Of a stretch of DNA of 41,324 nucleotides, positions 1-41,324 are shown piece by piece (positions within the stretch are counted from its first letter, which is position 1; the number at the start of each line of letters is the position of its first letter). This DNA is from a virus. A program made the position numbers and the translations under genes. The DNA lies in IMG/VR virus record IMGVR_UViG_3300035698_004230, positions 1 to 41,324 of that record. One strand, 5' to 3'. Below the pieces are notes generated by a model. That model ran no database searches. It saw only the letters and a program-made list of their open reading frames with translations, and was not told where the DNA came from.

Positions 1-127
1 AGTTCGGCAGCTTAATCCCTTCCATAATCACTTCCTACATCTTGAGCCTGATGTAACCGACCAAGAGATAGAAGACCTGATGGCATTTCACCTGCCTAAC
101 TTCTATGAGGCGTGGCGACAGGACTAT
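1..127. repeat. Terminal direct repeat, left copy (circular contig overlap)
   Basis: The first 127 bases are identical to the last 127 (41198-41324). The repeat lies inside an open reading frame that continues in the same frame across the join, so the sequence is best read as a circle of 41,197 bp. A length of 127 is a common assembler k-mer size, so the repeat is probably an assembly overlap rather than a biological terminal redundancy. Confidence 0.95.
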
Positions 128-820
128 GGTGAAGTTGCAGGTGGGATGCGTAAAGGTTGGGATGTAAAGCACAGGAAGCGACCTAAGCGTTACGAAAAGC
201 TAATAAGCCCAGCAGAATACAATGCCAGAAAAGGCTTGTGTATAGCAAGGCTAGTAAGCATCAAAAGCAACTCCGCCCTGATAACAACAGATAAGGGTGG
301 CGAGTTATTCCCTGCTACTGAGATTGATGTAGGGGCTGATGCAATTGATAGGACATCCCCTAAAGCTTCTGCTACTTATGTTGGAAAGAACAACCCTGCG
401 AACGATACGGGGTCAATAGACACCATTGAGATGTGGTTTGATACTAATGGTGATGATGATGGTGCGAATGTTGAGGTTGCTACATTTTCTGCTTCTGGGA
501 ATGTCCTCACAAGCAGGGACAGTGAAGTAATTGGAACTGTAACAAAAGGTAGCAAGCAGACCTTCACTGGGAAGGATATGGATATTGCTACAGGAGACTA
601 TATTGGTATCTATTATACTGCTGGCTGGATTGAAACAACTATCGCTGGCGGGTTAGGACATTGGTATAAAGGTGGAGATCATATCCCCTGTATTTCAGAA
701 GCCTTTATCTCAAGTGGTGGAAGAATCTTTAGTCTCTATGGCACAGGGGAGACACCACCCCCACCAGTAGTAGTCCCCACCGTAACCACCCAAGCGGTAG
801 ATAATATAGGGTTTGATTGA
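2..820 (+). CDS. Fibre/adhesin-like virion protein, 3' part of a gene spanning the contig join
   Basis: This is the 3' portion of a 345-residue protein whose start is at 40980; the frame is continuous through the 127-bp overlap. The N-terminal third has Cys and His residues and a basic stretch. From about residue 150 the chain becomes beta-rich and acidic, with many Gly, Thr and Asp, like a beta-sandwich of a tail fibre or carbohydrate-binding protein. The C-terminus has a proline run followed by PTVTTQAVDNIGFD, which looks like the first strand of a common Ig/Fn3-like surface domain. The rest of that domain lies in the next gene in the +1 frame. The gene is late and precedes another adhesin-like gene. 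Virion-surface role is inferred from composition and position only. Confidence 0.6.
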   Translation, partial: VRQLNPFHNHFLHLEPDVTDQEIEDLMAFHLPNFYEAWRQDYGEVAGGMRKGWDVKHRKRPKRYEKLISPAEYNARKGLCIARLVSIKSNSALITTDKGGELFPATEIDVGADAIDRTSPKASATYVGKNNPANDTGSIDTIEMWFDTNGDDDGANVEVATFSASGNVLTSRDSEVIGTVTKGSKQTFTGKDMDIATGDYIGIYYTAGWIETTIAGGLGHWYKGGDHIPCISEAFISSGGRIFSLYGTGETPPPPVVVPTVTTQAVDNIGFD

Positions 821-821
821 T

Positions 822-3188
822 ATGGCAGCACACGGAACTCTACACGGAAGTATCACAGTTACCGGCGGGGAGAACTGCGATGAGTGTGGTTTTGTTTGGG
901 GCACTACCAGTAAAGGCGACCCAGGGAATGTTGCCCACGACGCTACAGCGTATGATAGCAACTGGGTAGAAGGTGGTAGTTGCGGGATTACCTCATTCAA
1001 CCATATAGTAACCGGACTGGCGGAAGGCGATACTTTCTATGTAAGAGCTTGCGCTCATAACTCGGCTGGCTGGAGCTATGGGGGTGAGGTAAGTTTTGAT
1101 ACTCCTCAGAGTCTAGCTGCCTCAGCAGTATCCACTATTTCCTCAGTGGTAGCGGCAGCAATAGCTGGGATTGGAACTGCCCCTCTAACTGCCAGCCCAG
1201 TGGCTATAGTAAGCTCAGTTATTGCCGCTAAGCTCACCTTCGTGCTCCAGGCATCTCCAGTATCAGTGGGAAGTTCTGTTGTAGCCGCTGCTGTATCAGG
1301 AACGGGTAATGCCCCACTTACGCACTCGTCTCTGGCGGTAGCCTCTAGTGTCGTTCCTGCCAAGCTAACCTTTGTGTTGAAGCCTTCGCCTGTGGCTGTC
1401 ACTATGTCAGTTCAGAGCAGTGTAATCTCTGGCAGCGGAAACGCTCCGTTAACAGCCTTGGCGATAGCAGTAACTACAAGCATAGTTGGGACTAATATAG
1501 GGTTTATCCTTAAAGCCTCTTCTGTAGCGGTGGTCACTTCCGTTGTTACTGCCAAAGTAGGATTCATACTTATCCCCTCACCACTAGCTATTACTGTATC
1601 AGTCCAGCAGGCAGCTCTAACTGCTGAAGGAGCAGCACCGCTTACTGCCTCTCCAGTAGCCGTAGCTTCCTCTGTCCAGCAGGCCATAATAATCTCATCA
1701 CAATTCCTAATAGCATCTCCAGTAGTAGTAACGAGTTCAGTCCAAAACGCTTCAATATCAGGTAGCGGTGAAGCGTCATTAACTGCCAGTTCTGTGTCAG
1801 TGACTGTATCGGTGGTAGCTGCACTCTCATTTATAAACCCGCAGGTACTAGCTGTTTCGTCGGTAGCAGTAATCTCTAGCGTAGTTAAGTCCAAGCTAGT
1901 CTTTATTCTCAAAGCCAGTCCTATATCAGTCGCAACGAGCGTAATCTCTGCTGAAGTGGGCTTCATACTCAAAGCATCCCCAGTGGCTATCATGACAAGT
2001 GTTGTCAATGCCGATGTAGGGTTCATTCTTATACCTTCACCAGTAGCCATAACTATGTCGGTCAAGAAAGGGGCTATAGCAGGAACGGGCAGTGCCCCAT
2101 TAACAGCTGCCCCTGTAGTAGTGGTAAGTTCTGTAGTTAATGCTGGTGTAGGTTTTATTCTAAAGGCAAGTCCACTAGCTGTTATATCTTCAGTTCAGCA
2201 AGCATCTATATCAGCTGTGGGTTCAGCACCATTAGCTGCTAGTCCTACAGCAGTAGCTACTTCTGTTGTTACAGCTGAAGTTGGGTTCATACTAAAGGCA
2301 AGTCCACTAGATATAGTCAGCTCTGTTGTTGCTGCGGCTATAGCAGGAACTGGAATAGCTCCTCTGACATTATCTCCAGTAGGAGTGGCTTCTAGTGTTG
2401 TTACATCTAAGCTAGTTTTCGTGCTGAAGCCATCACCCCTCGCTATTACTATGACAGTTCAGGCATCATCTATATCAGCTACAGGCGCAGCGCCACTAGC
2501 GGCTAGCTCTATTGGAGTTACATCTAGTGTTGTTAAGGCTGAGATAGGATTTATCTTAAAGGCCTCTCCAGTAGCGGTAATAACTAGTGTCGTTGCTTCA
2601 GAGGTAGGCTTCGTACTCAAGGCGTCACCAGTAGCTGTGACTACTTCAGTTATTACATCAAACATAATGTTTATACTTAAAGCTAGTCCTGTAGCTGTGA
2701 CTACTAGTGTGTCTACTGCTAAGCTGACCTTTGTGATGAAGGCTGCTGCTACAGCGATAGTATGCACTGTTAATAACTCATCTATATCTGGCAGCGGCAA
2801 TGCTCCTCTAACTGGAGCATCCGTTGCGATAACTTCATCCATAGCTACTGCGTCTATAGGTGGGACTGGGATTGCTCCTTTAATAGGTGTAGCTGTATCA
2901 GCCACATCTGGAGTTGCAGCTTCCGGAATAAGTGGTAGTGGCACTGCTCCTATGACAGGAGCTGCTGTGGTAGTAGCCTCTTCAATAGTGGCTGCGTCTG
3001 TGTCAGGTATTGGCGTAGCGCCACTTACAGCACTGGCAGTAGCTGTGGTAGTATCAATAGCAGCTTCTATTATTTATAATCGCGGCAGGTCTTTTAGAGT
3101 GGAAGTAATCACTTCTCATTATCGTGAAGTAGAATTGGCTGTATCTTATAAGCGTAATGTTGAAGTCGTAACTGGCGAAGGAGGATAA
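822..3188 (+). CDS. Repeat-rich fibre/adhesin protein with N-terminal Fn3-like domain
   Basis: The 788-residue protein starts at ATG 822, two bases after the upstream TGA (818-820), with AGGG at 808-811 as a weak ribosome site; a TTG at 813 is possible. Residues 1-90 look like an Ig/Fn3-type domain (motifs GGENCDECGFVWGTT and AGWSYGGEVSF) lacking its first strand, which is at the end of the upstream gene. The next roughly 650 residues are about 30 degenerate units of 21-22 residues made of Ser, Ala, Val, Thr, Ile, Gly and Pro with almost no charge. The last 40 residues are charged and beta-rich. A stacked beta fibre or adhesin is the likely structure. Long open frames on the opposite strand are shadows of the biased composition. 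Confidence 0.65.
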   Translation: MAAHGTLHGSITVTGGENCDECGFVWGTTSKGDPGNVAHDATAYDSNWVEGGSCGITSFNHIVTGLAEGDTFYVRACAHNSAGWSYGGEVSFDTPQSLAASAVSTISSVVAAAIAGIGTAPLTASPVAIVSSVIAAKLTFVLQASPVSVGSSVVAAAVSGTGNAPLTHSSLAVASSVVPAKLTFVLKPSPVAVTMSVQSSVISGSGNAPLTALAIAVTTSIVGTNIGFILKASSVAVVTSVVTAKVGFILIPSPLAITVSVQQAALTAEGAAPLTASPVAVASSVQQAIIISSQFLIASPVVVTSSVQNASISGSGEASLTASSVSVTVSVVAALSFINPQVLAVSSVAVISSVVKSKLVFILKASPISVATSVISAEVGFILKASPVAIMTSVVNADVGFILIPSPVAITMSVKKGAIAGTGSAPLTAAPVVVVSSVVNAGVGFILKASPLAVISSVQQASISAVGSAPLAASPTAVATSVVTAEVGFILKASPLDIVSSVVAAAIAGTGIAPLTLSPVGVASSVVTSKLVFVLKPSPLAITMTVQASSISATGAAPLAASSIGVTSSVVKAEIGFILKASPVAVITSVVASEVGFVLKASPVAVTTSVITSNIMFILKASPVAVTTSVSTAKLTFVMKAAATAIVCTVNNSSISGSGNAPLTGASVAITSSIATASIGGTGIAPLIGVAVSATSGVAASGISGSGTAPMTGAAVVVASSIVAASVSGIGVAPLTALAVAVVVSIAASIIYNRGRSFRVEVITSHYREVELAVSYKRNVEVVTGEGG
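1101..3050 (+). repeat. About 30 degenerate protein repeats of ~22 residues
   Basis: The core pattern is SPVAVxSSV preceded by either a GFILKA/TFVLKP linker or a SGSGNAPLTA linker, the two linker types recurring irregularly. I counted about 30 copies of the core. DNA copies are diverged with many synonymous differences, so this is an old amplification held by protein selection rather than a recent tandem expansion. Confidence 0.75.
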
Positions 3189-3190
3189 TT

Positions 3191-3514
3191 ATGGCGATAA
3201 ATATAGTTACTACTTTTATAGATACTGCTACAGTCAGAGTGGTCGCCTATGTTAGAGACGATGATGACGCTCTGGTAGAACCAACTGGCGTGGAAGTATC
3301 TATATGGCTTCCTGTTGGCACTCTTGATGTAGATGGGACTGACATAGTAGTATCTGGTAGGATAGAGGATGGAGTATATGAATACTACTACCACATGGGA
3401 GTAGCCTCTGTTGCTCTAGCGGCAGGACAATATAAGGGTAGGGTAGAAGTAATTGATGGTGTTGGCGTTGACGCAGTAATAACTCCAGCCGCATTCTCTT
3501 TCAAGGTAAGATAA
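3191..3514 (+). CDS. Small beta-rich virion protein, possibly fibre-associated
   Basis: 107 residues, ATG preceded by GGAGGATAATT. The sequence alternates short hydrophobic and polar runs with many Val, Asp and Gly, and has an aromatic patch (YEYYYHM) near residue 65, as in immunoglobulin-like or carbohydrate-binding beta-sandwiches. It starts two bases after the repeat adhesin stops and ends one base before the tail-hub-like gene, so it is probably co-translated and may be a chaperone, adaptor or small fibre subunit. I do not recognise a family. Confidence 0.55.
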   Translation: MAINIVTTFIDTATVRVVAYVRDDDDALVEPTGVEVSIWLPVGTLDVDGTDIVVSGRIEDGVYEYYYHMGVASVALAAGQYKGRVEVIDGVGVDAVITPAAFSFKVR

Positions 3515-3515
3515 T

Positions 3516-5654
3516 ATGAGAATACTTTCAGCTGACCTAAAAACAGAACAGGAGAAATCATCTCTTACTCCGTATATGACTATTGAGGTGAAGTTGACTG
3601 GTGAGGGTAATGTAACCTTTACTACAGCTGATTCTCCGAACAGAATAACAGCTGTTGATGAGTGGGAAGAGCCTTATGGCGGTGGCTGCACTATAAAGAT
3701 ACGCAACGATAACCAGTACTTTAAGGCGCGTAACTGGAAGGGCGAGGAGGTAGAGATTGGTTGGGGCTGTGTTATGAGTGGAGGTAATGAAGTATCTAAG
3801 ACACGGGCTCTATATATTATAAGTCAAAGAGATATATCTATGGAGGGACATCTTATAACTGAGTTCCTCTGTGTGGATAACTGGTCAAGGATAGCAGCTA
3901 CATTACTAATCACTGCTGGAGTGGCGCTGACCGGCACTATGGAAGGCGCCTTTGAGATTTCAGAGACTATTACAGGGAATAACTCTGGAGCCACAGGTAA
4001 GGTGACTGGGGCTGGAGACGACTATGTCACAGTCATTGGGATATCTGGTGGCGGTGGTGCTGCTGAGTTTGCTACTGATACTGAGGTAGTCGGTGGCGTA
4101 TCAGGAGCTAAGATTACCTCTCTTAGTGCTGCTGACCAGTCAGCTTCAGGTGGCGGTGAGTGGCCTAGAGATACTAGTATCCTAAACATAATCAAATCTA
4201 TTCTGGCTGGCCTGGTAGTTGACGTAGTTGTAGACTCTGATGACCCTACTGTAGCACAGAGAATAGGCACCTATCAGCCACTACTATCTGCTGAGACTGG
4301 CACTAGGGTAAGGGGAATAGTGCGGCAGCTTCTACAGAAGGTTAAGTATGCTGCTAGGATGGAGAATGATGGTAAACTCCATATTATGTATCTAGATACA
4401 TCTGACGATGCTATCAATACTTACGCCACTGACCACGTATTCAAAGTTGATATTAGAGAGGAGTCAGCTGTCCTACCTAACCAAGTCCTATTCGTTGATA
4501 GAATGCCTGACGCCACCAACATGGCTCAGTACTTTGGCACAGCACAGTCCGATGATAGAGACATTGGCGACTTCATCACTATTGAAGTAGACCCTACTAT
4601 TCAGGATAATGATGAGGCGGCAGCCAGGGCAGAGTCATGGATAGCCCATAGAGAGGCAGAAGCCCACCAAGGAATAGTAGTGGCTCCTATGCATTGTGGT
4701 CAAGAGCTATACGATATGGTAGAGGTTACTGACACTAGAGCAGATGTTACTGTTAAGGGTAGAGTTGGTAGAATTGATAGGCACTTTGCTCCCGGCAGAT
4801 ATGAGATAGAAATTAGACTCGGTGGATTACTTACCACTCCTGGAGCAGCTCTCCCTGGCTCAGACTCTATAGACTGGGATATACAAGATGTGAGTACTAC
4901 CACTCGTAGAGACACTCCGACGCTTAGGAAGGTTGTATATCCTTGGCAGTTATGGAAAGCAGTTCAGCCATATGTTACAGATATAGACTTTGCCTCTGTG
5001 GATAAAAATGAGATAAGTTGGGATGCTGGAACTATATATTTTGCTGATGGCTCGTCATTAGCCATAGATAATGAGGATGATAAGTATATCCCAAATCCTG
5101 GGTGGTTATACTTTACTGAGGGTAGTGACACTCTGACTTATACTACTTCATTTGCCGATTGTGTAGCGCCTACTCATGGATTAGTAGCATTTGTAGCTCC
5201 TGGTGCTGAGACTGGGAAGACTGCCCTTGTCTGGCCTGCTGCGGGCAAGGAGCCACTACTCAATGCTGATGTAATTACTTGTATGACTCTGTCAACTTTG
5301 ACTGCTAATGTAGGGACTCTAACTGCCGGGATAATAGATGGAGTCGTTGTGTATGGAGGCCCTAATAGGGAGGTTACTCTTGATGCCAGCGGCGTAAAAA
5401 TAACAGGACAATTCCTGAACTTCATTTATGGGGAAGATACTAACCATTTCATCTGGGCTACTGCTACTGGGCTTTGGATTCAAGCTGGCAGTGGTAAAGA
5501 CGTTAATCTTAGTCCGCTAGCAGGAGTTATCAAGTGCCACAGTAATACTATTCCCAGTGGAGCTTACCGCCTGGGCACTCTTGCTGACCAATGGTATGGG
5601 TGCTATGTATCGGGTCGAATGAAGGCCCCAGTAGGAACGAACTATTATGATTAG
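3516..5654 (+). CDS. Tail hub / fibre-base protein
   Basis: The 712-residue protein opens with RILSADLKTEQEKSSLTPYM, resembling the start of many phage tail proteins that build the tail tip. Residues about 20-120 are beta-rich. The middle (about 250-440) has the mixed alpha/beta character of hub or gp27-like proteins, including an arginine-rich helix (VRGIVRQLLQKVKYAARME) and a strand series ending GRYEIEIRLGGL. The last 200 residues have repeated LTANVGTLTAG-type strands and a GAYRLGTLADQWYG ending, reminiscent of the C-terminal fibre part of tail-tip proteins. It lies between adhesin genes and a lysis-type cluster. The exact family is uncertain. Confidence 0.55.
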   Translation: MRILSADLKTEQEKSSLTPYMTIEVKLTGEGNVTFTTADSPNRITAVDEWEEPYGGGCTIKIRNDNQYFKARNWKGEEVEIGWGCVMSGGNEVSKTRALYIISQRDISMEGHLITEFLCVDNWSRIAATLLITAGVALTGTMEGAFEISETITGNNSGATGKVTGAGDDYVTVIGISGGGGAAEFATDTEVVGGVSGAKITSLSAADQSASGGGEWPRDTSILNIIKSILAGLVVDVVVDSDDPTVAQRIGTYQPLLSAETGTRVRGIVRQLLQKVKYAARMENDGKLHIMYLDTSDDAINTYATDHVFKVDIREESAVLPNQVLFVDRMPDATNMAQYFGTAQSDDRDIGDFITIEVDPTIQDNDEAAARAESWIAHREAEAHQGIVVAPMHCGQELYDMVEVTDTRADVTVKGRVGRIDRHFAPGRYEIEIRLGGLLTTPGAALPGSDSIDWDIQDVSTTTRRDTPTLRKVVYPWQLWKAVQPYVTDIDFASVDKNEISWDAGTIYFADGSSLAIDNEDDKYIPNPGWLYFTEGSDTLTYTTSFADCVAPTHGLVAFVAPGAETGKTALVWPAAGKEPLLNADVITCMTLSTLTANVGTLTAGIIDGVVVYGGPNREVTLDASGVKITGQFLNFIYGEDTNHFIWATATGLWIQAGSGKDVNLSPLAGVIKCHSNTIPSGAYRLGTLADQWYGCYVSGRMKAPVGTNYYD

Positions 5655-5663
5655 GAGGCAGCA

Positions 5664-6131
5664 ATGAAAAGACTACTTGCGGTTTTACTTGCAGGAATAA
5701 TGTTGATAGGAGGTTGTGTTATGGCAGCGCCAACAGTTCAGACAGTAGAAGCAGAGGGAGTAACCAATACAGAGGCAATCCTAAGAGGCTATTGCTGGGG
5801 ACAAGGTGATGGCGCAATGCCATACATAATCTTCCGATACCAAAAGACTGACCACTTGGAATATCCTCACAATGGAGATGAGTGGACTGAGTATAAATCA
5901 GCCTTAATTGGTTATTATGCTCACAGGATTACTGGGTTAGACCCTGACTCTGACTACTACTTTGAGTTTTGTGGGCTAGATGTAGCTAACTGGAACTACG
6001 GTGGTGAAATGCTACTCCATACTCGTGCTGGCGCTCCAGTTGGGACAGCAGGTCATTTCTGGGTAGAGGGAGATTACTGGTGTTATTTAGATGCTGCTGG
6101 TTATAAGAGAAAGATTAAAGGCGTGGGCTAA
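5664..6131 (+). CDS. Phage-encoded lipoprotein with Fn3-like domain
   Basis: 155 residues, good AGGAGG site before the ATG. The N-terminus is a signal sequence: two basic residues, a hydrophobic stretch, then a lipobox-like LIGGC with Cys at position 18, so the mature protein is probably lipid-anchored outside the inner membrane; cleavage after VMAA is an alternative. The mature part begins APTVQTVEAEGVTNTEAILRG and contains NWNYGGEMLLHT, matching the start and end strands of the Fn3-like domain of the adhesin at 822-3188. A late membrane lipoprotein sharing a domain with the phage's own adhesin could mask receptors or block superinfection, or could be a virion part. That role is inference. 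Confidence 0.6.
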   Translation: MKRLLAVLLAGIMLIGGCVMAAPTVQTVEAEGVTNTEAILRGYCWGQGDGAMPYIIFRYQKTDHLEYPHNGDEWTEYKSALIGYYAHRITGLDPDSDYYFEFCGLDVANWNYGGEMLLHTRAGAPVGTAGHFWVEGDYWCYLDAAGYKRKIKGVG

Positions 6132-6584
6132 ATGAGTGTAATTAAAGTTCAGAATCCAATAGTCCATATTCCTAGCTTCCCAGTATTTATGGAGAGACGG
6201 TCTACTGTGGTAGCTCAGCTTGCTGATATCGGAGTTACTCCATTATGCACTGACCAGCCTATGGATGGCTGGATATATTATACTACACTGGAGTACTGGG
6301 GGAAGATACTATGGGACTTGGTATTTAAGGGTAACCTCTATAAGGAGGATATATTCAACTGTGATAAGTACGGACTCAAGGGCTACATTACCTGCTGTGA
6401 GAGATACGGTCTCAACTCATTCTTCTTAGCTATAGGAGATATGCCGCTGGGTAGGCATGGCTGGAATCTATTCTACTATGGTCAAGGCTTCCTACAGTTT
6501 GAACCGAATGACTCTTTTGAGTGGGCTGGTAGCCCCTTTGGTATAGGTGAATACGGATACTATCCAGATAAGATACTAATTTAG
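6132..6584 (+). CDS. Putative transglutaminase-like cysteine peptidase
   Basis: The 150-residue protein starts one base after the lipoprotein stop. The second half shows NCDKYGLKGYITCCERYG, then GRHGWNLFYYG, then FEPND. This order (Cys in an NCD motif, His in an HxWN motif, later acidic/Asn residue) is that of transglutaminase-like cysteine peptidases. There is no signal peptide. Its place directly before the holin suggests cell-wall cleavage during lysis or entry, but no standard endolysin signature is visible and another peptidase substrate is possible. Confidence 0.45.
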   Translation: MSVIKVQNPIVHIPSFPVFMERRSTVVAQLADIGVTPLCTDQPMDGWIYYTTLEYWGKILWDLVFKGNLYKEDIFNCDKYGLKGYITCCERYGLNSFFLAIGDMPLGRHGWNLFYYGQGFLQFEPNDSFEWAGSPFGIGEYGYYPDKILI

Positions 6585-6598
6585 AAAGGAGGCAACTG

Positions 6599-6778
6599 GT
6601 GAATAAGAAATGGTATCAGAGTAGGAAGTTCTGGCTTGCTGTCGGCTCTGCTATGAGCATTGGGCTTGCTGATGCTTATGGATTTGAGCTTAACCCTGAA
6701 ACTATCGCTACTATAGCTGGTATAGTTATAGCGTGGATAGTGCGTCAGGGCACTACAGACGCTAAGGTAAGTGGCTAA
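6599..6778 (+). CDS. Holin-like small membrane protein
   Basis: 59 residues, start GTG at 6599 with AAAGGAGG eight bases upstream. The N-terminus is basic (KKWYQSRKFW), followed by a hydrophobic segment (FWLAVGSAMSIGLADAYG) and a second one (TIATIAGIVIAWIV) joined by NPE, with a short polar tail. This layout matches small two-segment phage holins, which make the inner-membrane hole timing lysis. It follows the putative cysteine peptidase and precedes a structural gene. Confidence 0.65.
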   Translation: MNKKWYQSRKFWLAVGSAMSIGLADAYGFELNPETIATIAGIVIAWIVRQGTTDAKVSG

Positions 6779-6803
6779 TGGAGAAGTAGAAGGAGGTGCT
6801 TAG

Positions 6804-8045
6804 ATGATTTTAACTGACGCAAGGAACAGACTACTAATAGACATACACGATTTGGACAAGGACATAGTATCTGTCCCAATGCTAGATAGAGCTATAAGCA
6901 GAGCTGTATCAGATATGTCAAAGTTTCTACCAAGAGAGTTAGTGTATGAGACAACTCTAGACTTTAAGGTAGACGATGAGCCGTGGACTAGTGCTGCTGC
7001 CGCTGGGACAGATGTAGAACTAGCATATAAGCCTATTAAGTATAAGTCTGAGACAGTAGTAAACAATGCTGGAACTACAGTCATTAGAGACACTGACTAC
7101 ACTATTGACTACACCAACGGCAAGATAACTCATATATCTGACGGAGACATAGGAGATGCAGAGGACTGTACTATATCCTATAGTAAGTCCGCAATCATTG
7201 TAGATGTAAGCTCTATCGTAGACGACATGGTTAGGATAGATAGGATAGAATATCCTAAAGGCAAAGTTCCTCAGGAGTATGTTACAGGTGAGTTATGGGG
7301 AGACCTACTTACAGTAAAGGCTGGAGCTATGGATACTCAGGAGTCCTTATCAAGTGGTGAGCATCTCGCAGTATACTACTCGTCTAAGCATACTCCTCCA
7401 GACCTAGAAACAGCAGGAACATATCCTGACTTCCTAGATGACACTATACTGCTAAACGCAAGCGCATACATTCTATTCTCTTTAGCAGCTAAATACAATA
7501 GACTAGCTGTTACAGATTTGGCATCGGCTAGAATAAGACTCAGTAGTATAGCTGCTGTGCATGCTCTTGCTGACACAGCATTAGATGCTGCTGCTACTGC
7601 ACTGGGAGCGGCTACCACAACTATGGCAGCTGCCAACACTTCTACATACTTGACTGGCGATGACGCTCCATCTACTAAGAAGTATCTCGGGGACGGAGAC
7701 GCATATCTAAACTCAATAGATATAGGAGAGAGAGTAGCTGAGAAGCATGCTGAGTATGCCCAGCGCTCTACTGAGATAGCACTAGCTTTCATTCAGTTAG
7801 CTACTGAGCATAACACCAACGCTACCAGCTATAACACTGAAGCATCTGGCAGAATAGCTGAGATTGATAGATATGTAGGCGAAGCAGCTAGATATGAGAG
7901 CCTAGCAGGCCAAAATATCCAACTAGCAAAGAGCTTCAGAGAAGAGGCTATTGAAAGAAGGAATGAAGCCTGGTCTATATGGAGAGACCCAAGACAATTT
8001 ACTGGGATGCAGTCTGCTTCTCCTATGAGGCAGACCAGTCACTAA
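6804..8045 (+). CDS. Structural protein with coiled-coil C-terminal half, possible head-tail adaptor
   Basis: 413 residues with a strong GGAGGTG ribosome site; last gene of the late arm. Residues 1-50 (LTDARNRLLIDI, MLDRAISRAVSDMSKFLPREL) resemble the helical start of connector/adaptor proteins below the portal. Residues 50-190 are beta-rich. The C-terminal 180 residues are rich in Ala and Thr and strongly helical (long runs with Ala, Glu and Arg spacing), probably coiled coil. A stem-loop terminator follows directly. A neck, stopper or fibre-attachment role is possible; I cannot name the family. Confidence 0.5.
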   Translation: MILTDARNRLLIDIHDLDKDIVSVPMLDRAISRAVSDMSKFLPRELVYETTLDFKVDDEPWTSAAAAGTDVELAYKPIKYKSETVVNNAGTTVIRDTDYTIDYTNGKITHISDGDIGDAEDCTISYSKSAIIVDVSSIVDDMVRIDRIEYPKGKVPQEYVTGELWGDLLTVKAGAMDTQESLSSGEHLAVYYSSKHTPPDLETAGTYPDFLDDTILLNASAYILFSLAAKYNRLAVTDLASARIRLSSIAAVHALADTALDAAATALGAATTTMAAANTSTYLTGDDAPSTKKYLGDGDAYLNSIDIGERVAEKHAEYAQRSTEIALAFIQLATEHNTNATSYNTEASGRIAEIDRYVGEAARYESLAGQNIQLAKSFREEAIERRNEAWSIWRDPRQFTGMQSASPMRQTSH

Positions 8046-8046
8046 G

Positions 8047-8110
8047 CCAGCTACTGCTGGGAGGCACTGGAGTGGTGTAGTTGCCGCGCTTCTCTAGTGC
8101 CTCAGGCTTT
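8047..8110 (+). terminator. Hairpin terminator of the late arm
   Basis: Two bases after the stop codon a small perfect hairpin (CCAGC-TACT-GCTGG, 8047-8060) abuts a longer one, GAGGCACT at 8061-8068 pairing with AGTGCCTC at 8096-8103, followed by CTTTT. It lies where the two arms converge. The remaining bases to 8178 contain no gene that I can support. Confidence 0.6.
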
Positions 8111-8178
8111 TATAACTATCCGTGCGGAAACCCGATACCGATTTGCTGGATAAACCGTCAGATTTTGATTTGGTGGGT

Positions 8179-8541
8179 TCATAGTACTAGTGACTTCAAC
8201 TCGTCTGGCATATCGCTCTTGTTTATTACACCTAAGCTGATTAGACCCTTAAGTGACTCAGCTGCTTCAGCCTTATTGGCTTCCTCTATATCTATGTTTT
8301 CCTCTACAACTCTTCTGCTAAGCTTACTATCTTGTCCAGCGGCAGGATATATTTTTATAAGCTGAGCATGTAACTTCTTATGGCAGCTACTACATACTGG
8401 CTCTACATTACCCATTTCATTCTTACCGCCAGCATACAGTGGGATAGTATGATGTATCTCAAGGCGGTGAGTAGCTCCACAGTAAATACATCTCCCGCCT
8501 AGATATGTGAGTACTAACTCTCTCAGGCTCCTAATATCCAT
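8179..8541 (-). CDS. HNH endonuclease
   Basis: 120 residues; ATG preceded by GGAGGAGC. Residues 15-60 hold the HNH fold: CIYCG, then EIHHTIPLYAGGKNEMGNVEPV, then CSSCHKKLH. The two CxxC pairs bind structural zinc and the HH/N/H residues form the metal-dependent nick site. The C-terminal 60 residues are helical and charged. It is the last gene of the early arm, after the polymerase and a tiny membrane protein, a usual place for a free-standing homing endonuclease; a packaging-associated HNH is less likely here. Confidence 0.8.
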   Translation of the reverse strand: MDIRSLRELVLTYLGGRCIYCGATHRLEIHHTIPLYAGGKNEMGNVEPVCSSCHKKLHAQLIKIYPAAGQDSKLSRRVVEENIDIEEANKAEAAESLKGLISLGVINKSDMPDELKSLVL

Positions 8542-8551
8542 ATGCTCCTCC

Positions 8552-8695
8552 TCATCCCTCAGTTATTATAATACGATGAATACAGTTACTAACAATGAAT
8601 ACTATAGCTGATATAAACATACCTACAACTATGACATCAGCTATAAATTGAATTCGTTGCTTCCTTCTTTTCCGCTCCCAAGGGTCTATATACAT
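8552..8695 (-). CDS. Small single-pass membrane protein
   Basis: 47 residues, MYIDPWERKRRKQRIQF then a hydrophobic segment (IADVIVVGMFISAIVFIV) and a short tail with Cys and His. The ATG overlaps the polymerase stop (TAATG), so it is translationally coupled to the polymerase. The basic flank before the membrane segment predicts an N-in orientation. Function unknown; early phage membrane peptides often modify host processes or anchor replication. Confidence 0.6.
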   Translation of the reverse strand: MYIDPWERKRRKQRIQFIADVIVVGMFISAIVFIVSNCIHRIIITEG

Positions 8696-10320
8696 TAGTG
8701 CCACCTCTTTGTTTTCTCAACTGCAAATGGTATTCTTACTGGAGATATAGTCTCTAGCTGTTCTATGGGGAAGTCTATGTCTCCGTCACAAGATATAGAG
8801 TCGTGGACTGTCACAGCTAGAGGCAGATGCTTACACATTATAATAGCTCTCTTCATTATCTCTCCATCAGAGCCAAGTATGGGATAGTTAACAGCCTTCC
8901 TCTTCATAGCCTCTACATTCAACTTATCATATCTAGTATACTCATCAGGTATAGCAATCTCTCTTCCAAACAGAGTTGGCAGAGCCTTCCCATGATTTAA
9001 GCCATACCTCTGCGCTTCCCTTATCCACTCAGCTGCGTCTCTGTAAGTATCAAACCAGTCATCTATAAACTTAGAACATTTGTGCAGGTCTCTTATCTTA
9101 GCGCTGACTGACACTGCCCAGGGTGTAGCTCCATACGGTATGGCGAAGTTAATAGTCTTGGCTAATCTCCTAGATATGTTCAGCTCCTTAGCAGTCTTCA
9201 TATGGATATCTCCACCATGCTCACCCTCATAATATACTCTCTGCATTTCCCGGTCTTCGCTCATATGCATTAGTATTCTCAAATGTTCTTGGCTGAAGTC
9301 CCCAGTAGTATATACTCCATTGTCTGGTTCAAAGATATATCTAATGTCAGGAGGAATGTTCTGCATATTCCTGCGGCTACTCTGTATGCGTCCTACAACT
9401 ATGTCAAGAGAATATTCAGTGTATATTCTATCCTCGCTGGCTAATGGCTTAATGTATGTTGTGAGTAGTTTGTTAGCCTTTCTAAAGTTTAGAACGATAG
9501 CAGCTATAGGGTCGTCCAGAAACTCCAGCTGGTCAACACTCACCTGTAGACTCTTTCTGCTTCTTGTGAGTTTTAGGAAGTTTCCTCTCTTAGCTAATAT
9601 GTAGCCAACTTGCTGATTGCTAGCAGGATTGAAGTCCTCTTCCTCGCATAGCTTTCTATAATACGCCACATCCTTCTCAAGCTTAGCTTCTATAATGGTT
9701 CTGTCCTCTTGATTAACTTTTAGCCCCTTAAGACTCATATCTATTAGTATCGGAATAACTGCCATCTCTATGTCCATGTAAGCTGGGTCAATGTCAGGAA
9801 CGTATTTGTTATACAGTGCTAGAGTAGCCTTTGTGTCAGCAGCACACTTTGCTGCCACTACGTCCTGAGGAACTTCTAACATTGTCTTAGCGCCATACTC
9901 ATTCATAACATCCCCAGCATTCTCCACAACCTTCCCAACCTCTGGGGCAAGCTCACTTAGCTTGGTATCAGCCTTGCCAAGTAATCTAGCCATTACATTA
10001 GTGTCAGCTATGTTGGTCCTATCTATGTCTCCTATAAGTGGAAATGCTCTGATGTCAAATATAGCATTATGGAATACTTTCTTAATCGCAGGGTTACGTA
10101 GTAGAGGCCATACAAGTTCAACCTCTCTATCCAGCTCTGGGTAAGTGCGGAAATACCAAGCTTCATCTGGAGACGTGGCTATAGCAAAGCCAATGGGCAT
10201 CCTCTCCTTCAATGAGATAGTCTCAGTATCTATAGCTATAACTGGTGGAGGAGAGTTTACTAGCTGCTTATTGAGCAGCTCCTTAGAGACTGTATTATGT
10301 CCGTAGTAAGTTACTCCCAA
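8695..10320 (-). CDS. Family A DNA polymerase with 3'-5' exonuclease domain
   Basis: 541 residues, replicative polymerase of the phage. The exonuclease carboxylates are all present: IAIDTET (D31, E33), FHNAIFD (D89) and KCAAD (D162). Polymerase motif A is DFSQEHLRIL (D341), motif B is RLAKTINFAIPYG (R385, K388, F392, Y396) and motif C is VHDSIS (H506, D507). There is no 5' nuclease domain and the protein is shorter than typical phage PolA. Start is TTG at 10320, ten bases inside the dCMP deaminase gene, with GGAAAGAAG upstream. Oddities: the steric-gate glutamate of motif A is His346, the glutamate after the motif C aspartate is Ser508, and the exonuclease III tyrosine is Lys158. Both catalytic aspartates remain, so activity is expected. 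Confidence 0.93.
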   Translation of the reverse strand: MGVTYYGHNTVSKELLNKQLVNSPPPVIAIDTETISLKERMPIGFAIATSPDEAWYFRTYPELDREVELVWPLLRNPAIKKVFHNAIFDIRAFPLIGDIDRTNIADTNVMARLLGKADTKLSELAPEVGKVVENAGDVMNEYGAKTMLEVPQDVVAAKCAADTKATLALYNKYVPDIDPAYMDIEMAVIPILIDMSLKGLKVNQEDRTIIEAKLEKDVAYYRKLCEEEDFNPASNQQVGYILAKRGNFLKLTRSRKSLQVSVDQLEFLDDPIAAIVLNFRKANKLLTTYIKPLASEDRIYTEYSLDIVVGRIQSSRRNMQNIPPDIRYIFEPDNGVYTTGDFSQEHLRILMHMSEDREMQRVYYEGEHGGDIHMKTAKELNISRRLAKTINFAIPYGATPWAVSVSAKIRDLHKCSKFIDDWFDTYRDAAEWIREAQRYGLNHGKALPTLFGREIAIPDEYTRYDKLNVEAMKRKAVNYPILGSDGEIMKRAIIMCKHLPLAVTVHDSISCDGDIDFPIEQLETISPVRIPFAVEKTKRWH

Positions 10321-10700
10321 ACTTCTTTCCTTCCAACTGCTCTTGCTATACCAGCAGCCTTCATTAGCTGACTACACTTAACACATGACTCAACTGACCT
10401 GTTAAGATTATCATAGTAATACATTGTAGCACCATCTACAGACAACCCAAACTTTGCAGCAGCAGCAATAGCATTGGTCTCAGCGTGAATTGCTCTTTGG
10501 CAATGACCATTCTCCATCAAGCATCCTATGTCGTCACAGTGACGCTCTCCAGCAGGAGCGCAATTGTAGCCAGTAGATATTATTCTATTGTCTCGTACTA
10601 TAACTGCTCCTACCATAGCTCTTGGGCAGGTTGACCGCTCAGATATAGTCTGTGCCACTTCCATAAAGTACTCATCCCATGTTGGTCTAACTCTTTCCAT
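10311..10700 (-). CDS. Deoxycytidylate (dCMP) deaminase
   Basis: 129 residues. Converts dCMP to dUMP for dTTP synthesis. The zinc-dependent deaminase signature is visible: HAETNAI (H72, E74) and SCVKC (C106, C109). A CRCD-type second metal region GERHCDDIGC precedes it, as in ComEB/T4-type dCMP deaminases. The usual Pro before the CxxC pair is Ser here. It overlaps the polymerase start, consistent with nucleotide supply coupled to replication. No thymidylate synthase is seen in the genome. Confidence 0.88.
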   Translation of the reverse strand: MERVRPTWDEYFMEVAQTISERSTCPRAMVGAVIVRDNRIISTGYNCAPAGERHCDDIGCLMENGHCQRAIHAETNAIAAAAKFGLSVDGATMYYYDNLNRSVESCVKCSQLMKAAGIARAVGRKEVWE

Positions 10701-11141
10701 CTACTTCCTCCTTTTATTGCCTCTATTGGGCTTATCCTGCAACTTCTTCATTATATTGTAGCCTGCTTCCTGTGTATCTAGTTCTGCTCTATAGCGGTGG
10801 CTCCCGTTCAGAGCTACTGGGAATGATAACGCTACATTTGCTCTCTCAGCTTTCTCTATCATAAATGGTTTAATAAGGCTAATAAACTCTTGAGCTTTAG
10901 TCCCGTGAACAGCCCATCTGTTCATTATACCTTCAGGCTTAAAGCTATTGCGGCTTTGTTTGAACGAATTTGTTCTACCTCCGAAATTGTCTTCCAGCCA
11001 GTGGATGACTGCTGGGTTTTTCATAGATACAGTAACAGTGATGCCAAAGTGTCCGCCAGTTCTTCGGTCAATCTGTATGGAACCTTCTCCGTCTACTATT
11101 CCAGCAGCATAGCCTAGCTCTGCATCGGCTAGTTCTATCAT
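10701..11141 (-). CDS. LAGLIDADG-type homing endonuclease
   Basis: 146 residues with one LAGLIDADG-class motif near the N-terminus (AAGIVDGEGSIQI) and the following beta-rich body with a WLEDNFGGR segment, the size of a homodimeric single-motif enzyme. It is packed between the methylase (start overlaps its stop in ATGA) and the deaminase (stop directly abuts its start). The C-terminus is very basic. Likely a free-standing mobile gene cutting an unoccupied site in related phages. Confidence 0.8.
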   Translation of the reverse strand: MIELADAELGYAAGIVDGEGSIQIDRRTGGHFGITVTVSMKNPAVIHWLEDNFGGRTNSFKQSRNSFKPEGIMNRWAVHGTKAQEFISLIKPFMIEKAERANVALSFPVALNGSHRYRAELDTQEAGYNIMKKLQDKPNRGNKRRK

Positions 11142-11935
11142 TTTGGTTTCCTCATTATAATTATGTTCTCCTCATCAACTACTAGGTCTCCTCTGGCACG
11201 CATAAAAGAGGTGTATGCAGACCCTGGAGGAAGCCACTTATACCAGCCTAATAACTCAAAACCAGCTCTCTCACAGTCTCTTTCCGCTCTTTCACTCAGC
11301 TTCATTTCCTTTCCTTTGTCTATGTGATTTTTGATGATAATGGTAAGTGTTCCTCCAGGTGGTAGCGACTGTAAGACTTTCTTATAAATCCTCTCCATCT
11401 TCTGATGGTAGAGGAACTCATTAAGGTTACCTACATTCTCAGGGTTCTTACTATACTTCAGCAACCCTTCACCCAACATCTCTCTACTCAGTTTATCTAG
11501 ACTGTCCTTCTTCATTATGTTGGAGTATGGTGGAGAGAATATAACATGGTCAGCGATTGATAGCGGGAGCAGCTTCAGCGCATCTCCCTCAATAATTGTA
11601 ATCATACTTCCTATTCCTGGAGCAATGTCTTCAAGTGACTTAGCTCCCTGCTCTAAAATATCAATGTAGTCTTTCTCAATATCAATACAGACTACTCTCC
11701 TACCGATGAGAGCTGCTGTCATTATACTACCAGTCCCAGCCATTATATCCATCACAGTTTCGCCTTCGGAACTGACGAACTCTACTATAGCCTGAACCAT
11801 ATAGATATTAGCCTTAGCCGGGTGCTCAGATAAGTTAAGCAGTGGGAATAATTCTTTACGGTATTGAGAGTCCTTAGGGAATAGAATTAGCCTATCATCG
11901 TTTACTGGATAGTCGGCAGCAAACATCTTTTCCAT
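11138..11935 (-). CDS. DNA methyltransferase (amino-methylating, SPPY type)
   Basis: 265 residues. Motif I, DIMAGTGS (63-70), binds S-adenosylmethionine; motif IV, SPPY (134-137), is the catalytic loop of N4-cytosine or N6-adenine methylases; a TLTIIIKNH strand at about 210 fits the later core. The order I then IV with the target region behind fits the beta or gamma layout. No restriction enzyme partner is nearby, so protection of phage DNA from host restriction is the likely job. It overlaps the zinc-ribbon gene upstream by 41 bases. Confidence 0.82.
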   Translation of the reverse strand: MEKMFAADYPVNDDRLILFPKDSQYRKELFPLLNLSEHPAKANIYMVQAIVEFVSSEGETVMDIMAGTGSIMTAALIGRRVVCIDIEKDYIDILEQGAKSLEDIAPGIGSMITIIEGDALKLLPLSIADHVIFSPPYSNIMKKDSLDKLSREMLGEGLLKYSKNPENVGNLNEFLYHQKMERIYKKVLQSLPPGGTLTIIIKNHIDKGKEMKLSERAERDCERAGFELLGWYKWLPPGSAYTSFMRARGDLVVDEENIIIMRKPK

Positions 11936-12209
11936 CTTTCTTCTCCTTATCTCTACCTATCCATTCAGTATCCTTTAGCCACTTCATCCCGCACTTAGGG
12001 CAGCGGAACAGAATATTATCTTTGTCTGAAGTATGCCATACTAAAGGCACCTTACATATAAAGCAGTACGGAATAAATGCTAAGTGGAAATTACTCCATA
12101 TACTTCTTAGCCCATTAGCAATTCTCATAGCATCATGACTTACACCTACTACTTCAGGCGGAGTTGTTCTCGGTAGTCCTATAGTATCTACTCCCTTTGT
12201 CTCAGTCAT
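11895..12209 (-). CDS. Small zinc-ribbon protein
   Basis: 104 residues with two Cys pairs (CFIC and CPKC) about 25 residues apart, the knuckles of a zinc ribbon, then a basic C-terminus. The start overlaps the preceding 50-residue gene in ATGA and its end overlaps the methylase start by 41 bases, so all three are coupled. May assist the methylase or bind nucleic acid; no specific family recognised. Confidence 0.6.
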   Translation of the reverse strand: MTETKGVDTIGLPRTTPPEVVGVSHDAMRIANGLRSIWSNFHLAFIPYCFICKVPLVWHTSDKDNILFRCPKCGMKWLKDTEWIGRDKEKKDGKDVCCRLSSKR

Positions 12210-12358
12210 TTCTTATCTTCCTTAGCATGCTTATAGCCGTGAACAAAAGCGTCAATAAATAACCTTTCAGTTACTCTCATCTGGTCCTGAAGTACTGACT
12301 CTATCCATATCCAATGCTCCTCACCTTGTTGTCTCAGTGTCTTCTTTGGCGGTGTCAT
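12206..12358 (-). CDS. Small hypothetical protein
   Basis: 50 residues starting MTPPKKTLRQQGEEHWIW, mostly helical and charged with His residues near the end (VHGYKHAKED). The stop TGA overlaps the next ATG in ATGA. The site upstream is a weak GAAAGAAAAAG. No family recognised; position in the replication operon is the only clue. Confidence 0.55.
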   Translation of the reverse strand: MTPPKKTLRQQGEEHWIWIESVLQDQMRVTERLFIDAFVHGYKHAKEDKK

Positions 12359-12376
12359 ATTCTTTTTCTTTCTATA

Positions 12377-13153
12377 TCATTCATCTGACCTGCCCAGTGC
12401 TTCTAATAGTTTAGCGGCTAATACTTTTCCGATACCATCTATCTCGCATAACTCAGATGCTTCAGACATAATTATGTCAAAGACTGTATTGTATTTAGCG
12501 GCAAGTTTAGTAGCCTTGTCCTCTCCTATACCTATCTTGTATGCGAGACTGAGAGCCATAAGTGCTTTAACAAAAGGGTTCTGGTCTTTGATATGGATAC
12601 GAGGGCGGTAGTATCTGTTAAGAGTAGAATGCTCATCAGGAGGTTTCTGACAACTCTTATATATTGCTGATAAGAGTCTGGCAGTTCCAACAGAGTTCTC
12701 GGTATAGTATGTTCTGACGCCAACCTGGTCTAGTTGAAATAGCCAGGCAAATAACATAGCAGAACTAACATCCCAAGCGTGCTCACCATGTATGAAGCCA
12801 TTATCTGCCACCTTGTAACTGAACAGAGTGTTAGGCCTTGATGCTCGCTTAATACTGATGGAGGACTTCCTCTTGTCCCTCCGAGTTATTGGAGCAGATG
12901 TGATGATGCCTTCTATTATCTGGTAATTCTCATCAGCACTTTCATAATAGCGTCTCAGCTCATCCTCCATTGAGTCAATGTTAGATAGCAGCTCTCCAGC
13001 TTGGACTCTACCAAACTGTCTAGTCTTACCGTCCTCACCACCAAAGTAGTAGTCACTCCTCTGAGACTGATTAAGAGGTAAGATAGTAACAGGGGCAGAC
13101 TGTTTTAGTAGTGATACTATATCATTTGGCTCAGCAGTATCAACTAATATAAT
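12377..13153 (-). CDS. ERCC4/Mus81-type nuclease with C-terminal helix-hairpin-helix, probable ATT start
   Basis: 258 residues if started at ATT 13153. The ATG at 12970 would remove the nuclease core: the upstream in-frame codons encode ILVDTAEPNDIVSLLKQ, the VDxxE strand of the ERCC4 fold, and SDYYFGG. No ATG, GTG or TTG lies between the upstream in-frame stop and ATG 12970; an AGAGGA site lies nine bases before the ATT, one base after the preceding stop. The usual ERK motif reads GRVQ, so catalysis may be weak or different. Residues about 195-258 contain two HhH motifs (GIGEDKATKLAAKY, IDGIGKVLAAKL) for DNA binding. Expected substrates are branched or flapped DNA during replication or recombination. 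Confidence 0.75.
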   Translation of the reverse strand: MILVDTAEPNDIVSLLKQSAPVTILPLNQSQRSDYYFGGEDGKTRQFGRVQAGELLSNIDSMEDELRRYYESADENYQIIEGIITSAPITRRDKRKSSISIKRASRPNTLFSYKVADNGFIHGEHAWDVSSAMLFAWLFQLDQVGVRTYYTENSVGTARLLSAIYKSCQKPPDEHSTLNRYYRPRIHIKDQNPFVKALMALSLAYKIGIGEDKATKLAAKYNTVFDIIMSEASELCEIDGIGKVLAAKLLEALGRSDE

Positions 13154-13154
13154 G

Positions 13155-13601
13155 TTACACCATCCTCTGATTCAGTGAGTGCATCTCTGTTGCCCAGAAT
13201 CTTCTTTTTTCTACTATATTGGCTGGAACTTCGTGCCCTAACCCGCCTCTAAACTTAGGTAGGCTTAGATACTCTAGCATAGCTGCTACTTGCCTTGATT
13301 TGACCTTTATATATGGCTGAATATCCATTGCTAAGGTTCCAACTTCCTTTGCACACGAAGCATCAAATGTAAAGTACGGGCGCTTCCCATCTCTATGGTA
13401 CTTGCGAACTCTTCCTTTATATCTCTCTCCTATAAACTGCACGGCATATTCGTCAGTCATGCTAACTACAATAGTGCAAACGAACGATGGAGTTTTGCAT
13501 CTCCTTGTAGACGGTCTGCCTCTTTCAGTTATAAGTAAGCATCCTTCGCCATCTATAATCCCTGCAATATAGGCCTTGTCTGTTTCGGTCGCTAGTATCA
13601 C
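13155..13601 (-). CDS. LAGLIDADG-type homing endonuclease
   Basis: 148 residues with AYIAGIIDGEGCLLI at positions 9-23, the metal-binding dimer helix of single-motif LAGLIDADG enzymes, then a basic beta-rich region with two FxxDxSC/QPYIK-like segments. Start is GTG in a GTGA overlap with the ATPase stop, and the TAA is followed one base later by the ATT start of the ERCC4 gene. It is a second, only distantly similar copy of the family at 10701-11141, again between recombination genes. Confidence 0.8.
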   Translation of the reverse strand: MILATETDKAYIAGIIDGEGCLLITERGRPSTRRCKTPSFVCTIVVSMTDEYAVQFIGERYKGRVRKYHRDGKRPYFTFDASCAKEVGTLAMDIQPYIKVKSRQVAAMLEYLSLPKFRGGLGHEVPANIVEKRRFWATEMHSLNQRMV

Positions 13602-14374
13602 GACATTGACTCTCTCAAGTCCATTATGCCTTGGTAGCTGGGCTGTATAGCTAGCCCTATAGCCTTAGTCCCAAGACCCTCCAGACCACACCTAGTTATC
13701 TTTGAAGTTACCTCACCTTTACTATCCGTCTCTACCCATATCACAATATCTACTAATCTCTGGGTATCCTTGAAACCGTCTGGCTCAATCTCGTCAGTCT
13801 TGTATGACTCTATACCTTTGTCAGTTACCTTTTCTTTGTAGATATTTCTTGGGTAGTGGGTGAGAATAAGATGTTTACTATAACTTCGGGCAGTATAAAT
13901 GAGAGTCCTCATCCTATCATTTGGCTCGGCATACTCAATAGGCTGTAGTCTCTCCCTCAAGTCATTATCATTTATGTTGCCCTTGACCTTTGCTGTCTGT
14001 ATTTCCTGCAGCTCTTGTAATCTTCCTCTATGGCAGATAGTCCATAGCTGAGTAGCCGAGTCAATAACAATAGTCTTTACATTCTCATCATTGACGGCCT
14101 CAACAAAGTCAATTACTATCTGTTGCCATACTTCCTTGATGCCAAATATCTTCTTAGGGAACTTGATAGTTACTCCTTCTTTCTTGACACCTAGAAGCTT
14201 CTCCATCTGTATTGGAGTTGGGTATGGCTTGGACTTAATACCATCTGTGTCTATTCTCCAAGCTGCTCTATCGTAGCCACCAACATCTAAGTCAAAGTGG
14301 ATTATTGGTCTAGGCCAGGTTAGAGCCATAGTGGACTTCCAAGATTTCTCTTGCCCCCATAGTGCTGTTATCAT
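13598..14374 (-). CDS. RecA/Sak4-like ATPase
   Basis: 258 residues. P-loop GQEKSWKS at 7-14, a variant Walker A close to GxxxxGKS; Walker B TIVIDS at 101-106; a later strand LILTHYPR where RecA-like proteins carry the sensor. The small size and the neighbours (PD-(D/E)XK nuclease, OB-like protein, ERCC4 nuclease) fit the Sak4/RAD55 group of phage single-strand annealing recombinases. The same unusual KSWKS P-loop occurs in the helicase-like gene at 16446-17276, so the two ATPases may be paralogues. Confidence 0.75.
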   Translation of the reverse strand: MITALWGQEKSWKSTMALTWPRPIIHFDLDVGGYDRAAWRIDTDGIKSKPYPTPIQMEKLLGVKKEGVTIKFPKKIFGIKEVWQQIVIDFVEAVNDENVKTIVIDSATQLWTICHRGRLQELQEIQTAKVKGNINDNDLRERLQPIEYAEPNDRMRTLIYTARSYSKHLILTHYPRNIYKEKVTDKGIESYKTDEIEPDGFKDTQRLVDIVIWVETDSKGEVTSKITRCGLEGLGTKAIGLAIQPSYQGIMDLRESMS

Positions 14375-14375
14375 A

Positions 14376-15050
14376 TTAGCCTCCCAACTTCTTTCTCATC
14401 TTCTCTTCCTCATTCTCCTGTCTTTGAAGATGATAGACGCCAAGCAGACACATAAAGATTGACTTGTGGATAGTGTCATCGTTTATTATCTTCTCTTCAA
14501 AGCCTTCATCGTCGTCTCTGCCTATTCTAAGAAGCCTTGACTGCTTAACAGGGTGTCCCATCTCTTCTATTATAGCCTTGTATCCAGCCACTTGGTAGTT
14601 ATGTTCCTTATACAGAGCCTTGCCAGTCTTGAAGTCAATGAGAGTAGGAACTCCATCTAATAGACAGTATAGGTCTGGTGTCCCTCCATATCTCATCTCG
14701 TTAGATACAAGTGGCATCTCAACAATCTTGGGCTCTACCTTATGAGTCTTCTCCCAGGCTAAATATGATGCGAAGCAGTTGTTAGCAACATCAAGTTGGT
14801 TTGGTGAGTAGTCAAGTGTCATTGCTAACTCTTCTTTGATATGGCATAGTATAAGATAATGAGTTAATGTTCCTATATCTGCCAGAGCATCTGCATACTT
14901 GGAGCTATCAATTCCCTTCAGTCCAAGGTTATTAGCCCATTTAATAAGTTGAGGCTTGGCTAATAGCCCTGTAACTGTGGTTACTCCCGGCACTCGGTTG
15001 CCATTGGAGTCCTTATATATAGTGTGTGCTTTTGTCTTATCTCCTGCCAT
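14376..15050 (-). CDS. PD-(D/E)XK nuclease (RecB/Cas4-like exonuclease)
   Basis: 224 residues. Core residues are visible in order: GTLTH (about 60), a Glu near 111, GTPDLY (D126), IDFKTG (D139, K141) and QVAGY (Q153, Y157). This is the active site of the RecB-family nucleases used by phages to resect DNA ends for annealing. No Fe-S cysteine cluster is visible. One base separates it from the Sak4-like gene, suggesting an exonuclease/annealase pair. Confidence 0.8.
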   Translation of the reverse strand: MAGDKTKAHTIYKDSNGNRVPGVTTVTGLLAKPQLIKWANNLGLKGIDSSKYADALADIGTLTHYLILCHIKEELAMTLDYSPNQLDVANNCFASYLAWEKTHKVEPKIVEMPLVSNEMRYGGTPDLYCLLDGVPTLIDFKTGKALYKEHNYQVAGYKAIIEEMGHPVKQSRLLRIGRDDDEGFEEKIINDDTIHKSIFMCLLGVYHLQRQENEEEKMRKKLGG

Positions 15051-15071
15051 GTTGCCCTCCTTGAGAGTGAA

Positions 15072-15128
15072 CTTGCTGGCTCGGCTTCCCTCCCCCTTAT
15101 TGAGCCGATAGGTCGGGACACCAGCAAG
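15072..15128 (-). other. Intercistronic RNA hairpin
   Basis: CTTGCTGG at 15072-15079 pairs with CCAGCAAG at 15121-15128; inside, GGCTC (15078-15082) can pair with GAGCC (15102-15106). It fills most of the 94-base gap between the OB-like gene and the nuclease and lacks a T-run, so it looks more like a processing, stability or attenuation element than a simple terminator. Confidence 0.45.
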
Positions 15129-15144
15129 CTATTCTCATATTCTA

Positions 15145-15762
15145 TTACACCTTATGGAATGTGCCGTTCTCGTCCTCGGTGAACTCCTTCAGCTGTATCA
15201 ATGAAGCGATGAAGGACTTATCAGTTATGGCTCTTTGGAGGTCTGTATCCTTTCTGATAACTGGGTCAGCATAGGCAGCTTTGTTGAACTCAGCTCTGGT
15301 CTTGCCGTCCAGAATCTCTTTGGCTCTGTCGCCAGCTGAAGCAATAGCAACGCCAGCACCGGCTCCGTCCAGTGAATATGCTTGCCAAGGACTACCTATC
15401 ATATCCTCACCAGTTACCTTGTCCTTACCATAGACATGGCCTACCTTCATCTTTAGTCCAACAGTCTTACCAATGCAATCCTTAATATCCTCGTCTTCTG
15501 AAAGCAGTTCAGCCAGTGAGTCGCCGAATATTCCCCATCCTGACTTCTTTTTGTTACTGAGTTTGATAGCCAGTGATGCTGTTGGGAAGTTATACGGCTC
15601 AACAGACTCTACAACTTCCACATCGGTAAAGTTCATAACGACTACAGTTCCGAACTGTCTATCCTCTGGGTAGTACTCCTTTAGTACTCCAGTGAACTGC
15701 CTTAGCGGAGTCCCATAATCCGAATCAGTCAGTCCTCTCACACTCACAAGTTCTTCTCCCAT
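15145..15762 (-). CDS. Putative single-stranded DNA-binding (OB-like) protein
   Basis: 205 residues. The N-terminal half alternates strands (TGVLKEYY, GTVVVMNFTDVEVV, TASLAIKLSNKK, GKTVGLKMKVGHV) like an OB-fold; then comes a Gly/Ala linker near residue 135 and a helical C-terminus. Its position at the head of the exonuclease/annealase cluster is where phages place SSB-like proteins. There is no acidic tail typical of host SSB. AAGGAGAAGAAG precedes the ATG, and a promoter lies at 15847-15876. Confidence 0.5.
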   Translation of the reverse strand: MGEELVSVRGLTDSDYGTPLRQFTGVLKEYYPEDRQFGTVVVMNFTDVEVVESVEPYNFPTASLAIKLSNKKKSGWGIFGDSLAELLSEDEDIKDCIGKTVGLKMKVGHVYGKDKVTGEDMIGSPWQAYSLDGAGAGVAIASAGDRAKEILDGKTRAEFNKAAYADPVIRKDTDLQRAITDKSFIASLIQLKEFTEDENGTFHKV

Positions 15763-15779
15763 CTTCTTCTCCTTAATAT

Positions 15780-15821
15780 TTATTTACTATATACACTGAT
15801 AACAGTTATTACTACCTCAAT
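15780..15821 (-). CDS. Possible 13-residue leader peptide with ATT start
   Basis: A perfect long Shine-Dalgarno (AAGGAGGTGA, complement of 15825-15834) is not followed by ATG, GTG or a useful TTG. Six bases after GGAGG an ATT opens MEVVITVISVYSK and a TAA, 17 bases before the next gene. It could be a leader coupling translation of the OB-like protein. The ribosome site is certain; translation of the peptide is inference. Confidence 0.35.
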   Translation of the reverse strand: MEVVITVISVYSK

Positions 15822-15846
15822 GTTTCACCTCCTTGTTGTATTATAT

Positions 15847-15876
15847 ATCATACCATATAGCAACCATAGATGTCAA
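15847..15876 (-). promoter_or_regulatory. Early promoter (sigma70, extended -10)
   Basis: On the minus strand: TTGACA (15876-15871), 18 bases, TATGAT (15852-15847) preceded by TGG (extended -10). It should serve the OB-like protein and the replication block downstream. The spacer and -10 segment CTATATGGTATGATATAT is shared with the promoter at 20685-20713. The AT-rich stretch 15890-15956 upstream could act as an UP element. Confidence 0.75.
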
Positions 15877-15956
15877 ATGCCAGTATGCTAGAGTAAATAT
15901 ATATAATAAATAATAACATATAATAATATTATCATATATACATTTTAATATATCTA

Positions 15957-16160
15957 CTACTCATACTTAGGCGGTTCATCAGGATAGTTCTTAGTATATC
16001 CTTCATCTTCATTTACTATTGGTGGATATAACTTCTCAAGATAAGCCTGGTAGTCTCGTTGCTGTGGGGATAGCGGAAGTCCGAGAACCATCATAACGTG
16101 ATACATTGTGAAGTTAGTTCCCTGTGTCTTAGCAACAAATGCCTGTCCTGACATACTCAT
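15957..16160 (-). CDS. Small hypothetical protein
   Basis: 67 residues, MSMSGQAFVAKTQGTNFTMY at the start and an acidic, proline-rich tail (NYPDEPPKYE). A GAGGAGG site precedes the ATG. It is the last gene before the strongly AT-rich promoter segment (15763-15956). Family not recognised. Confidence 0.6.
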   Translation of the reverse strand: MSMSGQAFVAKTQGTNFTMYHVMMVLGLPLSPQQRDYQAYLEKLYPPIVNEDEGYTKNYPDEPPKYE

Positions 16161-16161
16161 A

Positions 16162-16446
16162 TCATACCTCCTCTTTCAATGGTATTACTGCTACATAGAC
16201 ATCAGACAGTCTAAATTTATCACATTCACTATGCTCTTCCAAGCAGGTGTCCAAATTCTCACAATATCCACAGATTGATGCTGGCAACTCCCTCTCCACC
16301 TGTATCACTACACCTTGAGAGGCGAGTTGTTCCACCGCCGACTCTGCCATTCTATTGGTATCGCAAGGCTTCTTGCTTATTCCAATGTTGTAGGCAATCT
16401 CTAAGCGTGCCGCTATCCCGTGTCGTATCTCTTCTTGCTTGGTCAT
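16162..16446 (-). CDS. Small Cys-rich hypothetical protein
   Basis: 94 residues. The N-terminal half is helical (RHGIAARLEIAYNIG); the C-terminal half holds CGYC, TC and EC, four or five Cys suited to one zinc site. ATG 16446 is preferred over GTG 16449 because GGAGG is better spaced; TGATG overlaps the helicase stop, so it is coupled to the helicase. Function unknown. Confidence 0.6.
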   Translation of the reverse strand: MTKQEEIRHGIAARLEIAYNIGISKKPCDTNRMAESAVEQLASQGVVIQVERELPASICGYCENLDTCLEEHSECDKFRLSDVYVAVIPLKEEV

Positions 16447-17276
16447 CACTCCTCCTTCAAGTCTCTTATTGTCGGCTCACCCAACTCAAGAGCGGCCTGT
16501 CTTATTATACAAGGTTGTAGAGTGCTTCTATCCCATCTAACCTCAAAGTCTTGTAGTATTGTCTGAGCATTACGGGTAAGAGAGAAGCTAACACCTACTT
16601 CGTTAGCACCAGTAAAAGGATTTGTAACTTTCAGTCTTATCATAGTATCACACCAGTTATTCCAATAGCTACTACCCATAGCTTCCTCAGCGCCAAGGTC
16701 TACTACATCACCACCTGCATCAACTCGGGTTAGCCTTGAGTGGTGGATAAGTACTAGAGAAATATGATACTTATCTTTTATCTCATCTACATTATCTTGG
16801 AACTTCTTAACATCATACTCATCAGAGATATGGCCTGCCATAAGTTTATACAGAGGGTCAAGGATTAGTACTATATGTTGACTAGGACAACGGGCCTGGA
16901 CTTCTTCAATGTCCTTAGCTATAGCCATCTTCCCCATAGATGTATCAAGCTTGACTCGTTCCCTTGGAGTCCGGAAGAATATATCTGGAGAGTATTCTCC
17001 AACATTCTTTGCAAACTTAGCTACTCTTTCGCGGTCAATAGCTTTTGGAAGCTCTACCTGATACTTAATAGGCACAGCCTTAGTTGTCTTGTATCCAAAC
17101 CAAGGAGTTCCATTAGCTATAGAGAATGCGGTATAGAGGGATAGCATTGACTTCCAAGACTTAGCTTGTCCAAAAATTATTAGGCGAGTTTCCGGAAGTA
17201 GTATGCCATCTTCAATAATACTTATTTGCTTCTCGGGTTTCCAGCTGAGAAGCTGACCTATACTATCGACAGGCAT
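16446..17276 (-). CDS. RepA-type hexameric helicase (AAA_25/KaiC-like ATPase)
   Basis: 276 residues. Walker A GQAKSWKS (36-43), Walker B LILDPLYKLM (D140) and LIHHSR (176-180) match the RepA/RSF1010-like replicative helicases. A basic/aromatic region and SLTRNAQT strand follow. No DnaB-like helicase or primase is seen elsewhere, so this is the best candidate for replication-fork unwinding. No clear ribosome site precedes the ATG, which suggests coupling to the upstream gene. Confidence 0.78.
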   Translation of the reverse strand: MPVDSIGQLLSWKPEKQISIIEDGILLPETRLIIFGQAKSWKSMLSLYTAFSIANGTPWFGYKTTKAVPIKYQVELPKAIDRERVAKFAKNVGEYSPDIFFRTPRERVKLDTSMGKMAIAKDIEEVQARCPSQHIVLILDPLYKLMAGHISDEYDVKKFQDNVDEIKDKYHISLVLIHHSRLTRVDAGGDVVDLGAEEAMGSSYWNNWCDTMIRLKVTNPFTGANEVGVSFSLTRNAQTILQDFEVRWDRSTLQPCIIRQAALELGEPTIRDLKEE

Positions 17277-17288
17277 TAGATTTTACAA

Positions 17289-17504
17289 CTAGTCGGTTAT
17301 TTCCACTAGCCCCTTTCCTTCTACGTTGTATATCTTACATTCGCCTTCGTCTATACCGCACTTAGGACAGTAGTCTACTGGTTCTACATCACAGTTTTCA
17401 GGGTTGCCATGAGAGATGTAGCCATGAGTCATGTCAGCTGAGTAGCCTTCCCAGCCACATGGACACTTGACCCAATGAGTCTTGTCATTCTGTCTACTTA
17501 ACAT
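17289..17504 (-). CDS. Small zinc-ribbon protein
   Basis: 71 residues from ATG 17504, chosen because GTAGGAGGG lies just upstream; a longer frame starts earlier but has no site. KCPCGWEG and YCPKCG give two Cys pairs of a zinc ribbon, with EC further on. Overlaps the preceding gene by seven bases. Function unknown. Confidence 0.6.
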   Translation of the reverse strand: MLSRQNDKTHWVKCPCGWEGYSADMTHGYISHGNPENCDVEPVDYCPKCGIDEGECKIYNVEGKGLVEITD

Positions 17505-17701
17505 TTTATCCCTCCTACTATTGGTGTTCTTACTATCAGTCGCTTGCCGCTCCACCCAATGGTTTCCCATCTTCGTCCCTTCAACTTAATAATCATATGA
17601 AGCTTAGGCTCACCATGAATTTCAATACCGCCAACCTTAATTTCTACCCAGCCAACTTCAAAAACTTCCCAATTCTTTACTACTAACTTTTCTTTCATCA
17701 T
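17498..17701 (-). CDS. Small hypothetical protein
   Basis: 67 residues, MMKEKLVVKNWEVFEVGWVE at the start, beta-rich with Trp, Val and Lys, as in small beta-barrel DNA- or RNA-binding proteins. The start overlaps the upstream stop by one base (TAATG) and its end overlaps the zinc-ribbon gene. No family recognised. Confidence 0.55.
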   Translation of the reverse strand: MMKEKLVVKNWEVFEVGWVEIKVGGIEIHGEPKLHMIIKLKGRRWETIGWSGKRLIVRTPIVGGIKC

Positions 17702-17916
17702 TACCTCTTAGGCTTGATATAGTATTCACAGTCCTTACAGAAATCCCTCCCAGTTACTTCAAAGCCCATAAGTGCCCAGCATCCCATCACTCCGTCCACA
17801 GCGTTAGGATAACCACACCAGTCAGGTTGGGGATAGTCCTTAGCAGCTTCCCCCCAAGTCATCTTGGGCAATCCTTGAAACTCCGCCTCCGTTAATTCGT
17901 GAAAACACTTAATCAT
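17701..17916 (-). CDS. Small Cys-containing hypothetical protein
   Basis: 71 residues from ATG 17916, which has CAGGAGG in front; a longer frame lacks one. Contains WCGY, GCW and FCKDCEYYI; the last pair with the earlier Cys could hold a metal. Many aromatic residues. Function unknown. Confidence 0.55.
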   Translation of the reverse strand: MIKCFHELTEAEFQGLPKMTWGEAAKDYPQPDWCGYPNAVDGVMGCWALMGFEVTGRDFCKDCEYYIKPKR

Positions 17917-17985
17917 TTCTACCTCCTGATATAGGGTTAGTGCCACCGCAAGCTAAAATTGTAAGTGAACTCTAAATCTTTTATC

Positions 17986-18363
17986 CTACTCCACTCCTTC
18001 TCGCCCATTAGTTTGCGGATTAACCACCATCTTAATCTCTTCATCATCTCTTCTCCTTAAATAGTCTCCAGTCGTAAAAACAGTCTCCACCCTGGCAATG
18101 TCAACCGACTCTGCTTCGGGCTTTATAGATATTGTTGGTATAGTAGTTGTTTCAATCAGCTTACCCTCATCAGGCTTTGGCTCTGGGACAAATCTTACCT
18201 TTTCACCACCGAGTAGGCACATCTCAATATAGCTTATTGTGTGAGATTGCTCATCGTTCCAGCCAATGAAGTAATATGAGTGTCTGCCCCAGGGTGGTAT
18301 CCATCCCTGTTCTATTAGCTCTATCTCTGTTGGTTTCTCTACTGCCTCTCTCTTATCACTCAT
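17986..18363 (-). CDS. Hypothetical protein with acidic linker
   Basis: 125 residues; AAGAGGAGG precedes the ATG, which overlaps the stop of the upstream membrane peptide (ATGA). Residues 20-60 contain an aromatic patch (WGRHSYYFIGWNDE) and beta strands; the centre is a Pro/Glu/Thr linker; the C-terminus is basic. No family recognised. Confidence 0.55.
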   Translation of the reverse strand: MSDKREAVEKPTEIELIEQGWIPPWGRHSYYFIGWNDEQSHTISYIEMCLLGGEKVRFVPEPKPDEGKLIETTTIPTISIKPEAESVDIARVETVFTTGDYLRRRDDEEIKMVVNPQTNGREGVE

Positions 18364-18533
18364 TTGAACCTCCTCTTTATGAGGACATACTTTGCTTTAT
18401 AGTAAATGGCAACATAAGAATACATAGCGGATAGAAAAATCATTGTCATACCAACAACTAGTTGTGTTAGTGCCCCCTCGTTAGTTGTTATATCCCACAG
18501 AGTCATATCTTCTAACTTTTCCCAGTCCTTCAT
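18360..18533 (-). CDS. Small single-pass membrane protein
   Basis: 57 residues. An acidic N-terminus is followed by one hydrophobic segment (QLVVGMTMIFLSAMYSYVAIYY) and a strongly basic tail (KAKYVLIKRRFK), predicting the C-terminus in the cytoplasm. AAAGGAGGGGAGTG precedes the ATG; the stop overlaps the next ATG. Early phage membrane peptide of unknown role. Confidence 0.6.
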   Translation of the reverse strand: MKDWEKLEDMTLWDITTNEGALTQLVVGMTMIFLSAMYSYVAIYYKAKYVLIKRRFK

Positions 18534-18565
18534 CACTCCCCTCCTTTCCTATTTATTCATCCCCC

Positions 18566-18649
18566 CTGCTGGGGCTGGTTTAAGGCTTTTTCTCACTGGT
18601 ATTTCACAGCCGAACGGAGAGTTTCCTCTTTATCCTGCCACCCCAGCAG
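18566..18649 (-). other. Long-armed inverted repeat / RNA hairpin in gene-free stretch
   Basis: CTGCTGGGG at 18566-18574 pairs with CCCCAGCAG at 18641-18649, with further imperfect pairing outside and inside. The loop holds about 66 bases. The gene-free stretch 18534-18685 contains little else. GCTGGCTCGG just beyond the arm (about 18659-18668) recurs in the hairpin at 15072-15128. Confidence 0.45.
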
Positions 18650-18685
18650 AGGGTTTGTGCTGGCTCGGTCTTTATGAACTGCCTG

Positions 18686-18858
18686 TCAGTTGCGTCTTGT
18701 CTCGTCAGACAGACGGTAGCTAGCCAAGTCAGGTTTAGGCATCCTGTCAAAATAATTATCAAGCCCTGCCCTCATGTCTTCAAGCGCCTTGTCTAGCTCC
18801 CCCCTAACTCCAAGATTGTAGTTTCCTTCTTCGTTGCTGCTGCTTTGTCTACTGCCAT
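18686..18858 (-). CDS. Small protein possibly made by -1 frameshifting
   Basis: ATG 18858, with GAGAGG upstream, opens MAVDKAAATKKETTILELGGS and stops at TAG 18793. At the G6 run (complement of 18799-18804) a -1 shift would continue as ELDKALEDMRAGLDNYFDRM and end at TGA 18686, giving one coherent 57-residue charged helical protein. The -1 frame has no ATG, GTG or TTG upstream of the overlap. Either a programmed slip on G GGG GGA-like bases or a real one-base mutation; both halves look protein-like. Confidence 0.45.
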
Positions 18859-18876
18859 TTCATTACCTCTCTTTAT

Positions 18877-19170
18877 TTATTCAAACTGCGCAAAGAACTC
18901 TTTATCATCAGCCTCAGATACCACTTTCCTCCACTTAGATACAGTAGAGTAATCTATACCAAGTTGTTTACTCGTTGCCCTGACTGTCCCCTTGAATATA
19001 AGTTTCTTTAGACTGTTATGGAACTTCAGCTCTACATACCTCATTAGACGAGTCTTATGGAAGATAGCAGGGACATCATCATAAGTGATAGGCTTACGAG
19101 TGAGATGCTGAAGCTGGACACCCCGAGTCTTCAGTATCTTTCTCTTAATGTCACCAGATTTAGTCGTCAT
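18877..19170 (-). CDS. Helix-turn-helix protein
   Basis: 97 residues. Residues 60-85 (TVRATSKQLGIDYSTVSKWRKVV) form a clear helix-turn-helix of the transposase/sigma-like kind; the rest is basic and helical. TAGGAGATAA precedes the ATG. It could regulate early genes or bind the repeat array at 23.6 kb, but nothing shows its target. Confidence 0.65.
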   Translation of the reverse strand: MTTKSGDIKRKILKTRGVQLQHLTRKPITYDDVPAIFHKTRLMRYVELKFHNSLKKLIFKGTVRATSKQLGIDYSTVSKWRKVVSEADDKEFFAQFE

Positions 19171-19410
19171 TTATCTCCTATACGGTAGTTTAATATCGGG
19201 GAAATAATGGCGGGCATCTGCCTCACTTACCTTATTCCCAAACTTTGCTACATGAGCGTACGCTTTCTCCATTGGAATGTCTACTGGGCATCCACCAGAG
19301 TATACTGCCCAGTCCCTGCCGTGATTGATAGCTGCTGTGATAGCACAAGCATAGTAGTTGGTATTACAGTATCTCGTTCCTCGTAATTCTCTTCCTTCTC
19401 CTGCCATCAT
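19171..19410 (-). CDS. Small hypothetical protein
   Basis: 79 residues with AAGGAGG upstream. Contains three Cys, a patch RYCNTNYYACAITAAINHG and a helical region VSEADARHYFP. Its stop abuts the HTH gene. No family recognised. Confidence 0.55.
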   Translation of the reverse strand: MMAGEGRELRGTRYCNTNYYACAITAAINHGRDWAVYSGGCPVDIPMEKAYAHVAKFGNKVSEADARHYFPDIKLPYRR

Positions 19411-19419
19411 GATACCTCC

Positions 19420-19542
19420 TTATAGCATCGGTGGATTTATTCTCCCATCAAACCAGACTGATACGCCCTTGAAGTAGAGGACTATGGGTATTAACCAGAA
19501 GAGTATAAAGATTATTATCCATTTTACTGGCACTCCCCTCAC
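19420..19542 (-). CDS. Tiny membrane protein
   Basis: 40 residues from GTG 19542, which overlaps the upstream TGA (GTGA). One strongly hydrophobic segment, WIIIFILFWLIPIVLYF, follows a basic VRGVPVK start. A second GTG at 19533 is an alternative start. Function unknown. Confidence 0.5.
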   Translation of the reverse strand: MRGVPVKWIIIFILFWLIPIVLYFKGVSVWFDGRINPPML

Positions 19543-19739
19543 GCTAATATAGCCTTAGGTTGGTGTGTCTTATGTCCTCCTCTAGTTCTTCTTATCTGCC
19601 GAGCTGCACAGGCTGTGCTGTCCTGGCACACATAGTAGTTCTCCTCAATCCCAGGTATCTTCACTAAGGTTACATTGGATGCCTTACATCGTCGGCACAC
19701 TGCCAATCTTACTGGCAGCTTATCTTTAGTATGATGCAT
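19539..19739 (-). CDS. Small zinc-ribbon protein
   Basis: 66 residues. CRRC and CQDSTAC give two Cys pairs separated by about 20 residues, then a basic tail (RQIRRTRGGHKTH) suited to nucleic-acid contact. AGGAAGGAG precedes the ATG. The preceding 52-residue frame overlaps its start by 14 bases. Confidence 0.6.
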   Translation of the reverse strand: MHHTKDKLPVRLAVCRRCKASNVTLVKIPGIEENYYVCQDSTACAARQIRRTRGGHKTHQPKAILA

Positions 19740-19884
19740 AGTTAGACTCCTTCCTAATTCTTTTAGCCCTGTCTCTTAGCTCTATAGTATCACTTATTAT
19801 CGTAGCGGTCAGAGCCAGAAGTTTAAGCCTGATACCGTCTACTATGGCGATGATTTCTTTTATCTCTCTATCTCTAATGTTCAT
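19726..19884 (-). CDS. Small helical hypothetical protein
   Basis: 52 residues, MNIRDREIKEIIAIVDGIRL then a continued amphipathic helix ending in a basic stretch (RDRAKRIRKE). The start lies inside the end of the upstream zinc-ribbon gene, with GGGAG just before it; an ATG one codon earlier is possible. Probably a helical dimer or coiled coil; function unknown. Confidence 0.5.
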   Translation of the reverse strand: MNIRDREIKEIIAIVDGIRLKLLALTATIISDTIELRDRAKRIRKESNYASY

Positions 19885-20116
19885 CATCTCCCTCTTTTAA
19901 CTCGTTATAGTTCATAGCAGGGATTAGGTCTCTCACATCCCACTCAGTATTACAATTAGGACAGAACCAGTGCTTCTCGTCTGTAACAGGCATAGGACGA
20001 TATCTCAGCGTTGAGAAGCATAGAGGGCAGTGATGACTTAGTCCTGTTAGTGAGTCTATATTGTCCTCACTTATTTGGAAGTAATCTTGTGCTTCAGAAT
20101 GTGCGGTGTCTTCCAT
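19874..20116 (-). CDS. Small zinc-ribbon protein
   Basis: 80 residues from ATG 20116, which has GAGGAGGC upstream, rather than from a longer frame without a site. CPLC and CPNC form the zinc knuckles about 25 residues apart; the end is acidic (GDDEH). Overlaps the genes on both sides by small amounts. Confidence 0.6.
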   Translation of the reverse strand: MEDTAHSEAQDYFQISEDNIDSLTGLSHHCPLCFSTLRYRPMPVTDEKHWFCPNCNTEWDVRDLIPAMNYNELKEGDDEH

Positions 20117-20399
20117 TTTTAGCCTCCTCAACTGTTTTAGCACTAAGTATCTTATCCATCTTCTCATCAATACGAGTGCTCATTAGTTCATAGTCATCGT
20201 AACTCTTAGGCTTATACCCGGAAGAAGATAATAGAACTAACATTGTGCTTGTGACTTTAGCGCATCCTAACTCTGAAGGGCAGCCTACACATGAATTGTA
20301 ATTCAGCCTCTGCTCTACACATACCTTGGTGTCTATATCTACTCTATCTCCAGTAGATATCCTGACCATTTCAGCTATCTCTTCTGTGGTTTCGCTCAT
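20094..20399 (-). CDS. Cys-rich hypothetical protein
   Basis: 101 residues. Residues 27-46 have four Cys (VCVEQ, SCVGC, GC), possibly a zinc or Fe-S site, followed by a hydrophobic helix and a charged helical end. AGAGGATTAGC precedes the ATG. No family recognised. Confidence 0.55.
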   Translation of the reverse strand: MSETTEEIAEMVRISTGDRVDIDTKVCVEQRLNYNSCVGCPSELGCAKVTSTMLVLLSSSGYKPKSYDDYELMSTRIDEKMDKILSAKTVEEAKNGRHRTF

Positions 20400-20400
20400 G

Positions 20401-20583
20401 CTAATCCTCTTTCTTATCTTCTAACATATCGGGTCTACTTATAAACCTTGTTGGGTAGCCCTTATTAGTGATAGAGTTAGCACACTCGCAAGAGTTGATT
20501 CCGCAGTGTCCGTAGCCACTATCCTCAAATACCCAGTTCCCACACTCTTCATAGCTACCACGCCAACTATTTACTTCATCCAT
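20401..20583 (-). CDS. Small Cys-rich hypothetical protein
   Basis: 60 residues with four Cys (EECGN, GHCGINSCEC) in the first half and an acidic tail. It is the first gene after the early promoter at 20685-20713. CTGGAGTAGAAC is a fair ribosome site. No family recognised. Confidence 0.55.
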   Translation of the reverse strand: MDEVNSWRGSYEECGNWVFEDSGYGHCGINSCECANSITNKGYPTRFISRPDMLEDKKED

Positions 20584-20684
20584 GTTCTACTCCAGTTGGA
20601 GGGCTGGGAGGTCAAGGCCTACCAATACTGCCTTTGTTAATCTACTATGGTGTTTGACCCTCACATTTTCTACCCTCCATATAT

Positions 20685-20713
20685 ATCATACCATATAGTT
20701 GTCCAGGTGTCAA
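20685..20713 (-). promoter_or_regulatory. Early promoter (sigma70, extended -10)
   Basis: Minus strand: TTGACA (20713-20708), 17 bases, TATGAT (20690-20685) with TGG before it. The last part of the spacer and the -10 are nearly identical to those at 15847-15876. It should start the run 20583 to about 15957. Confidence 0.75.
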
Positions 20714-20744
20714 CTGCGTTGAACTGGTCAACACCTAATAAACA

Positions 20745-20939
20745 TCATCTCAGCTCCTCCTTCTGTGCCTCTACCCTCTCACCGGTCTCAAGGTCGATTA
20801 AGAGGAGAGGTAACTGTTTTCCTCTATACCTCCATTTATGTAGTAACTGCCACCATCTCGGTTTATCTACAGTACGGACAATCTTGAATGTCTTTCCCTT
20901 ATGATGCTTGTTAGCGCTGTAAGGATACTCTAATGTCAT
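20745..20939 (-). CDS. Small basic hypothetical protein
   Basis: 64 residues, rich in Lys, Arg and Trp (KPRWWQLLHKWRYRGKQLP), with a short acidic end. A compact nucleic-acid-binding or inhibitor protein is plausible. Its ATG overlaps the upstream TGA. Last gene before the promoter at 20.7 kb. Confidence 0.55.
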   Translation of the reverse strand: MTLEYPYSANKHHKGKTFKIVRTVDKPRWWQLLHKWRYRGKQLPLLLIDLETGERVEAQKEELR

Positions 20940-21118
20940 AGCCCCAATCCTCTACTATCTATTACCACCCCATTTGCTTCCCAGTCAAGCCCATACAATT
21001 CAAGCTCAGGCTTATCTTCCCAATCAAATGTCTCTCTTGCTAGTTCAATGGCCTCTGCCTTGTTGTCAGCGTCTATGTCATACTCAAATCTAGCCTTGCC
21101 AGTTACCCTATACAGCAT
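20936..21118 (-). CDS. Small hypothetical protein with YD-repeat-like beta fold
   Basis: 60 residues, MLYRVTGKARFEYDIDADNK, then an alpha helix (EAIELARETF) and a further strand. This strand-helix-strand pattern with ADNKAEAIELA is often seen in small phage DpnD/PcfM-like proteins. AAGGAGGG precedes the ATG. Acidic; function unknown. Confidence 0.55.
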   Translation of the reverse strand: MLYRVTGKARFEYDIDADNKAEAIELARETFDWEDKPELELYGLDWEANGVVIDSRGLGL

Positions 21119-21129
21119 AGCTTCCCTCC

Positions 21130-21360
21130 TTATACCTTTAGACCTAATGCTTCCTCCAGTGTATTAGGAAGCATCTCCCATAGGTCATCGTCTAAGTAGT
21201 CCTCCTGCGCTATGTAGCCACCAAACTCAGCAGCTATGTTCTCTGCTCGGTCAGTCAGATACTTAAACCCTTCAGAGTCTGGAACTTCCATGTTGTCCTC
21301 CAGGTGCTTGTAAAGCTCCTCCTTGTTCTTAACTTCAGTGTAGTAACAGAACCCTTCCAT
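21130..21360 (-). CDS. Small acidic hypothetical protein
   Basis: 76 residues with many Glu and Asp (YLDDDLWEMLPNTLEEALGL at the end), the charge profile of a DNA-mimic or of a small inhibitor, though that is a guess. GGAGGAAC precedes the ATG. No family recognised. Confidence 0.55.
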   Translation of the reverse strand: MEGFCYYTEVKNKEELYKHLEDNMEVPDSEGFKYLTDRAENIAAEFGGYIAQEDYLDDDLWEMLPNTLEEALGLKV

Positions 21361-21375
21361 AATGTTCCTCCATTA

Positions 21376-21543
21376 TTATTTACTCGCATGCTCCAGTATA
21401 GCGTATGACCATATCTCTTGCTCTGACTCTACATCATACCAGAGAATCCCGCCATTCTCACATTGTTCTCTGAGTTCGGATAATGATTTAGTATGAGTAT
21501 CATTCACTTCAAACATCTTGGTAATACTGACCGCTACCTTCAT
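21376..21543 (-). CDS. Small hypothetical protein
   Basis: 55 residues, MKVAVSITKMFEVNDTHTKS, an acidic Trp-containing C-terminus. GGAGGTAGCC precedes the ATG and the upstream gene's stop lies within that site. Function unknown. Confidence 0.5.
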   Translation of the reverse strand: MKVAVSITKMFEVNDTHTKSLSELREQCENGGILWYDVESEQEIWSYAILEHASK

Positions 21544-21545
21544 GG

Positions 21546-21695
21546 CTACCTCCTTTCTGAAGCTGCGTACTCCTCCAACTCATCTAAGCTATATATATCC
21601 TCCGCCTCCATTGCTCCCTTCATCAAGCTAAGCATCTTATGACCCAATTGCTTCGCCTGCTCCTCGGCTATCTCGTCCATTGTTCTAGCGACCAT
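21546..21695 (-). CDS. Small helical hypothetical protein
   Basis: 49 residues, almost entirely helical with many Glu, Met and Ala (MDEIAEEQAKQLGHKMLSLM). GGAGGTAGCTA precedes the ATG. Its own last codons AGG AGG form the ribosome site of the next gene. Function unknown. Confidence 0.5.
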   Translation of the reverse strand: MVARTMDEIAEEQAKQLGHKMLSLMKGAMEAEDIYSLDELEEYAASERR

Positions 21696-21708
21696 TAGCT
21701 ACCTCCTT

Positions 21709-21888
21709 TCATTTAGATTTTGCCTTATAGATTGTTAACTTATTTATCAGTGCTCGTATCTCCCGCCCCGCTTGGCCTAGTGTCATTGGCGTCTCCTCAA
21801 CCGGGAACCTGATACCCAGTGCCACGCAGAGACGAGTGATAGTTATCTTCTGTCTTGCTGTAGCTGGTGTTATGTCTCTACTGTCCAT
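21709..21888 (-). CDS. Small basic helical protein
   Basis: 59 residues, basic, with segments TARQKITITRLCVALG and TLGQAGREIRALINKLTIYK that read like two helices, possibly a small DNA-binding fold. A weak site precedes the ATG. Function unknown. Confidence 0.5.
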   Translation of the reverse strand: MDSRDITPATARQKITITRLCVALGIRFPVEETPMTLGQAGREIRALINKLTIYKAKSK

Positions 21889-21946
21889 AGTGATACCTTC
21901 ATCCAGTTAATTCTTACCACTCCACTCCTGTTTTAATCCTCATGTT

Positions 21947-22120
21947 CTACTCCTCAAGCAGTAGTTGAATAAGCAGGTCGTGAACATCAATAAGGACATC
22001 TCCTACAAATGCCTCGTCTTTGATTAGTATAGGATTGTCAACATTGTCAAAGCTATAGGAGTCATCTATGTTCTCAAGCAACTTGACAAGGTCAATCATC
22101 CCATTAGGACTAGTTTTCAT
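21947..22120 (-). CDS. Small acidic hypothetical protein
   Basis: 57 residues, acidic, ending in VHDLLIQLLLEE, probably two helices around a short loop. GGAGGTAGCCA precedes the ATG. The spacer to the next gene (21889-21946) holds a nine-codon ATGAGGATTAAA frame that is probably not functional. Confidence 0.5.
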   Translation of the reverse strand: MKTSPNGMIDLVKLLENIDDSYSFDNVDNPILIKDEAFVGDVLIDVHDLLIQLLLEE

Positions 22121-22155
22121 TGGCTACCTCCTTTCCCATAGTAATTTATTATATT

Positions 22156-22407
22156 GGCTATGCTATGCCGCTCGATAGTTGTTCTACCCTACTACTATAC
22201 TACTCAGCCCGTCAGGATTATCAGGATAGCCACAGTAAGGACACCACTTGCCGTTTGGCGCTTCAGCGGCTGGGAAACCACAACCATTACACCGCTCACC
22301 CTTCCGCTCAAGCTTTGACCAGTACGGGTCGGACCTAACCCAGCGAAACTTATTTAATATCCTCATTGGACACCTCCGCTAATTATTTCGAGCGGCATAG
22401 CATAGCC
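22156..22407. repeat. Perfect 20-bp inverted repeat bracketing a zinc-ribbon gene
   Basis: GGCTATGCTATGCCGCTCGA at 22156-22175 is the exact reverse complement of 22388-22407. The 252-bp unit encloses just one gene, 22184-22366. No clear target duplication flanks it. It could be a miniature mobile cassette, a pair of regulatory sites or a long-loop RNA stem. Confidence 0.85.
22184..22366 (-). CDS. Small zinc-ribbon protein within inverted repeats
   Basis: 60 residues. CNGC and CPYC knuckles with a Gly/Pro-rich spacer form a short zinc ribbon; the N-terminus is basic and aromatic (RILNKFRWVRSDPYW). GCGGAGGTGTCC precedes the ATG. The gene sits alone between perfect 20-bp inverted repeats, unlike its overlapping neighbours, which hints at independent transfer. 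Confidence 0.65.
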   Translation of the reverse strand: MRILNKFRWVRSDPYWSKLERKGERCNGCGFPAAEAPNGKWCPYCGYPDNPDGLSSIVVG

Positions 22408-22469
22408 AGCATATTCAATTGTTAAGGTTCGTTATGTATTCCTTCCCTATTTAATCCTCATGCATTCAA

Positions 22470-22637
22470 TCACTGCCAAGGAGGCAGTTTGAATGCTATC
22501 TGCTCATCCAACTTGTCAATAATTGCTTGGTAGTCAGGGTTCTTATGCTTGCCATTTTCGTCAAACTCATCAGGGCAGGCATCTAACCAGCTGGTAAATG
22601 CTTCCCTGATTGTTTTCAAATCATTAAGTGTGAACAT
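22470..22637 (-). CDS. Small hypothetical protein
   Basis: 55 residues, MFTLNDLKTIREAFTSWLDA then an acidic middle and a Pro/Trp end (KLPPWQ). GGAGGTATGTT precedes the ATG. It is the first gene after the early promoter at 22673-22701. Function unknown. Confidence 0.55.
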   Translation of the reverse strand: MFTLNDLKTIREAFTSWLDACPDEFDENGKHKNPDYQAIIDKLDEQIAFKLPPWQ

Positions 22638-22672
22638 AACATACCTCCTTCCCTATTTCATTCTCATACCTA

Positions 22673-22701
22673 AGTATACCACATAGCAACATCAATGTCA
22701 A
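22673..22701 (-). promoter_or_regulatory. Early promoter (sigma70, extended -10)
   Basis: Minus strand: TTGACA (22701-22696), 17 bases, TATACT (22678-22673) with TGG before it; the spacer end GCTATGTGG is close to those at 15.85 and 20.69 kb. It should drive the small-gene run from 22637 downwards. Confidence 0.7.
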
Positions 22702-22770
22702 TATGTAGTTGATTGTGTCAACATAGCCCGGATACGGCGTGGCTCATTCGTGCGTGGACTAACCACCTAA

Positions 22771-22833
22771 TTGAGTAAAATTGAACAAAACTGAAGCAAA
22801 ATGAAAGGGCTAAGCTGGCAACTCACTTAGCCC
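22771..22833 (-). terminator. Terminator hairpin followed by phased T-tracts
   Basis: GGGCTAAG (22807-22814) pairs with CTTAGCCC (22826-22833). On the minus strand the stem is followed by TTTCATTTTG and further T-runs that form a 10-base tandem pattern (22771-22809; ttgagtaaaa, ttgaacaaaa, ctgaagcaaa). It terminates the 22846-23361 gene. Confidence 0.7.
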
Positions 22834-22845
22834 GTTCACATTATG

Positions 22846-23361
22846 CTAACTTAAACCTTCTGCTTTCAGCAACCACATTCGGACCTTGTAGCGAGAGTTT
22901 CCGTCAGTGTCAGAGTCGTAGGCCTCCTGGAAGGTAGCGCCAGTGTCCTTATATGGCTCAGCGCCATGCTTGTCGAGCAAGTCCTTCGTAGTGACGGAGA
23001 ACTTTTTACCACCGCCACCACCTCCACCTTTCCGAGTAGCCGATTTGGATAGCCGACAGGTTGTCAATTGCTCACCAAAGTCATTGACATACCATACACC
23101 GTCCATTGCTTCCAGAGTCGCCTTGTCTAGGCCGTCCACAATCTTGGATACTGCGGTGTCCATCTTGCCCTTGACGGTAGCAGTGATTGACTCCAGCGCC
23201 TTGAGTTTAGCGTCCTTCTCGGACTTTTCCTCGGCGGCGACCATTTTGGCTATATTAGTGGCAATTCCTTTGACTGCCTTCCAGTCGCCCTTTCCAGTGG
23301 CGTCCTTCATCGCTGCGAGTAGCTCGTCTTTCGACATAACCTTGGTAGTTTCGTCAGACAT
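22846..23361 (-). CDS. Self-contained early gene; basic/Gly-linker protein of unknown function
   Basis: 171 residues. Residues 1-90 are helical with alternating Lys and Glu; VWYVNDFGEQLTTCRL follows; a GGGGGGG linker lies at about 113-119; the C-terminal 50 residues (KFSVTTKDLLDKHG, YKVRMWLLKAEGLS) form a small, possibly winged DNA-binding domain. It has its own promoter (23485-23513) and terminator (22807-22833). By eye its codons are richer in G and C than its neighbours, which suggests strong expression or a different origin. It is the gene nearest the TTnACATAA array and a reasonable candidate for the array-binding protein. GGAGG lies 14 bases before the ATG. Confidence 0.6.
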   Translation of the reverse strand: MSDETTKVMSKDELLAAMKDATGKGDWKAVKGIATNIAKMVAAEEKSEKDAKLKALESITATVKGKMDTAVSKIVDGLDKATLEAMDGVWYVNDFGEQLTTCRLSKSATRKGGGGGGGKKFSVTTKDLLDKHGAEPYKDTGATFQEAYDSDTDGNSRYKVRMWLLKAEGLS

Positions 23362-23484
23362 TTTTGTTTGTTACCTCCATTATTTTGTTTACTTTATATG
23401 GAGGCGATGTTACCACTTCGCCGATATATTATTCAATTGTTAAAGTGCTGTATATATAATCCTCCTCCCCCATTTGATATATCA

Positions 23485-23513
23485 ATCATATCATAATTCC
23501 GGGCTGTTGTCAA
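23485..23513 (-). promoter_or_regulatory. Early promoter (sigma70, extended -10) beside the repeat array
   Basis: Minus strand: TTGACA (23513-23508), 17 bases, TATGAT (23490-23485) with TGA before it. The first array copy is ten bases upstream of the -35 (23523-23531), placing the array where activators or repressors would act. Confidence 0.75.
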
Positions 23514-23522
23514 TAGTATAGT

Positions 23523-23764
23523 TTGACATAACGGAGCAATATTATAAATTAACTAAAATTGTTTTTGCTCAAGTGGAGTTGACTGACCATATACCACTTG
23601 ACATAATGTAACTTGACATAAACAGGTTTACATAAAGTAGCTTTACATAACTAGGTTGACATAACACAGCTTAACATAATGTCATTGGTTTGGCAGCTTG
23701 ACATAATGTATAGCTTTACATAACATATATAGCTGGCAGCTTGACATAAAGCAGCTTAACATAA
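23523..23764 (+). repeat. Array of eleven TTnACATAA direct repeats; candidate replication origin or operator array
   Basis: Copies begin at 23523, 23598, 23613, 23627, 23642, 23656, 23671, 23698, 23715, 23741 and 23756, all in the same direction. Variants are TTGACATAA, TTTACATAA and TTAACATAA; several have AGC before them. Spacing in the core is 14, 15, 14, 15, 14 and 15. The gene-free segment runs from about 23479 to 23841 and also contains a dyad AGTAT...ATACT around 23812-23834. Repeats of this kind suggest iterons for an initiator or a cooperative operator. Confidence 0.85.
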
Positions 23765-23841
23765 TGCTACCACCCTAGCTCATACATACAGTGTTAATTT
23801 TGTTTAGTATACGTCTCTCGAGAATACTCAGATTAGCAAAA

Positions 23842-23955
23842 TCAACCACTACCTAGCTTCTTTACTATCTGCGACAGCACATATATTAGCTTCTGCCTTA
23901 GCCACCACCTGTCAAACTGAGGGAAGTATACGAACTCATCTAGTATCACTATCAT
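23842..23955 (-). CDS. Tiny hydrophobic/aromatic protein
   Basis: 37 residues, MIVILDEFVYFPQFDRWWLR then a basic helical end. AAAGGA lies before the ATG, which overlaps the end of the zinc-ribbon gene in another frame. It borders the repeat array. Coding status is moderately likely. Confidence 0.4.
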   Translation of the reverse strand: MIVILDEFVYFPQFDRWWLRQKLIYVLSQIVKKLGSG

Positions 23956-24208
23956 TAATTAGTCCTTTCACCTTGCCGTCCATTAAGTCATGCATAAACT
24001 TCTCAGTAAGAATCAGATTACCTTGCTCATTCATAGTGGCGTCAAAACCACACTCGCAAGAGAATACATTGTCTTTAATTGAGTTCAGCATACTACAAAG
24101 AGGGCATATGAACTTCTCAAGGTCTGGCATACGGACTGGTGGTATACTTATAATATCGGTCTCTTCAAGCGGCTCCCAATTTGCAAACTCATCTCTTATC
24201 AGCTTCAT
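23936..24208 (-). CDS. Small zinc-ribbon protein
   Basis: 90 residues. CPLC and CECG knuckles at about 35-52 with an acidic N-terminus and helical C-terminus (FMHDLMDGKVKG). Its ATG overlaps the stop of a short interrupted frame (TGATG). Function unknown. Confidence 0.6.
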   Translation of the reverse strand: MKLIRDEFANWEPLEETDIISIPPVRMPDLEKFICPLCSMLNSIKDNVFSCECGFDATMNEQGNLILTEKFMHDLMDGKVKGLINDSDTR

Positions 24209-24279
24209 CAGCTAGAAATTACTCCTTTCTCCATGTCCCACCCGTCACCCTATTTTACTATTGGATACCATTTATCCAC
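24208..24279 (-). pseudogene. Possible micro-ORF interrupted by an in-frame TAG
   Basis: A full AAGGAGGTGAT site is followed nine bases on by GTG 24279: VDKWYPIVK, TAG (24250-24252), then in the same frame GDGWDMEKGVISS and TGA, which overlaps the next ATG. The strong site and the fitted stop suggest that this was one 23-residue frame. Either the first nine codons are a leader peptide or a stop mutation broke it. Confidence 0.3.
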
Positions 24280-24304
24280 TGTGCATCACCTCCTTTCTTA
24301 CAAC

Positions 24305-24679
24305 TTAGTATATGGAGCTATGCTCACTCATGGCTATATCCTCAGGTGTTGGCTTCCTATCATCAGGAGTTACTATCCCTGCCATAGCCTCTAATACAGC
24401 TTTCTCAGGAAGGCCGGACTTTCGTAAGAGTCTAATGTCTTCCAGCTTCTCTAGCGTCTCACGAATCTTGAGTCTCTTACCTATGGCATAATTATATGCT
24501 GTGTCAATTCCGTATTTATGTATAGATATAGAAAACTTAATAGCTTCTGTGAGGTATCTTGGTAGCCATTTACATCTCCAGCAATACTTACATCTCCACA
24601 CACTACCGAAGATATTGATGAAGTGGTGAGTATGTCTCGGGTTATCATCACATCTGTTATCAGGCCAAGTTACTTCCAT
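24305..24679 (-). CDS. Zinc-binding hypothetical protein
   Basis: 124 residues. The first 45 have a Cys/His set (RCDDN, HTHHF, RCKYCWRC) that could hold one or two zincs; then a helical region and a charged helix-turn-helix-like segment (IRLLRKSGLPEKAVLEAM). GGAGGAAGTT precedes the ATG. Possibly a DNA-binding regulator. Confidence 0.55.
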   Translation of the reverse strand: MEVTWPDNRCDDNPRHTHHFINIFGSVWRCKYCWRCKWLPRYLTEAIKFSISIHKYGIDTAYNYAIGKRLKIRETLEKLEDIRLLRKSGLPEKAVLEAMAGIVTPDDRKPTPEDIAMSEHSSIY

Positions 24680-24690
24680 AACTTCCTCCT

Positions 24691-25200
24691 TTATACTTCA
24701 TTTCCCCAGGCATCCCAGTTGTCTCTCCTTTGCCTAGCAAACAGTTCAATCCTTGGTGTTGGACTTGCTTTTTCAATCAGGTCATAAGCAGATGCTGGCT
24801 TCTGCGAGTGCTTTCTTATATCTCCATGTATAATAGTTGTTAGGCATCTATCATTAACTGGCATTGAACCTTTGACCGCAAATAGCAGTTGCTCAGTCTG
24901 TCCCTTAAAGTAATATCCAAATATAGACCTGTTCTTCATCCAGGTGATAGCTGTCTTGTAGCTAAAGCCCCACTCTATTATTACCATGATAGCTGAGGGT
25001 AGTAGAGTATTGGGAGTCCATAGGTATAGATGAGAATTAGGAGCTGATATACTTGGGACTGCTAAGTTCATAATTTCGTCTAACTTCATAGTTTCATAGT
25101 ATTTGGATGCTCCCCAACCCCAGCCTTTTCCGTACTTCCAGGGAGGGTCAGCATAAATGGTTTTGTAGTATCCTTTGTTTTGCCAAATGTCTATTTCCAT
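24691..25200 (-). CDS. MT-A70 family adenine-N6 DNA methyltransferase
   Basis: 169 residues. ADPPW at 17-21 is the catalytic loop of MT-A70 enzymes; LYLWTPNTLL, W-K-x-FGYYFKGQTEQLLFA and HSQKPASAYDLIE, then ELFARQRRDNWDAWGNEV, follow the family order to its usual end. It methylates adenine in DNA using S-adenosylmethionine, most likely to evade host restriction or to mark its own DNA. No restriction partner is nearby. The start overlaps the upstream gene by 53 bases. Confidence 0.9.
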   Translation of the reverse strand: MEIDIWQNKGYYKTIYADPPWKYGKGWGWGASKYYETMKLDEIMNLAVPSISAPNSHLYLWTPNTLLPSAIMVIIEWGFSYKTAITWMKNRSIFGYYFKGQTEQLLFAVKGSMPVNDRCLTTIIHGDIRKHSQKPASAYDLIEKASPTPRIELFARQRRDNWDAWGNEV

Positions 25201-25414
25201 GACTCTTTCCTTCCTTATGCTTTTTCCTTATAGCTTCCCAATCTCCAGCTTTAACCATGTATACTGGGAATAGCACTCCGCACCAGCACTCAAATATATT
25301 CTTACCAAACGCGGGATAGTGAACAGGACAATGTATCTCTATGCTTAGCTGTGAGCCAAGTTTATCAATCTCCTCAAAGCTTCCCTCTCCCTGCGTATAC
25401 GCTCCCCAAGTCAT
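25148..25414 (-). CDS. Small Cys/His-containing protein overlapping the methylase
   Basis: 88 residues. HCPVHYP and CWCG could bind zinc; the C-terminal basic part lies over the start of the methylase gene. AGTAGAGC precedes the ATG. The large overlap makes the last 17 codons less certain, but the stop is clear. Function unknown. Confidence 0.5.
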   Translation of the reverse strand: MTWGAYTQGEGSFEEIDKLGSQLSIEIHCPVHYPAFGKNIFECWCGVLFPVYMVKAGDWEAIRKKHKEGKSHGNRHLAKQRILQNHLC

Positions 25415-25418
25415 TGCT

Positions 25419-25832
25419 CTACTCCCATGATTCTGGCGCTCCTCCTACTAATTCTATCTCATCCTTTAAGTTATTTAACATCTCCCCAAGGTGGATAAGT
25501 CTATCTACATCTTGACCGTCATTCATCTCCTTCTTCAACCTCTGGACGACAGACGCTCTCCGTCTCAGTATGGATGTTCTCTTTACTCTGTCTGGGTCAG
25601 TAATAATCGCCCTCTTTCTACCTCTTGTCTCCACCACTGGCTTAGACTCTATGGCAGCTATGCCTTGGTCTATCCAGCACTGTATATGGAAACTTCTCCT
25701 ATACCACCAGGTCTTGCCAGTTTTCAGCTTCATATAATGCTGACATACTACTTGGTATTCTCCATTAACTATAGGCTTCTCGCAGTAGACACAGGTGCCT
25801 TTCTTCCTAGTCTTCCTAATCCAGACATTCAT
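25419..25832 (-). CDS. Zinc-finger protein with basic and coiled-coil tail
   Basis: 137 residues. CVYC, then a conserved HY...FHIQCW pattern (C15, C18, H, C) resembles a PARP/LIM-like finger in which residues 12-55 bind one zinc. The following part is basic (TRGRKRAIITDPDRVKRT) and then helical/coiled coil. Start overlaps the HTH regulator stop (ATGA). Probably a DNA-binding partner of that regulator. Confidence 0.6.
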   Translation of the reverse strand: MNVWIRKTRKKGTCVYCEKPIVNGEYQVVCQHYMKLKTGKTWWYRRSFHIQCWIDQGIAAIESKPVVETRGRKRAIITDPDRVKRTSILRRRASVVQRLKKEMNDGQDVDRLIHLGEMLNNLKDEIELVGGAPESWE

Positions 25833-26107
25833 CGTCTTTTATCCAAGTATCTCTTTACTGTCCCCATGCGAACTTTAAGCTCTCTGGCTATATTGATTAG
25901 TGATTGCCCATCACTTCTCATTTCTCTAGCTCTAGCTACCCTCTTATTCTTTAGTGCAGAATAAGGACTTATAGTAGACTCAAATACAATACATCTATCA
26001 TACGGACATTTTTGAGTGCAGAAGTCTTTACCGACCTGGCTCTCAGGGTCAGTTATTCCTGCCTTTGCCATAGCTGGACATATTCGGTATATTTGACTCT
26101 TAACCAT
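25829..26107 (-). CDS. Cys-cluster HTH regulator at the divergent promoter
   Basis: 92 residues from ATG 26107. A longer frame from 26128 would begin upstream of the -10 box, so it cannot be the start from this promoter. Four Cys (IC, FC, KC, RC) at positions 11-40 may hold zinc or an Fe-S cluster. The C-terminal segment ARAREMRSDGQSLINIAREL followed by KVRMGTVKRYLDKRR is a resolvase-like helix-turn-helix. The predicted transcript start (about 26110) is only three bases before the ATG, so the message may be leaderless, as in lambda cI. First gene of the early arm, opposite the late promoter; an early/late switch protein is a fair guess. Confidence 0.65.
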   Translation of the reverse strand: MVKSQIYRICPAMAKAGITDPESQVGKDFCTQKCPYDRCIVFESTISPYSALKNKRVARAREMRSDGQSLINIARELKVRMGTVKRYLDKRR

Positions 26108-26116
26108 CTTACATAT

Positions 26117-26145
26117 ATTATACCACACAGATTATGAGTTGTCAA
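26117..26145 (-). promoter_or_regulatory. Early-arm promoter, divergent from the late promoter
   Basis: Minus strand: TTGACA (26145-26140), 17 bases, perfect TATAAT (26122-26117) preceded by TGG. It drives the HTH regulator and the methylase operon. The AT-rich stretch 26146-26213 separates it from the late promoter. Confidence 0.8.
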
Positions 26146-26213
26146 TGGGCAGTATAAATATATTTAATAATACATATCTTAATATTATTATACGATATTA
26201 TTCAATATATGAT

Positions 26214-26242
26214 TTGACATAAGCACTAGGATATGTTATAAT
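26214..26242 (+). promoter_or_regulatory. Late promoter 1 with TTGACATAA element
   Basis: TTGACA (26214-26219), 17 bases, TATAAT (26237-26242) with TGT before it. The -35 is part of TTGACATAAG, the exact motif of the array at 23523-23764. AT-rich DNA upstream may be an UP element. Confidence 0.82.
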
Positions 26243-26272
26243 GTAATAGAATTAGTGGGTAGGAGATTCAAT

Positions 26273-26854
26273 ATGACTATGCCAACTGAGATAGCTCCAG
26301 GTGATGCTGAACAAATTGCCAAATCTATTGTTCCATACAATCGTGACGATGCTAGATGTAGATACCTTGGGCTTAGAGCTAGTGGGTTTGGCATTAGAGA
26401 GGCGCTAAGGCTAATAAGTAAAGCCCAGAGTACTCTATCATCCTGGAGACATGATGAGGTATTTGTTGACCTTGAGTCGAGGATACCAGAGCTTAGACAG
26501 AAACTAGCATTAGAGTATGTAAATCTAGAGTTCCTCCGTAACTACCGCCTTATCCTTGAGAAAGACTATAGAGTGATTTCCGCCAGTCTGAGTAGTAAGA
26601 AGGATGAGGATGGTAATCTTATCCCTATGAATAAGCAAGACCACGAATATCTAATCAAGATGCGTGGGCATTATACTCCACAGCAGTTACAGATTATGGA
26701 GACTCTATTCATGGCGGATAAGAGTGGGCAGGGGTTTGACTTTACCAACTTCGTATTATCTATGTCAAGAACCAAAGAAGAGGTAAAGATAGAAACAAGA
26801 CAAGCCAACAAACCTGAAATATCTCCGATTGAGATAGCTAAGGATAAAACCTAA
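26273..26854 (+). CDS. Small terminase subunit candidate
   Basis: 193 residues from ATG 26273, which has AGGAG eight bases upstream; the longer GTG frame runs over the ribosome site. Residues 25-60 (LGLRASGFGIREALRLIS, STLSSWRHD) form a helix-turn-helix as in small terminases that recognise the packaging site. The middle is a long helical, charged region for oligomerisation. It lies directly before the Arg-rich protein and the large terminase. Confidence 0.65.
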   Translation: MTMPTEIAPGDAEQIAKSIVPYNRDDARCRYLGLRASGFGIREALRLISKAQSTLSSWRHDEVFVDLESRIPELRQKLALEYVNLEFLRNYRLILEKDYRVISASLSSKKDEDGNLIPMNKQDHEYLIKMRGHYTPQQLQIMETLFMADKSGQGFDFTNFVLSMSRTKEEVKIETRQANKPEISPIEIAKDKT

Positions 26855-27006
26855 TGCCAAGGAGACCAACAACTCCAAGGGTGAGAGCCGCAGCTAGGCA
26901 CAATCTTAAAAAGGCTCAAGTGTCAAGAATAAGGATGCGGACTCCCCGTGCTGCCAACAGAGTAATGAAACAGCGTAGTCGCACATCAACAATGCGTAGG
27001 AGATAA
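26854..27006 (+). CDS. Arg-rich 50-residue basic protein
   Basis: ATG overlaps the terminase stop (TAATG); the stop lies one base before the large terminase ATG. The chain has 15 Arg, 3 Lys, one His and no acidic residues (MPRRPTTPRVRAAARHNLKK at the start, TMRRR at the end), like a protamine. Its own final AGGAGA codons supply the ribosome site of the large terminase. DNA binding or condensation during packaging is a reasonable inference; no family recognised. Confidence 0.65.
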   Translation: MPRRPTTPRVRAAARHNLKKAQVSRIRMRTPRAANRVMKQRSRTSTMRRR

Positions 27007-27007
27007 G

Positions 27008-28612
27008 ATGAACCCTTCAGATGCTATGAAGATGCTCCTGTCAGATAGACGTGCCTTCATTGAGACACTGATGATGATAGAGGATAAGAATAGGCAGCTT
27101 GTTCCTTATGTCCTTAATCCTATTCAGGGAGATATGGAGGAAACCTCAACTGGCAGAGACGCTTATGTTAAGCCAGCACAGGTTGGAGCCAGTTCATATT
27201 TTATCTGCGATTTCCTCATTGACTGTATAACCATTCCTGGAACTACAGCCATCATAATCTCCTATGATGAGTTTATCACTGGGCGACTACTTCGCAAGGC
27301 TCAAAGCTTCTATGATATACTTAAGGAGCGGATACCGTCTATCCCAGAGATGCATAAGAAATCTACCTCTGAGAAGACATTTAAGGATGTAAACAGTAGT
27401 TTCTACATCGCATCAGCTAGAGGCTTTGCTCTTCCTCGTGGTGAGCCTATACATGACCTGCTATTTGATGAGTTCGCATTCTGGCCTCCTGGTGCAGCTG
27501 AAGATGTATTTGCGGCTGCTCTACAGCGCGTCCCGCTTCTTGAGAGTACTAAGGTAAGAATACTGTCTACTCCTAACGGTGAGGATAATGACTTCTATGA
27601 AGTATACACTGCTGCAAAAGAGGGCAAGGAATTAGGTAAGTCAATATTCAAGTCTCACTTCTATACTTGGTATCAGCACCCAGAGTATATATTGAAGTCT
27701 GATAGTCCATTTGCTCTTCCCGGCGATGATGAGCAGTTACTAGACAATATTGATTCTGATGAAGCTAATCTAATGGTGAGGTTTGAAGGGCTTGGCATAT
27801 CTATCCAGGAAGCACACGATAAGATAAGATGGAGAAGATACAAGATAGCCGAGATGTCCAGCCTCAGACGGAGTGGAGAGACACGGCTCCTCTTCTCCCA
27901 GGAATACCCAGAGGATGATATATCTTGCTTCCAGGCTGCTGGAGATATGTGGTATGATAGTGGAGTTATAAACGACAAGGTAAAGGACTGTTATCCAGCT
28001 TCTTATCATAATATGTTTGCTGACATCTGGTATCCTCCAGAGGAGGGGAAGTCCTACTTGGTATCTGTAGACCCAGGGCTGGGTAAGATATCAAAGTCAG
28101 TAGCTACCGTATGGCATTTCAGAGAAGCGTATAAGAGCGGAGACGACGACATCCCAGCAGAATATATCCACTGTGCTACATTATCTGGATTATATGAAGA
28201 CTACGATATGGCAGCTAAGTCAATGGAGTTAGCCAAGTACTACAATAGAGCTATAATAGCTAATGAGGATACACTTGGTATAACCTCCCATTTGAAGAAC
28301 TACCCCAACCTCTACTACCGTACTGACCCTGTAACTGGTAAGGTTGGAAAGAACATAGGCTGGCAGACAAGTAAATCTACTAAACCTTATATGTGTAATG
28401 AGCTTGGTAGATGCTTGGGCAAAGTCACAACTCATGACATAAGACTAATAGGACAACTAAGAAACATCAGAGACATAGGAGGACGCCCCACCTCTATAGG
28501 AGAAGATGATGTCCACGACTCAGCAGCTATAGCTATGGTATGTCGTAATGCTTCATCAGTAGATGCTGGTTTGGTAGGATGTAGTGGCTGGGACGAAAAT
28601 TGGGGAGAATAA
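27008..28612 (+). CDS. Terminase large subunit
   Basis: 534 residues; the motor that packages DNA into the procapsid. Walker A is VKPAQVGASS (54-63), the KxxQvG variant usual in terminases; Walker B LLFDE is at 151-155; STPNG at about 190 is coupling motif III. The nuclease domain shows SVDPGLGK (about 354), IIANED (about 420) and DDVHDSAAIA (about 500), the acidic RNase H-like triad. Length is normal. AGGAGATAAG precedes the ATG. Confidence 0.92.
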   Translation: MNPSDAMKMLLSDRRAFIETLMMIEDKNRQLVPYVLNPIQGDMEETSTGRDAYVKPAQVGASSYFICDFLIDCITIPGTTAIIISYDEFITGRLLRKAQSFYDILKERIPSIPEMHKKSTSEKTFKDVNSSFYIASARGFALPRGEPIHDLLFDEFAFWPPGAAEDVFAAALQRVPLLESTKVRILSTPNGEDNDFYEVYTAAKEGKELGKSIFKSHFYTWYQHPEYILKSDSPFALPGDDEQLLDNIDSDEANLMVRFEGLGISIQEAHDKIRWRRYKIAEMSSLRRSGETRLLFSQEYPEDDISCFQAAGDMWYDSGVINDKVKDCYPASYHNMFADIWYPPEEGKSYLVSVDPGLGKISKSVATVWHFREAYKSGDDDIPAEYIHCATLSGLYEDYDMAAKSMELAKYYNRAIIANEDTLGITSHLKNYPNLYYRTDPVTGKVGKNIGWQTSKSTKPYMCNELGRCLGKVTTHDIRLIGQLRNIRDIGGRPTSIGEDDVHDSAAIAMVCRNASSVDAGLVGCSGWDENWGE

Positions 28613-28624
28613 GGAGGAATATAA

Positions 28625-30298
28625 ATGGATACTTTATCTGGCAGGGAAGTAGTCGCGAGGTGTAATGGACTTAGCAAATACTGGAACAAGCGTAATACTA
28701 AGTTTAAGGACTGGTATGGTCTAATACAGATGAAGGACACTTTGAAGCAAAAGAACATGGAGTCATTCGTAGGTAATGACCCGAGGTCTTCATACAATCT
28801 TATCCTTAGTATGCTAGACCAGAGAATCCCGCATAAACTCCCGCCAAAGGACATAAGCGTTGACGAGGTAATAGCAGCTGCTGAGTTGTCTAAGATGTTT
28901 GATACAGCTTGGGATGATGTATACTGCACATATAGGCGTAGCGGGAGATACTGGCTTAGAGACTTAATTGGCTTCCTAATAGCCACTGGCTGGTATTCAG
29001 TATTTGCTACTATATCTCTTGATGGCACTAGGTGTATATCGGAAGTGTGGAATCCTGCTACAGTATTTCCATCTTGGGGTGATGACCTCTATGAGTGCGC
29101 TCACATATTCCCAATATCTGCGGCGCAAGCTAAAAGAATGGCAGCTAGAAACGAATGGACATTAAAGCCTTCAGGCTCTGGTAAGCTAGTAATAAATGAC
29201 CTCTGGATTAAAGAAGGTGAGGCTATCTATAATACAATATCTTTAGATAATGACCTTGTTAAGCCTATGACTCACGAAACTAGATTCCATCGTATTCCTA
29301 TATTTACAGGGCCTGTTGGCGGACTGCCTGATACAGGGGAACTAGCTCCTCCAGGGTCTGGAGATAACTGGAAGGCTGAAATAGGACAGAGCCCTCTTGC
29401 TGCTAATGAGCGTATATATAAGTACTGGAATAAGTGGTGGTCATTCTCTATGCAGTTACTTCGTGATACTGCTCAACCTAGAACATACGAGAAGAGTAGA
29501 AGTGGCACACAGATAGTTAAGCCAGAACAATGGTATAAAAGAGGCGCTCACTTTAAGATGGCTCCTGAAGACGAGATAGGGTTCATAGCTCCTCCAGCCA
29601 TCCCAGTCGAGCTGAGGTCTGCTCAGCTTGACATGGAGGCTATGATGCAGAGAGGAGGCCCTTCATGGGCTATGTATGGGAATGTAGCTGGACAGATGAC
29701 CTCCTATGTTATGAGTCAGATAACCGCCAGCACTAATCAGATATCTAAGGCTTGTCATCATGGCGTAGTAGACTGCATAACAGATATAGATAACTTCTGG
29801 TTTGATATGATGAAGGAGCAACACTACAAGCCATATGGAATGTCTGTGCCTAAGAATCTTCCAGATGGAGCTAAGATAACAGCCTCATATGAGCTGAGGA
29901 TACCTGGGGACTTAGTCAATAGAGCAACAACTGCCAGGATGCTTAATCCAGGCTTTACTCTGCCTGAGGAAATGATATATGAGGAACTGTTCCCAGAGGT
30001 CAGAAATCCTGTAGAGGCTATTGCTCAGGTAAGGGCTGGGTTAGCTAGAAAACATCCTATTAACGTTATGATAAGTCTAGTGCAGTCATTTAGAGAAGAG
30101 GCAGCCCTACTGAGAAAGGCTAAAGATAAGGCAGCAGCCATACTCTATGAGAGAGCTGCTGAAAGAATAGAGGCTGAAATAACTGGTGAAGGTGAGGAAG
30201 CTGAAGGCGCTGGAGCTGCTAGAGGGGAGCCTGGTTTGGTAAAGCCTGACTCTACCACAGTCCCACCGACTGCAAGTATACCGGCTATTCCAAAATAA
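28625..30298 (+). CDS. Portal protein
   Basis: 557 residues following the large terminase at the expected place. N-terminal helical part, a central region with WNPATVFPSWGDD and GRYWLRDLIGFLIATGW, and an alpha-rich stem region fit dodecameric portals; the C-terminal 60 residues are acidic, then Gly/Pro-rich. The portal forms the ring through which DNA enters and to which the tail attaches. AAGGAGGAATATAA precedes the ATG. Confidence 0.8.
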   Translation: MDTLSGREVVARCNGLSKYWNKRNTKFKDWYGLIQMKDTLKQKNMESFVGNDPRSSYNLILSMLDQRIPHKLPPKDISVDEVIAAAELSKMFDTAWDDVYCTYRRSGRYWLRDLIGFLIATGWYSVFATISLDGTRCISEVWNPATVFPSWGDDLYECAHIFPISAAQAKRMAARNEWTLKPSGSGKLVINDLWIKEGEAIYNTISLDNDLVKPMTHETRFHRIPIFTGPVGGLPDTGELAPPGSGDNWKAEIGQSPLAANERIYKYWNKWWSFSMQLLRDTAQPRTYEKSRSGTQIVKPEQWYKRGAHFKMAPEDEIGFIAPPAIPVELRSAQLDMEAMMQRGGPSWAMYGNVAGQMTSYVMSQITASTNQISKACHHGVVDCITDIDNFWFDMMKEQHYKPYGMSVPKNLPDGAKITASYELRIPGDLVNRATTARMLNPGFTLPEEMIYEELFPEVRNPVEAIAQVRAGLARKHPINVMISLVQSFREEAALLRKAKDKAAAILYERAAERIEAEITGEGEEAEGAGAARGEPGLVKPDSTTVPPTASIPAIPK

Positions 30299-30312
30299 GA
30301 AAGGATATTATA

Positions 30313-30423
30313 ATGGCTAAAGGAGTTCCGAAGAGAAATGGAAGTGGCAAAGGAGTTAGAGCAAACAAAGGACGTGGAGGATGTAGTACTACAAGGAAAA
30401 TAGGGCGTAGTAATCGGAGGTAA
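30313..30423 (+). CDS. Tiny Lys/Arg/Gly-rich basic protein
   Basis: 36 residues, MAKGVPKRNGSGKGVRANKG at the start, one Cys, ending RKIGRSNRR, with no acidic residue. AAAGGATATTATA precedes the ATG. The final CGG AGG TAA makes the ribosome site of the next gene. It is the second very basic micro-protein in the packaging region. Function unknown. Confidence 0.5.
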   Translation: MAKGVPKRNGSGKGVRANKGRGGCSTTRKIGRSNRR

Positions 30424-30425
30424 TT

Positions 30426-33400
30426 ATGCCAGACGAAAATGAGTTCAATAAGAAATTAGCTAAGTGGGAAGAGCAGACTCAGCTCTATCAGGATAAATCT
30501 GTAGCTGACGAAGCACGTGTAACTTCTTTTACTGAGCAACTGCAGGGGCTTGTTACGCCAGGCCCGGGTAAAGCCTTTATCAATATCCCTTTATGGGAAG
30601 CTACTCCTGAGCCTATCAGAAACCTGCTGAGAAAAGAAAGGGAAACATTCTTTCCTACTCTTGGCAGCTTACCAGAAACTACCAGAGGCGAGCTGAGGGT
30701 TAGTATAGATGCTGCTCTTACGAGTGTGGAGAAGAATGATTTCTACTCTCGCCTCTATGGTGAAGTTCCGTATGCTATTGTCTCTGGTAGTGCTGGGTCT
30801 GCTGATGATATCCTGTCGATGCTTCTTCCTCCAGAAAATCTAACACCTGTAGAGATGGCAGAAGTAAGAGCTACTATAGACGACATGGTAGCTACTCTAT
30901 TAGAGCCTTCAGGGATAGCACTTCCAGAGGAGATGGAATATCCTGAGTTGAAAGCTCCTGAGGCAGTATCAAGTGTTCCCATTACTATACATCAGCTATC
31001 AGTTACTGAGATTGTTAAGTCACTTACCACTCCTAGAACACCAGAAGCTGCTATGACTGAGGCTGAGTATAAAGAGTTTCTAGAATCCAAAGGTTATGAC
31101 GCCGAGGATATCGACCAAGAGCAACAGCTTTTGGCAGAGCAGCTTATAACATCTTGGCAGGACAGGAATACTCAGATAGAGGCAAATAGAGCTGCTATAG
31201 CAGATATGCCAGACTATAAAATAACAGACCTATTAAAGGAAATGGCTATGTCCACAGGTCTATCCTTGATGGAGATAGCTATGGCATATCGTGAGAGAGT
31301 GTCTATGCCTCTTGCTGGACATCTATGGAAGAATATCTGGCCTGACATAGAGGCTGAATATCAGCGCTATAAGATAGCTAATCCAGAGGTGTCTGACTGG
31401 AAAGCTATGGGGCACGCATTTGAAGACTGGGATGCTCCATATGAAGGAACAGCAGAATGGATGTTTAAGTATCTACTGCTGGAAGGTATTGCTGACCCTC
31501 TATCATATGTAGGCTGGGGGATAGCTACCAAAATTACCAGGCCTTTTGGTAGGTTTGGCAGAGTTGTGGGCGGCGTAGAGAAAGGCATGATGGAGATTAT
31601 GAATCTCCCGTTTGACTTCCTAAAGAGTGTATGGGGAAAACTGCCAAAGACTCTTACTCAGCGGGCATTACTCACTAGAGCTAAATCAGAGCAGTACTTA
31701 CAGGCATATGTTGAGAAAGTTGCTGGGAAGTCTCTTAGAGATATGAGTATGCCTGACTTTGAGAAGGCAGCCAGTAGGGCTATGAAGTATGCTTTCAATA
31801 ATCCCCAGGCTGAGAGTGATATAGCTATAGCTGGTAGGGCGCTTCTTGCCCACTCACCAATAGATGAGAAAACTGTAAGGGCTTGGGCGACTAGACTAAA
31901 ATCTACTCTTTCGCCTGATGATATAACTCCAGCTACTGTCCAAGCTGTAGACGATGTGTTTGAGGATTTCTTCTGGAAGTCTACTAATAAGCTTCTACCC
32001 GCAGATGAAGCTGCTGGCAGACTCTTATCCATATTCAATAATGCTGGAGATGACGCTTTACGAGCATCAGCCAAGCGTCTACTTGAGGAAAGGTCAGCGT
32101 CCATCATGCTTGGTGCTATGTCATTTGCTGGGGCTAAGAACCCTATAAAGGCTGTAATGTCAGTAGGATATAGAAACTTCAAAATCCATATAGCATCTGA
32201 GGAAGCAGTTGCTGCTGTTGCTCGTAGACTATCTGGCTCTCATGCTACTCTACTCCATAGGATAGACTTAAGACTTCAGGCTGTTTGGAGGAACACTATT
32301 GACAGATGGATAGTTAGGACCTTCGCAGAAGCGTATCTAACCTTTGGTCTCTACGGTCCTATGAATATGATAGAGGACTTCTTACGCTCAGCCCTTGGAG
32401 GAGTTAGACCTGCTAGAATGAATAATGCTAGGTTTATGAGAAAGTGGCAGGGTGTCAGATACGACCCTAATCTAAGCCGAGACGCTATGTCAGAGATGTT
32501 AGGATATTTCAGGGCTAGACCAGAGGGTGAACTTAATAACTGGATACTACAGCTTGGGGGCTTGGCTAAGGGCTTTGGTGATAGAACATATAGGATATTA
32601 GTCCAAGCTCCTGGTCATGTAGGTATGGAGGTGAGACGTAACTTTGTAGACGGCAGAGCTACGCAGATACTATCTGACATAGGAGGAGACGCAGTACTGA
32701 GATTGAGAAATGCTGGTTCTAGCATTGTTCCTACTACCATTGGTAATAAGCCACTCAGACGGCAGATACAGGCAGTAGCAGATGACCTCAGACTATCAGG
32801 AGACCCTAGTGTTATAAGAGCTGGTAAGGACGAGTTTACTCGTCTTAAGATTCTCAGAACTGAGGTAGACTCAATTCTACAGGAACATCCTAACCTACCG
32901 AGGACAGTAAGAGACCAGATAATGGGCGCTTATGACGACAATATCTTATTGCGTAGCGCTGATGATATTGATAGAGTTGTTAGAGGAGCCAGTGACCTGA
33001 TGATGGACGACTTTCTTAGGAGTCCTACAGTTGCTGCTCAACAGTATAGGGAGCTAGCAGATTTCCTCGTGGCTCTTGAGGTAAAGAATCCTCAGGAAAT
33101 GGCGTCAGCTATTCAGGCAGTTCATAAGATGTCGGAGATATACGGTGCTCTTCCTGACCAGATAATAGGCAGAGTCACTGTTAAATCAAGAGGCCTTCCG
33201 CTTGTTGACAGACGAGCTGCCTTTGATACTGAGTTTGATAGAATATACCAGTTCCTAGACTCTGCTGGGGCAGATATAGATAGAGTGATAAACAGTCTCA
33301 CTACAGCTAAGATTGGGTCTGCTGGCTATATTAAGGCTAGAACAAGAGTATTTGATATTATGACTACTAAGCGTGAGTATGCTCTTGAATGGAGAACTCA

Positions 33401-35816
33401 GAATATGGCAAGACGCCACGATATCTTTGCTGGTGTATCTAAGAAAGATATGACTGCTGAGTTCTGGGATGACTTCTATCTGCAGATGAATAGAGAGTTT
33501 AAGGAGTTCACTCTTAGGCAGGCAGACCTTGATGGACAACTCGTTAGAGCTATGGACGCTATGAATATAAGTGCTGGAGCTAAGATAACATCTAGAGCTC
33601 CAATCATAGTTAGAGATAGACCCTTGGCTCCTCAGGATATAGCTGCTCTTCTTGGTGTAAGAGGAGACGATATATCTCGGGCACTGCTTGATGTACTTAC
33701 AGTCCAGAATAATAGGGAATTCTTCATATCCTATGTGAGAGCTATGACTAGGCCTGGAGACGTTGGGTTTACTAAGAAAGCTATTGGCGAAGTCTATGAC
33801 CAGATAGCATATAGCCTTAGAGTAGCTCCAGAGTCTATGTCGTGGATAAGTGGTAAGCAGTTAGAACTGGATGCAGCGAGAGTTGAGATACATAGCCTAT
33901 ACAACTCTAAACTCCTACCAGATAGTGAGATAGCTGCCATAGGTAAATACTTTGACGATGTAGGTGGCGCTGTAGAGGAGCTGATGTATAAGAGAATTCC
34001 TCCTAAAGGTAAGAAGCCTGGCGGTCTAAAAGTAAAGGATGAATATGCCAACTACGACGACCTCCGTCAGCAGGCTATGGATGAAGCTAATAAGTGGTAT
34101 TATCAGGAGTATCCTGACTACACTAATGCTAATGCCTTTGATGCTATGATGAAGACAATCTATCCTTACTGGACGTACGAAAGTCAGCGATGGTTCTGGT
34201 TACCTCGTAGCTTTGTCCGCCATCCTGGAACTTTCACTGCCTTTGAAAGGTGGCAGGATAATACTGACTATGGCTATATCCATATTCCTAATACCTCAGT
34301 AGATGTAAATCCTTTCAGAGGCACAGTGTATGGCTCTATGACTACAAGGCTAACAAGACGGGACTACCCTGAATACTACGACTCGCTTGAAGCGGCTAGC
34401 GGTCTGATAGAGTTTAATGACTACCTCACCAGATTTGGTTTCTACCCGGGCGCTCATCTTAGCATACCTCTAGCAGCTATGGGTGGTCTTGAGCAGCAGA
34501 TGGGTGAGACACTACCAGCAATATGGAAGACTCCACTCAATGCTCTTATCGCTCTGAAGCCTGAGAGTGAGAATGTCAAGTGGCTATCTGACCATATATT
34601 CTCTGATAGATTCAGGGACTATATGACTATACTAGAAGTGAATAAGAGAGGCTATAACGGAAGTCATCTCTGGACTAAGGTAAAAGAGGATATAGACCTT
34701 ACTGATGAGGAACAGGCTATATGGGACTCTGCAAGAGGTGAAGCTGCATTCTACGGAGTTGGCTTTGAGCAGTTTGGTCTATTCAGGCTGAGGTCAGATG
34801 AGCAGTATGCAGCCTATGAGAAGTCAGCAGCCGTCATTGAGGAGATGACTGGATATACTGAGAAGCAGCAAACATGGCTACGAAGACATGGTTATAGAGT
34901 ATGGGATGTGGTAGGAGGTATGTCAGCTACTAACCAAGCTATACTGCAGGAGATGGAGATATATAAGTGGATGGGCAGTAAGACTCCAATGCTTCCATCT
35001 AGACAGCAGGAGGAACTAAAGAAACTGGACTTAGACTGGGACGATGTTACGTCCTATACTGAGAGTAATAAAGAGAAGATACTTCAGCTTCAGCAAGAGT
35101 TTCTATCTAGCATCCTAGGACCAAAACAGTTTGAGGACAGAGTTCAAGCTCTCTATCAAGCTCAGAGAACTTATATAGATGAGAAGACGAAGGAGAATCC
35201 TAATATGACTCTAGAGGGTAGGATGGAGTACTATAAGAAGTATAATATAGCTATTCCTGTCCAGCATCCTATGAGGGAACTTCTTAATCTTTACTTTAGT
35301 ATAGAGCTGCAAGATGCTTATGATGACGTAACTGGTGAGCGCTATACTGACTGGGATACATTCTTTGCTCAACGGGCGGCTATTGGTGATGCTATCCCAG
35401 AGGGACTCAAAGATGAATGGGATACATACCTATCTAGAAATGTTGTTAGAATATGGGAGATTAGAAGCGACGTCAATAATAAGTACTTCCGAAAGTATTA
35501 TGAGCTTGGAGAAGCAACCTTAGCTACTTACCCTGAGAATGAGCAAAAACTGATTGAGGAGTTTCAGTATCTTAGAAGAACTGGTCAGCAACTAGATAGA
35601 CAAAATGAGATTAGGGAAACAATCTCATCCAAGACTGGCAATAAGATAATGTCCAGCTTTGAGTCAGATGTATCAGATAACCGAGCAGCCCTCAGATACG
35701 CTAATCCTCACCTAGATGCGTGGCTATTTTACTGGGGAAAAGTCACTAGCTTCAAAACTCCTCAGGCAGAGGCGATATATCATCAGATAGCGATGGATAC
35801 TGGAAGGAAGATATAA
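30426..35816 (+). CDS. Giant (1796-residue) virion protein, probable internal/ejection protein
   Basis: The largest gene of the genome. Mostly helical with regions of coiled coil; residues about 340-420 and 640-700 contain hydrophobic, Gly-rich stretches (GIADPLSYVGWGIATKI; FAEAYLTFGLYGPMN) that may cross or touch membranes. The C-terminal third is rich in Tyr, Trp and acidic residues (YPYWTYESQRWFWLPRSF). Placement between portal and scaffold, and lack of a separate tape measure, fit an internal protein ejected with DNA or a core of the short tail. I could not find lytic transglycosylase or RNA polymerase motifs with confidence. Confidence 0.5.
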   Translation: MPDENEFNKKLAKWEEQTQLYQDKSVADEARVTSFTEQLQGLVTPGPGKAFINIPLWEATPEPIRNLLRKERETFFPTLGSLPETTRGELRVSIDAALTSVEKNDFYSRLYGEVPYAIVSGSAGSADDILSMLLPPENLTPVEMAEVRATIDDMVATLLEPSGIALPEEMEYPELKAPEAVSSVPITIHQLSVTEIVKSLTTPRTPEAAMTEAEYKEFLESKGYDAEDIDQEQQLLAEQLITSWQDRNTQIEANRAAIADMPDYKITDLLKEMAMSTGLSLMEIAMAYRERVSMPLAGHLWKNIWPDIEAEYQRYKIANPEVSDWKAMGHAFEDWDAPYEGTAEWMFKYLLLEGIADPLSYVGWGIATKITRPFGRFGRVVGGVEKGMMEIMNLPFDFLKSVWGKLPKTLTQRALLTRAKSEQYLQAYVEKVAGKSLRDMSMPDFEKAASRAMKYAFNNPQAESDIAIAGRALLAHSPIDEKTVRAWATRLKSTLSPDDITPATVQAVDDVFEDFFWKSTNKLLPADEAAGRLLSIFNNAGDDALRASAKRLLEERSASIMLGAMSFAGAKNPIKAVMSVGYRNFKIHIASEEAVAAVARRLSGSHATLLHRIDLRLQAVWRNTIDRWIVRTFAEAYLTFGLYGPMNMIEDFLRSALGGVRPARMNNARFMRKWQGVRYDPNLSRDAMSEMLGYFRARPEGELNNWILQLGGLAKGFGDRTYRILVQAPGHVGMEVRRNFVDGRATQILSDIGGDAVLRLRNAGSSIVPTTIGNKPLRRQIQAVADDLRLSGDPSVIRAGKDEFTRLKILRTEVDSILQEHPNLPRTVRDQIMGAYDDNILLRSADDIDRVVRGASDLMMDDFLRSPTVAAQQYRELADFLVALEVKNPQEMASAIQAVHKMSEIYGALPDQIIGRVTVKSRGLPLVDRRAAFDTEFDRIYQFLDSAGADIDRVINSLTTAKIGSAGYIKARTRVFDIMTTKREYALEWRTQNMARRHDIFAGVSKKDMTAEFWDDFYLQMNREFKEFTLRQADLDGQLVRAMDAMNISAGAKITSRAPIIVRDRPLAPQDIAALLGVRGDDISRALLDVLTVQNNREFFISYVRAMTRPGDVGFTKKAIGEVYDQIAYSLRVAPESMSWISGKQLELDAARVEIHSLYNSKLLPDSEIAAIGKYFDDVGGAVEELMYKRIPPKGKKPGGLKVKDEYANYDDLRQQAMDEANKWYYQEYPDYTNANAFDAMMKTIYPYWTYESQRWFWLPRSFVRHPGTFTAFERWQDNTDYGYIHIPNTSVDVNPFRGTVYGSMTTRLTRRDYPEYYDSLEAASGLIEFNDYLTRFGFYPGAHLSIPLAAMGGLEQQMGETLPAIWKTPLNALIALKPESENVKWLSDHIFSDRFRDYMTILEVNKRGYNGSHLWTKVKEDIDLTDEEQAIWDSARGEAAFYGVGFEQFGLFRLRSDEQYAAYEKSAAVIEEMTGYTEKQQTWLRRHGYRVWDVVGGMSATNQAILQEMEIYKWMGSKTPMLPSRQQEELKKLDLDWDDVTSYTESNKEKILQLQQEFLSSILGPKQFEDRVQALYQAQRTYIDEKTKENPNMTLEGRMEYYKKYNIAIPVQHPMRELLNLYFSIELQDAYDDVTGERYTDWDTFFAQRAAIGDAIPEGLKDEWDTYLSRNVVRIWEIRSDVNNKYFRKYYELGEATLATYPENEQKLIEEFQYLRRTGQQLDRQNEIRETISSKTGNKIMSSFESDVSDNRAALRYANPHLDAWLFYWGKVTSFKTPQAEAIYHQIAMDTGRKI

Positions 35817-36163
35817 TGGCTGGCAACGATTTTTGGTCACAGTTTGAGCCAGATGAGCTATCTCCGAAGGTCATGCGTTTGTCAGTACTTCCGCCTCGTC
35901 AGCAAAAGATTGAGACTCTAACTCATTACGGTAATGGGAATCTTGCCTGCGTTAGATGCGGTTTCTCTGATATAAGGGCTCTAAGCTTAGACCATATTAA
36001 CGGCAGAAGCCCTGCTGATAACTGGCGTAACAAAGCTAGAAGTGGCTATGCTCTCTATCGGCGGTTGAGGTCTAGAGGCTACCCAGCAGGTTATCAGACT
36101 TTATGTATGAACTGTCAGTGGATAAAGAGGGAAGAGAACCATGAGCTTTGGAGGAAAATATAA
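35816..36163 (+). CDS. HNH endonuclease-like protein
   Basis: 115 residues; ATG overlaps the upstream TAA. CVRCGF, LDHINGRSPADN and LCMNCQWIK are the HNH pattern with two zinc Cys pairs. It sits between the giant virion protein and the late promoter at 36214, either as a homing endonuclease or a packaging-associated nickase. Confidence 0.72.
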   Translation: MAGNDFWSQFEPDELSPKVMRLSVLPPRQQKIETLTHYGNGNLACVRCGFSDIRALSLDHINGRSPADNWRNKARSGYALYRRLRSRGYPAGYQTLCMNCQWIKREENHELWRKI

Positions 36164-36213
36164 TTTGAAATGTTGTATAATAATACTATGTTACATATAT
36201 TTCATTATATCTG

Positions 36214-36243
36214 TTGACATAAGTGGCGATGATGTGTTATAAT
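36214..36243 (+). promoter_or_regulatory. Late promoter 2 with TTGACATAA element
   Basis: TTGACA (36214-36219), 18 bases, TATAAT (36238-36243) with TGT before it. The -35 lies in TTGACATAAG as at 26214 and in the array. AT-rich sequence from 36164 may be an UP element. It boosts scaffold and capsid expression. Confidence 0.82.
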
Positions 36244-36266
36244 ATAGAATAGGAGGTGAGAGAACA

Positions 36267-36917
36267 ATGGGCAACGAACTGACCTATACTAAGAATGATG
36301 ACGGGACTATTAGTGTGAAGGAGACTTCTTCTAACGATGGAACTGTTGAGACTAGAGAAATCCGTTACGCTAAGGAAGCTGACTTATTGGCAGTAAAGGG
36401 GAGCTCTCAGGCAGCTAAGGAAAGGGCAGAGACAGCGGAGGCTGCTTCTAAAGCAGCTGAGGAATCTTCCTCAAAACACAAAGAAGAGATTAAGACCGCT
36501 AATAAATCTCTAGACGAAACCCACCAGAAGCAGCTTGAGGCTGAAGCTAAGGTGGACAAGCTTGAGGAACAGGTTAAAGCAGGTGTCGGTTCAAAAGAGG
36601 AATTGGACAAAGTCAAGACGGAACTAGAGGCCGCTAAAACGAGCGGAGAGGGGCTTACTAATAAAGCCCTTGATTATCGCAGGCAGATAATTGCAGCTAC
36701 CTATGGCATACCTGTTGATACATTAGGCGAAAAGACGATGGAACAACTTGACTTTTACGAGGAAGCTTTGAAGGCCGTAATCGCCACTAAGGCAGCTGGG
36801 AACTTTGCTGTTGGCGGCGGAGGTGGTGGAGGCACTCCAGTAACTTCATTAGATAGAGCAAAGGCTACTATTGCAGCTGCTATGGAGCGAAGAAACCAAG
36901 GATTTAATAAAGACTAA
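36267..36917 (+). CDS. Capsid scaffolding protein
   Basis: 216 residues directly before the capsid gene. The middle (about 40-135) is a long Ala/Lys/Glu coiled coil; a GGGGGGG linker is near 190, followed by a basic helix (RAKATIAAAMERR) as in scaffolds whose C-terminal helix binds the capsid. AGGAGGTGAG is a strong ribosome site. The same seven-Gly linker occurs in the early protein at 22846-23361. Confidence 0.78.
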   Translation: MGNELTYTKNDDGTISVKETSSNDGTVETREIRYAKEADLLAVKGSSQAAKERAETAEAASKAAEESSSKHKEEIKTANKSLDETHQKQLEAEAKVDKLEEQVKAGVGSKEELDKVKTELEAAKTSGEGLTNKALDYRRQIIAATYGIPVDTLGEKTMEQLDFYEEALKAVIATKAAGNFAVGGGGGGGTPVTSLDRAKATIAAAMERRNQGFNKD

Positions 36918-36936
36918 AAATTAGGAGGATAGGAAG

Positions 36937-37986
36937 ATGGCAGACTCAGGTGGACATTGGGCGACATTAGCGGAAGCTGAGAAGCTTACACAGTCAACTC
37001 TTATTCCTGGAGTTATAGAAACTGATGTTAAGAGGAATAATCCTCTTGACAGAATGCCTGTAGCTCAGGCCGCAAACTCTGGAAAGAAGATACAGTGGGT
37101 ACGTGAGAAGACCACAGTAGAAGACTCAGTAGCCGATGTAGATATTGGCGAGCAGCTTGTGTGGTCTGATGATGTAGAGTACGATGAGGTTGAGACGAAA
37201 TTGAAGCGTCAGTATGTTCAGAGGAAGCTTGACCACTTCGTTCGTGACATCTACGGTAATATGTCTAACTATAGAGCTCAGGTGCTGCTTGAAATGGAGA
37301 AGGGTCTGAAGCGGAAGATTGGAGATAAAATCTTCTACAATGACCTAACCTACGGAGGAGCCAAACAATTTGACGGCCTCCATGCTTTGGCGGCAGAGAA
37401 CAGTCTGACCTCAGGACTCAACATAGACGGCGCTGGTGCTGGTCTAGCTCTGGAGGACCTGAGAACTATGGCTGATGCTATGGTAGCTGGATGTGATGAG
37501 ATATGGCTTCCATTTGCTCTCATAAGGAGAATAGAGGCAGCCTATGAGGAGCGTGGCTTCGTGGCTCTTGCATCAGCTACTGCTGGCTCTTTGTCTCTAC
37601 TCACCAGAAGTATCAGTGACATTGGCAAGCGTATACTCTACTGGAATGGCATACCCCTTGTTCCTACCGACTACCTGGTAGCTGAGGAAGCTAATACAGG
37701 TGAGACTCATGTTATCGGAGATGCTAGAGCTAAGTACACAACCACAAAGACTTACAGCGTCTTTGGAGTCAAGTTCGGTAATGTGATGGAGAAAGACCCA
37801 GGTGTATGCTTAGCCTACGGCGGAACTGAAGGCGCTGGCGACTTCTATAAGCTAACTCCGTTCCCAGAGCTGGAAGACTACGATGCTGAGGGTATGAGGA
37901 TTACTAGCTACAACTCAATGCTTCAGGGCAGTAAGTTTACTGTCGCTCGTATCTTTGACATCATAGACGCTGCAGTAACTGCATAA
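36937..37986 (+). CDS. Major capsid protein (HK97 fold)
   Basis: 349 residues with TAGGAGGAT before the ATG. After an N-terminal arm (LTQSTLIPGVIETDVKRNNP), the E-loop/P-domain region with a long helix (RAQVLLEMEKGLKRKIGDKI), then IWLPFALIRRIEAA and GIPLVPTDYL in the A domain, and TYSVFGVKFG near the end match HK97-type capsids that follow a scaffold. Length is typical. Confidence 0.85.
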   Translation: MADSGGHWATLAEAEKLTQSTLIPGVIETDVKRNNPLDRMPVAQAANSGKKIQWVREKTTVEDSVADVDIGEQLVWSDDVEYDEVETKLKRQYVQRKLDHFVRDIYGNMSNYRAQVLLEMEKGLKRKIGDKIFYNDLTYGGAKQFDGLHALAAENSLTSGLNIDGAGAGLALEDLRTMADAMVAGCDEIWLPFALIRRIEAAYEERGFVALASATAGSLSLLTRSISDIGKRILYWNGIPLVPTDYLVAEEANTGETHVIGDARAKYTTTKTYSVFGVKFGNVMEKDPGVCLAYGGTEGAGDFYKLTPFPELEDYDAEGMRITSYNSMLQGSKFTVARIFDIIDAAVTA

Positions 37987-38012
37987 AGTAAATAGTAAAA
38001 GGAGGATTTCAG

Positions 38013-38870
38013 ATGAGGACTCGACTCGACTACGATTTGAGAAGTGAGAACGGATGCGTTCTCCTTCTGCCTCCCCACGTTAAGACCGATGAGATTAACA
38101 TGGGAGAGCCTGACATATTTGCTGCTGATACCCAAAAGTACCCGGTTGGTTCTCTAGCATGGTATCCAGGCATAGGCAAGAAGTTCCGCTATGTTAAGGC
38201 TGCAGAAGATATCACCGAAGCGACCTCTGCCCGTCTAGTTGCTAATGGCAACTATGCTGCTGGTGTCGCTGCTGGTGGCATAGCTGCAAACGTGCATGGC
38301 TATAATGGTCTCGCTTTTGCCCAGGCAGAAATAGGTCAGAGCTACATTGATATAGACCTTACTGAACGTGCCGTAAACTTTTTCGAGGGTAGCTATCTTC
38401 AGCTCTTACCCGCTGCGAACCCTATAGCTCAGTACTATGTCATAGGTTCTGATGTATCTACGGCTACATACACCAGGGTTTATATTGACCAACCGCTCAA
38501 ACAGACGATTACTGTCGCCATGTATATCGGGATAAGTGCCAGCCCTTATACTAGGATTATAAACGGCAGTACAGCTCCTGCACGATACAAGTCATTTGTC
38601 GGTATACCTTTCGCTAACCCAACTAGTGGTCAGTATTCCTGGATACAAACTGCAGGGCCTGTTTGGATACAGCCAGGAAGCTGGGCTGATGATAGGCTAC
38701 CTGGTAGGGCTCCGAACTTCCGAGACGTATACGCTGCGATAGACGGAGCAATCACGTGCAGTTGGGTATTCGGAGCTGCTACCGACGGCTACCAGAGAGT
38801 GGGCTACTTGTTAGACGCCACCGCGCATAACTATGGAAGTGTCTTCATTATGCTTCAGCTGGAAGGCTAA
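38013..38870 (+). CDS. Capsid-associated decoration-like protein
   Basis: 285 residues, AAAGGAGGATTTC upstream. YPVGSLAWYPGIGKKFRYVK is the strand pattern typical of proteins encoded right after capsid genes that decorate the shell; the rest is beta-rich with Gly, Ala and Tyr and several segments ending in aromatic pairs. A head-decoration or minor capsid role is inferred from place and composition. Confidence 0.6.
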   Translation: MRTRLDYDLRSENGCVLLLPPHVKTDEINMGEPDIFAADTQKYPVGSLAWYPGIGKKFRYVKAAEDITEATSARLVANGNYAAGVAAGGIAANVHGYNGLAFAQAEIGQSYIDIDLTERAVNFFEGSYLQLLPAANPIAQYYVIGSDVSTATYTRVYIDQPLKQTITVAMYIGISASPYTRIINGSTAPARYKSFVGIPFANPTSGQYSWIQTAGPVWIQPGSWADDRLPGRAPNFRDVYAAIDGAITCSWVFGAATDGYQRVGYLLDATAHNYGSVFIMLQLEG

Positions 38871-38886
38871 CGAGGATATAGGCTAA

Positions 38887-38910
38887 GGGGCTGGGCCTTA
38901 AGTCAGCCCC
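38887..38910 (+). terminator. GC-rich hairpin after the capsid cluster
   Basis: GGGGCTG (38887-38893) pairs perfectly with CAGCCCC (38904-38910) around a 10-base loop. There is no T-run, so it may attenuate transcription or protect the 3' end of the capsid message rather than end it. Confidence 0.5.
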
Positions 38911-38939
38911 ATGAGATAAGTCGGAAGGAGGGATGACAG

Positions 38940-39242
38940 ATGATTTATCAGGTCATAGATAGGGAGACGATAGCAGATGTTTCAGCAGCTGTAGGATTTA
39001 CTGATGCTAAAATACCACCTGCTGACAACAAGGTTATCTATGCTCTCATTCAAGCTATAGGTGGTGATGTCAGATTCTGTATAGAAGGCACTATTCCTAC
39101 AGCTACCAAAGGTCTCAGACTCCCCGAGGACTCTATGATAGAGGTTTGGGGAGACCAAGCGCTACAAGACTTCCTCTGTATCACAGATGGAGACCAAGCT
39201 AATACTCTCGAGGTGGTTTACTTCGGCAGAGGAGGGCTGTAA
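38940..39242 (+). CDS. Small beta-rich head-region protein
   Basis: 100 residues with AAGGAGGG before the ATG. Strands such as VRFCIEGTIPTATKGLRLPE and MIEVWGDQALQDFLCI follow a pattern seen in small proteins next to phage capsids. Probably a head cement or fibre-base component. Stop overlaps the next ATG (TAATG). Confidence 0.55.
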   Translation: MIYQVIDRETIADVSAAVGFTDAKIPPADNKVIYALIQAIGGDVRFCIEGTIPTATKGLRLPEDSMIEVWGDQALQDFLCITDGDQANTLEVVYFGRGGL

Positions 39243-39694
39243 TGCTTAAGAACTATTCTGGCGCAAGTAGTGGAAAGATAAGTGCTTTATATCATGAGGC
39301 CTTCCACGAGTCCTTCACATTTCCAGAGGACTCAGACGAGCAAGTGACCTTCACTGCTAAGGACGCAGCCAACACTTGGAGTGACTGGGCAGAAGTCAAA
39401 GATGACCAGAATGTTACACTGTCGTCCAAGTTTACCACCTACAATGGTCATATATCAGCTGTAACCGCTGAGACTACAAACCAGGCAAACAAGGTCTATA
39501 TGCTGGAAATTGCTTATGGAGCTTCAAAGACTATAGTTGCTAGGTTTAGACTTTACGGCGGTGCTGTGCCTAAACAGACTCAGAGAATACGAGCATTGAA
39601 GATTCCAGCTGGCGAGACCATCTACTACAGGATGAAGTGTGAGGTAGCATCTGCATCAGCAGAAGTCCATATCCGTTATCATTTAGACGACTAA
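39242..39694 (+). CDS. Beta-rich head or fibre protein
   Basis: 150 residues, start overlaps the upstream stop. A beta-sandwich-like sequence with many Thr, Ala, Val and Tyr (VYMLEIAYGASKTIVARFRL; AETIYYRMKCEV-type end). Located among minor virion genes. Function inferred from context only. Confidence 0.5.
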   Translation: MLKNYSGASSGKISALYHEAFHESFTFPEDSDEQVTFTAKDAANTWSDWAEVKDDQNVTLSSKFTTYNGHISAVTAETTNQANKVYMLEIAYGASKTIVARFRLYGGAVPKQTQRIRALKIPAGETIYYRMKCEVASASAEVHIRYHLDD

Positions 39695-39711
39695 ACTAAG
39701 GAGGTAAGAAT

Positions 39712-39894
39712 ATGCCATTGGCAGTAGATAATCTGACAGTAGATAGCGGAGATGATGTTGTCAAGGATGCTATCTCAAAGAGTATAGAGAAGTGTATGGC
39801 TGAAGGAGGAAACCAGAAGGAATGCGCTGCTATGGCGTATTCTATAGCTAGAGAGAATACAGGAAAGCCTATGGCTGGGGGGACTCAGCAGTGA
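39712..39894 (+). CDS. Small acidic helical protein with paired Cys
   Basis: 60 residues, AAGGAGGTAAG upstream. Segment CMAEGGNQKECAAMAYSIAR suggests two helices with Cys at each side and a Gly tail. Similar small proteins occur among phage late genes, but the role is unknown. The stop overlaps the next GTG. Confidence 0.55.
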   Translation: MPLAVDNLTVDSGDDVVKDAISKSIEKCMAEGGNQKECAAMAYSIARENTGKPMAGGTQQ

Positions 39895-40070
39895 AAACTA
39901 GACACCCTGCCAAGTTGAACAGTAAGACGCCGCAGTGGTTTAAGGAGTTCTATAATAGAGAGTTCTATCATCTTCAACTTAAGGTTGACACTCAGGGTAG
40001 GATAGTTTGGATAATCTTAGCTGCTGTAGTCGTCGGGCTAGTAAGTAAGTTCTTTGGGTTTGGAGGGTAA
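39891..40070 (+). CDS. Small membrane protein with one C-terminal segment
   Basis: 59 residues from GTG 39891 (GTGA overlap). A basic and aromatic N-terminal 37 residues precede one hydrophobic segment, IVWIILAAVVVGLVSKFF, and a Gly tail. Could be a holin partner, spanin-like or virion membrane-contact protein. Confidence 0.5.
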   Translation: MKTRHPAKLNSKTPQWFKEFYNREFYHLQLKVDTQGRIVWIILAAVVVGLVSKFFGFGG

Positions 40071-40071
40071 C

Positions 40072-40407
40072 ATGAAGTTTAACATACATAATGGACAGAT
40101 GAGATTCAGCTCAATTTCTACTGGGAATAAGCCTATATTCCGTAATAAGTCTCCTAAGAAGATGCTGATGGTGAGGAGCGTTAACGGTGGAGAGGCTACT
40201 TCCTACAGAGCTGATAGCCTAGGCAACATTGATGCAGTTATCCCACAGCACATAGATGTAATGGTTGGGCTTGGCTATCCCATATATAGTGGAGACGGAA
40301 AGACAAGGCCAGTTCCAAAGGATATGCTTATCTATCCTAATTCTAATCTTGATAGCACATATTGGCAGAGAATAAACGAAATAAAAAATCTAAGGATGGA
40401 GGTGTAA
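40072..40407 (+). CDS. Small basic virion-region protein
   Basis: 111 residues from ATG 40072, with GGAGGG upstream; a longer TTG frame runs over the preceding gene. Basic first half (IFRNKSPKKMLMVR) and beta-like later parts. Function unknown. Confidence 0.5.
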   Translation: MKFNIHNGQMRFSSISTGNKPIFRNKSPKKMLMVRSVNGGEATSYRADSLGNIDAVIPQHIDVMVGLGYPIYSGDGKTRPVPKDMLIYPNSNLDSTYWQRINEIKNLRMEV

Positions 40408-40408
40408 G

Positions 40409-40876
40409 ATGGCTGAGTTTTGGTATAACACAGCAAAGATGCGGCTGATAGCGGGGTCTACAGGAGAGGTAGATATAATCAATGACACGATTATCATTCT
40501 AGCTCTGGAGACAGATTTGGAGGAAGCAGACAACGAGTTTGTAGATACAGTTCTGGGCGGTGCTGGTGTTGAGGTAACATCAACTGGCTACACTGGTGGC
40601 TTTGAAGGTGCGGACAGGCTCACTATAGCTAGTCTAGCAATCGCAGTTGACGAAGCTAATGACAGGGCTGAGATTGACTGTGCTGACATCACCTGGACTG
40701 CTATTAGTCAGGCTGCGGCTGAGACCTGGGTGGCGTTCCTGGTAGCAAAGGAACTTACAAGTGATGCTGCCTCGCCGCTGATTGCTCATCTGGAGCCAAC
40801 TGGAGTCCCGCTAACTCCCAACGGGTCCGACATCAAGATAACCATTGATGCTGAGGGCCTACTCCAAATCACCTAA
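40409..40876 (+). CDS. Beta-rich virion protein (head/tail component)
   Basis: 155 residues, AGGTGTAAG upstream. The pattern ADITWTAI and SPLIAHLEPTGVPLTPNGSD is like a family of small phage structural proteins with a jelly-roll type fold. Acidic. Last gene before a hairpin and the fibre gene. Confidence 0.5.
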   Translation: MAEFWYNTAKMRLIAGSTGEVDIINDTIIILALETDLEEADNEFVDTVLGGAGVEVTSTGYTGGFEGADRLTIASLAIAVDEANDRAEIDCADITWTAISQAAAETWVAFLVAKELTSDAASPLIAHLEPTGVPLTPNGSDIKITIDAEGLLQIT

Positions 40877-40890
40877 TAGATTAGCATAAA

Positions 40891-40919
40891 GGGAGCAGTT
40901 GATATGGTTCTCTGCTCCC
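40891..40919 (+). terminator. Hairpin between capsid-side and fibre genes
   Basis: GGGAGCAG (40891-40898) pairs perfectly with CTGCTCCC (40912-40919). Short TTAGCAT direct repeats flank the stem. There is no long T-run, so partial termination is likely; no promoter is visible after it. Confidence 0.55.
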
Positions 40920-40979
40920 GTGCTTAGCATGAGACTTAGATGGTCTGGTTGCGAATAATTAGCCGGAAGTGGAGTAGTA

Positions 40980-41324
40980 ATGCCCCAAGTAAAGATAGAA
41001 CAATCAGGTTGCTGTGAGCGTCACGGTCTATGTCAGGTGCGTCTTGCGATGTATCTTGAGCCTGGAGACTATGGGTATGAGAGATGCCATATCCGAGTGC
41101 CTGTAATTCCCGAAGGGGGATATACGGGTGCTGTTGACACTATGGGTAGCCCTGTAGACCAAGCTGATTATGATGCTTGGATAAACAGTCTACCGAAAGT
41201 TCGGCAGCTTAATCCCTTCCATAATCACTTCCTACATCTTGAGCCTGATGTAACCGACCAAGAGATAGAAGACCTGATGGCATTTCACCTGCCTAACTTC
41301 TATGAGGCGTGGCGACAGGACTAT
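40980..41324 (+). CDS. Fibre/adhesin-like protein, 5' part of the gene spanning the contig join
   Basis: ATG 40980 with GGAG upstream opens MPQVKIEQSGCCERHGLCQV, Cys/His-rich, then beta-like residues and VDQADYDAWINSLPKVRQLN. The frame passes unbroken through the 127-base overlap into 2-820, giving 345 residues in the circular genome. The N-terminal part probably attaches to the tail or folds around metal; no family recognised. Confidence 0.6.
   Translation, partial: MPQVKIEQSGCCERHGLCQVRLAMYLEPGDYGYERCHIRVPVIPEGGYTGAVDTMGSPVDQADYDAWINSLPKVRQLNPFHNHFLHLEPDVTDQEIEDLMAFHLPNFYEAWRQDY
41198..41324. repeat. Terminal direct repeat, right copy (circular contig overlap)
   Basis: Exact copy of bases 1-127; see the left copy. 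Removing one copy gives a 41,197-bp circle. Confidence 0.95.

Follow-up and report, generated by a model that had tools for sequence, protein, structure and literature searches.

The window, that is, the whole 41,324-nucleotide stretch of viral DNA analysed here, bears an array of eleven direct TTDACATAA repeats (D = not C) next to the promoter of its first early gene. Judged by its sequence, this is an array of XerD-type half-sites, which forms part of a promoter network found in a single phage clade and in one lineage apart from it. The role of the boxes at promoters as operators is well supported. We lean, if by a little, towards the interpretation that the array serves as an operator of the first early promoter, where it would be bound by the host XerD/XerC and thereby control phage transcription, perhaps also titrating the protein. 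The host XerD/XerC is the likely binder, as the comparisons described below suggest.

The array and the promoters of the window

The window is a complete virus record comprising the whole contig. Its bases 1-127 are identical to bases 41198-41324, and since such 127-base identical ends speak for a circle or for circular permutation, the genome probably forms a circle of 41.2 kb or is circularly permuted. End repeats of 99-141 bases were seen in the relatives. The features relevant to the array are as follows:

18877-19170, minus strand: gene for an HTH protein (family F06) that is the foremost candidate if the binder is encoded by the phage; the array-less genome G001 has it too
22846-23361, minus strand: first early gene (171 aa, family F23/F65/F95), whose distant homologues lie downstream of arrays in relatives
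23362-23935, no strand: gene-free segment of about 570 bases containing the promoter and the array, delimited by the ORF list and the sequence
23485-23513, minus strand: early sigma70-type promoter TTGACA-17-TATGAT with TG before the -10, 11 of 12 consensus matches
23523-23531, plus strand: promoter-proximal box, TTATGTCAA in gene-ward reading, ending 9 bp upstream of the early-promoter -35
23523-23764, plus strand: TTDACATAA array of 11 boxes, all exact matches
26214-26242, plus strand: late promoter TTGACATAA..TATAAT upstream of 26255-26854 and the terminase, 12 of 12 consensus matches, the -35 lying within one box
36214-36243, plus strand: late promoter TTGACATAA..TATAAT upstream of the capsid unit (36267-), the -35 lying within one box

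On the plus strand between 23523 and 23764, TTnACATAA is matched exactly 11 times in a single orientation, with starts at 23523, 23598, 23613, 23627, 23642, 23656, 23671, 23698, 23715, 23741 and 23756. In the full 41,324-base record, both strands included, 15 matches were found vs. 1.5 ± 1.2 expected from dinucleotide shuffles, so that 11 boxes within 242 bases of one strand are far beyond chance. The eleven repeats of one direction reported by the first-pass annotation are thus borne out, as is its description of a fixed ACATAA preceded by a variable third base: G occupies this position in six boxes, T in three, A in two, and C in none of the 11. The two bases preceding the core are a purine and then mostly C or G, and the box is better read as the 11-mer R[C/G]TTDACATAA. 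The regular pitch of 14-15 bases, also claimed earlier, holds for six of the ten box-to-box intervals (75, 15, 14, 15, 14, 15, 27, 17, 26, 15) and fails for those of 75, 27, 17 and 26. The copy at 23523 stands apart from the rest, and the 14-15 rhythm is interrupted by three gaps.

The segment had been described as gene-free, with an isolated early promoter beside the array, and on both points we agree. The region of about 23362-23935 has no credible ORF and is flanked by two leftward early genes, while the TTGACA-17-TATGAT promoter on the minus strand (23513-23485) points away from the array and into 22846-23361. The 171-aa protein encoded there gave a low-confidence helical model, too weak for naming a function. 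The 9-bp gap between the box end and the early -35 is identical in the window and in the genomes G008, G010 and G015. An explanation of the repeats as mere promoter elements (repeated TTGACA) was rejected: within the array, the box spacing yields poor -35/-10 pairs, and the conserved TAA and the array itself need a cause beyond promoter function.

The single TTGACATAA copies at 26214 and 36214 are not random. In the array-less relatives, TAA follows TTGACA at the matching terminase-unit promoter in 6 of about 43 cases, so the box at the late promoter is weak evidence when taken by itself. Divergently from the terminase unit, the window encodes a 99-aa protein with a resolvase-type HTH_7 domain (25829-26128), with weak homologues encoded in both G006 and G010.

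An AT-rich, gene-free stretch with direct repeats is also what an iteron-type replication origin with a phage initiator would look like, and a phage origin was among the earlier candidates. However, the turning points of the cumulative GC skew lie at about 8 kb and about 26 kb, where the direction of transcription changes, and not at the array; no initiator was identified, and the same boxes occur at distant late promoters. An origin at this place is therefore scarcely credible. The centromere-like site proposed along with it gains no support either, as no partition gene was recognised in the window.

Boxes at the promoters of related phages

The phage of the window is a member of a large family, with a related terminase encoded by 420 IMG/VR stretches. 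No near DNA match to window positions 15000-30000 was found among 50,697 phage records, whose terminase relatives, among the matches listed, are at most 27% identical. Many of the contigs that were retrieved solely through the box pattern proved to belong to this same family. In the terminase tree, seven array genomes (G004, G006, G007, G008, G009, G010, G015) group together in one region; the window lies far from this clade, in an array-less part where its nearest neighbours are short contigs, and such a separation suits the recruitment of a shared host factor. Of the 42 long relatives, which were searched over their full length, 10 have any close pair of boxes. Conservation among relatives, by which the first-pass annotation proposed to judge the array, is thus mixed: a single clade and the lineage of the window have arrays, and most relatives have none. 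Arrays are recurrent rather than common to all, which implies either a separate gain in the window, or many losses, or an exchanged regulatory region.

The array genomes have intergenic clusters of boxes before the homologue of 22846-23361, the 15145-15762 unit, the terminase unit and the capsid unit. When boxes were counted within -60 to +3 of the -35 start, they were found at 28 of the 40 strong sigma70 promoters of the seven array genomes vs. 6 of 80 in fifteen array-less relatives, the former count being in part not independent of promoter choice, because a TTGACA in the box raises the promoter score; boxes upstream of the -35 are free of this bias. The reversed control motif was found at none of the 40 strong promoters of the array genomes. 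At late promoters of these genomes, the boxes mostly point downstream and the -35 lies inside the last one, as in G006, where four boxes are placed at -48, -29, -13 and 0 relative to the -35 start. The early promoters inspected mostly have boxes of the opposite orientation, which end just upstream of the -35. The boxes thus hold a fixed position relative to the sigma70 promoter, as would be anticipated for an Xer-type operator, and the "cooperative operator" among the earlier candidates is strengthened, the boxes being tied to promoters both in the window and in a clade of its relatives.

The same distribution could result from a phage-encoded monomeric repressor that occupies the boxes in the L5 stoperator manner and keeps the genome silent, the HTH protein of 18877-19170 or another early protein being the candidate. 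Boxes at such a share of strong promoters are what an immunity repressor would need. L5-type repressors, which are encoded by the phage, bind as monomers to more than 20 asymmetric sites correlated with the direction of transcription (PMC9283540), and repeated asymmetric sites do lie at most promoters of the array genomes (28/40, as above), all of which encode the F06 protein. On the other hand, F06 is also encoded by the array-less G001 (revealed by a profile search and missed by BLAST clustering), and searches of unrelated array phages and of chromosomal array loci did not find it. Neither an integrase gene nor a gene recognisable as that of a repressor was seen. Among the early proteins scanned for repressor families, weak HTH matches were the sole result, and the structure model of the 18877-19170 protein was too weak for naming a function. 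Moreover, a phage repressor leaves unexplained both the identity of the box with a XerD arm and its recurrence at xerD, xerC and sepF under the same not-C rule. We consider such a repressor, the chief alternative to the Xer reading, rather unlikely.

A raw scan of IMG/VR for three boxes returned 41 contigs, vs. 14 for a composition-matched control and 40 for the alphaproteobacterial-type XerD motif, so that the test motif by itself is not enriched over the control motifs. The non-coding, non-tandem class was the only one to show enrichment, with 22 of 31 for the test motif vs. 3 of 8 and 4 of 26 for the controls. The scan with the alphaproteobacterial-type motif had been intended as a positive test; it yielded mainly coding or tandem repeats and neither helps nor refutes.

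Boxes were also seen in other phages. An unrelated group (L012, L022, L025, L034, L035; GC about 54%) bears the array TTGACATAAN4TTGACATAAN9TTTACATAA upstream of an apparent terminase small subunit gene, and in four of these five a gene for a Xer-like tyrosine recombinase lies about 2-3 kb away. In the phage contigs L016 and L018, boxes are numerous, point in either direction and precede terminator-like hairpins.

Other elements were noted at promoters within the family. LexA-like GAACNNNNGTTC boxes occur in relatives (L237:5416, 9307, 19086; L234:1606; L241:492; G009:13169; L277:6916, 7004), several of them at strong promoters, including promoters that correspond to boxed ones. These boxes suggest Gram-positive hosts and SOS control, and their presence at corresponding promoters means that borrowing host regulators may be a habit of this phage family. 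In another clade (G001:20451, L240:2640, L245:4649, L248:5206), an inverted repeat around GTTGCA/TGCAAC, variable in spacer and sequence, precedes early promoters near the -35.

XerD arms and arrays in bacterial chromosomes

In reverse complement (TTATGTnAA), the box is the XerD arm of dif, with the same position variable. The XerD arms tabulated by Carnoy and Roten (TTATGTTAAAT, TTATGTAAAGT, TTATGTCAAAT and similar) have reverse complements that equal the box (PMC2731167), and all 11 window copies conform to the 11-bp XerD arm TTATGTNAANN; the published arms compared are those of other taxa and may differ from that of the window's host. Inspection of the sequence showed that none of the 11 window copies is followed by a XerC-like arm at a distance of 6 (6-8) bp, so recombination is not expected.

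Pattern searches of Oscillospiraceae and Lachnospiraceae genomes revealed no dif site whose XerD arm is of the box type. For Oscillospiraceae, no convincing dif candidate emerged from several pattern designs or from a complete list of the boxes in three genomes. A dif-like site was found in Psychrobacter. The assignment of the box as a XerD site therefore rests on other taxa and on the xer-gene context.

This context emerged from a search for three successive boxes in 84,980 genomes of bacteria and archaea, which gave at least 118 loci, mostly, among the matches listed, in Lachnospiraceae and Oscillospiraceae. At least 99 of the loci are non-tandem arrays with non-identical spacers and at least 19 are exact-tandem. 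Among the matches listed, at least 20 of the 99 non-tandem arrays belong to spoIIM-xerD, at a near-constant 750-910 bases upstream of xerD; at least six lie directly upstream of radA-xerC, at least one near a further xerD homologue, and at least nine upstream of sepF. None of the 19 exact-tandem arrays among the matches listed is located at xerD, xerC or sepF. The arrays before spoIIM-xerD (L109, L088, L104, L184 and 16 more) and radA-xerC (L110, L113, L171, L179, L148, L097) are those of Oscillospiraceae. Their position before these operons makes xer autoregulation probable.

The third base is never C in the boxes of the phage clade (0/37), xerD (0/50), radA-xerC (0/31) or sepF (0/35), whereas C was permitted by the search and is common in chance tandem arrays. 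As the not-C rule holds in all groups, the phage arrays and the xer/sepF arrays have one recognition rule in common. The window array thus has the same box, the same not-C third base and the same non-phased direct arrangement as the members of the proposed Clostridia Xer regulon. At sepF, the cases inspected have an array upstream and, after it, a promoter with its -35 in a TTGACATAA box, just as at the phage late promoters.

At the Lachnospiraceae sepF loci L152, L092, L130, L137, L169 and L101, there are at least three boxes and a promoter with the -35 in a box, and in five of these six an inverted box comes after the array. In one Eubacterium genome, a three-box array (L135:7547-7581) stands directly upstream of a gene whose start, MAKGGLGRGLNTLI, resembles that of ParB/Spo0J. 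In three Oscillospiraceae genomes (G094:C63:39982, G095:C1:132168, G017:C38:23955), TTGACATAA lies beside the DnaA-box-like TGTGGAAAA/TGTGGATAA, which perhaps marks the oriC/dnaA region.

The chromosomal arrays resemble the operators of a small regulon for cell division and dimer resolution, and they could be served by another transcription factor of the host, one in charge of xerD, xerC and sepF in Clostridia, the likeness to dif being convergent. The failure to find dif with a box-type arm in the Oscillospiraceae and Lachnospiraceae genomes searched agrees with this. We nevertheless hold it to be improbable, since the box sequence is recognised by XerD in other bacteria, and since asymmetric 11-bp sites with an unphased pitch of 13-18 would be more in keeping with a recombinase that binds as a monomer than with a dimeric or OmpR-type factor.

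According to work cited in PMC12322038, XerD unloads SMC in Bacillus at XerD-specific sites, a non-recombinase role. The boxes might by analogy be XerD-only sites that evict SMC from phage DNA, or else sites of partition or chromosome tethering, with no part in transcription. Direct arrays devoid of XerC arms fit sites of this kind. The fixed placement at promoters in the relatives, with a constant gap to the -35 or with the -35 inside the box, would be left unexplained, and we regard this possibility as very improbable.

Proposed mode of action and comparison with known systems

The first-pass annotation had named a phage protein as a possible binder, but the identity of the box with the XerD arm, together with its recurrence at the xerD, xerC and sepF promoters, speaks for a host protein. 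Neither the window nor the array-clade genomes yielded a xer gene. With one rule of recognition shared by all these arrays, the simplest interpretation would have Xer proteins occupying the promoters of their own genes and the sepF promoter, with the phage relying on the same host protein. A published hint of a regulatory role of this kind is available from Pseudomonas aeruginosa, where deletion of xerC raises the expression of phage-derived pyocins, partly apart from recombinase activity, and where XerC was put forward as a possible regulator of transcription at places other than dif (PMC9431673, PMC8609362).

In the mechanism that we propose, each box would be an asymmetric site for one XerD monomer, corresponding to the XerD half of dif with no XerC half. 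The host XerD and/or XerC would act as a non-catalytic transcription regulator that autoregulates the xer genes and is borrowed by the phage. Left uncovered, the late promoters, near-consensus and perfect in their hexamers, would be active immediately, and a host Xer monomer sitting on the -35-containing box may keep them shut. The eleven-copy array on each new phage genome would soak up the limited host protein, such that the late promoters might open once the phage copy number exceeds it; this titration timer is a proposal. The broader concept, in which XerD, either alone or together with XerC, regulates transcription through arrays of its own at xerD, xerC and sepF and is a master regulator of nearly all promoters in several phage lineages, the large array being a timer coupled to replication, is put forward tentatively, with somewhat less than even confidence.

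If true, a recombinase of dimer resolution would also be a transcription factor linking cell-division genes, its own synthesis and phage development. The published idea of a Xer protein regulating away from dif (PMC9431673) would become testable, and TTDACATAA arrays at promoters would provide a signature for finding such regulons in bacteria and phages.

Compared with known systems, the array shares with dif the 11-bp XerD arm (ATTTAACATAA / ACTTTACATAA / ATTTGACATAA), which matches the box and varies at the same position; it differs from dif in that the XerC arm and the 6-bp centre are missing, and many direct half-sites take the place of one 28-bp site. Phages of the CTX type integrate via the host XerCD (PMC2731167), and the window resembles them in the use of host Xer and a dif-like sequence, but they have one recombination site, and no integration site was seen in the window. 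With the operators and stoperators of L5 and cluster A, the boxes have in common that asymmetric sites are repeated at many phage promoters and that orientation follows transcription (PMC9283540); there, however, the binder is phage-encoded and the sites are scattered singly, while the window box is that of a host recombinase site and of host promoters and forms dense arrays.

The array also resembles the sites in Bacillus subtilis that, as Karaboja et al. reportedly found in 2021, are functional for XerD without XerC, dif or recombination. These XerD-specific SMC-unloading sites lie near the chromosome terminus and act on SMC, whereas the phage boxes lie at promoters. Finally, the array bears likeness to the phages that borrow the host LexA for repression, in that a host regulator of chromosome maintenance would be placed at phage promoters, although in our case it would be another host protein acting on other sites.
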